This document shows, piece after piece, positions 1 through 42,663 of a stretch of 42,663 nucleotides of DNA. Numbering within the stretch: the first letter of the stretch is position 1; the number at the start of each line of letters is the position of its first letter. The notes beneath the pieces were generated by a model, which ran no database searches, had not been told where the DNA came from, and saw only the letters and a list, made by a program, of their open reading frames with translations. This stretch comes from Gammaproteobacteria bacterium (lineage in GTDB: Bacteria; Pseudomonadota; Gammaproteobacteria; Steroidobacterales; Foliamicaceae), in contig JAPOTY010000020.1 in NCBI GenBank assembly GCA_026708965.1, forward strand, positions 68,017 to 110,679, given 5' to 3'. The translations under genes and the position numbers were made by a program.

Positions 1-593
1 GCTTCGGCACGCCGGGGCTGGATATTGACCGGGAGCGCACGCGGGCGAGCCTGGGCTTTGCCGAAGTTCAGGAACCGGTCACCTCGGTGCAGCTTTCTCG
101 CGGCAAGGCGGAGGCCGGCCTCTTGTTTGAATGCGCCCTGCTGATGCAGGACCTCGGCCGCCTAGCCAGCGACCTGCTGCTCTTTTGCACCCGGGAATTT
201 TCGCTGATCAGCTTGGCGGATGAGGTCACGACCGGCTCTTCCATCATGCCCCAGAAGCGCAATCCGGATGCGCTCGAACTGGTGCGCGCCGCCGGCGCCA
301 CCGTTCGCGCCTGTCTGGCGGAAGTGCTGGGCATTCCCGCCGCGCTGCCCTCCGGCTATCAGCGCGACCTGCAGCGCATCAAGGCGCCGCTGTTCCGCGG
401 CATTGATCTGACCGGCGAGAGTTGCGCTGTCGCATCCCGCATAGTGCGCGCTTTGCGCTTTGCTCCCGAGCGCTGCGAAGAGCTGGCCTCGGCACCGGGC
501 CTGCGGGCCGCCGAGCGGGCCAACCGGCTGGTGGTGGAGCAGGGCGTTAGCTTTCGCGAGGCCTACCGGATGGTTGCGGAGCAGGAGGAATAA
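1..593 (+). CDS. argH: argininosuccinate lyase, C-terminal part (5' end outside window)
   Basis: Cytosolic enzyme of the last arginine-biosynthesis step, splitting argininosuccinate into arginine and fumarate. The reading frame is open from base 3, so the gene is cut by the window edge and only about 196 C-terminal residues are visible. The fumarase/aspartase superfamily signature GSSIMPQKRNPD is at about 235-270, where the mobile loop carries the catalytic Ser. The following stretch, with SGYQRDLQRIKAPLF and the closing GVSFREAYR helix, is typical of ArgH. The stop TAA shares bases with the ATG of the next gene (TAATG), so the two are probably co-translated. The family assignment is secure; the start lies upstream of the window. 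Confidence 0.93.
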   Translation, partial: FGTPGLDIDRERTRASLGFAEVQEPVTSVQLSRGKAEAGLLFECALLMQDLGRLASDLLLFCTREFSLISLADEVTTGSSIMPQKRNPDALELVRAAGATVRACLAEVLGIPAALPSGYQRDLQRIKAPLFRGIDLTGESCAVASRIVRALRFAPERCEELASAPGLRAAERANRLVVEQGVSFREAYRMVAEQEE

Positions 594-1039
594 TGTCCGG
601 GCGGATTTGGCATCCCGATGCGTTCGACCGTCCCGAACAGTTGAACGGCATGGAAAAGAACCGGATGCTGGGGCATCTGGGCGTGGAGATCGTCGAGATC
701 GGGGACGATTTCCTGCGGGCGCGGATGCCGGTGGACCATCGAACCCAGCAGCCCTTCGGACTGCTGCACGGCGGCGCCTCGGCGGTGCTGGCTGAATCGG
801 TGGGAAGTTGGTCGTCGTACCTTTGCACCCCTCCGGGGGAATACCAGGTTCTCGGCTTGGAAATTAACGTCAGCCATCTGCGTCCGGCGCGCTCGGGTTA
901 TGTGTACGGCACCGCGCGCCCCATACGCCTGGGCAGCATGGTGCATGTGTGGGGCATTCAGGTGACGGATGAGGAGGGTGCCTTGTTGAGCGTGTCCCGG
1001 CTGACCACCTCGCTTCGACGGATCAGGAAATCGCGCTGA
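593..1039 (+). CDS. hotdog-fold acyl-CoA thioesterase, PaaI/YdiI-like
   Basis: A 148-residue single hotdog domain. The segment LLHGGASAVLAESVGSW (about residues 61-77) is the hotdog helix with the HGG motif and the catalytic acid two turns later, very like YdiI/MenI and other PaaI-type thioesterases that hydrolyse aromatic or acyl-CoA esters. The C-terminal strands (INVSHLRPARSGYV, then a VWGIQVTDEEG strand) complete the fold. An AGGAGG ribosome binding site lies four to five bases before the ATG, inside the argH end, and the ATG overlaps the argH stop. YdiI acts in menaquinone synthesis, but no men genes are visible here, so the substrate is unknown. Confidence 0.85.
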   Translation: MSGRIWHPDAFDRPEQLNGMEKNRMLGHLGVEIVEIGDDFLRARMPVDHRTQQPFGLLHGGASAVLAESVGSWSSYLCTPPGEYQVLGLEINVSHLRPARSGYVYGTARPIRLGSMVHVWGIQVTDEEGALLSVSRLTTSLRRIRKSR

Positions 1040-1078
1040 ACGCTGCGCTGGCGCCCACCGCCGAGGGCTGAAAGCGGG

Positions 1079-1852
1079 CTATTCCTGTTTCGCTTCGCGC
1101 TTCTTTATCAGGACGCGCGCCATGAGAATGCCGATCTCGTAGAGAAGGAAAAGCGGAACCGCCAGAAGCGTTTGCGAGATCATGTCGGGCGGCGTGAGCA
1201 GCATGCCCAGCGCAAAGGCGCCCAGCAGTATATAGGGCCGCTGCCGACTCAGCGATGCGGGGCTAACGATCCCGGCGCCCACCAGCAGGAGGATGGCAAT
1301 GGGCACTTCAAAGGCGATTCCGAAGGTGAAGAACAGCACTAGGACGAAATCCAGGTACTCGCCGATATCGGTCATCATCGCCACGCCTTCCGGCGTGGCT
1401 GCCGTAAAGAAGCCGAACATCAGCGGAAACACCACGTAGTAGGCGAAGGCAGCGCCGGAATAGAACAGCATGATGCTGGACAGAACCAGCGGCATCGCCA
1501 GCTTTTTTTCGCGTTTGTAAAGCCCTGGCGCCACAAAGGCCCAGACCTGGTAAATGACGATAGGCATGGCGGCGAACACCGCCACCCAGAATGCCGTCTT
1601 GAAGGGCGTGAGGAACGGAGAGGCCACCCGGGTGGCAATCATGGAGGTGCCCTCGGGCAACTTGCTCATCAGCGGCTGTGCCACCAGAGTGAAAACCTCC
1701 TGGGCAAACGGCACCAGGCCCACAAAAATCACCAGCACCGCCGCCGCTGCTTTCATGAGCCGCGAACGCAGCTCCACCAGGTGCGATAGCAGGCTGGACT
1801 CCTCCAGTTCCTCCCGCTCTGCTTGCTGCTTTTCCTCCTGCTCGTTATTCAC
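1079..1852 (-). CDS. tatC: Sec-independent protein translocase TatC
   Basis: Core inner-membrane subunit of the twin-arginine translocase, which recognises the RR signal peptide and exports folded proteins. At 257 residues it has the normal length. It opens with a charged N-tail and the conserved cytoplasmic motif HLVELRSRL at about residues 24-32, followed by six hydrophobic segments. Its ATG overlaps the tatB stop by four bases, so the two are translationally coupled. It is last in the leftward run dtd-tatA-tatB-tatC. A predicted Tat substrate, the amidohydrolase at 13683, is encoded in the same window. Confidence 0.97.
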   Translation of the reverse strand: MNNEQEEKQQAEREELEESSLLSHLVELRSRLMKAAAAVLVIFVGLVPFAQEVFTLVAQPLMSKLPEGTSMIATRVASPFLTPFKTAFWVAVFAAMPIVIYQVWAFVAPGLYKREKKLAMPLVLSSIMLFYSGAAFAYYVVFPLMFGFFTAATPEGVAMMTDIGEYLDFVLVLFFTFGIAFEVPIAILLLVGAGIVSPASLSRQRPYILLGAFALGMLLTPPDMISQTLLAVPLFLLYEIGILMARVLIKKREAKQE

Positions 1853-2208
1853 TGGTTCTGGCTGCCGGCATCCTTTTCCGGTTCTTCGGAATCCGCCTTT
1901 TTCGGCTTATCGAGATTTCTGTTCGGCTTGTCGTTCTTTTCCTTCTGCTGTTTCCCGGTGGCGCCGGTCTTTGCGCCGCTGCCGCCGCCTGCGCCCTGGG
2001 TGGTTGACGGCCTGGTTTTTGCAAACGGCTTGGGGTCGTCGAGGTTCACTTCCTGGCGGAGCTGATACATCAGCGTGCGCGACATGCGCCGCGCCTGCCC
2101 CACCCAGCGGCCCAGCTGCGCCGCCGCCCTAGGCAGGCGCTGGGGGCCGAGGACGATCAGCCCAAGGCCGGCAAGAAGGATGAGTTCTGCAAACCCGATA
2201 TCAAACAT
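1849..2208 (-). CDS. tatB: Sec-independent protein translocase TatB
   Basis: Tat receptor-complex subunit that works with TatC. The 119-residue protein begins MFDIGFAELILLAGLGLIVL, the single N-terminal membrane helix with a conserved Glu, then the hinge GPQRLP and an amphipathic helix containing the RMSRTLMYQLRQE stretch. The rest is a low-complexity polar tail rich in Lys, Asp and Gly, as usual for TatB. The start MFDIGF is the standard TatB start. It lies 51 bases downstream of tatA and overlaps tatC by four bases. Confidence 0.95.
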   Translation of the reverse strand: MFDIGFAELILLAGLGLIVLGPQRLPRAAAQLGRWVGQARRMSRTLMYQLRQEVNLDDPKPFAKTRPSTTQGAGGGSGAKTGATGKQQKEKNDKPNRNLDKPKKADSEEPEKDAGSQNQ

Positions 2209-2259
2209 GGAGGGGGGTGGCAGCGCCGTTTTTTACGACACCAAGCGTTGGCCAGCAAA

Positions 2260-2502
2260 TCAGGCCTTGGGAGCTTCCTTTTTTGTGGTTTCGGCACCCG
2301 CCTCGGTTTCACTGAATTCGGCATCCGCGCGACCGAGCTGGCCCGGATCGGATTTTTCCGGATCGGACACGGCCTTGCGAAACCCTTTGATCGCCGAGCC
2401 CAGGTCGCTGCCTAGGTTGCGGATGCGCTTGGTGCCGAATATCACCAATGCGAGCAGCAGCACGATGAGTAGCTGCCAGCCACTGATTCCGCCAATTCCC
2501 AT
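2260..2502 (-). CDS. tatA: Sec-independent protein translocase TatA
   Basis: Pore-forming Tat component, 80 residues. It starts [20 protein letters not shown], a membrane helix followed by the [17 protein letters not shown] hinge and amphipathic helix with the invariant FG pair, then an acidic, Lys-rich tail. I chose the ATG at 2502 rather than the in-frame ATG at 2544, because the standard TatA start is MGxGGxS and an AGAGGA ribosome binding site lies seven bases before it. The upstream 14 codons do not look like TatA. It is the second gene of the leftward dtd-tatABC run. Confidence 0.95.
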
Positions 2503-2600
2503 GATGTCGTCCTCTTTAGCGCCTTCCCGGTTCCGGCGGGGCATCTCGGGCGTTGCGCCAACTATTCAAGATACCCGCCGGTTAAAGCTAATCATACCCT

Positions 2601-3050
2601 TTATGGCCTTGCATGGGCCTCGAGAAGCACGGTCACAGGGCCTGAGTTAACCAGTTCCACCTCCATATTCGCTCCGTAGACGCCGGTCTGCACGCTGATG
2701 CCCTGCGCCTTGGCTTCGGCCACCAGACGATCGAAAAGCCGCTTGCCCTCCTCGGCGGGAGCGGCCCGGGAAAAGCTGGGCCGGGTGCCCTTTCGCGTAT
2801 CGGCTGCCAGCGTGAACTGCGACACCAGCAGCAATTCGCCTTCGGTTTGCGCCAGGCTCAGGTTCATCCGCCCCTCGGAATCGGAGAATACACGGTAGTT
2901 GGCGATCCTTTCGGCCAGACGCTTGGCCTGCGCTTCGGTATCGCCTCGCTCCACGGCCGCCAGAACCAGCAATCCGGCGCCGATTTTCCCGCATAGATGG
3001 CCGTCCACGCGCACCTGCGCGCGGCTGACCCGCTGCAACAGCCCGATCAC
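2601..3050 (-). CDS. dtd: D-aminoacyl-tRNA deacylase
   Basis: Proofreading enzyme that removes D-amino acids (and Gly mischarged on tRNA-Ala) from tRNAs. The 149-residue protein has both cross-subunit active-site motifs: SQFTLAADTRKG at residues 77-88 and NSGPVT at 135-140 (the Gly-cisPro motif). It starts MIGLLQRVSRAQV, the standard family start. It heads the leftward run into tatABC, about 100 bases upstream of tatA, and is divergent from the OPT transporter gene. An adjacent dtd and tat operon is seen in other proteobacteria. Confidence 0.96.
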   Translation of the reverse strand: MIGLLQRVSRAQVRVDGHLCGKIGAGLLVLAAVERGDTEAQAKRLAERIANYRVFSDSEGRMNLSLAQTEGELLLVSQFTLAADTRKGTRPSFSRAAPAEEGKRLFDRLVAEAKAQGISVQTGVYGANMEVELVNSGPVTVLLEAHARP

Positions 3051-3132
3051 CGCCGGTTTCCATGGCGCCGTCGGTGTAGCATTGGCTGGATGCGCTGTCC
3101 TATCAGTTCCTTATTTTCCAAGTAAGCCTCCA

Positions 3133-5016
3133 ATGCCTCAATTGACCGTCAAGGCGATAGTAACCGGTGCGCTGCTGTCGATCGTGCTGTCGTGGGCCAA
3201 TGCCTACATCGGATTGTTCGCAGGGCTTACGGTGTCCGCTTCGATTCCCGCCGCGGTGCTCTCCATGGCGGTTCTGGGCCTTTTCAAACGCAGCAATATC
3301 CTCGAGCACAATATTGTGCAGACTGCGGCCTCGGCGGGCGAGTCGCTGGCCGCCGGCGTGATATTCACCCTGCCGGCCCTGCTGATACTGAACTACTGGA
3401 ACGTGTTCAACTACTGGTGGGTGAGCGTGATCGCCGGCGTGGGCGGCCTGCTGGGGGTGATGTACACCATCCCGCTGCGGCACTCGCTGATTGTTTCCGA
3501 GAATCTGGCCTTCCCGGAAGGCCAGGCCACCGCGCAGGTGCTCAAGGCGGGACAGGAGCGCAGCGGCGAGGTCCGGTTCCTGGCCTTGGGCGCCGGGCTG
3601 GGGGCGCTGCTTAAGCTATGCGAAACCGGATTCAGGGCTTGGGACGGCATTGCCCAGGCGGCGGGCCGAATTGCCGGCGACAGCATCGCCTACATCGGCT
3701 CCAATCTTTCGCCTGCGTTGATCGGCGTGGGCTATATCGTGGGGCTGAATATCGCCACGCTGGTGCTGCTGGGCGGCATGTTGTCTTGGAACGTGGCGCT
3801 ACCGCTGTTCGGCGCCTTCCACCTTGAGAACTACCCGGACCTGGCCGGGCGCGTTTCCGGGCTTTCCGCGGCGGATGCGGCCTTTGCCATCTGGAGCGAG
3901 CAGATTCGCTACCTCGGCGTGGGCGCGATGATCGTGGGCGGGCTGTGGGCGATCGTGTCGCTTCGCGGTTCTCTGGTCGAGGCTTTTCGTCGGGGCTTCG
4001 GAAAATTGCCCGCCGAAGCCGGAGCGAGGATGGAAACGGACCGCGACACGCCGATGCGCTTCGTGCTGGCCGCCGTTGCCTGCCTGGCAGTGTTCATGTG
4101 GTTCATTTACTACAACGTGGTTGATAGCGTGGGCGTTTCGCTTGCCATGACCCTTCTCATGGCCGCGACCGGCTTTCTTTTTTCGGCGGTGGCCGCGTAC
4201 ATGGCCGGCTTGGTGGGGTCGTCCAACAACCCGGTTTCCGGCGTGACGATCGCGACTATTTTGTTTTCCTCGCTGCTGATGCTGTGGATGGTGGGTTCCG
4301 GCGAGGCCAGCGCGCCGGCGGCGGTCATCATGATCGGCGCCGTAGTGTGCTGCGCTGCGGCCATCGGCGGCGACAACATGCAGGACCTCAAGGCCGGCCG
4401 GATCGTGGGCTCCACGCCCTATAAGCAACAGATCATGCAGGTGGTGGGGGTTGTTTCCGCCACTTTCTTCCTGGCCCCTGTGCTGAACCTGATGCTGCAG
4501 GCTTATGGAATTGGGCCCGCCACGCCCGAGCGACCGGATTCGCTGCTGGCGCCGCAGGCCACGCTCATGGCCTCGGTGGCCCAAGGCGTGCTGGGCGGCG
4601 ATTTGCCCTGGAACATGATCGGCATCGGCGCCGGAGTTGGCGCCGCGATCATCGTTCTCGACGAGGTGCTCAAAGCCTGTAAAGCCGCCTTCCGAACCCC
4701 GGTGCTGGCTGTTGCGGTGGGGATCTATCTGCCCGTGGAGCTGGCCGTGCCCATTTTCCTGGGCGGGCTGCTGGCGTTCATGGCCGGGCGGGCCCGAGGC
4801 GGCGCGCCGGCCCGGGCGGGCGCGCTGCTGGCCGCCGGCCTGATTACGGGCGAGGCGCTGGTGGGAATCGCCATCGCCGTGCCCATCGTCTTAAGCGGAG
4901 ACAGGGAAGTGCTGATGCTGCCGTTTACCGCTGGGACCTGGCTGGGCATGCTGGCTATTGCAGCGGTCGCGGTTCTTCTCTATCGTGCCGGTGCGCGCAA
5001 GGGCGCGTCCGGCTAA
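3133..5016 (+). CDS. OPT-family oligopeptide transporter
   Basis: A 627-residue polytopic inner-membrane protein of the OPT/YSL family, proton-coupled carriers of small peptides or metal chelates. Family hallmarks are the N-terminal NAYIGLFAGLTVSASIPAAV segment (about residues 22-41), the helix with SENLAFPEGQATAQV, the central GSSNNPVSGVTIAT motif and GGDNMQDLKAG. There are about 14 to 16 hydrophobic segments. The frame is open from 2899, but that extension is antisense to dtd. I chose ATG 3133 because MPQLTVKAIVTGALL leads directly into the first helix. The substrate cannot be deduced. It stands alone, divergent from dtd, with an 82-base shared promoter gap. Confidence 0.92.
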   Translation: MPQLTVKAIVTGALLSIVLSWANAYIGLFAGLTVSASIPAAVLSMAVLGLFKRSNILEHNIVQTAASAGESLAAGVIFTLPALLILNYWNVFNYWWVSVIAGVGGLLGVMYTIPLRHSLIVSENLAFPEGQATAQVLKAGQERSGEVRFLALGAGLGALLKLCETGFRAWDGIAQAAGRIAGDSIAYIGSNLSPALIGVGYIVGLNIATLVLLGGMLSWNVALPLFGAFHLENYPDLAGRVSGLSAADAAFAIWSEQIRYLGVGAMIVGGLWAIVSLRGSLVEAFRRGFGKLPAEAGARMETDRDTPMRFVLAAVACLAVFMWFIYYNVVDSVGVSLAMTLLMAATGFLFSAVAAYMAGLVGSSNNPVSGVTIATILFSSLLMLWMVGSGEASAPAAVIMIGAVVCCAAAIGGDNMQDLKAGRIVGSTPYKQQIMQVVGVVSATFFLAPVLNLMLQAYGIGPATPERPDSLLAPQATLMASVAQGVLGGDLPWNMIGIGAGVGAAIIVLDEVLKACKAAFRTPVLAVAVGIYLPVELAVPIFLGGLLAFMAGRARGGAPARAGALLAAGLITGEALVGIAIAVPIVLSGDREVLMLPFTAGTWLGMLAIAAVAVLLYRAGARKGASG

Positions 5017-5058
5017 GCCCGCGCTCGATCAACTTTTCGTTTCCGGAGGATTCTTACT

Positions 5059-5358
5059 ATGGCCCATTACATGGTTGCGGTGTGCAATATCACTAATTTC
5101 CACGACAACATGAAAAAATACGTGCAATTATCCGCCGATCTGGTGGCGAAGCACGGCGGCGAGTACGTGATCCGCGGCCCTGCGGAAGAACAGGTGGAAG
5201 GCGACAAGCTGGCGGGCTGCTACCTGATCGTGACCCGCTTCCCCACCCGCGAGCAACTCGATGCCTTCTGGAAAGGCGACGAGTACCGCAATAACGTCCG
5301 CCCGCTGCGCGCCGACAGCGGCACTTACGATATCGCCATCTACCCCGCCGCGCCGTAA
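5059..5358 (+). CDS. DUF1330 family small protein
   Basis: A 99-residue soluble protein with a ferredoxin-like alpha/beta dimeric barrel architecture (DUF1330). Visible family features are the opening strand MAHYMVAVCNI, the helix around residues 20-35, YVIRGPAEEQVEGD, and a second strand with LIVTRFPTREQLDAFW followed by R-rich residues near RNNVRPLR. A strong GGAGGA ribosome binding site sits at about 5045-5050. It follows the transporter by 42 bases on the same strand and may be co-transcribed. No catalytic function is established for the family. Confidence 0.85.
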   Translation: MAHYMVAVCNITNFHDNMKKYVQLSADLVAKHGGEYVIRGPAEEQVEGDKLAGCYLIVTRFPTREQLDAFWKGDEYRNNVRPLRADSGTYDIAIYPAAP

Positions 5359-5400
5359 TCCGCAGCATCCGTTGCCATTCTTGCATCACGGTCAATAGTG

Positions 5401-5417
5401 GTACATAGTATGTGTAC
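5401..5417 (+). promoter_or_regulatory. candidate operator of the antitoxin gene
   Basis: An AT-rich stretch contains GTACATAGTATGTGTAC, in which the outer GTACA/TGTAC arms are an inverted repeat. YefM/Phd-type antitoxins are known to bind palindromes with a TGTACA core, and this one lies about 53 bases before the antitoxin start. A weak promoter can be drawn across it (TTGCAT at 5381-5386, CATAGT at 5404-5409, spacing 17). Binding is inferred from family behaviour and has not been shown here. Confidence 0.45.
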
Positions 5418-5469
5418 TTATTTTTAAATCCCGCCGCGCCTATTGGTTGGCGCAATGCTGGAGGAGCGC

Positions 5470-5751
5470 ATGATTAGGGAAACCACTTACACAGGGGCGC
5501 GCCAGAATCTCGCTGCCCTTATGGACCAAGTGGCGGATGTCCGCGAGCCGGTGGTGATCCGGCGGCGCGGGAAGGAACCTGTCGCGCTTGTCGCGGCCAG
5601 CGACCTGAGCGCATGGATGGAGACGGATTATTTGCTGCGCTCGCCGAGGAATGCCGAGAGGCTGCGCGAAGCGATGGCGCGCGCCGATGCCGGCGAGGGA
5701 CAGCCCATGGATGTTGGCACGCTCCGCAATCGGTTGAAACTCACCGAATAA
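5470..5751 (+). CDS. type II toxin-antitoxin antitoxin, Phd/YefM family
   Basis: A 93-residue DNA-binding antitoxin. The N-terminal half, MIRETTYTGARQNLAALMDQV, then REPVVIRRRGKEPVALVAASDLSAWMET, is a typical Phd/YefM fold. The C-terminal half, with LLRSPRNAERLREAMARADAG, is the usual YoeB-neutralising tail. I chose ATG 5470 because GGAGGAG lies five bases before it and MIRETTYT matches the family start; an in-frame ATG at 5443 would add nine residues. Its stop overlaps a downstream ATG (TAATG), the normal antitoxin-toxin coupling. The partner appears truncated (next entry), so this may be an orphan antitoxin. Confidence 0.85.
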   Translation: MIRETTYTGARQNLAALMDQVADVREPVVIRRRGKEPVALVAASDLSAWMETDYLLRSPRNAERLREAMARADAGEGQPMDVGTLRNRLKLTE

Positions 5752-5827
5752 TGGTGGAGCCGCACCGCCGGGAAGCGGTGTTCGACCCCACCTCATCCCG
5801 TCATGCTCGACGGCCTCCAGAAAATTT
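5751..5827 (+). pseudogene. probable remnant of a YoeB-type toxin gene
   Basis: From the ATG that overlaps the antitoxin stop, the frame reads MVEPHRREAVFDPT. This resembles the start of many YoeB/Txe mRNA interferases (charged residues, then REAVF-P-F and a REDLRYW helix). After residue 14 the similarity stops and the frame runs antisense into the 3' end of the restriction nuclease gene, closing at 6056. The expected toxin body (DPFxGIGKPEPL, WSRR, RYHY) appears neither here nor at the far edge of the island. I infer that the toxin was cut off when the restriction-modification genes arrived. The match is short, so the assignment rests mostly on position and overlap. Confidence 0.5.
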
Positions 5828-6535
5828 CTACTTGGCCATGCGGCTTTCGCAACGCTTGAGCACTTTCTCCAGCTCATTCACGGCGGAACGCAAAGAATCC
5901 AGCGTTAAGTCCTTGAAATATTTTTCTCGGTGTATCGGCTTTTTCACCCGTCGCTCGCCCCTCAATAGCGTGAGTATTGTTAAATCAACAGCGAAATGCG
6001 ACATAACCGTGTGCGCGCTGGGGCTGCCCTTGGGAGGATACTTCGCGTCCTTGTAGTCACCCCCTAACTGGCTCTCAAGCTGCAAGAGAACGCATTCGAT
6101 CCCCGGATACTTTTTCGACAATAGCGTGGCATCGATCAGCACCCGCTTCAGCATGGCCACTTCAGCGTATGCCTTGCATTCCACGGCGAGCGCGAAGGTG
6201 CCACGCAAGTAGCATTGGACATCACAGCCGAGCTTGTAAACGTACTGTGCCCTGTCCTCCCTGATCGAATTCAGCAGATCGGCTGGAGAAATACGATCCA
6301 AGTATTCCTTGTTGAGCGGGATGTCGTGCTTGCCTTTTCTGAACTCAAGTTCACGATTTGGACGACCAAGATTCTCCCAAGCCGCTCGGACCAGCTTCTT
6401 TGCCATGTTCTCAACAAGCTTCCCCTTTCTTGAGCGCAGGGCTCCTCCCTCAGTGATGCACCACATGGCGCGCATTTCGTCGAGATAGTGCTGCCTGATG
6501 TCCCTGAGGCGTTCCGTCAGAGCGTTTTCATTCAT
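5828..6535 (-). CDS. putative type II restriction endonuclease (PD-(D/E)XK)
   Basis: A 235-residue protein that I cannot place in a named restriction-enzyme family. Its position, 19 bases downstream of a DNA methyltransferase on the same strand, and a PD-(D/E)XK-like core support a restriction role: Asp105 in GCDVQ, then after a strand FALAVECKAY with Glu119 and Lys121. The N-terminal third is charged and helical (residues 1-60) and the C-terminus ends in a Lys/Arg/Glu-rich helix. The local sequence has more A+T than its flanks, suggesting acquisition by transfer. It could instead be another nuclease or a defence protein. The cleavage site is unknown. Confidence 0.65.
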   Translation of the reverse strand: MNENALTERLRDIRQHYLDEMRAMWCITEGGALRSRKGKLVENMAKKLVRAAWENLGRPNRELEFRKGKHDIPLNKEYLDRISPADLLNSIREDRAQYVYKLGCDVQCYLRGTFALAVECKAYAEVAMLKRVLIDATLLSKKYPGIECVLLQLESQLGGDYKDAKYPPKGSPSAHTVMSHFAVDLTILTLLRGERRVKKPIHREKYFKDLTLDSLRSAVNELEKVLKRCESRMAK

Positions 6536-6554
6536 GGTGCTACAGGCATAGAAG

Positions 6555-7712
6555 TTACAGCAAGGTTTCCGCCAGACGCTTCTTGGCTGTCTCGCAATAT
6601 TCGGAGGAAATATCTATGTTGAGATAGCGCCTGCCGCTGTTCTTCGCGGCAACCGCGGTCGTCCCGACCCCAGCAAAGGGATCAAGCACTAAAGCGCCAC
6701 GGAAACTGAACAGCTTTAGAACCCGCGTCGCCAACTCAACCGGAAACATGGCCGGATGCTTGTGCTCGCGCATATTCCGCTCGGGCGCGATGCTCCAGCG
6801 CGCATTGACCCACTGCTTGAACTCGTCGGCGGTAATGTCTGCCGCCGTGGAATCACCTGCCGCCTTCAGATTCCCCTTGCAAAACACTTCAACAAATTCC
6901 CACGTGTACTTCAGATACGGGCTGCTTGGGCTCTTCCAGCTGCCCCACGCGGTGTATTTGCAGTTGTAATTGTTCTTCTCCCACATAATCTCGCCTTTCC
7001 AGATTAGCTTGCGGCGCATGAGGAAGCTGCTGATGACGTGGTGGCTGGGGATGTAGTCGGAGAATAGAGGCTGGACGTTAACAGCGATTCGCCCGCCAAA
7101 CTTGAGGACCCGGATGCATTCATCAAGAACATTGAACAGCTTGTCGTAGTACTTTTCCCACTGGTAATCGTCCGGGCTTTGGCCATATTCAAGACCGAAG
7201 TTGTAGGGCGGCGAAGTGAAAACCAGGTCCACGCAGTTGTCTGGGAGATGCGTCAGCACTTCGGCGCTATCGCCGCACACGATGCGATTCACATATTCGC
7301 CCGGAGCCTCGTTTGCATGCCGGGAGAATGCGTGGTCATTAGCGTAGTAGTGCTGTCCGCGCCGCTTTTCCTTGTCGTGGCGGTGTCGGACCTTGCGCTC
7401 CCTGTTGTAGCCCACGAACAGTCGCTTGCGTCCGCGCAGGCCATAGCTTCGGATCGATTCCACAGCTTGCAGGGTCTCGCGCAAAACCGACTTGGCGGCT
7501 TTTGTATCGTGGGCCTCAATGAGTTCGCCGACCGTCGCCCGCAATTCATGCATGTCAACCTCCCGGACGTTTATATGGCAGGCGTCGGGGGACAGGTCGA
7601 GAAAAATATCTTCGCGCTTGAAGCCCTGGTTAAACCGCCTTTGTATCGCCGGAAGGTCAACCGGCGCCTTATCCGGCACCCGAACCGGCACGGACTTGTA
7701 CTGCTCCATCAT
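6555..7712 (-). CDS. DNA methyltransferase, beta class (N4-cytosine or N6-adenine)
   Basis: Modification partner of the nuclease above, 385 residues. The motif order is that of beta-class enzymes: the catalytic TSPPYNFGL motif (residues 166-174) comes first, and the AdoMet-binding DPFAGVGTT motif starts at residue 344 near the C-terminus. In between is a region of target-recognition type with ENNYNCKYTAWGSWKS. The HPAMFPVELA segment before motif I is typical. About 145 residues precede the catalytic domain and match nothing I recognise. An AAAGGAG site lies seven bases before ATG 7712; the next codon is also ATG. TSPPY is compatible with either base, so the methylated base is undetermined. 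Confidence 0.88.
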   Translation of the reverse strand: MMEQYKSVPVRVPDKAPVDLPAIQRRFNQGFKREDIFLDLSPDACHINVREVDMHELRATVGELIEAHDTKAAKSVLRETLQAVESIRSYGLRGRKRLFVGYNRERKVRHRHDKEKRRGQHYYANDHAFSRHANEAPGEYVNRIVCGDSAEVLTHLPDNCVDLVFTSPPYNFGLEYGQSPDDYQWEKYYDKLFNVLDECIRVLKFGGRIAVNVQPLFSDYIPSHHVISSFLMRRKLIWKGEIMWEKNNYNCKYTAWGSWKSPSSPYLKYTWEFVEVFCKGNLKAAGDSTAADITADEFKQWVNARWSIAPERNMREHKHPAMFPVELATRVLKLFSFRGALVLDPFAGVGTTAVAAKNSGRRYLNIDISSEYCETAKKRLAETLL

Positions 7713-7830
7713 CGCAGAACTCCTTTCTCGCAGACAGCTGCTATGCCCCGCAAGGCTTTCCCGGACGATTTTACGCCCAAGGCCCGGGCGAACGCCACGC
7801 TTGACGACTGCCTGCCGGACATCTGATTCG

Positions 7831-7860
7831 CGCTGGGCGAAGCGAACTGTTTGCCCAGCG
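7831..7860. terminator. hairpin between the island and the thioesterase gene
   Basis: CGCTGGGC (7831-7838) is exactly complementary to GCCCAGCG (7853-7860); one G-U and one A-U pair extend the stem to ten pairs around a ten-base loop. It lies downstream of the leftward thioesterase gene (stop at 7930) and upstream of the methyltransferase. It could end the thioesterase transcript, although no U-tract follows on that strand. The surrounding 217 bases hold no convincing gene. Confidence 0.4.
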
Positions 7861-7929
7861 CTAGGACTCCGCCGGCCTATTCAGAAATCTCAACAGCGTT
7901 GGCGGCAAACGTGATTTTTGGGGACTCTG

Positions 7930-8376
7930 TTATATCCGGCCAGGCCCGTCGGGCTGGGCTTCCATGAAGCGCGCGGAGGCGGTGGCGGCCAAGGCGCTGT
8001 TATCGGCGCGGAAGGCCTTGCCTTCCATTTCCAGCATGCGTCCCCGGCGGCGCAGGAGGCGGCCTTCGAGCCTCAGGCTCGCGCCCATCGGCACCGCATC
8101 TCGGTAGCGAATCTCGCAGCGGGCCGTATGGATTCGCAGGCCTTGCAGGAAACCCCAGTTGGCCATCACGTCGTCGAGCAGGCAGTAGAGGATTCCGCCG
8201 TGCAGCATGTCGCTATAGCCCACATGCGTGGGTCCGGGCGTGAATTCCGCCCGGCAGATGAGTTCGCCGCCGCTATCCTCCAGGCGGAACCGCACCCGCA
8301 AGCCCCCCGGATTGGACGGGCCGCACACGAAGCAGTGATTGGCGGGGTCCCAAAGTTCGCTGATATTCTTTTCCAT
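7930..8376 (-). CDS. hotdog-fold thioesterase family protein
   Basis: A 148-residue PaaI/4HBT-like hotdog protein. The N-terminus has the CFVCGPSNPGGLRVRF motif (about residues 15-30) found in a subgroup of thioesterases with a conserved Cys-x2-Cys before the fold. The catalytic helix contains YSDMLHGGILYCLLDDVM (about 54-71), where HGG and the Asp pair are the expected active-site region. It is probably an acyl-CoA thioesterase with unknown substrate. It is transcribed leftward, divergent from the HIT gene, with a 76-base gap, and is not obviously related to the restriction genes downstream. Confidence 0.82.
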   Translation of the reverse strand: MEKNISELWDPANHCFVCGPSNPGGLRVRFRLEDSGGELICRAEFTPGPTHVGYSDMLHGGILYCLLDDVMANWGFLQGLRIHTARCEIRYRDAVPMGASLRLEGRLLRRRGRMLEMEGKAFRADNSALAATASARFMEAQPDGPGRI

Positions 8377-8452
8377 GGCTTTCAGGTTGTGTTTGCCGCA
8401 GCATGTTCAGGCATGATAGGAACGGCTGGGAAATGATACGCGGGCTTGAGGC

Positions 8453-8887
8453 ATGACTTACGATCCGGGCAATATTTTTGCGCGCATTCTCGCCGGCGAG
8501 GCCAAGTGCCACAGCGTTTACGAGGATGCGCACGTTTTGGCGATCATGGACGTGATGCCGCAGGCCGACGGCCATGCTTTGGTGCTGCCGAAAACGCCGG
8601 CGGCGGATTTTCTGGCGTTGCCGGAGGAAGCGGTGCCGGGCGTGTTTGCGGCCGCCCAGCGGGTGGCCAAGGCTGCGAGAGAAGCGTTTGCGGCTGACGG
8701 CGTTCTGGTCAAGGCGCACAATGGTTCCGCTGCGGGCCAAGTCATATTTCATATGCATGTTCACGTGATTCCCTGTCATCAGGGCCGGCAAATGAGGCCG
8801 CCGGGACATGCGCTGGCGGCTGATCGAGTGCTCGCGGAGCATGCCCGGCTTATTCGTCAGGCACTGGCGCGGCAAACGCCGCAGTAG
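8453..8887 (+). CDS. HIT-family nucleotide hydrolase
   Basis: A 144-residue histidine-triad protein. The catalytic triad HMHVHVIP is at about residues 100-107, preceded by [12 protein letters not shown]. The N-terminal part, [19 protein letters not shown], is the standard HIT opening. Family members hydrolyse AMP-linked phosphoramidates or adenylates. An upstream zinc ligand is possible at Cys19, but the usual Cys-x2-Cys pair is not complete. The stop is 11 bases before the acyl-CoA dehydrogenase ATG, so the two are probably co-transcribed, although no functional link is evident. Confidence 0.92.
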
Positions 8888-8898
8888 CAGCGCGGAGC

Positions 8899-10083
8899 AT
8901 GCCGGGCAGCCATCTCCATTGGCCGTTTTTCGAGGCGCGGCATCGCGCCCGGGAGCAGGCGCTCGACCAATGGTGCGCCGCGCAATCCTGGGAGCATGGG
9001 CAATCCGGCGCCGCTCTCGATGCCTCGTGCAAGGCATTCGCCTTGCGCCTAGGCGAGGCCGGCTTCCTGAAAATCGCGGTTCCCGAACCCTATGGCGAGG
9101 ACGCGGGCTTGGATGCCCGCAGCCTGTGCCTGATGCGGGAAACTCTGGCGCGCCACGAGCCGCTGGCGGATTTTGTGTACGCGATGCAGGTGCTCGGCAG
9201 CGCTCCGATCAGCCTTTTCGGCACGCCGGCGCAAAAAGAAGCGCTGCTCGGCGGCGTTGCCCGGGGTCGAAAGCTTGCCGCCTTTGCGCTGTCGGAAAAG
9301 GAAGCAGGCTCGGATGTCGCCGCCATGGCCATGCGCGCCGAGCCGGATGGCGACAGCTACGTGCTCAATGGCGCCAAGGCTTGGATATCCAACGCGGGGG
9401 TGGCGGATTTCTACGTGGTGTTCGCCCGCACCGGCGAGGGCAAGCGAGGCGTAAGCGCCTTTATCGTTGCTGCTGAAACGCCCGGCTTCGAGGTGAGCGA
9501 GCGCACGCCGGTGATTGCGGCGCATCCGCTGGGCAGCCTCAGGTTCCGGGATTGCCGGGTGCCGCCGGATGCCATGCTGGGCGAGCCGGGGGACGGGCTC
9601 AAGATTGCGCTGGGCACGCTCGACCTGTGCCGCTCGACCGTGGGCGCGGCGGCTCTGGGCATGGCGAGCCGCGCCTATGCGGAAACCTTGAAGCGGGCGC
9701 GCAACAGGCAATTATTCGGCGGCGTTTTGGGCGATTTGCAACTGACCCAGGCCGCCGTGGCGGATATGGCCACCGCCGTGGACGCTTCGGCGCTTCTGGT
9801 TTACCGGGCAGCTTGGCTGCGGGATTCGGGCCAGGAGCGCGTGACCCGCGAGGCCTCGATGGCCAAGCTGTTCGCCACCGAGCAAGCGCAGAAGGTTATT
9901 GACCGCGCCGTGCAATTATTCGGCGGCGAGGGGGTGCGCGCCGGCTCGGTCGTGGAGCGCCTGTACCGCGAAATCCGCGCGCTGCGGATTTACGAAGGCG
10001 CCAGCGAAATCCAGCAACTGCTGATCGCCCGCCACGACTTGCGGAGGGAGGGGGCGGAGAAAGGCGGGGCTAAAGCGCCTTAA
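8899..10083 (+). CDS. acyl-CoA dehydrogenase
   Basis: FAD enzyme of fatty-acid or other acyl-CoA oxidation, 394 residues, the normal length. The middle domain has the FAD/substrate signature [12 protein letters not shown] and the strand [16 protein letters not shown]. The C-terminal helical domain has [17 protein letters not shown] and ends with [22 protein letters not shown] and [10 protein letters not shown], where Glu366 is the expected catalytic base. The N-terminus is slightly atypical ([20 protein letters not shown]). The tail after RHDL is a short charged extension. Substrate chain type cannot be deduced. Confidence 0.93.
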
Positions 10084-10095
10084 GGAAGCTGGCGG

Positions 10096-10980
10096 CTATC
10101 CAGCGTCTGCGGCGCAGCGGAATCCCAAGTTGTTGAGGCCGGAGTCGGGCGGCGTCATCATCCGCGCCGCCAGCCGGTAGCCGCGGCAGTAATTCTCGCT
10201 GCACAGCCAACTGCCGCCGCGGTGGACTTTCTGCGTTCCGGTTTCCGGCCCTCGTGGGTTGCTTGCCGGCGACCGGGCGTAGTAATCGGCCCCGTACCAA
10301 TCCGCAACCCATTCCCACACATTGCCGGTCATGTCATAAAGGCCGAAGCCATTGGGCGCGAACTGCTTCACCGGGGCGAGCCCCGCATAGCCGTCGAGCG
10401 CCCGATCATCCACGGGAAACTCGCCCTGCCACAGGTTGGCCTGGTGCGCGCCCCGGGGAGTTAGCGCATTTCCCCAGGCATAGCGGGCGTTCTTCCGCCC
10501 TCCGCGCGCGGCGTATTCGAACTCGGCCTCGGTGGGGAGCCGCCCGCCCTGCCAGGCGCAGTAGGCAACGGCATCGTTCCAGGAAACATGCACCGCAGGA
10601 AAATCCGGCATGTTCTCGTGCGAGGACTGCGGCCCGTTCGGATGCCGCCAGTCGGCTCCGTCGCTCTTCATCCATCGGCCGGGCCGGGGGTCGAACACGC
10701 CGGACCATCCCAGCTTCTCGGATTCGGTGACATGGCCGGTTGCGTCGGCAAAGCGGGCGAACTGGGCATTGGTGACCTCGTGCGCGTCGATATGGAAGGA
10801 GTCCACGGCAACGCGATGCGCCGGACCCTCGAATGGCAGGCCATCGTCCGTGCCCATCATGAATTCCCCGCTCGTTATCAGCAGCATTCCTTGCGCGGCC
10901 GTCTTCTCATCGCCGGCCAGCGCGCTGCCGAAAAGAATCGGCAGTACCATTACGGCGGTTGCGCGGCGCATGCGGGCCAT
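10096..10980 (-). CDS. secreted formylglycine-generating-enzyme-like (SUMF1) protein
   Basis: A 294-residue SUMF1/FGE-domain protein with a cleavable signal peptide (MARMRRATAVMVLPILFGSA, then LAG). True FGEs convert a sulfatase active-site Cys to formylglycine using a copper-binding Cys pair. That pair is present: GGSWLCSENYCRGYR, with Cys260 and Cys265, followed by TPPDSGLNNLGFRC, closely matching the human FGE C-terminus. Earlier domain hallmarks are GEFMMGTD, EVTNAQFARF, RLPTEAEFEYAARGG and GNVWEWVADW. The start at 10980 is preferred because an upstream extension to 11121 would overlap the divergent receptor gene and hide the signal. No sulfatase gene is in the window, so the client is unknown. 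Confidence 0.85.
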   Translation of the reverse strand: MARMRRATAVMVLPILFGSALAGDEKTAAQGMLLITSGEFMMGTDDGLPFEGPAHRVAVDSFHIDAHEVTNAQFARFADATGHVTESEKLGWSGVFDPRPGRWMKSDGADWRHPNGPQSSHENMPDFPAVHVSWNDAVAYCAWQGGRLPTEAEFEYAARGGRKNARYAWGNALTPRGAHQANLWQGEFPVDDRALDGYAGLAPVKQFAPNGFGLYDMTGNVWEWVADWYGADYYARSPASNPRGPETGTQKVHRGGSWLCSENYCRGYRLAARMMTPPDSGLNNLGFRCAADAG

Positions 10981-11102
10981 TATAGGAAGCGGGCGCTTGC
11001 CCGTGTCCCGGCCGGCGTTTCCGGCGCCGGGAAAACCTCGGCTGCGTTGTCTGCATGGCGTACGAAACCGCTTCAAGGCGAGGATGCGCCCGGTATTCGA
11101 GA

Positions 11103-13202
11103 ATGCAAGGAACGAAAACAACTCTCACCTGGGCATTTCTGCTGCTGTCCGGCTTGCTGATCCAAGCATGGCCGGCTACCGGTTTTGCTGTCGGCCCGGA
11201 GCCTTCCCGCGCTGCCGCCGAGCCGCTTGAGGAAGTGGTCGTAACGGTTAGGCGCCGGGCAACCGATGCCGGCGCCGTGGCTCGCAGCCTCACCGCGCTT
11301 GGGCCGGAAGATACAGGCTGGGCGCTGGGCCAGACGCACGCGCAGGAGGTCCTGGCGCGGGCGCCGGGCGTGAATCTGCAAAGAGGCAGCGGCCAGGAGT
11401 ACCTGCCTGCATTGCGTTCGCCGGTGCTCACAGGCCCGGGCGCCTGCGGCGCCCTCCTTACGGCGGAGGACGGCATCCCGATCACCTCGCCCGGATTCTG
11501 CAATATCAACGAACTGTTCTTCGCTCACCATGAAGCGGCCTCGCGGATCGAAGTTTTGCGAGGCCCCGGCGCCGCGGTTCATGGCGGCAATGCCCTGCAT
11601 GGCGTGGTGAATGTCATCACGGCGCAAGCGGCGGCTTCGCCCGAGGCGGGGTTGGAACTCGGCTCGCATGGATTTTCGCGGTTGCGGCTGAATATCCCGA
11701 GCGAATCTGATTTCGGCCTCAGGTTCACGGGAACCCGCAACGGCGGCTTTCGTGATGACTCCGGCTATCGCCAGATCAAGCTCAACGGCTTCAAGGAAGG
11801 AGGGAGCGGCCGCTGGAGCCGGACCACCGGCTTGGCTTTGAGCGGGCTGGATCAGGACACGGCCGGTTACGTGATCGGACCCGGCAGCTACCGGGACCGG
11901 GAAACGGCCCGATCCAACCCGGATCCGGAGGCCTTCCGCAGAGCCATCAATGTTCGCTTCTACTCGCGCTTTAAGCACAGCCGCGGAGAAGCGCTCACGC
12001 TGGTCGTGACACCGTATGCGCGCTATTCGCGCATGCGCTTTCGAATGCATTTTCTGCCGGGCGATCCGTACGAAAGCAATCATCATCGCGGCGTAGGCGT
12101 GCAATCGGCCGCCTATATTGAGACTTCCGCCGGGCCATTCGCGGCTGGCCTGGATATGGAATACACGAGAGGCGGCCTGCGGCAATGGCAGGAAGGCGAG
12201 ACGGCGGGCAGCGCGTTTGCGCGCGAGGTGTTTCCGTCGGGCGAGCACTACAACTATCGGGCAGATGCGCTTTGGATGGCGCCCTTCGCCCAGTTCGATC
12301 TGCGCCTGAGCGGGCGGTGGACCGTGAGCGCGGGCGCCCGCTATGAGCGGGCCCGCTACGACTATCGAACCAAGCTTCCGGCTGGCCGGAGCCGCGATGA
12401 CCGCACCGCCTGCGGGTTTGGAGGTTGCCGCTATAGCCGTCCTGCGGACCGCTCCGATGCCTTTGCGGCGTTTTCGCCCAAGTTGAGTCTGATGTGGCAG
12501 CCAGCGCCTGGACGGCGCGCCTGGCTGAGCTTCGCGCACGGCTTTCGCATGCCGCAGGCCACCGAGCTGTACCGTTTGCAGGGGGCGCAAACCATAGCCG
12601 AGCTAAGGCCCGAGAACGTTCGGGCCGCGGAGATGGGTTTCGCTCTGCGCTCCAGCGCCGTTGCCGCGCAACTGGTCGTGTATCACATGCGCAAGAGGGA
12701 CGTGCTGTTCCGCGACGCGGAACTGTTCAATCGCACCGGCGGCGGCACCCGCCACGAAGGCCTGGAGGCGGATATCGGCTGGCCGCTGAACGGCGCGCTA
12801 GCGCTCGATCTAACCGCCAGCTTCGCGCGCCATCGTTACGATCGAGATTTCCTGCTGGCCGGCGGCAACCTCAGGGGGCTGGACGTGGATACGGCGCCGC
12901 GGCGCTTCGGCGGGATTCGCCTGCGCTGGCAGGATGGCGATGAACGGACTGTCGAGCTGGAGTGCCTATGGACAGGAGGCTACTTTCTGGAGCCGCGGAA
13001 CCGGCACCGATATCCGGGGCACGAACTGTTCAATCTGCGCGCCCGTATGGCCTTGGGGAGCCGGCTGACGGCCCATGCGAGACTGTTGAATCTCACCGGG
13101 CGCGCCTACGCCGGACGCGCCGACTACACGGTATTCAGCGGCCAGCGCTATTTCCCCGGCGCGCCGCGCTCGCTTTACCTCGGGCTTCAGTGGCGCTGGT
13201 GA
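11103..13202 (+). CDS. TonB-dependent outer-membrane receptor
   Basis: A 699-residue receptor with signal peptide (residues 1 to about 28, MQGTKTTLTWAFLLLSGLLI). Next come a TonB-box-like EEVVVTVRR (about residues 43-51), a plug domain with VLARAPGVNLQRG and IEVLRGPGAAVHGGNALHGVVNVIT, and a beta-barrel ending in aromatic LQWRW, as outer-membrane proteins do. Plug and barrel are complete. I chose ATG 11103 because 11055 would add 16 non-signal residues. The start is 122 bases from the divergent FGE-like gene, so they may share regulation. The ligand is unknown; this clade includes siderophore, cobalamin and other organic-ligand receptors. Confidence 0.92.
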   Translation: MQGTKTTLTWAFLLLSGLLIQAWPATGFAVGPEPSRAAAEPLEEVVVTVRRRATDAGAVARSLTALGPEDTGWALGQTHAQEVLARAPGVNLQRGSGQEYLPALRSPVLTGPGACGALLTAEDGIPITSPGFCNINELFFAHHEAASRIEVLRGPGAAVHGGNALHGVVNVITAQAAASPEAGLELGSHGFSRLRLNIPSESDFGLRFTGTRNGGFRDDSGYRQIKLNGFKEGGSGRWSRTTGLALSGLDQDTAGYVIGPGSYRDRETARSNPDPEAFRRAINVRFYSRFKHSRGEALTLVVTPYARYSRMRFRMHFLPGDPYESNHHRGVGVQSAAYIETSAGPFAAGLDMEYTRGGLRQWQEGETAGSAFAREVFPSGEHYNYRADALWMAPFAQFDLRLSGRWTVSAGARYERARYDYRTKLPAGRSRDDRTACGFGGCRYSRPADRSDAFAAFSPKLSLMWQPAPGRRAWLSFAHGFRMPQATELYRLQGAQTIAELRPENVRAAEMGFALRSSAVAAQLVVYHMRKRDVLFRDAELFNRTGGGTRHEGLEADIGWPLNGALALDLTASFARHRYDRDFLLAGGNLRGLDVDTAPRRFGGIRLRWQDGDERTVELECLWTGGYFLEPRNRHRYPGHELFNLRARMALGSRLTAHARLLNLTGRAYAGRADYTVFSGQRYFPGAPRSLYLGLQWRW

Positions 13203-13224
13203 AAGAACGATGCCATGCTGGCGG

Positions 13225-13572
13225 CTACTCCTCTGCCAGCGCCCATTCGCCGCCCTGAAAACCGCAGCCGATTTCGAGCGCGAAGGCATCGCCGGTGTAG
13301 TAGTGGATCTTCGAGCTGCCCAGATCGCAAACGCCCACCATTTCGCGCTCGGCGTCGCATTCCTGGCCTTCGGCGAACGATGCGTCATGGTTGTCGTCGA
13401 GTTCGCCCATTTCGGTGCATTGGGCCGCCGTGATCGGCGCCTGGCAAACATCGAACGGCCCGGCGAACATATTTTCCTGAACGTAAGTGCAGGCCCCCAC
13501 CGCCTCGTCATCGCCCATTGCGGTGCTCATCAGGACCAGAATCAGGCCCGGCAGCAAGCGAGTTGTCTTCAT
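13225..13572 (-). CDS. small cysteine-rich secreted protein, function unknown
   Basis: I do not recognise a family. The 115-residue product begins MKTTRLLPGLILVLMSTAMG, a plausible signal peptide. The mature part is acidic and contains six cysteines (in CTYV, FDVCQ, AAQCTE, QECDAE, GVCDL and IGCGF), an even number compatible with three disulfides. An AAGGGG site lies seven bases before ATG 13572; the in-frame ATG at 13650 would add 26 residues without a signal character. It is convergent with the receptor gene (22 bases apart) and divergent from the amidohydrolase. Export to the periplasm is inferred from the signal only. Confidence 0.65.
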   Translation of the reverse strand: MKTTRLLPGLILVLMSTAMGDDEAVGACTYVQENMFAGPFDVCQAPITAAQCTEMGELDDNHDASFAEGQECDAEREMVGVCDLGSSKIHYYTGDAFALEIGCGFQGGEWALAEE

Positions 13573-13682
13573 GAGTTTGCCCCTTGGCAACAAAACCGGT
13601 CGGAATGATAAACCACGCTTCTGATATGCTCGCAGGCATTGCGTGAGCAATTGCCTTTAAGCGGAAACGAGGTCTTCAGCCT

Positions 13683-15104
13683 ATGTGGAAAAAGAAGAAC
13701 GAGCATGACCGAACAGCGGGGACTCCGCTTCCCATCCCAACGCAGATTGTTTCCAACGAGGAGTACCTGCCCGCGCCGCAGACGCCCGAACAGCGCAACG
13801 TGGAGCGGCTGCTTAAGGAATGGGCGGCGCAGCGCAGCCGGCGGCTGGGGCTGTCGCGGCGCGAATTCCTGGCCGGAAGCTGCGGAATGGCGATGGCGTT
13901 CATGGCGATGAACGAAGTGTTCGGCCCGTGGTTTCGCGTTAATGCGTCGGAAACCCACGATCTGGCAGCCTACCCTGAGCTCTGGCCCAAGAAATCATTC
14001 ATTTTCGACGCGCAGACGCACCATGTGCGAACCGGCGGCCCGGAGCCTTTGTTTTTCCGCAAGCTTTCCGCTCCGTTCAATAAGGAGCTGGCCGGCGCGG
14101 AGCCGCAAAAAGGGGATTTGCAGTTCCGCAATTTCATCAAGGAAGTGTTTTTCGACAGCGATACGCAGGTGGCCGTGATCAGCGGCGTGGCCTCCAATCT
14201 GTTCAATGTCCTGGATTCCGACGAGATGGTGGAGGGCCGCGAGCGGATCAACGCGATGGCAGGGTCGCAGCGGCTGCTTGCACACGGTCTGACGGCGCCG
14301 TTCTTTCCTAATTTTCTGGAGGAGACCGAGCGCATGGCATTGGATCTAAAGGTTGACTCCTGGAAGTTCTATCCCGGGGTGGTGGAGCGCGAGGGCGAGT
14401 TCCCGTTCTGGATGGACGACGAGGAGCTGATGTATCCGTTCTACGAGAAGATACTCGGCTACGGCATGAATCTCGTGTGCGTCCACAAGGGATTGCCGCT
14501 GCCCGGAAGCAGCCTGGAGCACAACCACCCGCGCGATATCGAAAAGGCGGCGCGCGACCACCCGGACATCAATTTCATCATCTACCACTCCGGCTTCAGG
14601 GCGGCGAATTACGAGCTGCCGCCCGGCGACGGCTACATACAGGAGGGCGGCTACCTCCCTTGGACCACCGACCTGGTGCGGATGCGCGAGGCCAATCCCG
14701 GCATGACCAATGTGTACATGGAACTCGGCACCACTTTCGGCCACACGGTGATTACCCATCCCAACGTGTGCGCGCATGTCCTGGGCCAGATCATCAAGGC
14801 GTACGGGGTCGATCACGTTATTTGGGGCACGGACGCGATCTGGTGGGGATCGCCGCAATGGCAGATCGAGGCCTTCCGCCGCTTCAGGATGCCGGAATCG
14901 CTGCAGGAGGAGTTCGGCTATCCGGATATTACGGAAGAGGATAAGGACAAGATCCTGGGACTGAACGCGGCGCGGCTCTACGGCATCGACCCGGAGGCGG
15001 CGCGCAAGGCGCTTCCGTCCGATGGGCTATCGCAACTGAAGAACTGGTACGGCCACGAAGGCGGCCAGCCCAGCAACACCCAATACGGCTGGATTAAGGC
15101 CTGA
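13683..15104 (+). CDS. Tat-exported amidohydrolase-2 family protein
   Basis: A 473-residue metal-dependent hydrolase of the amidohydrolase-related (TIM-barrel) superfamily. A long charged N-region of about 57 residues precedes the twin-arginine signal SRREFLAGSCGMAMAFMAM (residues 58-76), so export would use TatABC, which is encoded at 1079-2502. Likely metal and catalytic residues are in FDAQTHHV, VCVHKGLPLPG, FIIYHSGF and the late Asp in VIWGTDAIWWGSP. Near the C-terminus NAARLYGID is typical of the family. Substrates in this superfamily range from aromatic acids to cyclic amides, and none can be deduced here. It is divergent from the Cys-rich secreted gene. Confidence 0.87.
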   Translation: MWKKKNEHDRTAGTPLPIPTQIVSNEEYLPAPQTPEQRNVERLLKEWAAQRSRRLGLSRREFLAGSCGMAMAFMAMNEVFGPWFRVNASETHDLAAYPELWPKKSFIFDAQTHHVRTGGPEPLFFRKLSAPFNKELAGAEPQKGDLQFRNFIKEVFFDSDTQVAVISGVASNLFNVLDSDEMVEGRERINAMAGSQRLLAHGLTAPFFPNFLEETERMALDLKVDSWKFYPGVVEREGEFPFWMDDEELMYPFYEKILGYGMNLVCVHKGLPLPGSSLEHNHPRDIEKAARDHPDINFIIYHSGFRAANYELPPGDGYIQEGGYLPWTTDLVRMREANPGMTNVYMELGTTFGHTVITHPNVCAHVLGQIIKAYGVDHVIWGTDAIWWGSPQWQIEAFRRFRMPESLQEEFGYPDITEEDKDKILGLNAARLYGIDPEAARKALPSDGLSQLKNWYGHEGGQPSNTQYGWIKA

Positions 15105-15169
15105 ACGCCCGCCGGGGGGCCTGTCACTCCCCTTGCCGTGCGGAGGCGCAAGCCGAAAAGGCCGCGGGG

Positions 15170-16741
15170 TTATTGGCGGAATGCTGAAATCAGCTTGATG
15201 ATCCGCCCGCCGCTGTCGTGTTCCAGCAGGAGATAGATTTCGCCGGTCGGGCCAACCTCTATATCGCGAAACCGAACCATGTCCTCCAGCAGTGTTTCCT
15301 GATGCGCCAGTTGGTGCTTTGTCAATCTTATGCGCAGCAAATCGGAGGCCCGCAAAGTGCCGACAATGATGTCGCCATTCCATTCAGGAAACATGTCCCC
15401 CTGATAAAACACGAAACTTGATAGTGCTGGAGCGGGGGTGAAATCAACCACCGGCGGCTTGAGGTCGGACGGATCGAAGTCGATTCCGAGCGCCCGGCCC
15501 CAAGCGACCGGTTTGCCGTTGTAATTGACGCCCAGAGAAACCAGCGGCCACCCGTAATTCAGTCCGGGCTCAAGCAAATTGAATTCGTCGCCGCCGCGCG
15601 GGCCCATTTCGCTGCTCCAGATCTCGCTGGTGGCCGGATTGAATTCCAGGCCCTGAGGGTTGCGATGGCCGTAGGTCCAGATGGCCGACTCTGCATCGGG
15701 CCTGCCGACGAAAGGATTATCGTCCGGCACTCGCCCGTCGTCGTGCAGGCGCATGATCTTGCCGTAGGGCGTGCTCAAATCCTGTATGCCGATATGCTCC
15801 AGCGGGCCTTTGATGCCCACGCCAAAATATACATGGCCCTCGTTGTCGAAGGCGATGCGCCCGCCCGCGCCGATTTCCGGCATGACGCTGTAGTGCTCGC
15901 GGCGGGCCTGCCAGAGCACTTCCTGGTCCACCCATTCACCGTTCCGAATACGTCCGCGCACCAGCTTGTTCATCGACACATCCTGGCCTGATTGCCGGCT
16001 CAAGTGGTTGCAGCCCGAGCACCGGTCGCCGTAGTGCAGATAAATCCAGCCGTTATTCTCGTAGCCGGGATGCAGCGCCACTTCCATCATCCAGCCTAGG
16101 CCCATCGGCTGGCCCACGAAATTGAAGGAGTCACCGTAAGCCTTGGGCGCGCCGCGGATGAGAGCGGATTGCTTGCCGTCGGTGCTGATAATGCTCAAGC
16201 CCCTGCGCTTTTCCGTTAGCAGCAGCCGCCCGTCGGGCAGTGGCTCAATGGAGAAAGGCAGCGGATCAAGTTCGTCGATGACCGTCTCGATGTTGAAGTT
16301 GTGGCGCTCGCTTTCGATAACGCCGGTCGGAATGTCCAGCGGCGCGTTGTAGCGGAAATCCTCCAGGTTGGTGCCTTGGCGCTGTTCCAGAATATAGAGG
16401 GCCAGCGACCGGATTTGCGTTTCACTCAATGTCGGTGAAAAACCGGGCATGCCCCGATCGGAAAATCCCTCCGCAATGCTTTTGGCAATGTCGTCGCTGG
16501 AATTGCCGTGGAGCAGACCGGCGCCCTTGAGCGCCGTCCCCTGCGGCGCCCCCTGCAAGGCCTCCCCGTGGCAGACAGCGCATTCCCGCTGGTACAGCCT
16601 CGCGACAAGATCGGGCGGCGCATCGGGCATATTCAGCTTCCTCAAGTCCACCACCGGCGGCACGCCCTCAGGCTGCGCCCCCGCGAAGCTGTTGGCGGCG
16701 CAAGCCGCCGCCAACAGCGCACATATGAGGCTTCTAATCAT
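15170..16741 (-). CDS. secreted cytochrome c - PQQ-type sugar dehydrogenase fusion
   Basis: A 523-residue periplasmic oxidoreductase. The signal peptide (MIRSLICALLAAACAANSFA) is followed by a cytochrome c domain with the heme motif CAVCH (Cys54, Cys57, His58) and a likely axial Met in RGMPGF. From about residue 150 there is a six-bladed propeller of the glucose/sorbosone dehydrogenase (YliI/Asd-like) family, with LPDGRLLLTEKRRG, MEVALHPGYENNG, YGHRNPQGLEFNP, EMGPRGGDEFN and GLNYGWPLVSLG. PQQ would be the cofactor, and electrons would pass directly to the fused heme domain. I chose ATG 16741 over 16777 because it begins the signal. It is convergent with the amidohydrolase. Confidence 0.88.
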   Translation of the reverse strand: MIRSLICALLAAACAANSFAGAQPEGVPPVVDLRKLNMPDAPPDLVARLYQRECAVCHGEALQGAPQGTALKGAGLLHGNSSDDIAKSIAEGFSDRGMPGFSPTLSETQIRSLALYILEQRQGTNLEDFRYNAPLDIPTGVIESERHNFNIETVIDELDPLPFSIEPLPDGRLLLTEKRRGLSIISTDGKQSALIRGAPKAYGDSFNFVGQPMGLGWMMEVALHPGYENNGWIYLHYGDRCSGCNHLSRQSGQDVSMNKLVRGRIRNGEWVDQEVLWQARREHYSVMPEIGAGGRIAFDNEGHVYFGVGIKGPLEHIGIQDLSTPYGKIMRLHDDGRVPDDNPFVGRPDAESAIWTYGHRNPQGLEFNPATSEIWSSEMGPRGGDEFNLLEPGLNYGWPLVSLGVNYNGKPVAWGRALGIDFDPSDLKPPVVDFTPAPALSSFVFYQGDMFPEWNGDIIVGTLRASDLLRIRLTKHQLAHQETLLEDMVRFRDIEVGPTGEIYLLLEHDSGGRIIKLISAFRQ

Positions 16742-17011
16742 CTCCGGCCCCCCTATTGGCCGAATCTTCTCCATCATGCTCTTCGCTATCGGCGCTTCCC
16801 GCGTCCGCGCCCTGCGAAAAAGCGCGCTCGGTCGCGGTCGTCGAGGATGTCCGCGGCGAGCTCGCGGTTGAAGGCCATGGCCTTAGATTCTAACTGCCGG
16901 TAAAGGCCGCGTGGCGGATGAAAGTCCGGCCTCTTTCGGTTAGTCTTGGGATGCGGATTCGATATTCTTCGCAATCAAAAATGAATGGCAACCTTTTAAG
17001 GGGGGGTTGTT

Positions 17012-19828
17012 ATGAAAGCTATTCGCTGTTCACTGGGCTTGCTGTGTTTCGCTATCGGCATTGGGCTGCTTGCGTCGGCATCGGCGCCGGCACCCGCACA
17101 AGCTGATACAGCCTTCGAGGAAATCGTCGTTACCACTCGGAAGAAGGAAGAGAACCTACAGGATATTCCGATTGCGGTGAACGCCCTCAGCCGCGAAGAC
17201 ATGGAGCGGGTCGGGGTGAGGGAATTGAACGAAATCGCCCGTCTCGATTCCAGCCTGCAGTTCGACATGGGTTTTGAACCCAGCGATACGCGGCTGGTGA
17301 TTCGTGGATTGTCGCCCACCCGGGGGCGCCCCAATGCCGCCACTTTGGTGGACGGCATTGATGTTTCCAGCGAAGCCATCGGCGTGGCGGGCGGCACCCT
17401 GCTGATCAATCCGCGCATGCTCGATATCGAGCGCGTCGAGGTGGTTAAGGGCCCGCAAAGTGCCCTCTATGGCCGCAGCGCATTCGCCGGGGCGGTCCAG
17501 TACGTCACTCGCGACGCTTCCGATGAGCTGGAGGGGGAAATCTCGCTCGATGGCGCCGAGGATGGGTACTACATGTTCAAGGGCAGTTTGTCTGGTCCGA
17601 TGGGCGAATCCGCAGGCTTCCGATTTAACGCAATGCACTGGGAAGAGGGCGGTTTCTACAAGAACTCCATAACCGGCAACGGCATCGGTGGCGGCGAAGG
17701 GCTGGGCCTCGCCGCAACGCTCAATCTCGAGCCCAGCGATTCTTCCCGTTACAAGCTGCGCGTGGAGTACGCCGACGACAAATTCCAAGTGATGCCGCAA
17801 GCCAATGTTCCTTTCAATGGTATCGATCGCGTGCCCGCCGCCGCTTCCAGCTGCAATGGCGGCTTCGTTAATGACGATGATTGCGACGGCCCTGCGAAAA
17901 TCCTGCAGGACCATCTGTTGCGAACCGGAGCTGCGGACCCCAGCGATCCCGCCGTGTTCGACGACATGGAAGAGCCTGCGGTGCTCGGCGAGATTCCGGA
18001 TGGCGATGATCTGGTGGTCACGTTAACGCCCGACTACCGCGGCGGCATCGGCAATGACGATTTCCCGGGCTCGACCCGGCAAGTGCTTCGGTTTTCGCTG
18101 GTGGCCGACTGGGCAGTGGGGCCGGGCACGCTCACTTCGCTTACCGGCGTGGCCGATGCGGATTTGACCTCCCAACTGGATATCGACCGGATAGCCGAGG
18201 CAGGTCCAAATGGCATGGATGTCACTACGGCCAGCCAGATCGCCGACACCTGGTCGAACACCTCGCTAATGAGCCAAGAGCTGCGTTACGTTTCCGATTT
18301 CGAGGGGCGGTTTAATTTCGCAGTGGGGGCCCAATTATGGCGGGAGGACGTGGACCAGCACGACCGCAACCAGATCATAGTCGCCGACGGCACCTATTGC
18401 AGCCTTGTGCGCCTCAAGCCCAGTCCTTTTGCGCCCGCATTCACGGTCGATTCGTTTGGCGGCAACCCGCAATTTGGCATACCGCCCAACCCCGCACGCA
18501 ACACATGCAAGTACAGCAGCTATCCTGCCGCGCTGATTACCCAGCAGGTCTTTAACGCCCGCCAAGTAACCACCGTAAGCCGGGATACGGACCATCGTTC
18601 CCTGTATCTGTCGCTTGATTTCGATTTGACCGACGCGCTTTTGGCGCACGCCGAAGCGCGTTGGACGGACGAAACAACGGACATGACCGGCCCCAACACC
18701 TTCAATCCCGACCCCAGAGTGCGCCGCGCCGAGGGCCCCGGGTTTCTGCAGGCCTGCGGCAGTTCCGGCAACTGCATGCCCGGGGTGTCCTGGGGCGTTT
18801 ATCCGCCCGACGGATTCGGCGTTGCCGGCAATATCTCCACTCCTCTGGCCTTCACCCGCAGCGACAGTTATGTCACGCCCAAGTTGAGCCTGCAGTGGAC
18901 CCCGTCGGACACCTCCATGGCGTACTTTTCCTGGGCCATGGGCAAGAAGCCGGGCGGGCTCAGCACTCTGGCGATCGGCGTTTTCGGCGCGGACGGCAAC
19001 GGCAATGGCGAACCGGATGAGATCGAATTTGAACCTGAGGAGATGCAGGTCTGGGAGCTGGGCATGAAACGCACCCTCATGGATGGCCGCCTGCGCCTCA
19101 ACGGCGCCTATTTCTTCCAGGATTTCACCGACAAGCAAATCAGCACCCAGAGGGTCATTCGCGGTCAACTGGGCGCGGTGATCAGCAATGCCAGCGGCGC
19201 CGAAGTGCATGGCGTGGAACTGGATATGAACTGGCTCATCAACGACAACTGGAGGCTCTCTGGCGGCTACACCTGGTTGAATGGCGAGTACACCGATTAC
19301 AAGACGCTTGCCAACGGTTCGGCGGACCCGGCGCGGGTGGGCAACTGCAACCTTGTTGAGGAGGGGGGCGGGCTAATTTGCGAAGTCGATCGTAGCGGCT
19401 TCGACCTCGAACGTGCGCCGGAGCACGCATGGCAATTCACGCTGGCCTACCAAGGGCCTTCCGGAATAAGGCAGGGATGGGATGCTTTTGCATCCTTTAG
19501 CGCCAACTATCAGGCCGAACGTTATGTTGAGGATTTCAACAAGAAGATTCTTCAGTCCTACTGGCTTGCCAATCTGAATTTCGGATTGGCCACGGACGAA
19601 TGGGAGTTAAAGGTTTACGTGAACAACGTTTTCGACGACGACACGGTCAAATGGGCTGGCAGCGCCCCGGGCATACCGGTCAGTGACTGGAGATTCGCCA
19701 CTCTGGTGGACACCACGGGCCTAGGCGCGCCGTTTACGATTCTCCCCGCGCCGAGGATCGCTTCCACTGTGTACGGCTATCTGCCGCCGCCGCGCCAAGT
19801 GGGTTTGCGCCTGAGCTACCGCTTCTAG
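17012..19828 (+). CDS. large TonB-dependent outer-membrane receptor
   Basis: A 938-residue receptor of the type common in marine and catabolic proteobacteria. After the signal peptide (residues 1 to about 31) the TonB-box region reads FEEIVVTTRKKEENLQDIPI (about residues 35-54). The plug contains LVIRGLSPTRGRPNAATLVDG and IERVEVVKGPQSALYGRSAFAGAV, and the barrel ends LRLSYRF, the expected terminal aromatic. Cysteines in the extracellular loops are numerous for such a receptor. A run of G just upstream (TTTTAAGGGGGGG) acts as ribosome binding site. It has its own 270-base upstream region shared divergently with the dehydrogenase. The ligand is unknown. Confidence 0.93.
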   Translation: MKAIRCSLGLLCFAIGIGLLASASAPAPAQADTAFEEIVVTTRKKEENLQDIPIAVNALSREDMERVGVRELNEIARLDSSLQFDMGFEPSDTRLVIRGLSPTRGRPNAATLVDGIDVSSEAIGVAGGTLLINPRMLDIERVEVVKGPQSALYGRSAFAGAVQYVTRDASDELEGEISLDGAEDGYYMFKGSLSGPMGESAGFRFNAMHWEEGGFYKNSITGNGIGGGEGLGLAATLNLEPSDSSRYKLRVEYADDKFQVMPQANVPFNGIDRVPAAASSCNGGFVNDDDCDGPAKILQDHLLRTGAADPSDPAVFDDMEEPAVLGEIPDGDDLVVTLTPDYRGGIGNDDFPGSTRQVLRFSLVADWAVGPGTLTSLTGVADADLTSQLDIDRIAEAGPNGMDVTTASQIADTWSNTSLMSQELRYVSDFEGRFNFAVGAQLWREDVDQHDRNQIIVADGTYCSLVRLKPSPFAPAFTVDSFGGNPQFGIPPNPARNTCKYSSYPAALITQQVFNARQVTTVSRDTDHRSLYLSLDFDLTDALLAHAEARWTDETTDMTGPNTFNPDPRVRRAEGPGFLQACGSSGNCMPGVSWGVYPPDGFGVAGNISTPLAFTRSDSYVTPKLSLQWTPSDTSMAYFSWAMGKKPGGLSTLAIGVFGADGNGNGEPDEIEFEPEEMQVWELGMKRTLMDGRLRLNGAYFFQDFTDKQISTQRVIRGQLGAVISNASGAEVHGVELDMNWLINDNWRLSGGYTWLNGEYTDYKTLANGSADPARVGNCNLVEEGGGLICEVDRSGFDLERAPEHAWQFTLAYQGPSGIRQGWDAFASFSANYQAERYVEDFNKKILQSYWLANLNFGLATDEWELKVYVNNVFDDDTVKWAGSAPGIPVSDWRFATLVDTTGLGAPFTILPAPRIASTVYGYLPPPRQVGLRLSYRF

Positions 19829-19868
19829 CGCAGGAAACAGAAGCGCCTTTGCCCCTGTCCGCGTGGAG

Positions 19869-19896
19869 CTTGAAAAACGCAGGGCGCGCCCCAATT
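19869..19896 (+). promoter_or_regulatory. sigma32-type heat-shock promoter in front of rpoH
   Basis: CTTGAAA (19869-19875), a 13-base spacer and CCCCAATT (19889-19896) match the sigma32 consensus (CTTGAAA, 13-15 bases, CCCCATNT) with one mismatch. It lies just upstream of rpoH, giving a leader of only about 15 bases before the ATG at 19919. This would let RpoH activate its own gene, which is not how E. coli rpoH is controlled. Confidence 0.6.
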
Positions 19897-19918
19897 AAAT
19901 GGTAAAATCCGCTTCGCA

Positions 19919-20800
19919 ATGGCCAAAGATGCGATGAACACAGCGATTGCCGCAACCAACCGCGACCTGATCCTGGCGGGGCCGCTGGGCAGCTTGGATG
20001 CGTACATACAGGCGGTTGGTTCGGTGCCCTCCCTCACCGAAGAGGAGGAGCGCAGGCTGGCGGTTAGCCTTCGCGAGGAAGGCGATTTGGACGCGGCGCG
20101 CCAGCTAGTGTTGGCGCATCTGCGGTTCGTCGTGCATGTGGCCAGCGGCTATCAGGGCTACGGCCTGCCGATGGCGGACCTGGTCCAGGAAGGCAATGTG
20201 GGTCTGATGAAGGCCGTCAAGCGCTTCGATCCGTCGGTGGGCGTTCGCTTGGTCACCTTCGCCGTGCATTGGATCCGCGCCGAAATTCACGAATTCATCC
20301 TGCGCAACTGGCGGTTGGTCAAAGTGGCCACCACCAAGGCCCAGCGCAAGCTGTTCTTCAATCTGCGCAAGCTCAAGAACAGGCTCGGATGGATGTCGCC
20401 CGACGAGCAGGAGGCGGTGGCGGAGTATCTCGGCGTCAAGCCCGCGGAAGTGGCGGAAATGGAAATGCGCTTGGCTGGCCAAGACATTGCCTTTGACCCG
20501 CCGCAGTCCGGCAGCGACGAAGATACTTACTCGCCGGCACAATATCTGCCCAGCTCCGATGCGGACCCCGCTGTCGAGCTAGAGGAAGCCGATGCCATGG
20601 AGCGCGCCAGCGAGCAACTGGCGGCAGCGCTCGAAAACCTGGATGAACGCTCGCGCGAAATCATCACGGCCCGCCGACTGGCCGAGAAGAAAACCACGCT
20701 GCACGAACTCGCCCGGCGCTACGGCGTGTCCGCCGAAAGAATCCGCCAAATCGAGAATCTCGCTCTCAAGCAACTCCGCACCGCCATCACCGCGCCGTAA
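19919..20800 (+). CDS. rpoH: RNA polymerase heat-shock sigma factor sigma-32
   Basis: A 293-residue alternative sigma factor directing heat-shock transcription. Region 2 contains [25 protein letters not shown] and [21 protein letters not shown], and the RpoH box QRKLFFNLR (residues 142-150) separates RpoH from RpoD and RpoS. Region 4 ends with [20 protein letters not shown], the -35-binding helix-turn-helix. The ATG at 19919 lacks a clear ribosome binding site; an in-frame ATG at 19934 is possible. The usual ftsY-ftsE-ftsX upstream neighbours are absent here and a TonB receptor takes their place. Confidence 0.95.
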
Positions 20801-20828
20801 CCCTTCATTTCCCGCGCTGTAGCCGCAG

Positions 20829-22553
20829 GTGACGCACGTGGACATCATGAATTTCTTCAACGCGCTGAATGCGGTGATTTGGCATAACTGGGTGCTCTAT
20901 GCGATTTTGGGCACCGGCGTGCTGTTCACTGTCTGGAGCGGCTTTTGCCAGTACCGCGCCCTCACCCATGGCGTGGCCATCACTCGCGGAAAATACGACA
21001 ACAAGAACGATCCGGGCGCCATTTCCCATTTCCAGGCGCTGTCGGCGGCGCTATCCGCCACAGTGGGCCTAGGCAATATCGGCGGCGTGGCGCTGGCCAT
21101 CAGCCTAGGGGGGCCGGGCGCCGTATTCTGGATGTGGGTGGTGGGCCTTTTCGGCATGGCGGTCAAGCTCACGGAAGTGACGCTCACCATGCTGTACCGC
21201 AACACGGACGATCCGCAGAATCCCCACGGCGGGCCCATGATGGTGGTGGACCGGGGGGTGCCCGCGCGCTGGCCGAAGCTGCGTCCCGCCGGAAAAGCGT
21301 TCGCGGTGATTTTCAGCATTTCGGTCATCATTTCGGCGATTACCGGCGGCAATCTCTTCCAGGCATGGAACGTGGGCGACGTGACCGAGAGCTATTTCGG
21401 CGTGCCCGCCTGGATGTGCGGGGTGGCGCTGGCGGTGGCTGCGGGGCTGGTCATTATTGGCGGCATTCGGAGGATCGGCCAGGTGGCCTCGCGGCTCGTG
21501 CCTTTCATGGTGGTTTTGTACTTCTTCGGCTGCGTCGCGGTGCTGGGCCTGAGCTACGAGCAGATTCCCGAGTCCTTTGCGCTGATCTTCCGCGGTGCCT
21601 TCTCTTCGCTGGAAGGCACCGGCGCGTTCATTGGCGGCACGGCGGGCGCCGCTTTTATTTTCGGGATGAAGCGCGCCCTGTTCTCGAGCGAAGCGGGGCA
21701 GGGATCCTCTCCGATCGCCCATTCCGCGGCGCGCACCGGCGAGCCGGTGCGCGAAGGCATCGTCGCCGCGCTGGAGCCCTTCATCGACACGCTGGTGGTA
21801 TGCACGCTCACCGCCTTGGTGATTCTCAGCACCGGGCAATGGCGGCGCGGCCCGGAGGCGGAGTTCCCGGTTGCGCCGCCAATGGTGTCCGCCGGGGCCT
21901 CCGGTTCTTGGACGATTGCCGAGACCAATCCGCCGCAGCGCGGCGGCGGGGATTGGTCGGGCGGCGAGTCCGTATTCATGGTGGCGGTGGCCGACTACAA
22001 CCCGTCAACGGACAACAATTTGCACAAGATATCGGGGAATATCGAAATAACCGCCAACGGGCAGGCCGCGGTTCGCTGGCAGCCGATCGAAAGCGCGGCA
22101 GCGCCGGTTCTGAGGGACAGCGGACTCTACGTGTCCTACGAGGGCGCAACGATGACGGCGCGGGCGCTGGATTCCGCTATTCCGGGGCTGGGCAAATGGC
22201 TGGTGAGCCTGGCGGTGTGGCTGTTCGCCTTCTCCACCATCATCTCCTGGAGTTACTACGCCGAGCAGGCGGTGTGGTTCCTAGGCGCCCGCAAAACCGG
22301 ATTGATAATCTACAAGCTCTGCTATTGCCTGCTGACGGTGGTGGCGACGCTGGGCTGGATGAAGACGGGCACGGAACTGGATACGGTCACCAACCTGGGC
22401 ACCGGGCTGATGCTGGTGGTGAATATGCCGATCCTATGGTTGTTCGGCTGGCAGGCCATGCGCGCTTATAAGGAATACATCGGCAGGTTCGCCAGCGGGC
22501 GCATGCGGCGCGGAGAAGGCCCGCCCGCGCTGGAGCAATTGATCCGGCGCTAA
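20829..22553 (+). CDS. sodium:alanine/glycine symporter (AGCS family) with large loop insertion
   Basis: A 574-residue inner-membrane sodium-coupled amino-acid carrier. Family hallmarks are the segments SATVGLGNIGGVALAI and GGPGAVFWMWVVGLFGMAVK, MKRALFSSEAGQGSSPIAHS, and near the end STIISWSYYAEQAVWFLG. Typical AGCS proteins are about 450-480 residues. The surplus is a hydrophilic domain of about 110 residues (roughly 338-452) between the helix ending LTALVILSTG and the one starting LGKWLVSLAV, probably an extracytoplasmic loop. A start at ATG 20829 or 20847 is possible. Its stop overlaps the convergent MFS gene by four bases. Confidence 0.9.
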   Translation: MTHVDIMNFFNALNAVIWHNWVLYAILGTGVLFTVWSGFCQYRALTHGVAITRGKYDNKNDPGAISHFQALSAALSATVGLGNIGGVALAISLGGPGAVFWMWVVGLFGMAVKLTEVTLTMLYRNTDDPQNPHGGPMMVVDRGVPARWPKLRPAGKAFAVIFSISVIISAITGGNLFQAWNVGDVTESYFGVPAWMCGVALAVAAGLVIIGGIRRIGQVASRLVPFMVVLYFFGCVAVLGLSYEQIPESFALIFRGAFSSLEGTGAFIGGTAGAAFIFGMKRALFSSEAGQGSSPIAHSAARTGEPVREGIVAALEPFIDTLVVCTLTALVILSTGQWRRGPEAEFPVAPPMVSAGASGSWTIAETNPPQRGGGDWSGGESVFMVAVADYNPSTDNNLHKISGNIEITANGQAAVRWQPIESAAAPVLRDSGLYVSYEGATMTARALDSAIPGLGKWLVSLAVWLFAFSTIISWSYYAEQAVWFLGARKTGLIIYKLCYCLLTVVATLGWMKTGTELDTVTNLGTGLMLVVNMPILWLFGWQAMRAYKEYIGRFASGRMRRGEGPPALEQLIRR

Positions 22554-23779
22554 CGCTGGGGCTGGCGACCAGCGGGCCTGCCGGCGGACGCGGCTCCGCT
22601 GCGACGGACCGCCCGGGTAAGGCTGCCGACGCGGCTGGCCACGCAGACCAGCGTGAGCCCGGAAAACGCCAGCACGCAATACACCATGGGGTAAGGCGTG
22701 TCGATGAGCACGGTTCCCACCAGCTGCATGCCGATCGCGCCGAACACGTGCTGCAAAAACGCAGTGATGGCCGAGGCGGTGCCCGCATGCGGGCCGGCGC
22801 TGGTCAGAGCGCCGGCCTGCGCGTTCGGCATGAAGATTCCCGACGCGAACGCCCACGGCGCCATTCCAACGAACAGCACGGTGAGGCTCCATTCCCAGTA
22901 ATAGAGCATGACGAGCAGCGCCACGGCGGCGGCGGTGCTGAATGACATTCCCAGCATCATCGAGCCGTTCACGCCCAGGCGCGGCCCCAGCCAGATCGAA
23001 CTCATGGTTCCGAAGAAGTAGAACGAGCTCAACGCCATGGTCCACAGCCCGTAGGTGGTGGGGCTGTGCCCCAGCATGGTCTCCACCACATGCGGCGCGC
23101 CGGCGCCGAAACAGTAGTAGCCGCCCACGATCATGCCCGTGGCGAATGCGTAGCGCAGGAAACGCGGGTTCACGAGGAGCGCCCGGAACGCCCGCCGGCC
23201 GCCGGATTTTCTCGGTAAGAAGGTTTCCTCGATTCGCAGGAACATTGCCAGGAGAACCACGAAGAACGCCGTGAGGAATATGAAAATGCTGCGCCAGCCG
23301 AAATGCTCGGTCAGATAGCCGCTCAAGGCCGGCGCCATCATGGGGCCCACCATCATCGCCATGGTCAGTATGGCCAGCATTTGCGGCAGACGCTTTTGCC
23401 CGAAGGCGTCCCGCAGCATGACGCGCGCCAGCGTGATGCAGCCGGCAGCGCCTAGGCCTTGCAGGCAGCGTCCGAGAATCAACGTTTCCACGTTGGGCGA
23501 AAAAATACAGATCACGCTGCCGGCGCATAGCAGCAGCAAGGCGCCCAGCAGGGGTGGCCGCCGCCCGAAACGATCGGCCAGCGGCCCGTAGATCAGCACG
23601 CCCGGCGCTAGGATGAGCGTGGCTAGGGAAGTGGTGACCTGGGCCAGCTCCCGGGAAATCGAGAAGTCGATTTCCAGCGCTGGAAGAGCGGGAAACAGGA
23701 TGGTGAGCGACATAGGGCCGCTCATCGTGATAAGCGCCAGCACGACCATCAGGTTGCGTTCGGATCGCGTAAGCGGCAT
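22550..23779 (-). CDS. Bcr/CflA-type MFS drug efflux transporter
   Basis: A 409-residue MFS protein of the drug:H+ antiporter-1 group. Visible features are the motif A loop GPLADRFGRRPPLLGA after helix 2, and motif C-like Gly-rich segments in helix 5 (MVGPMMAPALSGYL, then FGWRSIFIF), the typical Bcr/CflA sequence. There are twelve hydrophobic segments and a short basic C-tail. It probably exports small toxic compounds, but the substrate is not predictable. It lies downstream of prs on the same strand with a 132-base gap in which I see no gene. Confidence 0.88.
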   Translation of the reverse strand: MPLTRSERNLMVVLALITMSGPMSLTILFPALPALEIDFSISRELAQVTTSLATLILAPGVLIYGPLADRFGRRPPLLGALLLLCAGSVICIFSPNVETLILGRCLQGLGAAGCITLARVMLRDAFGQKRLPQMLAILTMAMMVGPMMAPALSGYLTEHFGWRSIFIFLTAFFVVLLAMFLRIEETFLPRKSGGRRAFRALLVNPRFLRYAFATGMIVGGYYCFGAGAPHVVETMLGHSPTTYGLWTMALSSFYFFGTMSSIWLGPRLGVNGSMMLGMSFSTAAAVALLVMLYYWEWSLTVLFVGMAPWAFASGIFMPNAQAGALTSAGPHAGTASAITAFLQHVFGAIGMQLVGTVLIDTPYPMVYCVLAFSGLTLVCVASRVGSLTRAVRRSGAASAGRPAGRQPQR

Positions 23780-23911
23780 GCGCCTTACCCCTGCAAGCCT
23801 GGCCTTGAACGACGGAACCGGGGTTTCGGCGCTCGTTGGACCCGTCCCGAGGAACAGATGCCCTCTTTCCGGCAGGCAACGCGCCGCCGGCGCGCTGCCG
23901 ACAGCGACCGG

Positions 23912-24898
23912 CTAGTCGAGATAGAGCGAGCTGACCGACTCATCCAGGCTGATTCTGCGCATGGTCTCGGCCAGTAGTTCGGCGACGCTGAGCTGGCGTA
24001 TTTTTTCGCAGGCGGCGGCCTCGTCCGACAACGGGATGGTGTCGGTCACCACGAGTTCCGCAAGGTCCGATTTGGCGATCCTTTCCAGCGCCTTGCCGCT
24101 CAGCACCGGATGCGTGATGTAGGCCACCACTTCCAGCGCCCCTTCTTCCAGCAGGGTACCGGCCGCCTGGCAAAGCGTGCCGGCCGTATCGATCATGTCG
24201 TCGATCAGAACGCACACCTTGCCGCGCACCTCGCCGATAATATTCATGGCTTCGGCCACGTTGGGCTTGGGGCGGCGCTTGTCGATGATTGCCAAGTCGG
24301 TGTTGTCGAGGCGGCGGGCCAGCGCGCGCGCCCTCACCACTCCGCCCACGTCGGGCGACACCACCACCACGTCCTGTTCCAGCCGCTTCCAGGCATCGGC
24401 CAGCAGAACGGGCGAGGCATAGACGTTATCGACCGAAATGGAGAAGAAGCCTTGGATCTGGTCGGCGTGCAGATCCACCGTCACCAGATGGTCGATGCCC
24501 GAGGCGCCGATCATTTGCGCCACCGCCTTGGCCGAAATCGGCGTGCGAATGGCCCGCGAGCGGCGGTCCTGCCGGGAATAGCCGAAATACGGAATGACCG
24601 CCGTGATGCGCTGCGCCGAGGCGCGCCGGCATGCGTCCGCCAGCAGAATCAGCTCCATCAGGTGGTCGTTCACCGGCGGGCAGGTGGATTGCACGATGAA
24701 CACGTCCCGACCGCGGATATTGTCGAGCACCTCCACGCTGATCTCGCCGTCGCTGAAGCGATCCACCTGCGCTTTGCCCAGCCGCACGCCAAGAGCGCGA
24801 GCTATCGATGCCGCAAGGTCCGGCGTGGCGTTGCCGGCCAGAATTTCGATCTTCGGCAATTCGTAGCTGCGGGTTTTGGCCATGGACTGTTTTGGCAT
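23912..24898 (-). CDS. prs: ribose-phosphate pyrophosphokinase (PRPP synthetase)
   Basis: Makes PRPP from ribose 5-phosphate and ATP for nucleotide, His and Trp synthesis. The 328-residue protein has the class I features: [12 protein letters not shown], the ATP-binding flexible loop with [12 protein letters not shown], the metal site [31 protein letters not shown] and the PRPP-binding loop [16 protein letters not shown]. The first ATG (24898) gives a five-residue extension over the ATG at 24883 and is slightly preferred. The tRNA-Gln gene ends 14 bases upstream, and both probably share the promoter at 25004-25033. Confidence 0.97.
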
Positions 24899-24912
24899 GA
24901 GTGATCCCGGGA

Positions 24913-24987
24913 TGGCTGGGGCGGCAGGATTCGAACCTGCGAATCACGGGATCAAAACCCGTTGCCTTACCGCTTGGCTACGCCCCA
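24913..24987 (-). tRNA. tRNA-Gln (anticodon UUG)
   Basis: A 75-base cloverleaf on the minus strand. The acceptor stem TGGGGCG pairs with CGCCCCA, the anticodon loop reads TTTTGAT (anticodon TTG), the T-loop is GTTCGAATC, the discriminator is G, and the 3' CCA is encoded (24913-24915). The UGGGG start is characteristic of bacterial tRNA-Gln. It sits immediately upstream of prs; in many gammaproteobacteria ispE precedes this pair, but not here. Confidence 0.96.
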
Positions 24988-25003
24988 ATGAGCCAGTAGG
25001 TTT

Positions 25004-25033
25004 ATTGTCTTGCCGCCCGCCTACGGCTGTCAA
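25004..25033 (-). promoter_or_regulatory. sigma70 promoter of tRNA-Gln and prs
   Basis: On the minus strand a perfect -35 box TTGACA (25033-25028) is followed, after 18 bases, by GACAAT (25009-25004), four of six matches to TATAAT. The predicted start lies about ten bases before the tRNA 5' end at 24987, a suitable distance for a tRNA transcript. Confidence 0.6.
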
Positions 25034-25122
25034 TGCGCGCAGCGAAGCCAGCGCAGTCCGCACATGCATATCGACTGCGCCGACTGTGATAAATTCACGG
25101 CATGCGGGAGGTCGGTCGTCTG

Positions 25123-25695
25123 ATGATTGGAAATAGCGCTGGATACAAGCGGGGAGCTTGCGCGGGGCTGGCGCTGCTCGCAAGCCTGGTCCTAGCCTTG
25201 CCTGCGCGGGCCCAGGTAACGGTTGATGCGTACCGCGACTATTTCCTGTATGGCCAATTCGGCGAAGTCTGCACCATGTGCGAAGTCGTTGTTCTGTGCA
25301 AGGCGGGTAAGAGCCCTCCAAGGGCAGACCGTGTGCCGCCCGATGGAGATTTCACGCTGTATCACTTGCAGAAGCGCACTTTCTGGTCGCAAATGGGAAC
25401 CATTTGGGAGTGGTTCGTTTCCAATATCAGGCAGGATGGACTGGCGGCCCAAGGGCATACCCGGCCGGTCCATGTGTATCGCGTAACGAGCGGATCGTGG
25501 TCTTCCAAGGAGGTTATCGAGGGTCGGCTGGTTTTGGATCCCGGCCTGCTTGAGTTCGGCGATCGCAACATCGATCGCATCAGCCGCGCTTGGAGCGGCA
25601 TCAACGCGGATGCGACTCTCGGCTTTTGCTCGCGCCTGCCCTTGTGGGATGCGCTGGACAACATTGAAGCCAACGCGATGGGCGCCGAGCAGTGA
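25123..25695 (+). CDS. secreted protein with Cys motif, function unknown
   Basis: I do not recognise a family. From ATG 25123 the 190-residue product begins MIGNSAGYKRGACAGLALLA and continues with a hydrophobic core to ALPARA, a signal peptide with an Ala-x-Ala cleavage site. The mature N-terminal region contains EVCTMCEVVVLCK (Cys-x2-Cys-x6-Cys), and another Cys lies in LGFCSRL near the end. An in-frame ATG at 25102 would add seven residues. The stop overlaps the GTG start of the DoxX-like gene (GTGA), so the pair is translationally coupled and probably works together. Confidence 0.7.
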   Translation: MIGNSAGYKRGACAGLALLASLVLALPARAQVTVDAYRDYFLYGQFGEVCTMCEVVVLCKAGKSPPRADRVPPDGDFTLYHLQKRTFWSQMGTIWEWFVSNIRQDGLAAQGHTRPVHVYRVTSGSWSSKEVIEGRLVLDPGLLEFGDRNIDRISRAWSGINADATLGFCSRLPLWDALDNIEANAMGAEQ

Positions 25696-26210
25696 AACGG
25701 GCCGTGCGTGAATTCCAGCGGGTCTGGAAGTGGGCGTGGGTAAAGGCGCACCCAGTGCGGTTTGGCGGCATCCTGTTCCATCTGCTGGTCCGAACGCTGT
25801 TTGCCGCCTTTTGGCTGCTTGGCGGCATCAATAAGCTCGAGAATGACTGGATGACCAGCGATTACTTAAGGGAAGTATTTTTGCACCGCTTAACGGAAAT
25901 GCCGCCGGATGCGTTCGCGTCCCTGTTCCTTCAGCATTTCGCTATTCCGCTTTATCTTCCGGTAGCGTGGGTGATCACGCTTGGCGAGCTTTATTCCGCC
26001 ATTGGCCTGTTATTGGGATTGACAACCCGCATTGCGGCCGGCGTAAGCCTCTTCATCCTTTGCGGCTTTGCGGTGGGCGGTTACTATGACGCTTCGCTGA
26101 TCCCCTTCTTTATGATGGCCGCCGCTTTCCTTTGGTGGCCCTCTGGTTTATGGCTCGGAATCGACCGCCCGCTGGCCAAGCGCTATCCAAGCAGTCGCTG
26201 GTTCCGCTAG
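25692..26210 (+). CDS. DoxX-family membrane protein
   Basis: A 172-residue integral membrane protein starting at GTG 25692. The first helix, LVRTLFAAFWLLGGINKLEND, carries the DoxX-like R-x-F-x-G-x-K pattern. Three further hydrophobic segments follow, including PVAWVITLGELYSAIGLLLGLTTRIAAG, whose Glu and ensuing LGLTTRIA match the family. DoxX/DoxD relatives include thiosulfate:quinone oxidoreductase subunits and redox-associated membrane proteins. Coupling to a secreted Cys-rich protein suggests an envelope redox role, which is inference. The end lies just before tRNA-Phe on the other strand. Confidence 0.8.
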   Translation: MKRAVREFQRVWKWAWVKAHPVRFGGILFHLLVRTLFAAFWLLGGINKLENDWMTSDYLREVFLHRLTEMPPDAFASLFLQHFAIPLYLPVAWVITLGELYSAIGLLLGLTTRIAAGVSLFILCGFAVGGYYDASLIPFFMMAAAFLWWPSGLWLGIDRPLAKRYPSSRWFR

Positions 26211-26216
26211 AAGAGG

Positions 26217-26292
<76 letters not shown>

Positions 26293-26335
26293 GTGGAACC
26301 TTGTTCCGGCAATCCGGGCGCGTGGGGGCGGGTGG

Positions 26336-26341
26336 ATTATA
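26336..26341 (-). promoter_or_regulatory. -10 box of tRNA-Phe promoter
   Basis: A perfect TATAAT on the minus strand lies 44 bases before the tRNA 5' end, followed by a very GC-rich stretch (CCACCCGCCCCC). Such a GC-rich discriminator is typical of stable-RNA promoters under stringent control. No good -35 box is visible at normal spacing. Confidence 0.5.
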
Positions 26342-26385
26342 GCCCCGGGCGGCCTGCCGCTGCGATTCGGACCGAAGTTGCCTCG

Positions 26386-26658
26386 CTACTCCGAAGGCGG
26401 GCGATAGCCTTCCGGCCGGCTCGAACCCTCGCCGAAAAAGAAGGCCTCCATCTGCTCTTTTAGGAATTTTCTCGCTGCGGGCTCAATGGGCGTAAGCCGA
26501 TATTCGTTGATGAGCATGGTCTGGTGCGACAGCCACTGCCGCCAGGCTTGTTGCGAAATGCTCTCGAAGATGCGTTGCCCCAGTTCACCGGGATAGGGGG
26601 GGCGCGGCAGGCCTTCCGCTTCCGTTCCCAGCATCACGCATTGCACTGTTCGGGTCAT
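26386..26658 (-). CDS. yggX: probable Fe(2+)-trafficking protein YggX
   Basis: A small cytosolic protein implicated in protecting Fe-S proteins and supplying iron. From ATG 26658 the 90-residue product reads [17 protein letters not shown], then [18 protein letters not shown] and [12 protein letters not shown], all YggX signatures including the conserved Cys7. An in-frame ATG at 26697 would add 13 residues not seen in the family. It follows mutY by 35 bases; mutY-yggX is a conserved pair, and MutY is itself an Fe-S enzyme. Confidence 0.94.
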
Positions 26659-26693
26659 CGCGTCGGGAATTGTGCAAGAGGCTTGCCCGCCGG

Positions 26694-27767
26694 TCAACGC
26701 GGGTCCGATCCGCGCGGGTTTGATTTATTGCCTTGAACGGCGTCCAACAGGCGGCGGATCGGCGCAGGCATGCCCAACGGCTGCGCTCCATCGTGCCACC
26801 GCCATGCTTCGGTTTCGCGAATCTCATTGACGGCGCTAGCCAGCTCTATTTGAATGGGGCGGATTTCCAGTTCAAAGTGGGTGAAGCCGTGCCGTATCGG
26901 CGGCAGTTCCCCCAGCAGGGTTGCGGAGCCATTGAGCACTTTCGCGCACCAGGCTTGCGCGTCCTCGCCTTCGTTCAAGGTGGGCAGGCACCATAGTCCC
27001 GCCCATATGCCGTAGGATGGCCGCCGCTCAAGCAGCACTGCGCCGTCGGGATGTCGAACCAGCGCCATTGAGCAATGCCGAAGGGCGCGGCGGCGGACTG
27101 GACGCGAGCTTGGTATGTCGGCGGTCCTTCCCTGAATGCGCGCTTGGCAATCGGATTCCAGCGGGCACGATCCGCAGCGCGGTTTGCGCGGCACGCAAAC
27201 GGTGGCGCCGAGGTCCATGATGGCCTGGGTGTAATCCCGCACTCTTTCCGCGGGCGTATGGGCCTCGGCCAGATTCCAGAGTCTTTTTGCGACTGCCGAC
27301 TTGCCGGGCCAGCCTTCCACGGCATGCAAGCGGGCCAGAACGCGCCGGACGTTTCCATCCAGGATGGCGTGCCGCTTTCCATGCGCTTGGGCCAGGATCG
27401 CGGCGGCGGTGGAGCGTCCAATGCCCGGTAGTGCCACCAGTTCGTCGTATTCCTTCGGAAGTTTGCCGCCGTGCCGTTCAACGGCTATCCTGGCGGCCTT
27501 CATCAGATTATGGGCGCGCGAGTAATAGCCTAATCCGGCCCAGACGGCCAGCACCGCGTCTTCGTTGGCTTCGGCCAACGCCCGGATATTCGGGAAGTCA
27601 TCAACGAATCGCTGGTAATACCGCTTGACGGTTGCGACCTGCGTTTGCTGGAGCATGATCTCGGCCACCCACACGCGGTAGGGGCTGCGCTGCCGCTGCC
27701 AAGGAAGGTTCTTGCGTCCGTGCTTATCCCACCAGGCGAGGAGTTGGGGGGCGATCATGCGCCGCAT
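26694..27767 (-). CDS. mutY: adenine DNA glycosylase MutY
   Basis: Removes adenine mispaired with 8-oxoguanine. From ATG 27767 the protein has 357 residues. It contains the catalytic Glu36 in [10 protein letters not shown], the helix-hairpin-helix [12 protein letters not shown] with Asp137 in ILDGNVRR, the [4Fe-4S] cluster ligands Cys191, Cys198, Cys201 and Cys207 (C-x6-C-x2-C-x5-C), and a C-terminal NUDIX-like domain with [11 protein letters not shown] and the [11 protein letters not shown] strand. The frame is open to 27914, but that part is out-of-frame exporter sequence. ATG 27758 is an alternative start. The start overlaps the end of the exporter gene by 44 bases, implying read-through transcription from the microcin cluster. 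Confidence 0.95.
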
Positions 27768-29874
27768 TGTAGGCGGCGCCCCCGGCATTCTTCGCTGAGA
27801 AATCCAGAACCTGATCGGCGTGGCGCAGGATGGCCGGACGGTGGGCGGCGCAAACCACAGTGATATCAAGATTCTTGAGCATCTGCACGACCCGTTCCTC
27901 GGTAGCGGGATCAAGGTGGCTGGTTGCTTCGTCCAGGATCATCGCGCACGGGCGCCGGTAAAGGGCCCGCGCCAGCAGGATGCGCTGCGCCTGTCCGCCG
28001 GACAAATTGGAACCCATGTCGCCAATCTGGCTGGCCATGCCCATCGGAAACTGTCGAATCTCCGCGTCCACGGCCGCCAGATGCGCGACTTTCTCGATCA
28101 GTTCCGGATCCGGCGCCGGATCGAAGAAGCTGATATTTTCCGCGATGCTGCCGCGGAACAGCACGTCGCCTTGCAGCACAAGGCCTAGGCGCCGGCGATA
28201 GTCGCGGCGCTGAAGTCGGCCCACCTCCTTTCCGTCTGCCAGAAGCCGCCCTTCGGTAGGTGTTTCGAGACCCGCCAGCAGTTTGAGGAACGTGCTCTTG
28301 CCGCTGCCGGATGGGCCCGTGAGCACCACCAGCTGGCCCGGCTCAATACGGCAGGAAAACCCGCGCAGAACAAACCCCTCGTTGCTGCCATACGCGAATC
28401 CCAGCCGCTGGGCCTCGAACGAGCCTTCGAGCCGTCCCACCGGCAGGCCGCTCTCCGGTTCGGCCTCGTGTTCAACGATGTCTCCCAGCCGCTCCGCATG
28501 CAGCCGCAGCATGTAGGCCTGCTGGAACAGCGCGATCAGCGCTGCCAGCGCGGCGCTGAAACGGCCTCGCAGCGTTATGAAGGCAAACAGCGCGCCCAGT
28601 GTGATCTGGCCGCTGAACAGCGCCAGCACCCCTGCGCCCAGAAACGCGATTTGCTCCGCTTCCCCGAGCACGCTCAGTCCGGCCCCGGAATACATGCCTA
28701 GGCGCGCGCTGCGCACATCCAGATTCAGCTTGTCGGCCAGGTGTGTTTGCCAAACGGCCAGGCGCTCGCTCTCGCCGGCCAGCGCCTTCATCGTTTCGCT
28801 CCCGCGAAGCGATTCCAGAATCGCCGAGCTTTGCTTGGCGCCGGCCACCAGCCCGTCCCGCGCCAGCCGCCGCTGCATGGGAAGCACACTCCAAACGATA
28901 CCGGTGCGAAGCGCCAGTCCGGCCAGGCTGATCAGCATCAGAACGGGGCTGTAGATCAGCATCGCCACACCGGTGACGCTAACCTTGAGCAAATTGACAA
29001 TGCCCGTAACCACTGAGCCCGTGGCGAACTGGATGATGGGCGATAGCGATTGCATCCGTGACACCACATCGCCCACATGCCGCTCGCGGAAGAAACGCAC
29101 CGGCAGGCTGAACAGTCTTCGCGTGAGATTGCGCGAGGTTTGCAGAGAGATCGAGGTCGATAGCCAAATCCCGATCCAGCCCTGAAGCAGTTGCAGCGGT
29201 ATCGCTATTGCCGCCAGCAGCCCCATGGCGATCAGCATGGAGCGCAGCAGCTCGGAGTCCTGGGACGTGGTGACCTCGTCGATCAGGATTTGCGAAAGGA
29301 TCGGCGGCGCCAGACTGAGCACCTGCATCGCCAGAGCGATGATGGTGAGACCGGCCAGCGTGCGCGCAAGCCGGTCGAATGAACGGGCTATGGACTTGAG
29401 CGGAAGCACGCCGCGCAGGTCCGCCGAGCGGAAATCCACACGCGGGGCGAGTTCCAGCGCCACCCCCGTGAAATGGGCGTCGAGTTGCTCAATTCGCCAC
29501 CAGCGGCGTTCTTCTGCCGGATCCAGGATCAGGGCGCGTTGCTTGCGCACCTTCTCCAGCACCACGTAGTGATCCAGGTTCCAGTGGAGGATGCAAGGGG
29601 TCTTGAGCTGAGGAAGCTCTTCGATCTCCAGCTTGAGCGGGCGGCCGCTAAGGCTCAGCTTCTCCGCCGCGTCCATCAGGGCTTGCAGCGTATGGCCGCG
29701 GCCGACACCCCCGATGGCGGCGCGAGTCGCGGTCAAATCCATCCGCAGTCCGTGGAAGTCGGCAATCATCGCCAGACAGGCCAGACCGCACTCCGACTGC
29801 TGGTGCTGGGGAATATGCCGCAGCCGCCGGGGACGGCCGATGGCGCTATCAAATGCCTGCCTGAACGGGTGCAA
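27724..29874 (-). CDS. peptidase-C39 ABC exporter, CvaB/RaxB type
   Basis: Bacteriocin-type exporter that cuts double-glycine leaders and pumps the peptide across the inner membrane. Starting at TTG 29874 (GAGGAG seven bases before it), it has 716 residues. An N-terminal C39 peptidase contains HQQSECGLACLAMIADFHG with catalytic Cys29, LHWNLDHYVVLE with His102, and an Asp at about 118. A six-helix membrane domain spans about 168-455. The ATPase has Walker A GPSGSGKST (520-528), signature LSGGQ (624-628) and Walker B ILDEATS (646-652). The ATG at 30039 would extend it through the fusion-protein gene and is rejected. It overlaps the HlyD gene stop by 26 bases. Its clients are presumably the two leader peptides upstream. 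Confidence 0.93.
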   Translation of the reverse strand: MHPFRQAFDSAIGRPRRLRHIPQHQQSECGLACLAMIADFHGLRMDLTATRAAIGGVGRGHTLQALMDAAEKLSLSGRPLKLEIEELPQLKTPCILHWNLDHYVVLEKVRKQRALILDPAEERRWWRIEQLDAHFTGVALELAPRVDFRSADLRGVLPLKSIARSFDRLARTLAGLTIIALAMQVLSLAPPILSQILIDEVTTSQDSELLRSMLIAMGLLAAIAIPLQLLQGWIGIWLSTSISLQTSRNLTRRLFSLPVRFFRERHVGDVVSRMQSLSPIIQFATGSVVTGIVNLLKVSVTGVAMLIYSPVLMLISLAGLALRTGIVWSVLPMQRRLARDGLVAGAKQSSAILESLRGSETMKALAGESERLAVWQTHLADKLNLDVRSARLGMYSGAGLSVLGEAEQIAFLGAGVLALFSGQITLGALFAFITLRGRFSAALAALIALFQQAYMLRLHAERLGDIVEHEAEPESGLPVGRLEGSFEAQRLGFAYGSNEGFVLRGFSCRIEPGQLVVLTGPSGSGKSTFLKLLAGLETPTEGRLLADGKEVGRLQRRDYRRRLGLVLQGDVLFRGSIAENISFFDPAPDPELIEKVAHLAAVDAEIRQFPMGMASQIGDMGSNLSGGQAQRILLARALYRRPCAMILDEATSHLDPATEERVVQMLKNLDITVVCAAHRPAILRHADQVLDFSAKNAGGAAYNAAHDRPPTPRLVG

Positions 29875-31231
29875 GCGCGGGCTCCTCAAATGGTGTCGAG
29901 ACGTTGCCGGCGCCGCGAATAAGCGGATCCATGAGCCAGCGGATGAGTGTGCGCCGCGTTTCGATGATGGTGGCGTCCACTCCCAGCCCGGGGCGCAGCG
30001 GCCAGCGGCGGTTGTTGGCCTGCATGTGCTGTTGCTCAAGCCTCACGCGCGCTTCGTAGGCAGGAGCAAGAAGATTGGGGACCAGCCGAATGGCGCGCGC
30101 TTCGAGCGGGCTGGAGGTCATTTCCATTACGGTGCCCCGCAATACGCCGAACTGCCGCGAAGGAAAGGCTGTAAGTTTTAGCACTGCCTCCTGGCCGGTC
30201 TCGGCCCGCCCAGCCGCCGCCGAGGAGAGGTAGAGCCGAGCCTCCATTTCCGCGCCGGGCGGATGCATAGTGGCCAGCGCATCGCCGGCGCTGACAGGCT
30301 TGCCCGCGCTGACCAGCACGTCGGCCAGTTGACCCCGCATGGGCGCGATGATCGCCCGCCGGGACATGCTTTCGAGCTCCACGGCGCGCTGCGCCAACTG
30401 CTCCGATTCAATCTCGAGGTTTAAGTCCAAGGCCTGGAATAACTGGCGTTCAGCAACTATTTCCTGGGCGATTCGCCCGGCAGCGGCCTCGGTCTCGATC
30501 CGCTGGGAACGGAGCTGGTCCAGCAGGGCCATGGCCTGAAGCTGGCGCAGCTCGGCGGGTTCCGCATCGCGCTTTGCGGCATGCCCCTGAGCGGCCAGCG
30601 CCTTGAGCCGGCGATAGTCGGCAACCGCCAGTTCGACCTGGCGGGAGGCATTCAAGATCCGCGTCTTGAGCAGAGCCAGCGCGGATATGAGCGCGTTCCG
30701 CTCAAGGCGCATGGAGCGCATTCTTGCCTCGAACGCGCTTCGTTCCCTGTCACGCCGCCGCGCCAGCAGGTCTCCTTGCTGCGCGGCGGACAGAGATCGG
30801 GTCTCGTAGCTCCCGATGCCGTCCGCAAGCGCTCGATCGACAACCAGCGTCATCAGCGTGCTGCCGGCCTCCGCCGTGTCGCCCGGCTGCACCCGCACTT
30901 CCTCAATCACGCCGCTTTGTCCGGCGGGTATCGTGGTGAGGCCGCCCACGGGCAGAAGCACGCCGGGCGCATGCAACCGGCTCGGCACCTGTATAAGGAA
31001 AGCTAGCGCGATCAGCGCCGCCAGACAAGCGCAGGCAATCAGGACCGCAAAGGGTGTGGAGGCCGGCCCGGCCAGAAGCACTTTTCCGAGGAATCGGTGC
31101 CGCCGGTTTGCCAGAGCATTCTCCCGAAACAGCCCTGATTGGCTCGGGGAACGCCTTGCAGGATGGTTGCCCACCGGGCCGGCCTCTACAGTTGCTGCCT
31201 GCCGCGCGTCAGAATATTTCCGGCCATTCAT
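29849..31231 (-). CDS. HlyD/CvaA-type membrane fusion protein
   Basis: Periplasmic adaptor that links the ABC exporter to an outer-membrane TolC channel. The 460-residue protein has a cytoplasmic N-tail, one membrane anchor at about residues 58-81 (PASTPFAVLIACACLAALIA), a first lipoyl half (LPVGGLTTIPAGQSGVIEEV), a long Ala/Arg/Glu/Leu-rich coiled-coil hairpin (about 150-300), then the second lipoyl half (RRAIIAPMRGQLADVLVSAGKPV) and beta-barrel. The RPGLGVDATI segment near the end is typical. Its start overlaps the preceding small gene by 23 bases, so the cluster is tightly coupled. No tolC gene lies nearby, and a housekeeping TolC would be needed. Confidence 0.92.
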   Translation of the reverse strand: MNGRKYSDARQAATVEAGPVGNHPARRSPSQSGLFRENALANRRHRFLGKVLLAGPASTPFAVLIACACLAALIALAFLIQVPSRLHAPGVLLPVGGLTTIPAGQSGVIEEVRVQPGDTAEAGSTLMTLVVDRALADGIGSYETRSLSAAQQGDLLARRRDRERSAFEARMRSMRLERNALISALALLKTRILNASRQVELAVADYRRLKALAAQGHAAKRDAEPAELRQLQAMALLDQLRSQRIETEAAAGRIAQEIVAERQLFQALDLNLEIESEQLAQRAVELESMSRRAIIAPMRGQLADVLVSAGKPVSAGDALATMHPPGAEMEARLYLSSAAAGRAETGQEAVLKLTAFPSRQFGVLRGTVMEMTSSPLEARAIRLVPNLLAPAYEARVRLEQQHMQANNRRWPLRPGLGVDATIIETRRTLIRWLMDPLIRGAGNVSTPFEEPALAPVQAGI

Positions 31232-31427
31232 CGCTGGGCGGCAGCCAGTGCAGCGGAACCGGATCGCCCGAGCATCCGGGCCCTGCGGCTGGCGGATTCT
31301 CCGCCATCAGGGCCCAGTGAACGGGTGGTTCCTCCCAGCGTGGAATATCGTGTCTTACAACGGTGCGGAATTCCTGGTAGGCTCCGCCCGCCGGCAGACG
31401 AGCTTCCCGTAGCGTCAACTTCCTCAT
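31209..31427 (-). CDS. small protein with double-glycine leader, putative second microcin precursor
   Basis: I do not recognise a family for the body. The 72-residue product begins MRKLTLREARLPAGG. This shares Met1, Arg2, Leu4, Glu8, Ala13, Gly14 and Gly15 with the leader of the gene just upstream, and resembles the microcin V leader as I recall it (MRTLTLNELDSVSGG). Cleavage after Gly15 would leave 57 residues, rich in Pro and Trp (four Trp: in PRWEEP, VHWALM, LHWLPP and DEWPEI) with a single Cys and no membrane helix. A GGAGG site lies five bases before the ATG. The missing Val at -4 is atypical. It could instead be a maturation or chaperone protein; the lack of a membrane helix argues against a microcin V-type immunity protein. 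Confidence 0.7.
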   Translation of the reverse strand: MRKLTLREARLPAGGAYQEFRTVVRHDIPRWEEPPVHWALMAENPPAAGPGCSGDPVPLHWLPPSDEWPEIF

Positions 31428-31465
31428 CTCAACCTCCGTGTGCTGAGTGCAAGCGGCGACTCGCC

Positions 31466-31487
31466 CGCCGCGCTCGCAGGCGCGGCG
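31466..31487. terminator. GC hairpin between the two precursor genes
   Basis: CGCCGCGC (31466-31473) and GCGCGGCG (31480-31487) form a perfect eight-pair GC stem around a six-base loop. It lies between the first precursor stop (31501) and the second start (31427). There is no U-tract. In many bacteriocin operons a hairpin after the structural gene partly ends transcription or shields the mRNA end; that role here is inference. Confidence 0.45.
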
Positions 31488-31500
31488 CGGTCAGGCCCCG

Positions 31501-31884
31501 TCAGTAGCTCCAAGTGTCAACGACGTACTGAAGGGGTGCGCCGTAATCCCGAACGACATTGCCGCCCGGCCCGACGTTCGAGCCGGGGTTCGGTCTGAAC
31601 GGATTGCCGCGGCCACCCTCCTCTGAGTCCGACTCGTCATCGCTGTCGCTGCTGTCATCGCCAAACCAGCTGCACACGGTCGGGCCTACGAGATCGCCGA
31701 CGAGCGCGCCCACGCCTGCGCCGGAAAGCGCGCCCGCCCCGGCACCGACGCCGCCTGCCATGCTGCCGGCCGCAGCGCCGATGACTCCTCCGGTCACTGC
31801 GCCCGTTACCGTTACGCATCGCTCACATTCGGATTGATCTCCGCCGGCAACGGCGGCGCATTCCTGATTGATTAATACTCGCAT
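31501..31884 (-). CDS. putative class II microcin (microcin V-like) precursor
   Basis: A 127-residue precursor. The leader MRVLINQECAAVAGG ends in the double glycine recognised by C39 exporters, with the usual Glu at -8, Val at -4 and Gly-Gly at -2/-1. The predicted mature part (residues 16-127) opens with a Cys-x2-Cys (20, 23). It continues with a Gly/Ala zipper from about 24 to 70, containing GVIGAAAGSMAGGVGAGAG, which resembles the hydrophobic core of microcin V. Then come Cys71, an acidic Asp/Ser/Glu stretch (76-89), a Gly/Pro/Asn linker and an aromatic end (TWSY). A perfect AAGGAGGT site lies five bases before ATG 31884. The role is inferred from leader, composition and the linked exporter; antimicrobial activity is not shown. 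Confidence 0.8.
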   Translation of the reverse strand: MRVLINQECAAVAGGDQSECERCVTVTGAVTGGVIGAAAGSMAGGVGAGAGALSGAGVGALVGDLVGPTVCSWFGDDSSDSDDESDSEEGGRGNPFRPNPGSNVGPGGNVVRDYGAPLQYVVDTWSY

Positions 31885-31913
31885 GATTTACCTCCTTGTA
31901 TGGATTGAAATGC

Positions 31914-31934
31914 GCGGTGCAACCCTTGCACCGC
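31914..31934. promoter_or_regulatory. perfect inverted repeat upstream of the microcin precursor
   Basis: GCGGTGCAA (31914-31922) and TTGCACCGC (31926-31934) are exact reverse complements separated by three bases. The element lies 30 bases before the precursor ATG on the transcribed side, just upstream of the ribosome binding site. It could be an operator for a dimeric repressor or, as RNA, a nine-pair hairpin with a three-base loop. No regulator gene is in the cluster, and I could not find a convincing promoter in the bases up to tRNA-Gly. Confidence 0.6.
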
Positions 31935-32047
31935 TACGGTAGCGAGAATGCGCTGCTCCTGAACGCGGGAAAAGCTCGAAAAGGGCTGCATACCGCGAGT
32001 TTTAGGTTGCAGGCGCTATTGTGGCCCAACGCCTCCAATTAAGGAGG

Positions 32048-32080
32048 ACCGCAGGCGCGCATATTCAATGCGTCTGCGGT
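32048..32080. terminator. hairpin after tRNA-Gly
   Basis: ACCGCAG (32048-32054) pairs with CTGCGGT (32074-32080), and an inner CGCAT/ATGCG stem extends it. It begins three bases beyond the CCA end of tRNA-Gly on the minus strand, so it probably ends or helps process that transcript. A TTTT run on the opposite side means it could also act as a plus-strand terminator. Confidence 0.5.
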
Positions 32081-32082
32081 TT

Positions 32083-32156
32083 TGGAGCGGACGATGGGAA
32101 TCGAACCCACATCATCAGCTTGGGAAGCTGAGGTTCTGCCTTTGAACTACGCCCGC
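32083..32156 (-). tRNA. tRNA-Gly (anticodon CCC)
   Basis: A 74-base cloverleaf on the minus strand. Acceptor GCGGGCG pairs with CGTCCGC (one G-U), the D-arm is GTTCAAAGGCAGAAC, the anticodon stem TCAGC/GCTGA encloses loop TTCCCAA (anticodon CCC), the T-loop is GTTCGATTC, the discriminator is T, and CCA is encoded. It reads codon GGG. The microcin cluster begins about 200 bases downstream of its 3' end, a common site for acquired DNA. Confidence 0.95.
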
Positions 32157-32366
32157 TTCGCGGCTTGGTCTATGCTGGCACGATGGAGCGCCCATCTTAT
32201 CGCATCGAAGTGTGCGGTGTATGCCCGAGGTCGATGCTGCCATACGGGTTCGCTGCGCCCGCCGTGCATCGCGGACGAGCCGGTAGCGCCGTGTGCCCGC
32301 ATCCGGCATTCAGTTTCGAGAGCCGTCAAGAGCTGTCCGAGACGTATCGCAGTGGGTGGAACCGCC

Positions 32367-33044
32367 GTGAACTCCGGAATTGATAAGCGGGCCGCGCCGC
32401 GCAGTTTCGTTCGCAGGTCGGGACGGATCACGGTGGCGCAGAAGCGTGCGCTGAAGGCGTTGTGGCCCAAGTACGGCGTGGAGGGGGCGAGCCTTCCCTT
32501 GTCTTTGAGCGATATCTTCGGAAGGGAGGCGTCCACGGTGCTGGAGATCGGCTTCGGCAGCGGAGAAACGCTGGTGCGCGCCGCGGCGGAATCCCCGAAC
32601 CTCAATTTTCTGGGTGTAGAGGTGCATCTTCCGGGCTTGGGCCGCTGCTTGCTTGGGGCCGAGCGCGCCGGCATTTCCAACCTGCGCCTGATTCAGGCCG
32701 ATGCCATGGACGTGTTGCAGGCGCAATTGCCACCGGCTGCCGTGGCGATGGCGTGCCTGTATTTCCCCGATCCCTGGCCGCGCAAGCGGCACCATAAGCG
32801 GCGTCTGGTGCAGCCGGGTTTCGTGACGCTGCTTGCCCGGGCGCTGGAGCCGGGCGGCGTCTTCCATGTGGCTACGGACTGGGCACCGTACGCCGAGCAT
32901 ATTGAAGGGGTCATGGATGCCGTGGCGGCATTCGAGCGGCTTGGCCAGCCGCCTGCGCGCCATGCCACGCGGTTCGAATCGCGCGGCAGCGCGCTGGGCC
33001 ACGAAATCTGGGAGGCCGCCTACCGGCTGCGACCGCCCCGCTGA
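32367..33044 (+). CDS. trmB: tRNA (guanine-N7-)-methyltransferase TrmB
   Basis: Makes m7G46 in tRNA using AdoMet. From GTG 32367 the protein has 225 residues: RSFVRRSGRIT, the AdoMet motif VLEIGFGSGETLVRAA, FLGVEVHLPGLGRCL, the catalytic and tRNA-binding YFPDPWPRKRHHKRRLVQP, and HVATDWAPYAEHIEGVM, all close to E. coli TrmB. The frame is open back to 32082, but that part is antisense to tRNA-Gly and unlike the family. GGTGGA lies six bases before the GTG. It converges on the AmpG-like gene with a 25-base overlap of the 3' ends. The 210 bases between tRNA-Gly and this start hold nothing I recognise. Confidence 0.94.
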   Translation: MNSGIDKRAAPRSFVRRSGRITVAQKRALKALWPKYGVEGASLPLSLSDIFGREASTVLEIGFGSGETLVRAAAESPNLNFLGVEVHLPGLGRCLLGAERAGISNLRLIQADAMDVLQAQLPPAAVAMACLYFPDPWPRKRHHKRRLVQPGFVTLLARALEPGGVFHVATDWAPYAEHIEGVMDAVAAFERLGQPPARHATRFESRGSALGHEIWEAAYRLRPPR

Positions 33045-34336
33045 GCCGGGTCCGCTTGCGGGGCCTGACGGAAGAAGCTGAGCCGGGTGACGTAAATCGC
33101 CAGCAGGATCGCCGGAATGCCGGCTAGGCACACCAGCACGTAGAAGTTCACCCAGCCCGCCTCCAGCGACAGGAAGCCGGACCAGCCGGACAGGAACTTG
33201 CCAGGCAGCGCCATCAGGGAAGTGAGCAGGGCGTATTGCGTAGCCGTGTGGTTGCGCGAGGTGAGGTTGGACAGAAAGGCGATGAAGGCGGTGCCGGACA
33301 TGCCCACGGCCAGGTTGTCGCCCGTGATGACCGCGCCCAGCAGCCAGAGGTTCGATTCGCCGGAGGCCGCCACCGCCGCGAAAGCCAAATTGGTGAGCGC
33401 CAGAAGAACGGCGGAAAGAATCAGCGGCGCGCGCAGGCCGAGCCGCCCCACCAGCAGGCCGCCCGCCATGGTGCCCACCAAGGTCGCCGCCGTGCCGTAG
33501 ATCTTGGCGATATTGGCGATTTCCACTTTCGTGTAGCCCATGTCGAGGTAGAAGGGCATGGCCATGCTGCCCATCAGGTAGTCGCTTACGCGGAACAGGC
33601 CCACGAACGCCAGCACCGCCAGCGCGTGGCGGCCGTACCGCTGCATGATGTCGGCCAGCGGCTCCACGTAGGTGGCGCGCAGCCAGCCGGCCAGGCCGGC
33701 GAACGCGCCGGTGGCCGAATGCCGCGTCGGCTCGGCCACGCACAGCACCGTCACCACCCCCACGCCCATGCAGGCCGCCATCACTAGGTAGCTAAGCGAC
33801 CACGAGTAGTACTCGGCCAGGTACAGGGCGCCCGCGCCCGATACCAGCAGCGCCAGACGGTAGCCGTACTGGTAGCTGGCGGCCATGGCTGCCTGGCGCT
33901 CGATCTCCACCGCCTCGATTCTCCAGGCATCCAGAGCGATATCCTGGGTGGCCGAGGCGAACGCGGCCAGCAACGCGAATGCCGCGACCGGGTAGATATT
34001 CGCGTTCGGATCGGTTCCGGCAAGCATCGCCAAGCCGCCGATCACGCCCAGTTGCGCCAGCAGCATCCACGACCGGCGGCGCCCCAGCAGCCGGTGGAGC
34101 AGGGGCAGCCGCACGTTATCGACCAGCGGCGCCCAGAGGATCTTCAGGGTGTAGGCCAGGCTGACCCAGGCCAGCATGCCCACCGTGCCGCGGTTCACGC
34201 CCACATCCGCCAGCCAGGCGGTCATGGTGCTGAACACCAGCGGAAAGGGAAGGCCGGCGGCAAAGCCTAAAAACAGCATGGCCGCCACCCGCGGATGCAG
34301 GAAGGCGCCGAAACCGCCGTAGCGGTCAGTCCGCAT
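33020..34336 (-). CDS. AmpG-like MFS muropeptide permease
   Basis: A 438-residue inner-membrane protein with twelve hydrophobic segments. Features matching AmpG are the start with MLFLGFAAGLPFPLVFSTMTAWL, LAYTLKILWAPLVDN, RRSWMLLAQLG, the motif SATQDIALDAWRIE, and later AVITGDNLAVGMSGTAFIAFL. AmpG imports anhydro-muropeptides for cell-wall recycling and influences ampC beta-lactamase induction, but no ampC or ampR is seen. It is slightly shorter than E. coli AmpG (491). The start overlaps the end of xth by 11 bases, so the genes are coupled. Confidence 0.87.
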   Translation of the reverse strand: MRTDRYGGFGAFLHPRVAAMLFLGFAAGLPFPLVFSTMTAWLADVGVNRGTVGMLAWVSLAYTLKILWAPLVDNVRLPLLHRLLGRRRSWMLLAQLGVIGGLAMLAGTDPNANIYPVAAFALLAAFASATQDIALDAWRIEAVEIERQAAMAASYQYGYRLALLVSGAGALYLAEYYSWSLSYLVMAACMGVGVVTVLCVAEPTRHSATGAFAGLAGWLRATYVEPLADIMQRYGRHALAVLAFVGLFRVSDYLMGSMAMPFYLDMGYTKVEIANIAKIYGTAATLVGTMAGGLLVGRLGLRAPLILSAVLLALTNLAFAAVAASGESNLWLLGAVITGDNLAVGMSGTAFIAFLSNLTSRNHTATQYALLTSLMALPGKFLSGWSGFLSLEAGWVNFYVLVCLAGIPAILLAIYVTRLSFFRQAPQADPAQRGGRSR

Positions 34337-35093
34337 AGTCGAGAATCAGCGGCGCGTGGTCGGAGAACCGCTTGCGCTTGTAAATGGAAGCTGAATGCGC
34401 GCGCGCCGCCAGATCCGGCGTGGCCACATGGTAATCAATGCGCCAGCCCACGTTCCTGGCCCAAGCTTGGCCGCGGTTCGACCACCAAGTGTACTGCTCG
34501 GGACGGGGATTGACCCGGCGAAAGCAATCGATAAAGCCCAGTTCGCCGAACAGCCGGTCCATCCATGCGCGCTCTTCCGGCAGGAAGCCGGAATTCTTGC
34601 GGTTGCCTCGCCAGTTCTTCAGATCGATTTCGCGGTGCGCGATATTGAAGTCGCCGCACAGCAGGTACTGCCTGCCGCTGTCGCGCGCCGCCTCAAGCAG
34701 CGGCGTGAACTCATCAAGGAAGCGCCACTTGGCCTGTTGGCGTTCCTCCGACGATGAGCCGGAGGGCAGGTAAAGGGAAACCACGCTCAAGGAACCGAAA
34801 CGCGCCTCAAGGTAGCGGCCCTCGGCATCGAATTCCGCCGAGCCGAATCCGCGCCGCAGCTCGTCGGGCTCGCGGCGTGAATAAAGCCCTACGCCTGAAT
34901 AGCCTTTGCGCTCGGCGCTTTCGTAGAAGCAGTGCCAGTTGCGAGGCCAGAACTCGCGGTCCTGCAACTGCTCCTCCTGCGCCTTCAGTTCCTGCAGGCA
35001 CAGCAGGTCCGCTTGCTGGCGGCGAAGCCAGTGGAAGAAACCCTTGCGCGCCGCCGCTCGGATGCCGTTGGCGTTAAGCGTAATTACCCGCAT
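34326..35093 (-). CDS. xth: exodeoxyribonuclease III / AP endonuclease
   Basis: A 255-residue Mg-dependent enzyme of base-excision repair that nicks abasic sites and trims 3' ends. Motifs of the exonuclease III family are the start MRVITLNANGIRAA, LLCLQELKAQEEQL with the metal-binding Glu, YSGVGLYSR, the catalytic LCGDFNIAHREID, and the end with WRIDYHVAT and FSDHAPLILDYD-like FSDHAPLILDY carrying the catalytic Asp-His. It lies 96 bases downstream of the FabG-like gene and overlaps the AmpG-like gene. Confidence 0.95.
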   Translation of the reverse strand: MRVITLNANGIRAAARKGFFHWLRRQQADLLCLQELKAQEEQLQDREFWPRNWHCFYESAERKGYSGVGLYSRREPDELRRGFGSAEFDAEGRYLEARFGSLSVVSLYLPSGSSSEERQQAKWRFLDEFTPLLEAARDSGRQYLLCGDFNIAHREIDLKNWRGNRKNSGFLPEERAWMDRLFGELGFIDCFRRVNPRPEQYTWWSNRGQAWARNVGWRIDYHVATPDLAARAHSASIYKRKRFSDHAPLILDYAD

Positions 35094-35189
35094 TGCGGTG
35101 CGGCTGCATCGGCGCGGAGCGCGGGCGCAGGGGCGGGATGCCCTCGTTCCCGGGGGGCGATGGCTGCGCGCATCGGGACCGGACGCGGA

Positions 35190-35951
35190 TTACCAGCGCA
35201 AGCCGCCATCGAGGTCGATGACGCGTCCCGATATGTAATCGTTTTCCAGAATGAACTGCGCGGTTTGCGCCACCTCGTCGGCTTCGCCCAAGCGTTTTGC
35301 CGGCACCATGGCCGCGAGCCGCTCGCGGGCCTCGGGCTTCATCGCCGCCACCATCTCCGTGTTCATCAGGCCGGGGGCGATGGCCGCCGCGCGGATCCCG
35401 TGGCGGGCCAGCTCCTGCGCCCAGAGCACGGTGAGCGCGGCCACGCCGGCCTTGGTGGCCGAGTAGTTCGACTGGCCGAAATTCCCGGCCCGGGAGAGGC
35501 TGGAGATATTGATGATTACCCCGCCGGCGCCGAAGCGCGCCATGTGAACCGCGGCCTCCCGGGCGCATAGAAAAGTGCCGGTGAGGTTCACGTCAATCAC
35601 AGCCTGCCAGTCCTCAAGCGACATCTTGCCCAGCAATTCGCCGTTCTTGAACTTGATCATCAGGCCGTCGCGGGTAATGCCGGCATTGTTGATCAGCACA
35701 TCCAGCGCGCCGCAGTCGGATGCCACCGCATCCATGAAAGAGGCCACGTCCGCTTCCCTCGCGACATTGGCCCCGTAGCAGCGCGCTTCAGCGCCGGCCT
35801 TGCGGCACTGGGCGGCCGTGTCGGCCAGGCTGTCCTTGTTGAGGTCGCACAAGGCCAAGCGTGCGCCCGCGCTGGCCAGCCGCCGTGCCATGGCCGCGCC
35901 CAGCCCGCGCGCCGCTCCCGTAATGACGATCGTTTTGCCTGTGATTTCCAC
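35190..35951 (-). CDS. SDR-family 3-oxoacyl-ACP reductase (FabG-like)
   Basis: A 253-residue classical short-chain dehydrogenase. It has the cofactor motif TGAARGLGAAMA, NNAGITRDGL, the catalytic Ser in INISSLSRAGNFGQ and the YSATKAG Tyr-x3-Lys. The ending YISGRVIDLDGGLRW is typical of FabG. I chose GTG 35951, which gives VEITGKTIVITGAARG directly after a CAGGAG site eight bases upstream. ATG 36002 would add 17 residues overlapping the methyltransferase gene end. The substrate is an NAD(P)H-linked keto/hydroxy-acyl compound by family. It is co-directional with the methyltransferase upstream. Confidence 0.88.
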   Translation of the reverse strand: MEITGKTIVITGAARGLGAAMARRLASAGARLALCDLNKDSLADTAAQCRKAGAEARCYGANVAREADVASFMDAVASDCGALDVLINNAGITRDGLMIKFKNGELLGKMSLEDWQAVIDVNLTGTFLCAREAAVHMARFGAGGVIINISSLSRAGNFGQSNYSATKAGVAALTVLWAQELARHGIRAAAIAPGLMNTEMVAAMKPEARERLAAMVPAKRLGEADEVAQTAQFILENDYISGRVIDLDGGLRW

Positions 35952-35982
35952 TTGAACCGCTCCTGGAAAAGTCGTCGCAATC

Positions 35983-37032
35983 CTACTCCATTGCGCCCGC
36001 ATCCTGATCCGCCGGTTTATTTCCCGCCACCGCCCAACCCATCAATACCTCTTCCCGGTAGATAAGCGGGAACCAGCCCTCAACCACAATGCCCGCTGAA
36101 CGCAAGGAGCCCAGAAGACGATCGAAGCCGCCGGTATCGGGCGTCGCCGCCAAAAGATCCTCCATGCGTCGGCAATAGGCATCGCTCGCTTCCCGCAGGC
36201 GCCGGATGACCGCCCGCCTTTCGGCCGGTTGAAGCTGCGGAGCAAAAACGCCCTGCAGCCCCTTTAGGACAAACCCGATTCCGTTGCCGGGATCATTGAA
36301 TTGTCCGGCTTGCTGCTGGACGCGCGCAACGGCGGCGTTCAGCTTGCGGCGCAGATTTTCCGTCTTGGCATCGTGTTTGAGCATTCGCTTCTCGAACTCC
36401 GATTCCGCCGTCGCCATGGCATCGACAACCCGGCGCGCCCGGGTCAGCAACTGTTCCTGCGCCAGGCACAGGCGATATTGCTCCAATCCTTCGCGGGCCT
36501 CTCTCACCACCGCCGAATTTGCGTGGTGGGTAATGAGCGCAATGCGCCCGCCCGGTTTGATGATGCGAACCGCCTCCCGCGCGCTGGCGGCGGGATCGCC
36601 GTACTCGAAGCCGTATTGCGATGTCACCAAATCGGCGCATTCGCTTTCCAGTCCGGTGCTCTCATTGGGCGCCCCGCCACGAAAGCGGATGCCAGCGAGC
36701 CACTTCCGCGCCGCCTCGGCCTCCTGCAGATCGTTACCGGGTTGAATTTCCGCCTTGTCCAGGCCATCGACCGCAAGATTCAGCTGGTGCTTAGCGGAGT
36801 ATTCCGCCGCCAAAAGCGCCACCGCGCCGTTGCCGGTGGCCAGGTCAACCACCCGCGCCCGCGGAGTGAGCGCGGCGAACTGGCGCTCCCAGAAATCGCG
36901 AATCTCGCCGTCGTAGTTGGAATTGCCGCGCCGCTCGAAGGTTGTGACGCTGCCGTGCCGCCAGAACTGCAGCCACTCGTCGTCGTTGAGTTTTCTCCGG
37001 GTGGGAGGTGTCAAAGGTTCCTTGCCCGTCAT
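35983..37032 (-). CDS. class I SAM-dependent methyltransferase
   Basis: A 349-residue protein of uncertain substrate. The AdoMet motif VVDLATGNGAVALLAAEYS is at about residues 59-77. The acidic residue after the next strand is in VDGLDKAE, and the post-motif strand with SECADLVTSQYGFEYGD and IKPGGRIALITHHANS completes the fold. The C-terminal half is helical and charged, possibly a coiled coil around residues 200-240. I chose ATG 37032 because the extension to 37137 runs through an inverted repeat. It could act on a small molecule, lipid or protein; no context points to one. Confidence 0.78.
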   Translation of the reverse strand: MTGKEPLTPPTRRKLNDDEWLQFWRHGSVTTFERRGNSNYDGEIRDFWERQFAALTPRARVVDLATGNGAVALLAAEYSAKHQLNLAVDGLDKAEIQPGNDLQEAEAARKWLAGIRFRGGAPNESTGLESECADLVTSQYGFEYGDPAASAREAVRIIKPGGRIALITHHANSAVVREAREGLEQYRLCLAQEQLLTRARRVVDAMATAESEFEKRMLKHDAKTENLRRKLNAAVARVQQQAGQFNDPGNGIGFVLKGLQGVFAPQLQPAERRAVIRRLREASDAYCRRMEDLLAATPDTGGFDRLLGSLRSAGIVVEGWFPLIYREEVLMGWAVAGNKPADQDAGAME

Positions 37033-37054
37033 GTTTCTAGTGTCCTGTCCCTCG

Positions 37055-37177
37055 CCATTTCCCGCCCCCCTCTTCCGGGAGACGCATGAACCCGTCCATG
37101 GGGCTTGGCTCGTTCGCGCCGGGATATCGGCGCTCACCCTGCCTCCGATACTCCCTGAAGAGGGGGGCGGGAAATGG
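37055..37177. repeat. long inverted repeat with 21-bp arms between putA and the methyltransferase
   Basis: The arms at 37055-37075 and 37157-37177 are perfect reverse complements over 21 bases (left arm begins CCATTTCCCGCCCCCC), and after one mismatch five more bases pair (GGGAG/CTCCC). The 81-base spacer contains another perfect stem, GCGCCG (37116-37121) with CGGCGC (37128-37133). No target-site duplication flanks the arms. It begins 14 bases downstream of the putA stop, so it may end putA transcription. The size and nested stems also fit a non-coding dispersed element. Confidence 0.8.
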
Positions 37178-37190
37178 CTTCATCTGCGGG

Positions 37191-40100
37191 CTAGGCGCTG
37201 ATCTCGCGCAGCAGTTCCACGTTGCCGCCCTTGGCGGTGGTGTTGATGGTGATGGTTTTTTCGACGGCGAAGCGGTTGAGGTAGTGCGGGCCGCCGGCCT
37301 TGGGGCCGGTGCCGGACAGGCCCGTGCCGCCGAACGGCTGAACGCCCACCACGGCGCCGACCATGTCGCGGTTCACGTAGATATTTCCAACATGCGCCCG
37401 TGCGACAACCTCGTTGATGCGGGCATCGATGCGGCTTTGCACGCCCAGGGTCAGCCCGAACTCGAGCTGGTTGATCGAGTCCACCAGCCCGGCCAGGTTG
37501 GCGGCATCGAAGCGCAGCACGTGCATGACCGGACCGAAGCACTCGCTATCGAGTTGCATCAGGCTTTCCAGCTCAATGATATGCGGACGGAGGTACGGGC
37601 CTTTCAGCGTTTCATCCAGCCGCCCGCCGCTCCATACCTTGCAGCCGAGCGCCCGCATGCGCTCGATATGCGCCTGGATCCGGTCCAGCGCGGGCTGGTC
37701 GATGATGGGGCCGATATCCGTTGAAGGGTCGTGGGGATCGCCGATGGCGAGCTCGGCCGCGGCGCCGCGGATCGAATCCAGCAGGGTATCGGCCACCTCG
37801 TCCTGCACGCACAGCACCCGCAGGGCGGAGCAGCGCTGGCCGGCGCTTAGGAAGGCCGAGCGGACGGCATCGTCGGTGGTTTGTTCGATCAGCGCCGAGG
37901 AATCCGCGATCATCACGTTCTGGCCGCCCGTCTCGGCGATGAACGGCACGATGGGGCGGTTGGATTTGGCGGCCAGAGCGGATTGAATGCGCGCCGCCGT
38001 GTCCGTGCCGCCGGTGAACGCCACGCCGGCGATGCCGGGGTGGTTGACCAGCGCCGCGCCCATATCGCCGCCGCCGACCACCAAGCGCAGCACGTTTTCA
38101 GGAACGCCGACGGCGTGCAGCAGATCCGCGGCCATCTTCGCGATGCGCGGGGTTTGCTCGGCGGGCTTGGCCAGCACGGCGTTGCCGGCCAGCAGCGCGG
38201 CGGACACCTGGCCCAGAAAGATGGCCAGCGGGAAATTCCAGGGGCTGATGCACACGAACACGCCGCGCCCGTGCAGGCTCAGATCGTTGGATTCGCCGGT
38301 GGGCCCGTCCTGGCGCACGGGCTTCTCGAAATCGCGTTCCGCCTGGCAGGCGTAGTAGCGCATGAAGTCCACCGCCTCGCGCACTTCCGCCACGGCATCG
38401 TCCACCGTCTTGCCGGCCTCGCCGGCGAGCACGCGGAAGAATTCGTCGCGCTCCTCCTCCAGCGCATCCGCCGCCGCTTTCAGCAGTCCGGCGCGCCGCC
38501 TTCCGCCGAGCGCATCCCAAGCCGGTTGCGCTTCGGCCGCGCTCTTGATCCAAGCGTCGATTTCCCCGGAGGCCGGGTCCGCGGTTTGCGGCTTCGGCTT
38601 GTCGGCCCGTTCCGAAAGCAGCGTCGAAAAGCGTCCCAGCACGGTTTGCGAAGCTAGGTCGCAGCCGGCCGAGTTGGGGCGGTCCGGTCCGTACAGCTGC
38701 TCGGGCTTGGGCAGGGCCGGGGAGGTTCGGGCCAGCGAAAACTCGACCGGATCGGACACGATGGCCTCCGGCGCGAGCGCCTCGTCGTAGAGCCGGTTCA
38801 CGAAACTGGAGTTGGCGCCGTTCTCCAGCAACCGCCGCACTAGGTAGGCGAGCAGATCCTCGTGCCGCCCCGCCGGCGCGTACACGCGAACGGGCGGGAA
38901 GCGGTCGAATATCTCGCGGGCGGTCTCGTGCAGGCGCTGACCCATGCCGTGGATGCGCTGCAGCTCCATGTTCGAGCGGTCCCCTTCCGAAAGGGCGAGC
39001 ACAGTCGTGAGCGTGTGGGCGTTGTGGGTGGCGAAGGCGCAGAATAATTGCGGGCGCTCGGCCAGCATGGCTTGGACGCAGGAAAGATAGGACGTGTCGG
39101 TATTGTCCTTGGCCGTGAACACCGGGTAATCGGGCAGGCCGGCAATCTGCGCGCGCTTGATCTCGGCATCCCAGTAAGCGCCCTTCACCAGCCGAACGGA
39201 AATTTGCCGTCGGGTGCCTTGCGCCAGTTCGCTCAGCCATTGGATCACCCGCTTGGCCCGCTTGCCATAGGCTTGCACGGCCAGCCCTAGGCCGTTCCAG
39301 CCGCGCAGCGAGGGCTCCCGGCAGAGGCGCTCGATCAGCTCCAGCGACAGGATCAGCCGGTCGGCTTCCTCGGCGTCCAGGCACAGGGGAATATCGTGCT
39401 CGCGGGCGAGCTTGCACAGCTTGAGCAGCCGCGGATACATTTCTTCGTGGACCCGGGCGGATTGCCGGGCCTCGTAGCGCGGATGCAGCGCGGTGAGCTT
39501 GATGGACATGCCGCAGCGCCGTCCGGCCTTGGCGGGCTGCCGTTCGCCCACCATGGGAATGGCTTTGCAATAGGCTTGGAAATACCCGTCGGCCACCTCG
39601 GCGGTGCGCGCGCCTTCGCCCAAAATATCGAACGAGTACTCCACGCTGCCGTCGAGCTTGTAGGCGCGCTTGATGGCCGCCTCCATGGTTTCGCCCATCA
39701 CGAACTCCTGGCCCAGGATGCTCATGGCTTGGCGCACGGCCCCGCGGATGACCGGTTCACCGAGGCGCCCAGCCAGCGATTTCAGCACCGCTCCGCCGGA
39801 CTGGCCCTCGAAGCGCCGCATCGATACGGCGCGCCCGGTGAGCATCAGCGCCCAGGTGGAGGCGTTCACCAGCAGCGAGCTGGAATGCCCCAGGTGCTCG
39901 TTCCAGTGCGCCGGGCCCAGCTTATCGGCGATCAGCGCGTCGGCGGTTTGCGGGTCCGGCACCCGGAGCAGCGACTCGGCCAGGCACATCAGCGCCACGC
40001 CTTCATCGTTATGCAGCCCGAACTCGTTAAGGAAGGCGTCCAGCATGGTGGGCCCCTTCGGCGAAGCGCGCACCCGGCGCACCAGTTCCGCAGCCTGCTC

Positions 40101-40214
40101 CACGATCGACCGGCGGGCGGCCTCGTCCGGCGTGAACGCTTCGGCCAGCCGTCGCACCAAGGGCATTTCGCTTGCGAATTTGTGTTTATCGATCCGGTTC
40201 AGCGCGCTGCTCAT
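37191..40214 (-). CDS. putA: bifunctional proline dehydrogenase / P5C dehydrogenase PutA
   Basis: Oxidises proline to glutamate in two steps, passing electrons from FAD to the quinone pool and then making NADH. The 1007-residue protein starts directly with the arm and PRODH domain and lacks the ribbon-helix-helix DNA-binding domain of E. coli PutA, so it should not repress its own gene. PRODH signatures are MSIKLTALHPRYE, LCLDAEEADRL, VRLVKGAYWDAEIK and FATHNAHT. The aldehyde dehydrogenase half has CISPWNFPLAIFLGQ, ETGGQNVMIADSSAL, the catalytic Cys795 in SAGQRCSALR, and PFGGTGLSGTGPKAGGP. The length fits the shorter bifunctional PutA type. Confidence 0.96.
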   Translation of the reverse strand: MSSALNRIDKHKFASEMPLVRRLAEAFTPDEAARRSIVEQAAELVRRVRASPKGPTMLDAFLNEFGLHNDEGVALMCLAESLLRVPDPQTADALIADKLGPAHWNEHLGHSSSLLVNASTWALMLTGRAVSMRRFEGQSGGAVLKSLAGRLGEPVIRGAVRQAMSILGQEFVMGETMEAAIKRAYKLDGSVEYSFDILGEGARTAEVADGYFQAYCKAIPMVGERQPAKAGRRCGMSIKLTALHPRYEARQSARVHEEMYPRLLKLCKLAREHDIPLCLDAEEADRLILSLELIERLCREPSLRGWNGLGLAVQAYGKRAKRVIQWLSELAQGTRRQISVRLVKGAYWDAEIKRAQIAGLPDYPVFTAKDNTDTSYLSCVQAMLAERPQLFCAFATHNAHTLTTVLALSEGDRSNMELQRIHGMGQRLHETAREIFDRFPPVRVYAPAGRHEDLLAYLVRRLLENGANSSFVNRLYDEALAPEAIVSDPVEFSLARTSPALPKPEQLYGPDRPNSAGCDLASQTVLGRFSTLLSERADKPKPQTADPASGEIDAWIKSAAEAQPAWDALGGRRRAGLLKAAADALEEERDEFFRVLAGEAGKTVDDAVAEVREAVDFMRYYACQAERDFEKPVRQDGPTGESNDLSLHGRGVFVCISPWNFPLAIFLGQVSAALLAGNAVLAKPAEQTPRIAKMAADLLHAVGVPENVLRLVVGGGDMGAALVNHPGIAGVAFTGGTDTAARIQSALAAKSNRPIVPFIAETGGQNVMIADSSALIEQTTDDAVRSAFLSAGQRCSALRVLCVQDEVADTLLDSIRGAAAELAIGDPHDPSTDIGPIIDQPALDRIQAHIERMRALGCKVWSGGRLDETLKGPYLRPHIIELESLMQLDSECFGPVMHVLRFDAANLAGLVDSINQLEFGLTLGVQSRIDARINEVVARAHVGNIYVNRDMVGAVVGVQPFGGTGLSGTGPKAGGPHYLNRFAVEKTITINTTAKGGNVELLREISA

Positions 40215-40272
40215 TTCATGTTGGCTCTGTTCGATTGCTGGCTTCCTATTTCACCACTTTTTGGCATGCTGT

Positions 40273-40986
40273 TCATGCTCGCGCCACTGCCCAAACTTGC
40301 AGGTGCTCGGCGCCTGCGGCCGACAGCGCGGCCGCCATGGCGTCCACCGTGGCTCCGGTCGTGATCACGTCATCGATGATGGCCGGGCGCTGGGGCGTTT
40401 CCGAGCAGAGAAAAGCCCCGGCCACGTTGGCGCGGCGCTCTTCGTCGCTAAGGCGGCTTTGCATTTTGGTGGGCCGGACCCGGCGGCAGATTTCCGGTCG
40501 CACGGGCACTCCGATGCTCCGGCCGACAAAGCGCGCGATCTCCTCGGCCTGGTTGAAGCCGCGCTTGGCCAGCCGCTTGGGGTGCAGCGGCACGGGCACG
40601 AGAGCATCGGGCATATCGAGCAGTCCGCGTTCGGCCTCCTCCCGCACCTTCACCGCGATTTGCCGCGCCAGCGCCCGCGCCAAATGGGCGCGGCCCCCGA
40701 ACTTCAGGCCCAGCAGCAGCCGGTCCGCCGGGTATTCGTAGGCGAGCGGCGCTAAGGCCCGGTGAAACCGCGGCGGCTGCGCCGCGCAGCGGCGGCACAG
40801 GCCGGAGGCATCGGTGGCGGCCAATGCCAAGGCGCAGCGCGGGCAGGCCTGCGCCACCCGCGGCAGGTCGGCCTCGCAGCCTTCGCACAGCTCCCGCTCG
40901 TTGGGCGCCGGTCCTGCGCAAAGGGCGCAGCGCCAAGGCAGCAGGAGATTCGCCAGCGCGCCCTGGCCGGAACGGGAAATGGCCAT
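40273..40986 (-). CDS. ComF-family amidophosphoribosyltransferase-like protein
   Basis: A 237-residue ComF/GntX-like protein linked in some bacteria to DNA uptake or to use of DNA as nutrient. The N-terminus has a zinc-binding double Cys arrangement (RCALCAG, then LCEGC, then CPRC and LCRRC). It is followed by a phosphoribosyltransferase domain with VPVPLHPKRLAKRGFNQAE and the PRPP loop AIIDDVITTGAT. It is divergent from the SDR gene by 42 bases, with bioC next beyond. The comF-bioC neighbourhood is common in proteobacteria. Confidence 0.92.
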   Translation of the reverse strand: MAISRSGQGALANLLLPWRCALCAGPAPNERELCEGCEADLPRVAQACPRCALALAATDASGLCRRCAAQPPRFHRALAPLAYEYPADRLLLGLKFGGRAHLARALARQIAVKVREEAERGLLDMPDALVPVPLHPKRLAKRGFNQAEEIARFVGRSIGVPVRPEICRRVRPTKMQSRLSDEERRANVAGAFLCSETPQRPAIIDDVITTGATVDAMAAALSAAGAEHLQVWAVARA

Positions 40987-41028
40987 TGCGGTTATGCTAA
41001 CGCGCCCACGCTATTTGGGAATACGCGT

Positions 41029-41739
41029 ATGCCACGAGTCTTGATTACCGGCGCGTCGCGCGGCTTGGGCCTGGAGCACGCCAGGCAGTACTTGGCGAAA
41101 GGATGGGAAGTGGTCGCCAGCGCGCGCGACCCCGCGTCTTCGGCCGGCCTCGCCGAACTCGCGGCGAATGATAAAGGCGCGCTGCGCTTGCTGCCGATGG
41201 ATGTTTCCGATCACGCCAGAGTGGAGGCGGTGGCCGGGGAACTGGACGGGGAGCCGCTGGACATTGTGCTGAATAACGCCGGAACCTATGGCCCCAAATC
41301 CGCTTTTGAAGGCATGCATTACCAGTCGCTGGACAGCATGGACTACGGCCTTTGGCGCGAGATGCTCGAAATCAACCTGTTGTCCGCGTTCAAGGTGGCC
41401 GTAAGCTTCAAGCCGCATCTTCAAGCCTCGCCGCATCCGCTGCTAGTGAACATGTCCAGCGACATGGGCTCCATCGGCAATAATTCCATGGGCCATGCGC
41501 ACGCTTACCGCAGCAGCAAGGCGGCGCTGAACATGCTCACCAAGGGCATGGCGATCGAATGGAAGGAAATCACGGTGATCGCCATGGCGCCTGGCTGGTG
41601 TCGAACCGACCTAGGCGGCATGGAGGCGCCGGTCGATCCGGCGGAGAGCGTTCGCATGCAGCAGGAGGTGCTCGAAAGCCTGGAATCCTCCCGTTCCGGC
41701 GAATTCATCAACCGCTTCGGCGAAACCGTCAGCTGGTGA
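41029..41739 (+). CDS. short-chain dehydrogenase, C-factor/sniffer-like
   Basis: A 236-residue SDR. The start MPRVLITGASRGLGLEHARQ contains the dinucleotide motif TGASRGLG. It also has NNAGTYGPKSAF, a Ser in NMSSDMGSIGNN and the catalytic YRSSKAALNM. It most resembles the small SDRs related to C-factor and carbonyl reductase. The frame extends to 40762, but that part is antisense to comF; ATG 41029 is the natural start. A GxR-rich segment APGWCRTDLGG follows the active site. The substrate is unknown. It is 44 bases before bioC and may be transcribed with it. Confidence 0.87.
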   Translation: MPRVLITGASRGLGLEHARQYLAKGWEVVASARDPASSAGLAELAANDKGALRLLPMDVSDHARVEAVAGELDGEPLDIVLNNAGTYGPKSAFEGMHYQSLDSMDYGLWREMLEINLLSAFKVAVSFKPHLQASPHPLLVNMSSDMGSIGNNSMGHAHAYRSSKAALNMLTKGMAIEWKEITVIAMAPGWCRTDLGGMEAPVDPAESVRMQQEVLESLESSRSGEFINRFGETVSW

Positions 41740-41783
41740 GCGAATCGTAGCCAGCTCGTAACCAGCGTACGCGCTGACTCGCG

Positions 41784-42663
41784 GTGGCCCGCCCTCGCCC
41801 GCAACAGATTCGGCGCGCCTTCAGCCGCGCGGGTCGCGATTTTGCGGCCCGCGATTTCCTGCATGGCGAGATTCGCCGCCGCATGCTGGAGCCGCTCGGC
41901 TGGGTTCGGCTGCAGCCCGGCCTCATCATTGATGCTGGCTGCGGCCCCGGCGAAGCGCGCGCCGGGTTGAAGCGCTGCTTCCCCGATGCCCGGGTCCTGG
42001 CGCTGGATTCGGCCGCCGGCATGCTGCGGCTGGCCGGGGGGAGGCGCGTGTGCGGCGATCTCCAGCAGATGCCGCTGGCGGACGGATGCGCGCAGTTGCT
42101 GTTCTCGAATCTGGCGCTTCACTGGTGCCCGGCCATGGGCGCGGCGCTGGCGGAATTCCGGCGGGTGCTGGATGCGCCCGGCTTGCTGCTCTTTTCAATA
42201 TTCGGGCCGGACACCCTCAAAGAGCTGCGCGCCGCGCGCCGTCGCGCCGGTTTCGCCGACCAGCCGGAAACGCTGTTGGACATGCACCACTTGGGCGATG
42301 CGCTGTTGCGCGCCGGTTTCGCCGATCCGGTGATGAGCGCCGAGCGGTTTGCCGTGCGCTACCCGGATTTCGCTTCGCTGGAGGAGGATTTGCGCCGCCT
42401 AGGCGCAAGCCGGGCCATGATGCCGGAGGGTGCCGGACTGGCGCGGCGCGACCGCCGCCGCGTTGTTGCGGAAGCCTTCGATGCGGGGCGCGACGCGGAT
42501 GGCGCGATAGCGGTGAGCGTGGAAGTCGTGTACGGCCAGGCTTGGACGGCCCCGCTGCGGGAAGCCGCAGAACCGGCGGAAGTGCCGCTGGAGCGCATCA
42601 ATCTTCGCAAAGGGAATTATATCCAAAAGTCACAATTCCCCTTTGATTCCCTCCGATTGTCGG
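41784..42663 (+). CDS. bioC: malonyl-ACP O-methyltransferase BioC (3' end outside window)
   Basis: Methylates malonyl-ACP to start pimelate synthesis for biotin. The frame opens at GTG 41784 (an in-frame TGA lies three codons upstream) and stays open to the window end. Residues follow BioC closely: QIRRAFSRAGRDFAAR, the AdoMet motif LIIDAGCGPGEA, ALDSAAGMLR, GDLQQMPLADG, LLFSNLALHWC and LLFSIFGPDTLKELRAAR. Further on are LDMHHLGDALLRAGFADPVM and VSVEVVYGQAW, the usual near-terminal stretch. The following 30 codons (RINLRKGNYIQK onward) are AT-rich and unlike the family. They coincide with an inverted repeat, so the 3' end may be altered. No good ribosome binding site precedes the GTG. Confidence 0.87.
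   Translation, partial: MARPRPQQIRRAFSRAGRDFAARDFLHGEIRRRMLEPLGWVRLQPGLIIDAGCGPGEARAGLKRCFPDARVLALDSAAGMLRLAGGRRVCGDLQQMPLADGCAQLLFSNLALHWCPAMGAALAEFRRVLDAPGLLLFSIFGPDTLKELRAARRRAGFADQPETLLDMHHLGDALLRAGFADPVMSAERFAVRYPDFASLEEDLRRLGASRAMMPEGAGLARRDRRRVVAEAFDAGRDADGAIAVSVEVVYGQAWTAPLREAAEPAEVPLERINLRKGNYIQKSQFPFDSLRLS
42608..42645. repeat. imperfect inverted repeat at the 3' end of bioC
   Basis: CAAAGGGAATT (42608-42618) and AATTCCCCTTTG (42634-42645) are complementary apart from one extra base. The surrounding 70 bases have more A+T than the rest of bioC. It lies inside the open bioC frame, where the family normally ends, so it might mark a recombination junction or the end of a mobile or dispersed element continuing beyond the window. 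Confidence 0.55.

Follow-up and report, generated by a model that had tools for sequence, protein, structure and literature searches.

A microcin- and Cdz-like peptide export cassette with a predicted diversifying effector at a tRNA-Gly/mutY slot of a gammaproteobacterial genus

Introduction

The microcin V genes are CvaC, CvaA and CvaB. Class II microcins have five components, among them a cognate immunity protein (PMC9746304), and microcin V chooses its receptor Cir through its last 32 residues, according to the excerpted text of PMC12511343. The Caulobacter Cdz system has relatives that are described, in the excerpt of PMC5380434, as widespread, particularly in gamma-proteobacteria, and as patchy in their spread.

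Here, a four-gene cassette encoding two small proteins (P1 and P2), a HlyD-type adaptor and a C39-peptidase ABC exporter was analyzed in a 42,663-base stretch of gammaproteobacterial DNA (the window). An earlier note on this stretch had proposed a class II microcin-like system and knew of no described example in the lineage. The cassette itself was not found described in the open-access literature, as judged by titles and abstract openings, but the claim is narrowed in that such peptides are not confined to Enterobacteriaceae and Cdz-like systems are widespread. The comparison set comprised nine genomes of the genus, at least six of them metagenome-assembled (MAGs). Judging by isolate names, the MAGs of the genus presumably derive from marine sponges.

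Results

Layout of the locus

On the minus strand, the tRNA-Gly is followed by P1, P2, the adaptor, the exporter and mutY (Table 1). The leftward run of four overlapping or closely spaced genes reported earlier was recovered in full, with a gap of 73 bp between P1 and P2 and, by coordinates, overlaps of 23 bp (P2/HlyD), about 26 bp (HlyD/ABC) and about 35 bp (ABC/mutY). The order P1-P2-HlyD-ABC was identical in all nine genomes examined, and mutY adjoined the exporter in all nine loci. The tRNA-Gly forms the 5' boundary of the exchanged cassette.

Table 1. Features of the cassette and its borders, in window positions
Feature	Position	Strand	Remarks
tRNA-Gly (ccc)	32083..32156	-	ARAGORN in the window; identical sequence aligned in 8 relatives
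9-bp inverted repeat GCGGTGCAA-GGG-TTGCACCGC	31914..31934	-	upstream of P1
Shine-Dalgarno-like AAGGAGG of P1	31891..31897	-	invariant in 9/9 genomes
P1, GG-leader precursor	31501..31884	-	127 aa: 15-aa leader and 112-aa mature peptide
P2, Pro-rich small protein	31209..31427	-	72 aa; GG-type leader with Pro at -4
HlyD-type periplasmic adaptor	29849..31231	-	profile matches
C39-peptidase ABC exporter	27724..29874	-	start probably TTG at about 29874
mutY	26694..27758	-	3' boundary gene, outside the system; taken to be mutY from its sequence

The inverted repeat, a candidate leader hairpin or operator, occupied the same place in all nine genomes. It departed from the searched pattern by 0-1 mismatch in seven genomes, by two in the window and by three in G007; matches with 0-1 mismatch occurred only upstream of P1, those with three also elsewhere. 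Its cells were paired in 100% of cases with one compensatory change, yet covariation was no better than in shuffles (69/500), and a conserved RNA was rejected. At 27000-32300 no sigma-70-like promoter was found, and terminator-like sites amounted to one, inside HlyD, versus 4.1 expected.

The P1 precursor

The leader of P1 (MRVLINQECAAVAGG in the window) was near-invariant, with a Gly-Gly end, Val at -4, Cys at -7 and Leu at -12 in 9/9 genomes, and follows the class II leader rule (15-18 aa, GG/GA end, hydrophobic -4/-7/-12) when Cys is counted as hydrophobic. Searched with a strict GG-leader regular expression, the window yielded a single ORF, P1, and its reversal gave no match. The same expression matched in 43 of 73 loci that surround distant exporters and total 1.17 Mb, and in 3 of 73 when these were reversed, so the leader stands beyond chance. 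Homologues without a leader or away from an exporter had been named as evidence against the microcin-like proposal; all nine P1 copies of the genus keep the leader and adjoin the exporter. A family search for the NHLP leader domain gave no match in P1 or P2. This domain occurs at a separate locus of the genome.

In the mature part, Cys20 and Cys71 enclose two Gly zippers, and residues 72-127 form a variable tail. Both cysteines and the zipper glycines, G32xxxG36 and G51xxxG55xxxG59, were invariant in the nine genomes, bearing out the proposed likeness to the microcin V zipper. GxxxG motifs exceeded shuffles at p<0.05 in eight of nine P1, two of which (G001 and G002) are identical, and did not do so in G006 (p 0.15). 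Precursors measured 115-133 aa and mature peptides 100-118 residues. Mature glycine content was 12.4-21.4% in eight genomes and 11.5% in G005, which we rate as conforming to the class II range of 12-26%. The mature mass of 9.82-11.86 kDa lay below the class II limit of 10 kDa in only one of nine.

The tail is the most variable part of P1 and was sorted by us into four types; in the window it is polar and 56 residues long. The acidic stretch and aromatic end pointed out earlier thus represent one of several tails and not a general feature, the last residue being Tyr or Phe in 6/9. Values of pN/pS, which are crude and near saturation, were 0.30, 0.66 and 0.75 for leader, zipper and tail, and 0.20, 0.36, 0.60 and 0.71 for ABC, HlyD, P2 and P1, respectively.

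The match of P1 to Pfam MccV was weak (E 0.02, below cutoff) and counts against a microcin reading. DUF6861 matched the zipper barely above cutoff (28.5 versus 28), and the best PDB match was a probable tape-measure protein (E 1.2e-5). Structure prediction, proposed earlier as a check, yielded poor models. The AlphaFold model of P1 had a mean pLDDT of 46, which also counts against the best reading, and that of P2 had a pLDDT of 59 with no confident fold, so neither was usable for fold comparison.

Outside the genus, 387 genomes of the order were searched with up to 11 candidates scored in each, and at least 21 of them gave partial matches to P1 (E 3e-6 or weaker); those listed lay in frames of 180-720 residues, none starting at leader position 1. 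A separate search matched one of 49 non-genus genomes (G041, E 1e-5, P1 residues 24-87). All these matches were read as generic zippers and rejected as homologues. Within the genus, a search for further P1 copies gave no more than sub-significant zipper matches (best E 0.018) and thus revealed no silent store of tails.

The companion protein P2

Two double-glycine peptides had been proposed, of which P1 was confirmed by the strict expression. P2, with the leader MRKLTLREARLPAGG in the window, fails it. Permitting Pro at -4 and -7 gave a looser expression, composed after P2 had been seen, whose sole matches in the window were P1 and P2. What supports P2 is its retention in 9/9 genomes. Pro stands at -4 of its leader in 6/9, in which the class II leader rule does not hold, and its mature part is Pro-rich and, with only 0-5% Gly, without a zipper.

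Divergence of P1 tracked no other cassette gene (Mantel: P1-P2 0.09, p 0.29; P1-HlyD 0.08; P1-ABC -0.06), whereas that of P2 tracked the adaptor (0.88, p 0.0012) and the exporter (0.84, p 0.0028). These values were 0.73 (p 0.009) and 0.66 (p 0.04) without the divergent pair G004 and G007, and 0.65 (p 0.06) for P2-ABC when G001 was also left out. Between G002 and G006, P2 is 94% and P1 33% identical; between G001 and G002, P1 is identical and P2 90% identical. Since P2 co-varies with the exporter and not with P1, it is probably, on these comparisons, a companion of the exporter and neither a second microcin nor a P1-matched immunity protein.

With up to 14 first-pass candidates scored in each of the 387 genomes of the order outside the genus, matches to P2 at E<=0.01 occurred in at least 9, with none convincing among the matches listed; the best of these (E 6.8e-5) contained an internal stop. 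A Pro-rich GG peptide of a Lysobacterales MAG was rejected as a relative, as it aligns over the leader only (hhalign probability 7). Likewise rejected was a C-terminal motif common to P1 and P2, seen by eye (xAPLxYV... versus PVPLHWL...), with same-genome p<0.05 in one of nine genomes (G008, p 0.002).

Exporter, adaptor and immunity gene

The exporter exceeded the cutoffs of Pfam Peptidase_C39 (113 bits), ABC_membrane and ABC_tran, and its triad Cys29/His102/Asp118, numbered from TTG, is intact. The Cys-His-Asp triad was present in 9/9 exporters (eight by regular expression, the ninth by eye), and a C39-peptidase ABC transporter adjoins the precursor in 9/9, as in class II microcins. Their membrane fusion protein has its counterpart in the HlyD-type P0003, which scored 52.5 bits with Pfam HlyD_3, over cutoff, and 112 bits with TIGR01843, below its cutoff of 208.65. 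A TolC-type OEP family exceeded cutoff in 9/9 genomes, with no cassette protein among the matches listed. PADLOC gave 12 matches for the exporter, which we read as general ATPase matches, and none for P1, P2 or HlyD.

Window positions 27701-32400 contain 75 ORFs of 22 aa or longer, of which only exporter and HlyD ORFs exceeded a mean hydropathy of 1.6 over 19 residues. The scan covered the window's cassette, one of nine loci, and the usual immunity gene, including a CdzI-type small transmembrane protein, is therefore absent there. The class II microcin-like proposal thus stands for the C39 exporter and adaptor beside a Gly-zipper GG peptide of microcin V plan, and lacks a defining component, the membrane-type immunity ORF. 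The missing linked immunity gene counts against a toxin reading.

Exchange of the cassette and of P1

In G007, the cassette groups with G004 and mutY with G002. The HlyD+ABC block tree joined G007 and G004 at 100/100 and rejected G007+G002 (p-AU 9e-55), and the mutY block tree joined G007 and G002 at 98/99.8 and rejected G007+G004 (p-AU 2e-6); the upstream block also rejected G007+G004 (p-AU 0.011). The groups for these AU tests were named after the trees had been seen. From +200 to +3800, each of the 18 bins of 200 bp placed G007 closer to G004 than G002, and the exact run of G007 with G002 stops just past the tRNA-Gly, at -193 from P1. Two observations count against the best reading: the trmB tree places G007 within the main group and not beside G002, and upstream of -1200 the two share 68-82% with no special closeness.

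P1 also varied by itself. An exact run of 920 bp spans P1 in G001 and G002. G001 and G006 are 71% and 46% identical over P1, against 91% upstream of it and 88-96% across P2 and the greater part of HlyD. Taking recombination as the cause of this discordance, we infer that the whole cassette was exchanged between relatives and P1 also alone; assembly chimeras among MAGs could mimic part of the exchange.

Discussion

Proposed function and alternatives

The sequence comparisons are best read as a microcin- or Cdz-like system with a predicted diversifying peptide, P1, fixed in the genus. We give even chances to the fuller proposal that P1 is an exported, membrane-inserting effector against close relatives, targeted by its tail, with P2 as a constant part of the export unit. 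The C39 domain would cut P1 after Gly15, and the mature peptide would leave via the HlyD adaptor and a TolC-type channel encoded elsewhere. Most likely it would fold into two Gly-zipper helices, closed into a hairpin by a disulfide, and insert into a membrane, with the C-terminal tail choosing the target by analogy with microcin V. If P1 acts against close relatives, as seems most likely, the effector and sometimes the whole cassette would be replaced at the fixed tRNA-Gly/mutY slot. Presence in every genus genome counts against this reading, as Cdz-like systems are patchy in the excerpt of PMC5380434. The same presence, and a window cassette without any further membrane-type ORF, would suit a surface or matrix peptide of a non-lethal kind (adhesin, self-recognition, biofilm) that needs no immunity and whose tails follow partner, host or phage recognition. 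A biofilm role for GG-secreted small proteins and the ability of Gly zippers to drive aggregation appear in the excerpts of PMC4997328 and PMC5380434, respectively. However, a zipper region with a variable tail behind it parallels microcin V and the Cdz toxins, and repeated replacement of P1 alone would be expected of antagonistic loci; we hold the surface peptide possible but somewhat doubtful. A RaxX-like host-signalling peptide leaving via a RaxA/RaxB-type pair appears extremely improbable: the exporter is of the same type and the slot between housekeeping genes is exchanged by recombination, as proposed for raxX-raxSTAB in the excerpt of PMC6637879, but the suggested RaxX-type comparison found no sulfotransferase family match in the four cassette proteins, and mature P1 is a Gly-zipper protein well above the size of the 60-residue RaxX precursor.

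For P2, a constant part of the export unit, either leader-bearing companion or exporter regulator, seems most likely. Joint action of P1 and P2 as a two-peptide bacteriocin, comparable to CdzC/CdzD or class IIb pairs, would fit their adjacency in 9/9 genomes and their 15-residue GG-type leaders, but the low glycine content, the missing zipper, the Pro at -4, the lack of a confident fold and a divergence unrelated to that of P1 make it quite improbable, and the second microcin of the earlier note is probably to be given up. That P2 is the immunity protein of P1 seems very improbable: it is the sole other small gene found in the cassette, but the ORFs with a membrane-type segment do not include it, it bears an export-type leader, and the G002/G006 and G001/G002 identities separate it from P1. 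A bolder possibility, which we consider unlikely, is that P2 is a new exporter component with a GG-type leader that docks on the C39 domain and gates or escorts the changeable P1. P2 would not be cargo, given Pro at -4 in most copies and its evolution alongside the exporter, and the cassette would act as a discrimination system, fixed in the chromosome and without immunity, with exchangeable zippers and tails of P1 setting strains apart.

If the best reading is right, microcin-like antagonism would be fixed throughout a genus in an uncultured lineage of Gammaproteobacteria, and the natural exchange of effectors and tails would show which parts match each other. The absent linked immunity gene raises the question of how a producer survives a changing effector, or whether the effector is a toxin at all. 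With a conserved companion that bears a leader, the C39 exporter, a well-studied export machine, would gain a new element.

Comparison with known systems

With microcin V and class II microcins the cassette shares a 15-aa GG leader, a C39 exporter with a HlyD-type adaptor and a TolC-type channel elsewhere, and, with microcin V, a Gly-rich part followed by a C-terminal part. It differs from microcin V in the window's lack of a membrane-type immunity ORF, the cysteines bracketing the P1 zipper, a mature P1 above 10 kDa in 8/9, and its fixed chromosomal slot with a constant companion, P2. Relative to Cdz and Cdz-like systems, as presented in the excerpt of PMC5380434, the cassette is alike in size range, in its small cluster with a type I export pair, and in its Gly zippers and GG-type leader, P1 falling within 60-151 residues, a leader end of G[G/A/S] and one or two Gly zippers; it differs in having, in the window, no gene like the 3-TM CdzI of that excerpt, a long, polar tail of several types and a second protein that is not a zipper protein. 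Xanthomonas raxX-raxSTAB likewise combines a GG peptide with a processing exporter in a cluster thought mobile by general recombination between housekeeping genes (PMC6637879, in excerpt); unlike it, the cassette holds no sulfotransferase and a peptide of another kind, and, as the cluster is in every genus genome examined, alleles would be exchanged here instead of presence and absence. By description alone, as given in the excerpt of PMC4997328, P1 also resembles the small biofilm proteins that Synechococcus elongatus secretes with a GG secretion motif.

Cassette composition and conservation

The four-gene cassette, which encodes the double-glycine (GG) peptides P1 and P2, an HlyD-type adaptor (HlyD) and a C39 ABC exporter (ABC), lies in a genome (G000) of 2.47 Mb in 47 contigs. 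Homologues of all four genes were grouped together in nine of nine genus genomes examined (G000 and its relatives G001-G008), while no full-length P1 or P2 was found among a capped number of candidates scored per genome in 387 other genomes sampled from the order. The adaptor and C39 exporter read from sequence in the earlier note were borne out by Pfam, with HlyD_3 in the former and Peptidase_C39, ABC_membrane, and ABC_tran in the latter all above cutoff. Among NCBIfam matches, all 25 listed of 198 for the exporter and all 21 for the adaptor fell under the cutoff, and both proteins therefore fit no named subfamily.

Identity to the window proteins was 77-88% for the exporter, 59-82% for HlyD, 35-71% for P2, and 37-56% for P1, the least conserved of the compared genes. 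With mutY at 64-72% and the nearby xth at about 89-91%, the exporter is thus more conserved than the adjoining mutY, yet not more than xth. Values of pN/pS, simple pairwise proportions near saturation that indicate relative constraint only, ascended in the order ABC, HlyD, P2, and P1.

Features of the cassette and of the compared exporter loci
Feature	Locus	Coordinates	Strand	Content
Cassette	window		-	tRNA-Gly, then P1 (127 aa), P2 (72 aa), HlyD-type adaptor (460 aa), C39 ABC exporter, mutY
Inverted repeat	window	31914-31934		perfect 9-bp repeat with GGG centre, upstream of P1; candidate regulator site or leader hairpin
GG peptides	L064 (Lysobacterales MAG)	10088-11576	+	one Pro-rich of 69 aa and one of 107 aa, after a 276-aa ORF
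NHLP-type RiPP locus	L053 (G000:C37:1-14000)	7286-7639 and 1190-7230	+ and -	
Third C39 exporter with HlyD-type adaptor	L052 (G000:C2:140000-151610)	6563-11265	-	adjoins recA and alaS

The two peptides

The P1 leader of 15 residues is nearly invariant, with V at -4, C at -7, and L at -12 in all nine genomes. Invariant Cys20 and Cys71 flank two zippers, G32xxxG36 and G51xxxG55xxxG59, and GxxxG spacing exceeded that of shuffles at p<0.05 in eight of the nine sequences, two of which are identical (exception G006, p 0.15). Profile matches to P1 were weak and of zipper type; DUF6861 alone lay just above its cutoff, and the MccV profile was sub-threshold (E 0.02). AlphaFold placed helices at 17-42 and 47-75 before an unstructured tail, and the mean pLDDT of 46 makes this arrangement a hint only. 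Four tail types were assigned by eye from the alignment of the nine sequences: A (G000, G003, G006), B (G004, G005, G007), C (G001, G002), and D (G008). The inverted repeat occurred at the same place in all nine genomes, with G-U pairs in two relatives.

P2 had no family match in Pfam or NCBIfam profile searches. Its leader is GG-type, with Pro at -4 in six genomes, Ala in two, and Val in one; the remainder is polar and Pro-rich, with FRT, H-x-IPR, and WLP invariant. In Mantel tests over 36 genome pairs, P2 identity tracked HlyD (0.88) and ABC (0.84), while P1 tracked none of P2, HlyD, and ABC (0.09, 0.08, and -0.06). Without G004 and G007 the correlations were 0.73 for P2-HlyD (p 0.009), 0.66 for P2-ABC (p 0.04), and 0.03 for P1-P2; the coupling is therefore not merely the deep split of these two genomes. 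Excluding G001 as well gave 0.57 (p 0.03), 0.65 (p 0.06), and -0.10, respectively. Between G002 and G006, P2 was 94% and P1 33% alike. From these sequence comparisons, P2 looks like a part of the export unit rather than a P1-specific immunity protein.

Probable exchange at the locus

In the mutY tree G007 joined G002 (100/99), while in both the exporter and HlyD trees it joined G004 (100/100). The trmB tree placed G007 within the main group, away from G004, its partner not settled. DNA identity between G007 and G002 was 92-100% from -1000 to the tRNA (offsets relative to P1, positive toward mutY), 47-80% from -200 to +3800, and 90-100% through mutY; farther upstream, at -2400 to -1200, it was just 68-82%. 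Exact G007-G002 runs of at least 60 bases stopped at -193, just past tRNA-Gly, and restarted at +3978. G007 was closer to G004 in all 18 of the 200-bp bins from +200 to +3800, though not in those at -200 and 0. In AU tests, whose groupings were chosen after the trees were seen, the HlyD+ABC block rejected G007+G002 (p 9e-55), and both the mutY block (p 2e-6) and the short upstream block (p 0.011) rejected G007+G004; the upstream block did not settle the partner of G007.

Smaller stretches over P1 also departed from their surroundings. G001 and G002 were identical over 920 bases (-296 to +623), a stretch that takes in P1 and the start of P2; identity in the bins beyond it was 78-99%. The P1 bins of G001/G006 were 71% and 46% identical, against 91% upstream and 88-96% across P2 and most of HlyD; those of G005/G006 were 67% and 39%, against 94% upstream and 75-89% across P2 and HlyD. 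Tail and N-part of P1 also disagree in their relationships, as in G004-G005 (62% identity in the tail vs 48% in the N-part). Since at least six of the nine genomes are MAGs, chimeric contigs are a possible source of single exchange cases.

Other exporter loci

The closest exporter outside the genus among the loci compared was that of L064 (42% identical), where the 276-aa ORF, which we take to be a CaaX-type membrane protein, is placed between exporter and GG peptides. In L053 the precursor carried a TIGR03793 leader (62.4 bits, cutoff 50.9) with only LCCCGV following ISGG, a short core not found by regex search in five related loci (L054-L058). It adjoins two ABC genes taken as a putative NHLM exporter pair, the C39 domain having been tested in one, and an NHLM HlyD-like protein under cutoff (87.2 bits). 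A regex for small GG-leader ORFs found none in the vicinity of L052.

Comparison with known systems

PMC9746304 lists a cognate immunity protein among the five components of class II microcins, and transmembrane helices are a feature of known proteins of this sort (PMC11494933). A scan of the window locus alone, at positions 27701-32400, covered 75 ORFs with a minimum length of 22 aa; a stretch with membrane-type hydropathy above 1.6 occurred only in exporter and HlyD ORFs. The immunity protein, absent from the window's cassette, may be located elsewhere or nonexistent.

The cassette parts work like their counterparts in class II microcin or Cdz-like (PMC5380434) systems. Class membership is withheld because no immunity component was found in the window's cassette and mature P1 exceeds 10 kDa in eight of nine genomes; the class II microcin-like system proposed earlier is supported for leader, zippers, C39 exporter, and adaptor. 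The P1 tail is likened to the 32 C-terminal residues with which microcin V binds Cir, as given in part of PMC12511343, and by this analogy could be a target selector. For the GG-peptide cluster raxX-raxSTAB, exchange by general recombination between housekeeping genes is proposed in a passage of PMC6637879. GG-leader ORFs stood beside distantly related exporters in 43 of the 73 non-genus members of 79 exporter loci compared, vs 3 of 73 in reversed sequence, so that a GG peptide beside a C39 exporter is already well known as a general kind. What is new here is that the slot is fixed and its alleles are exchanged, that P2 is a constant companion, and that a linked immunity gene is missing.
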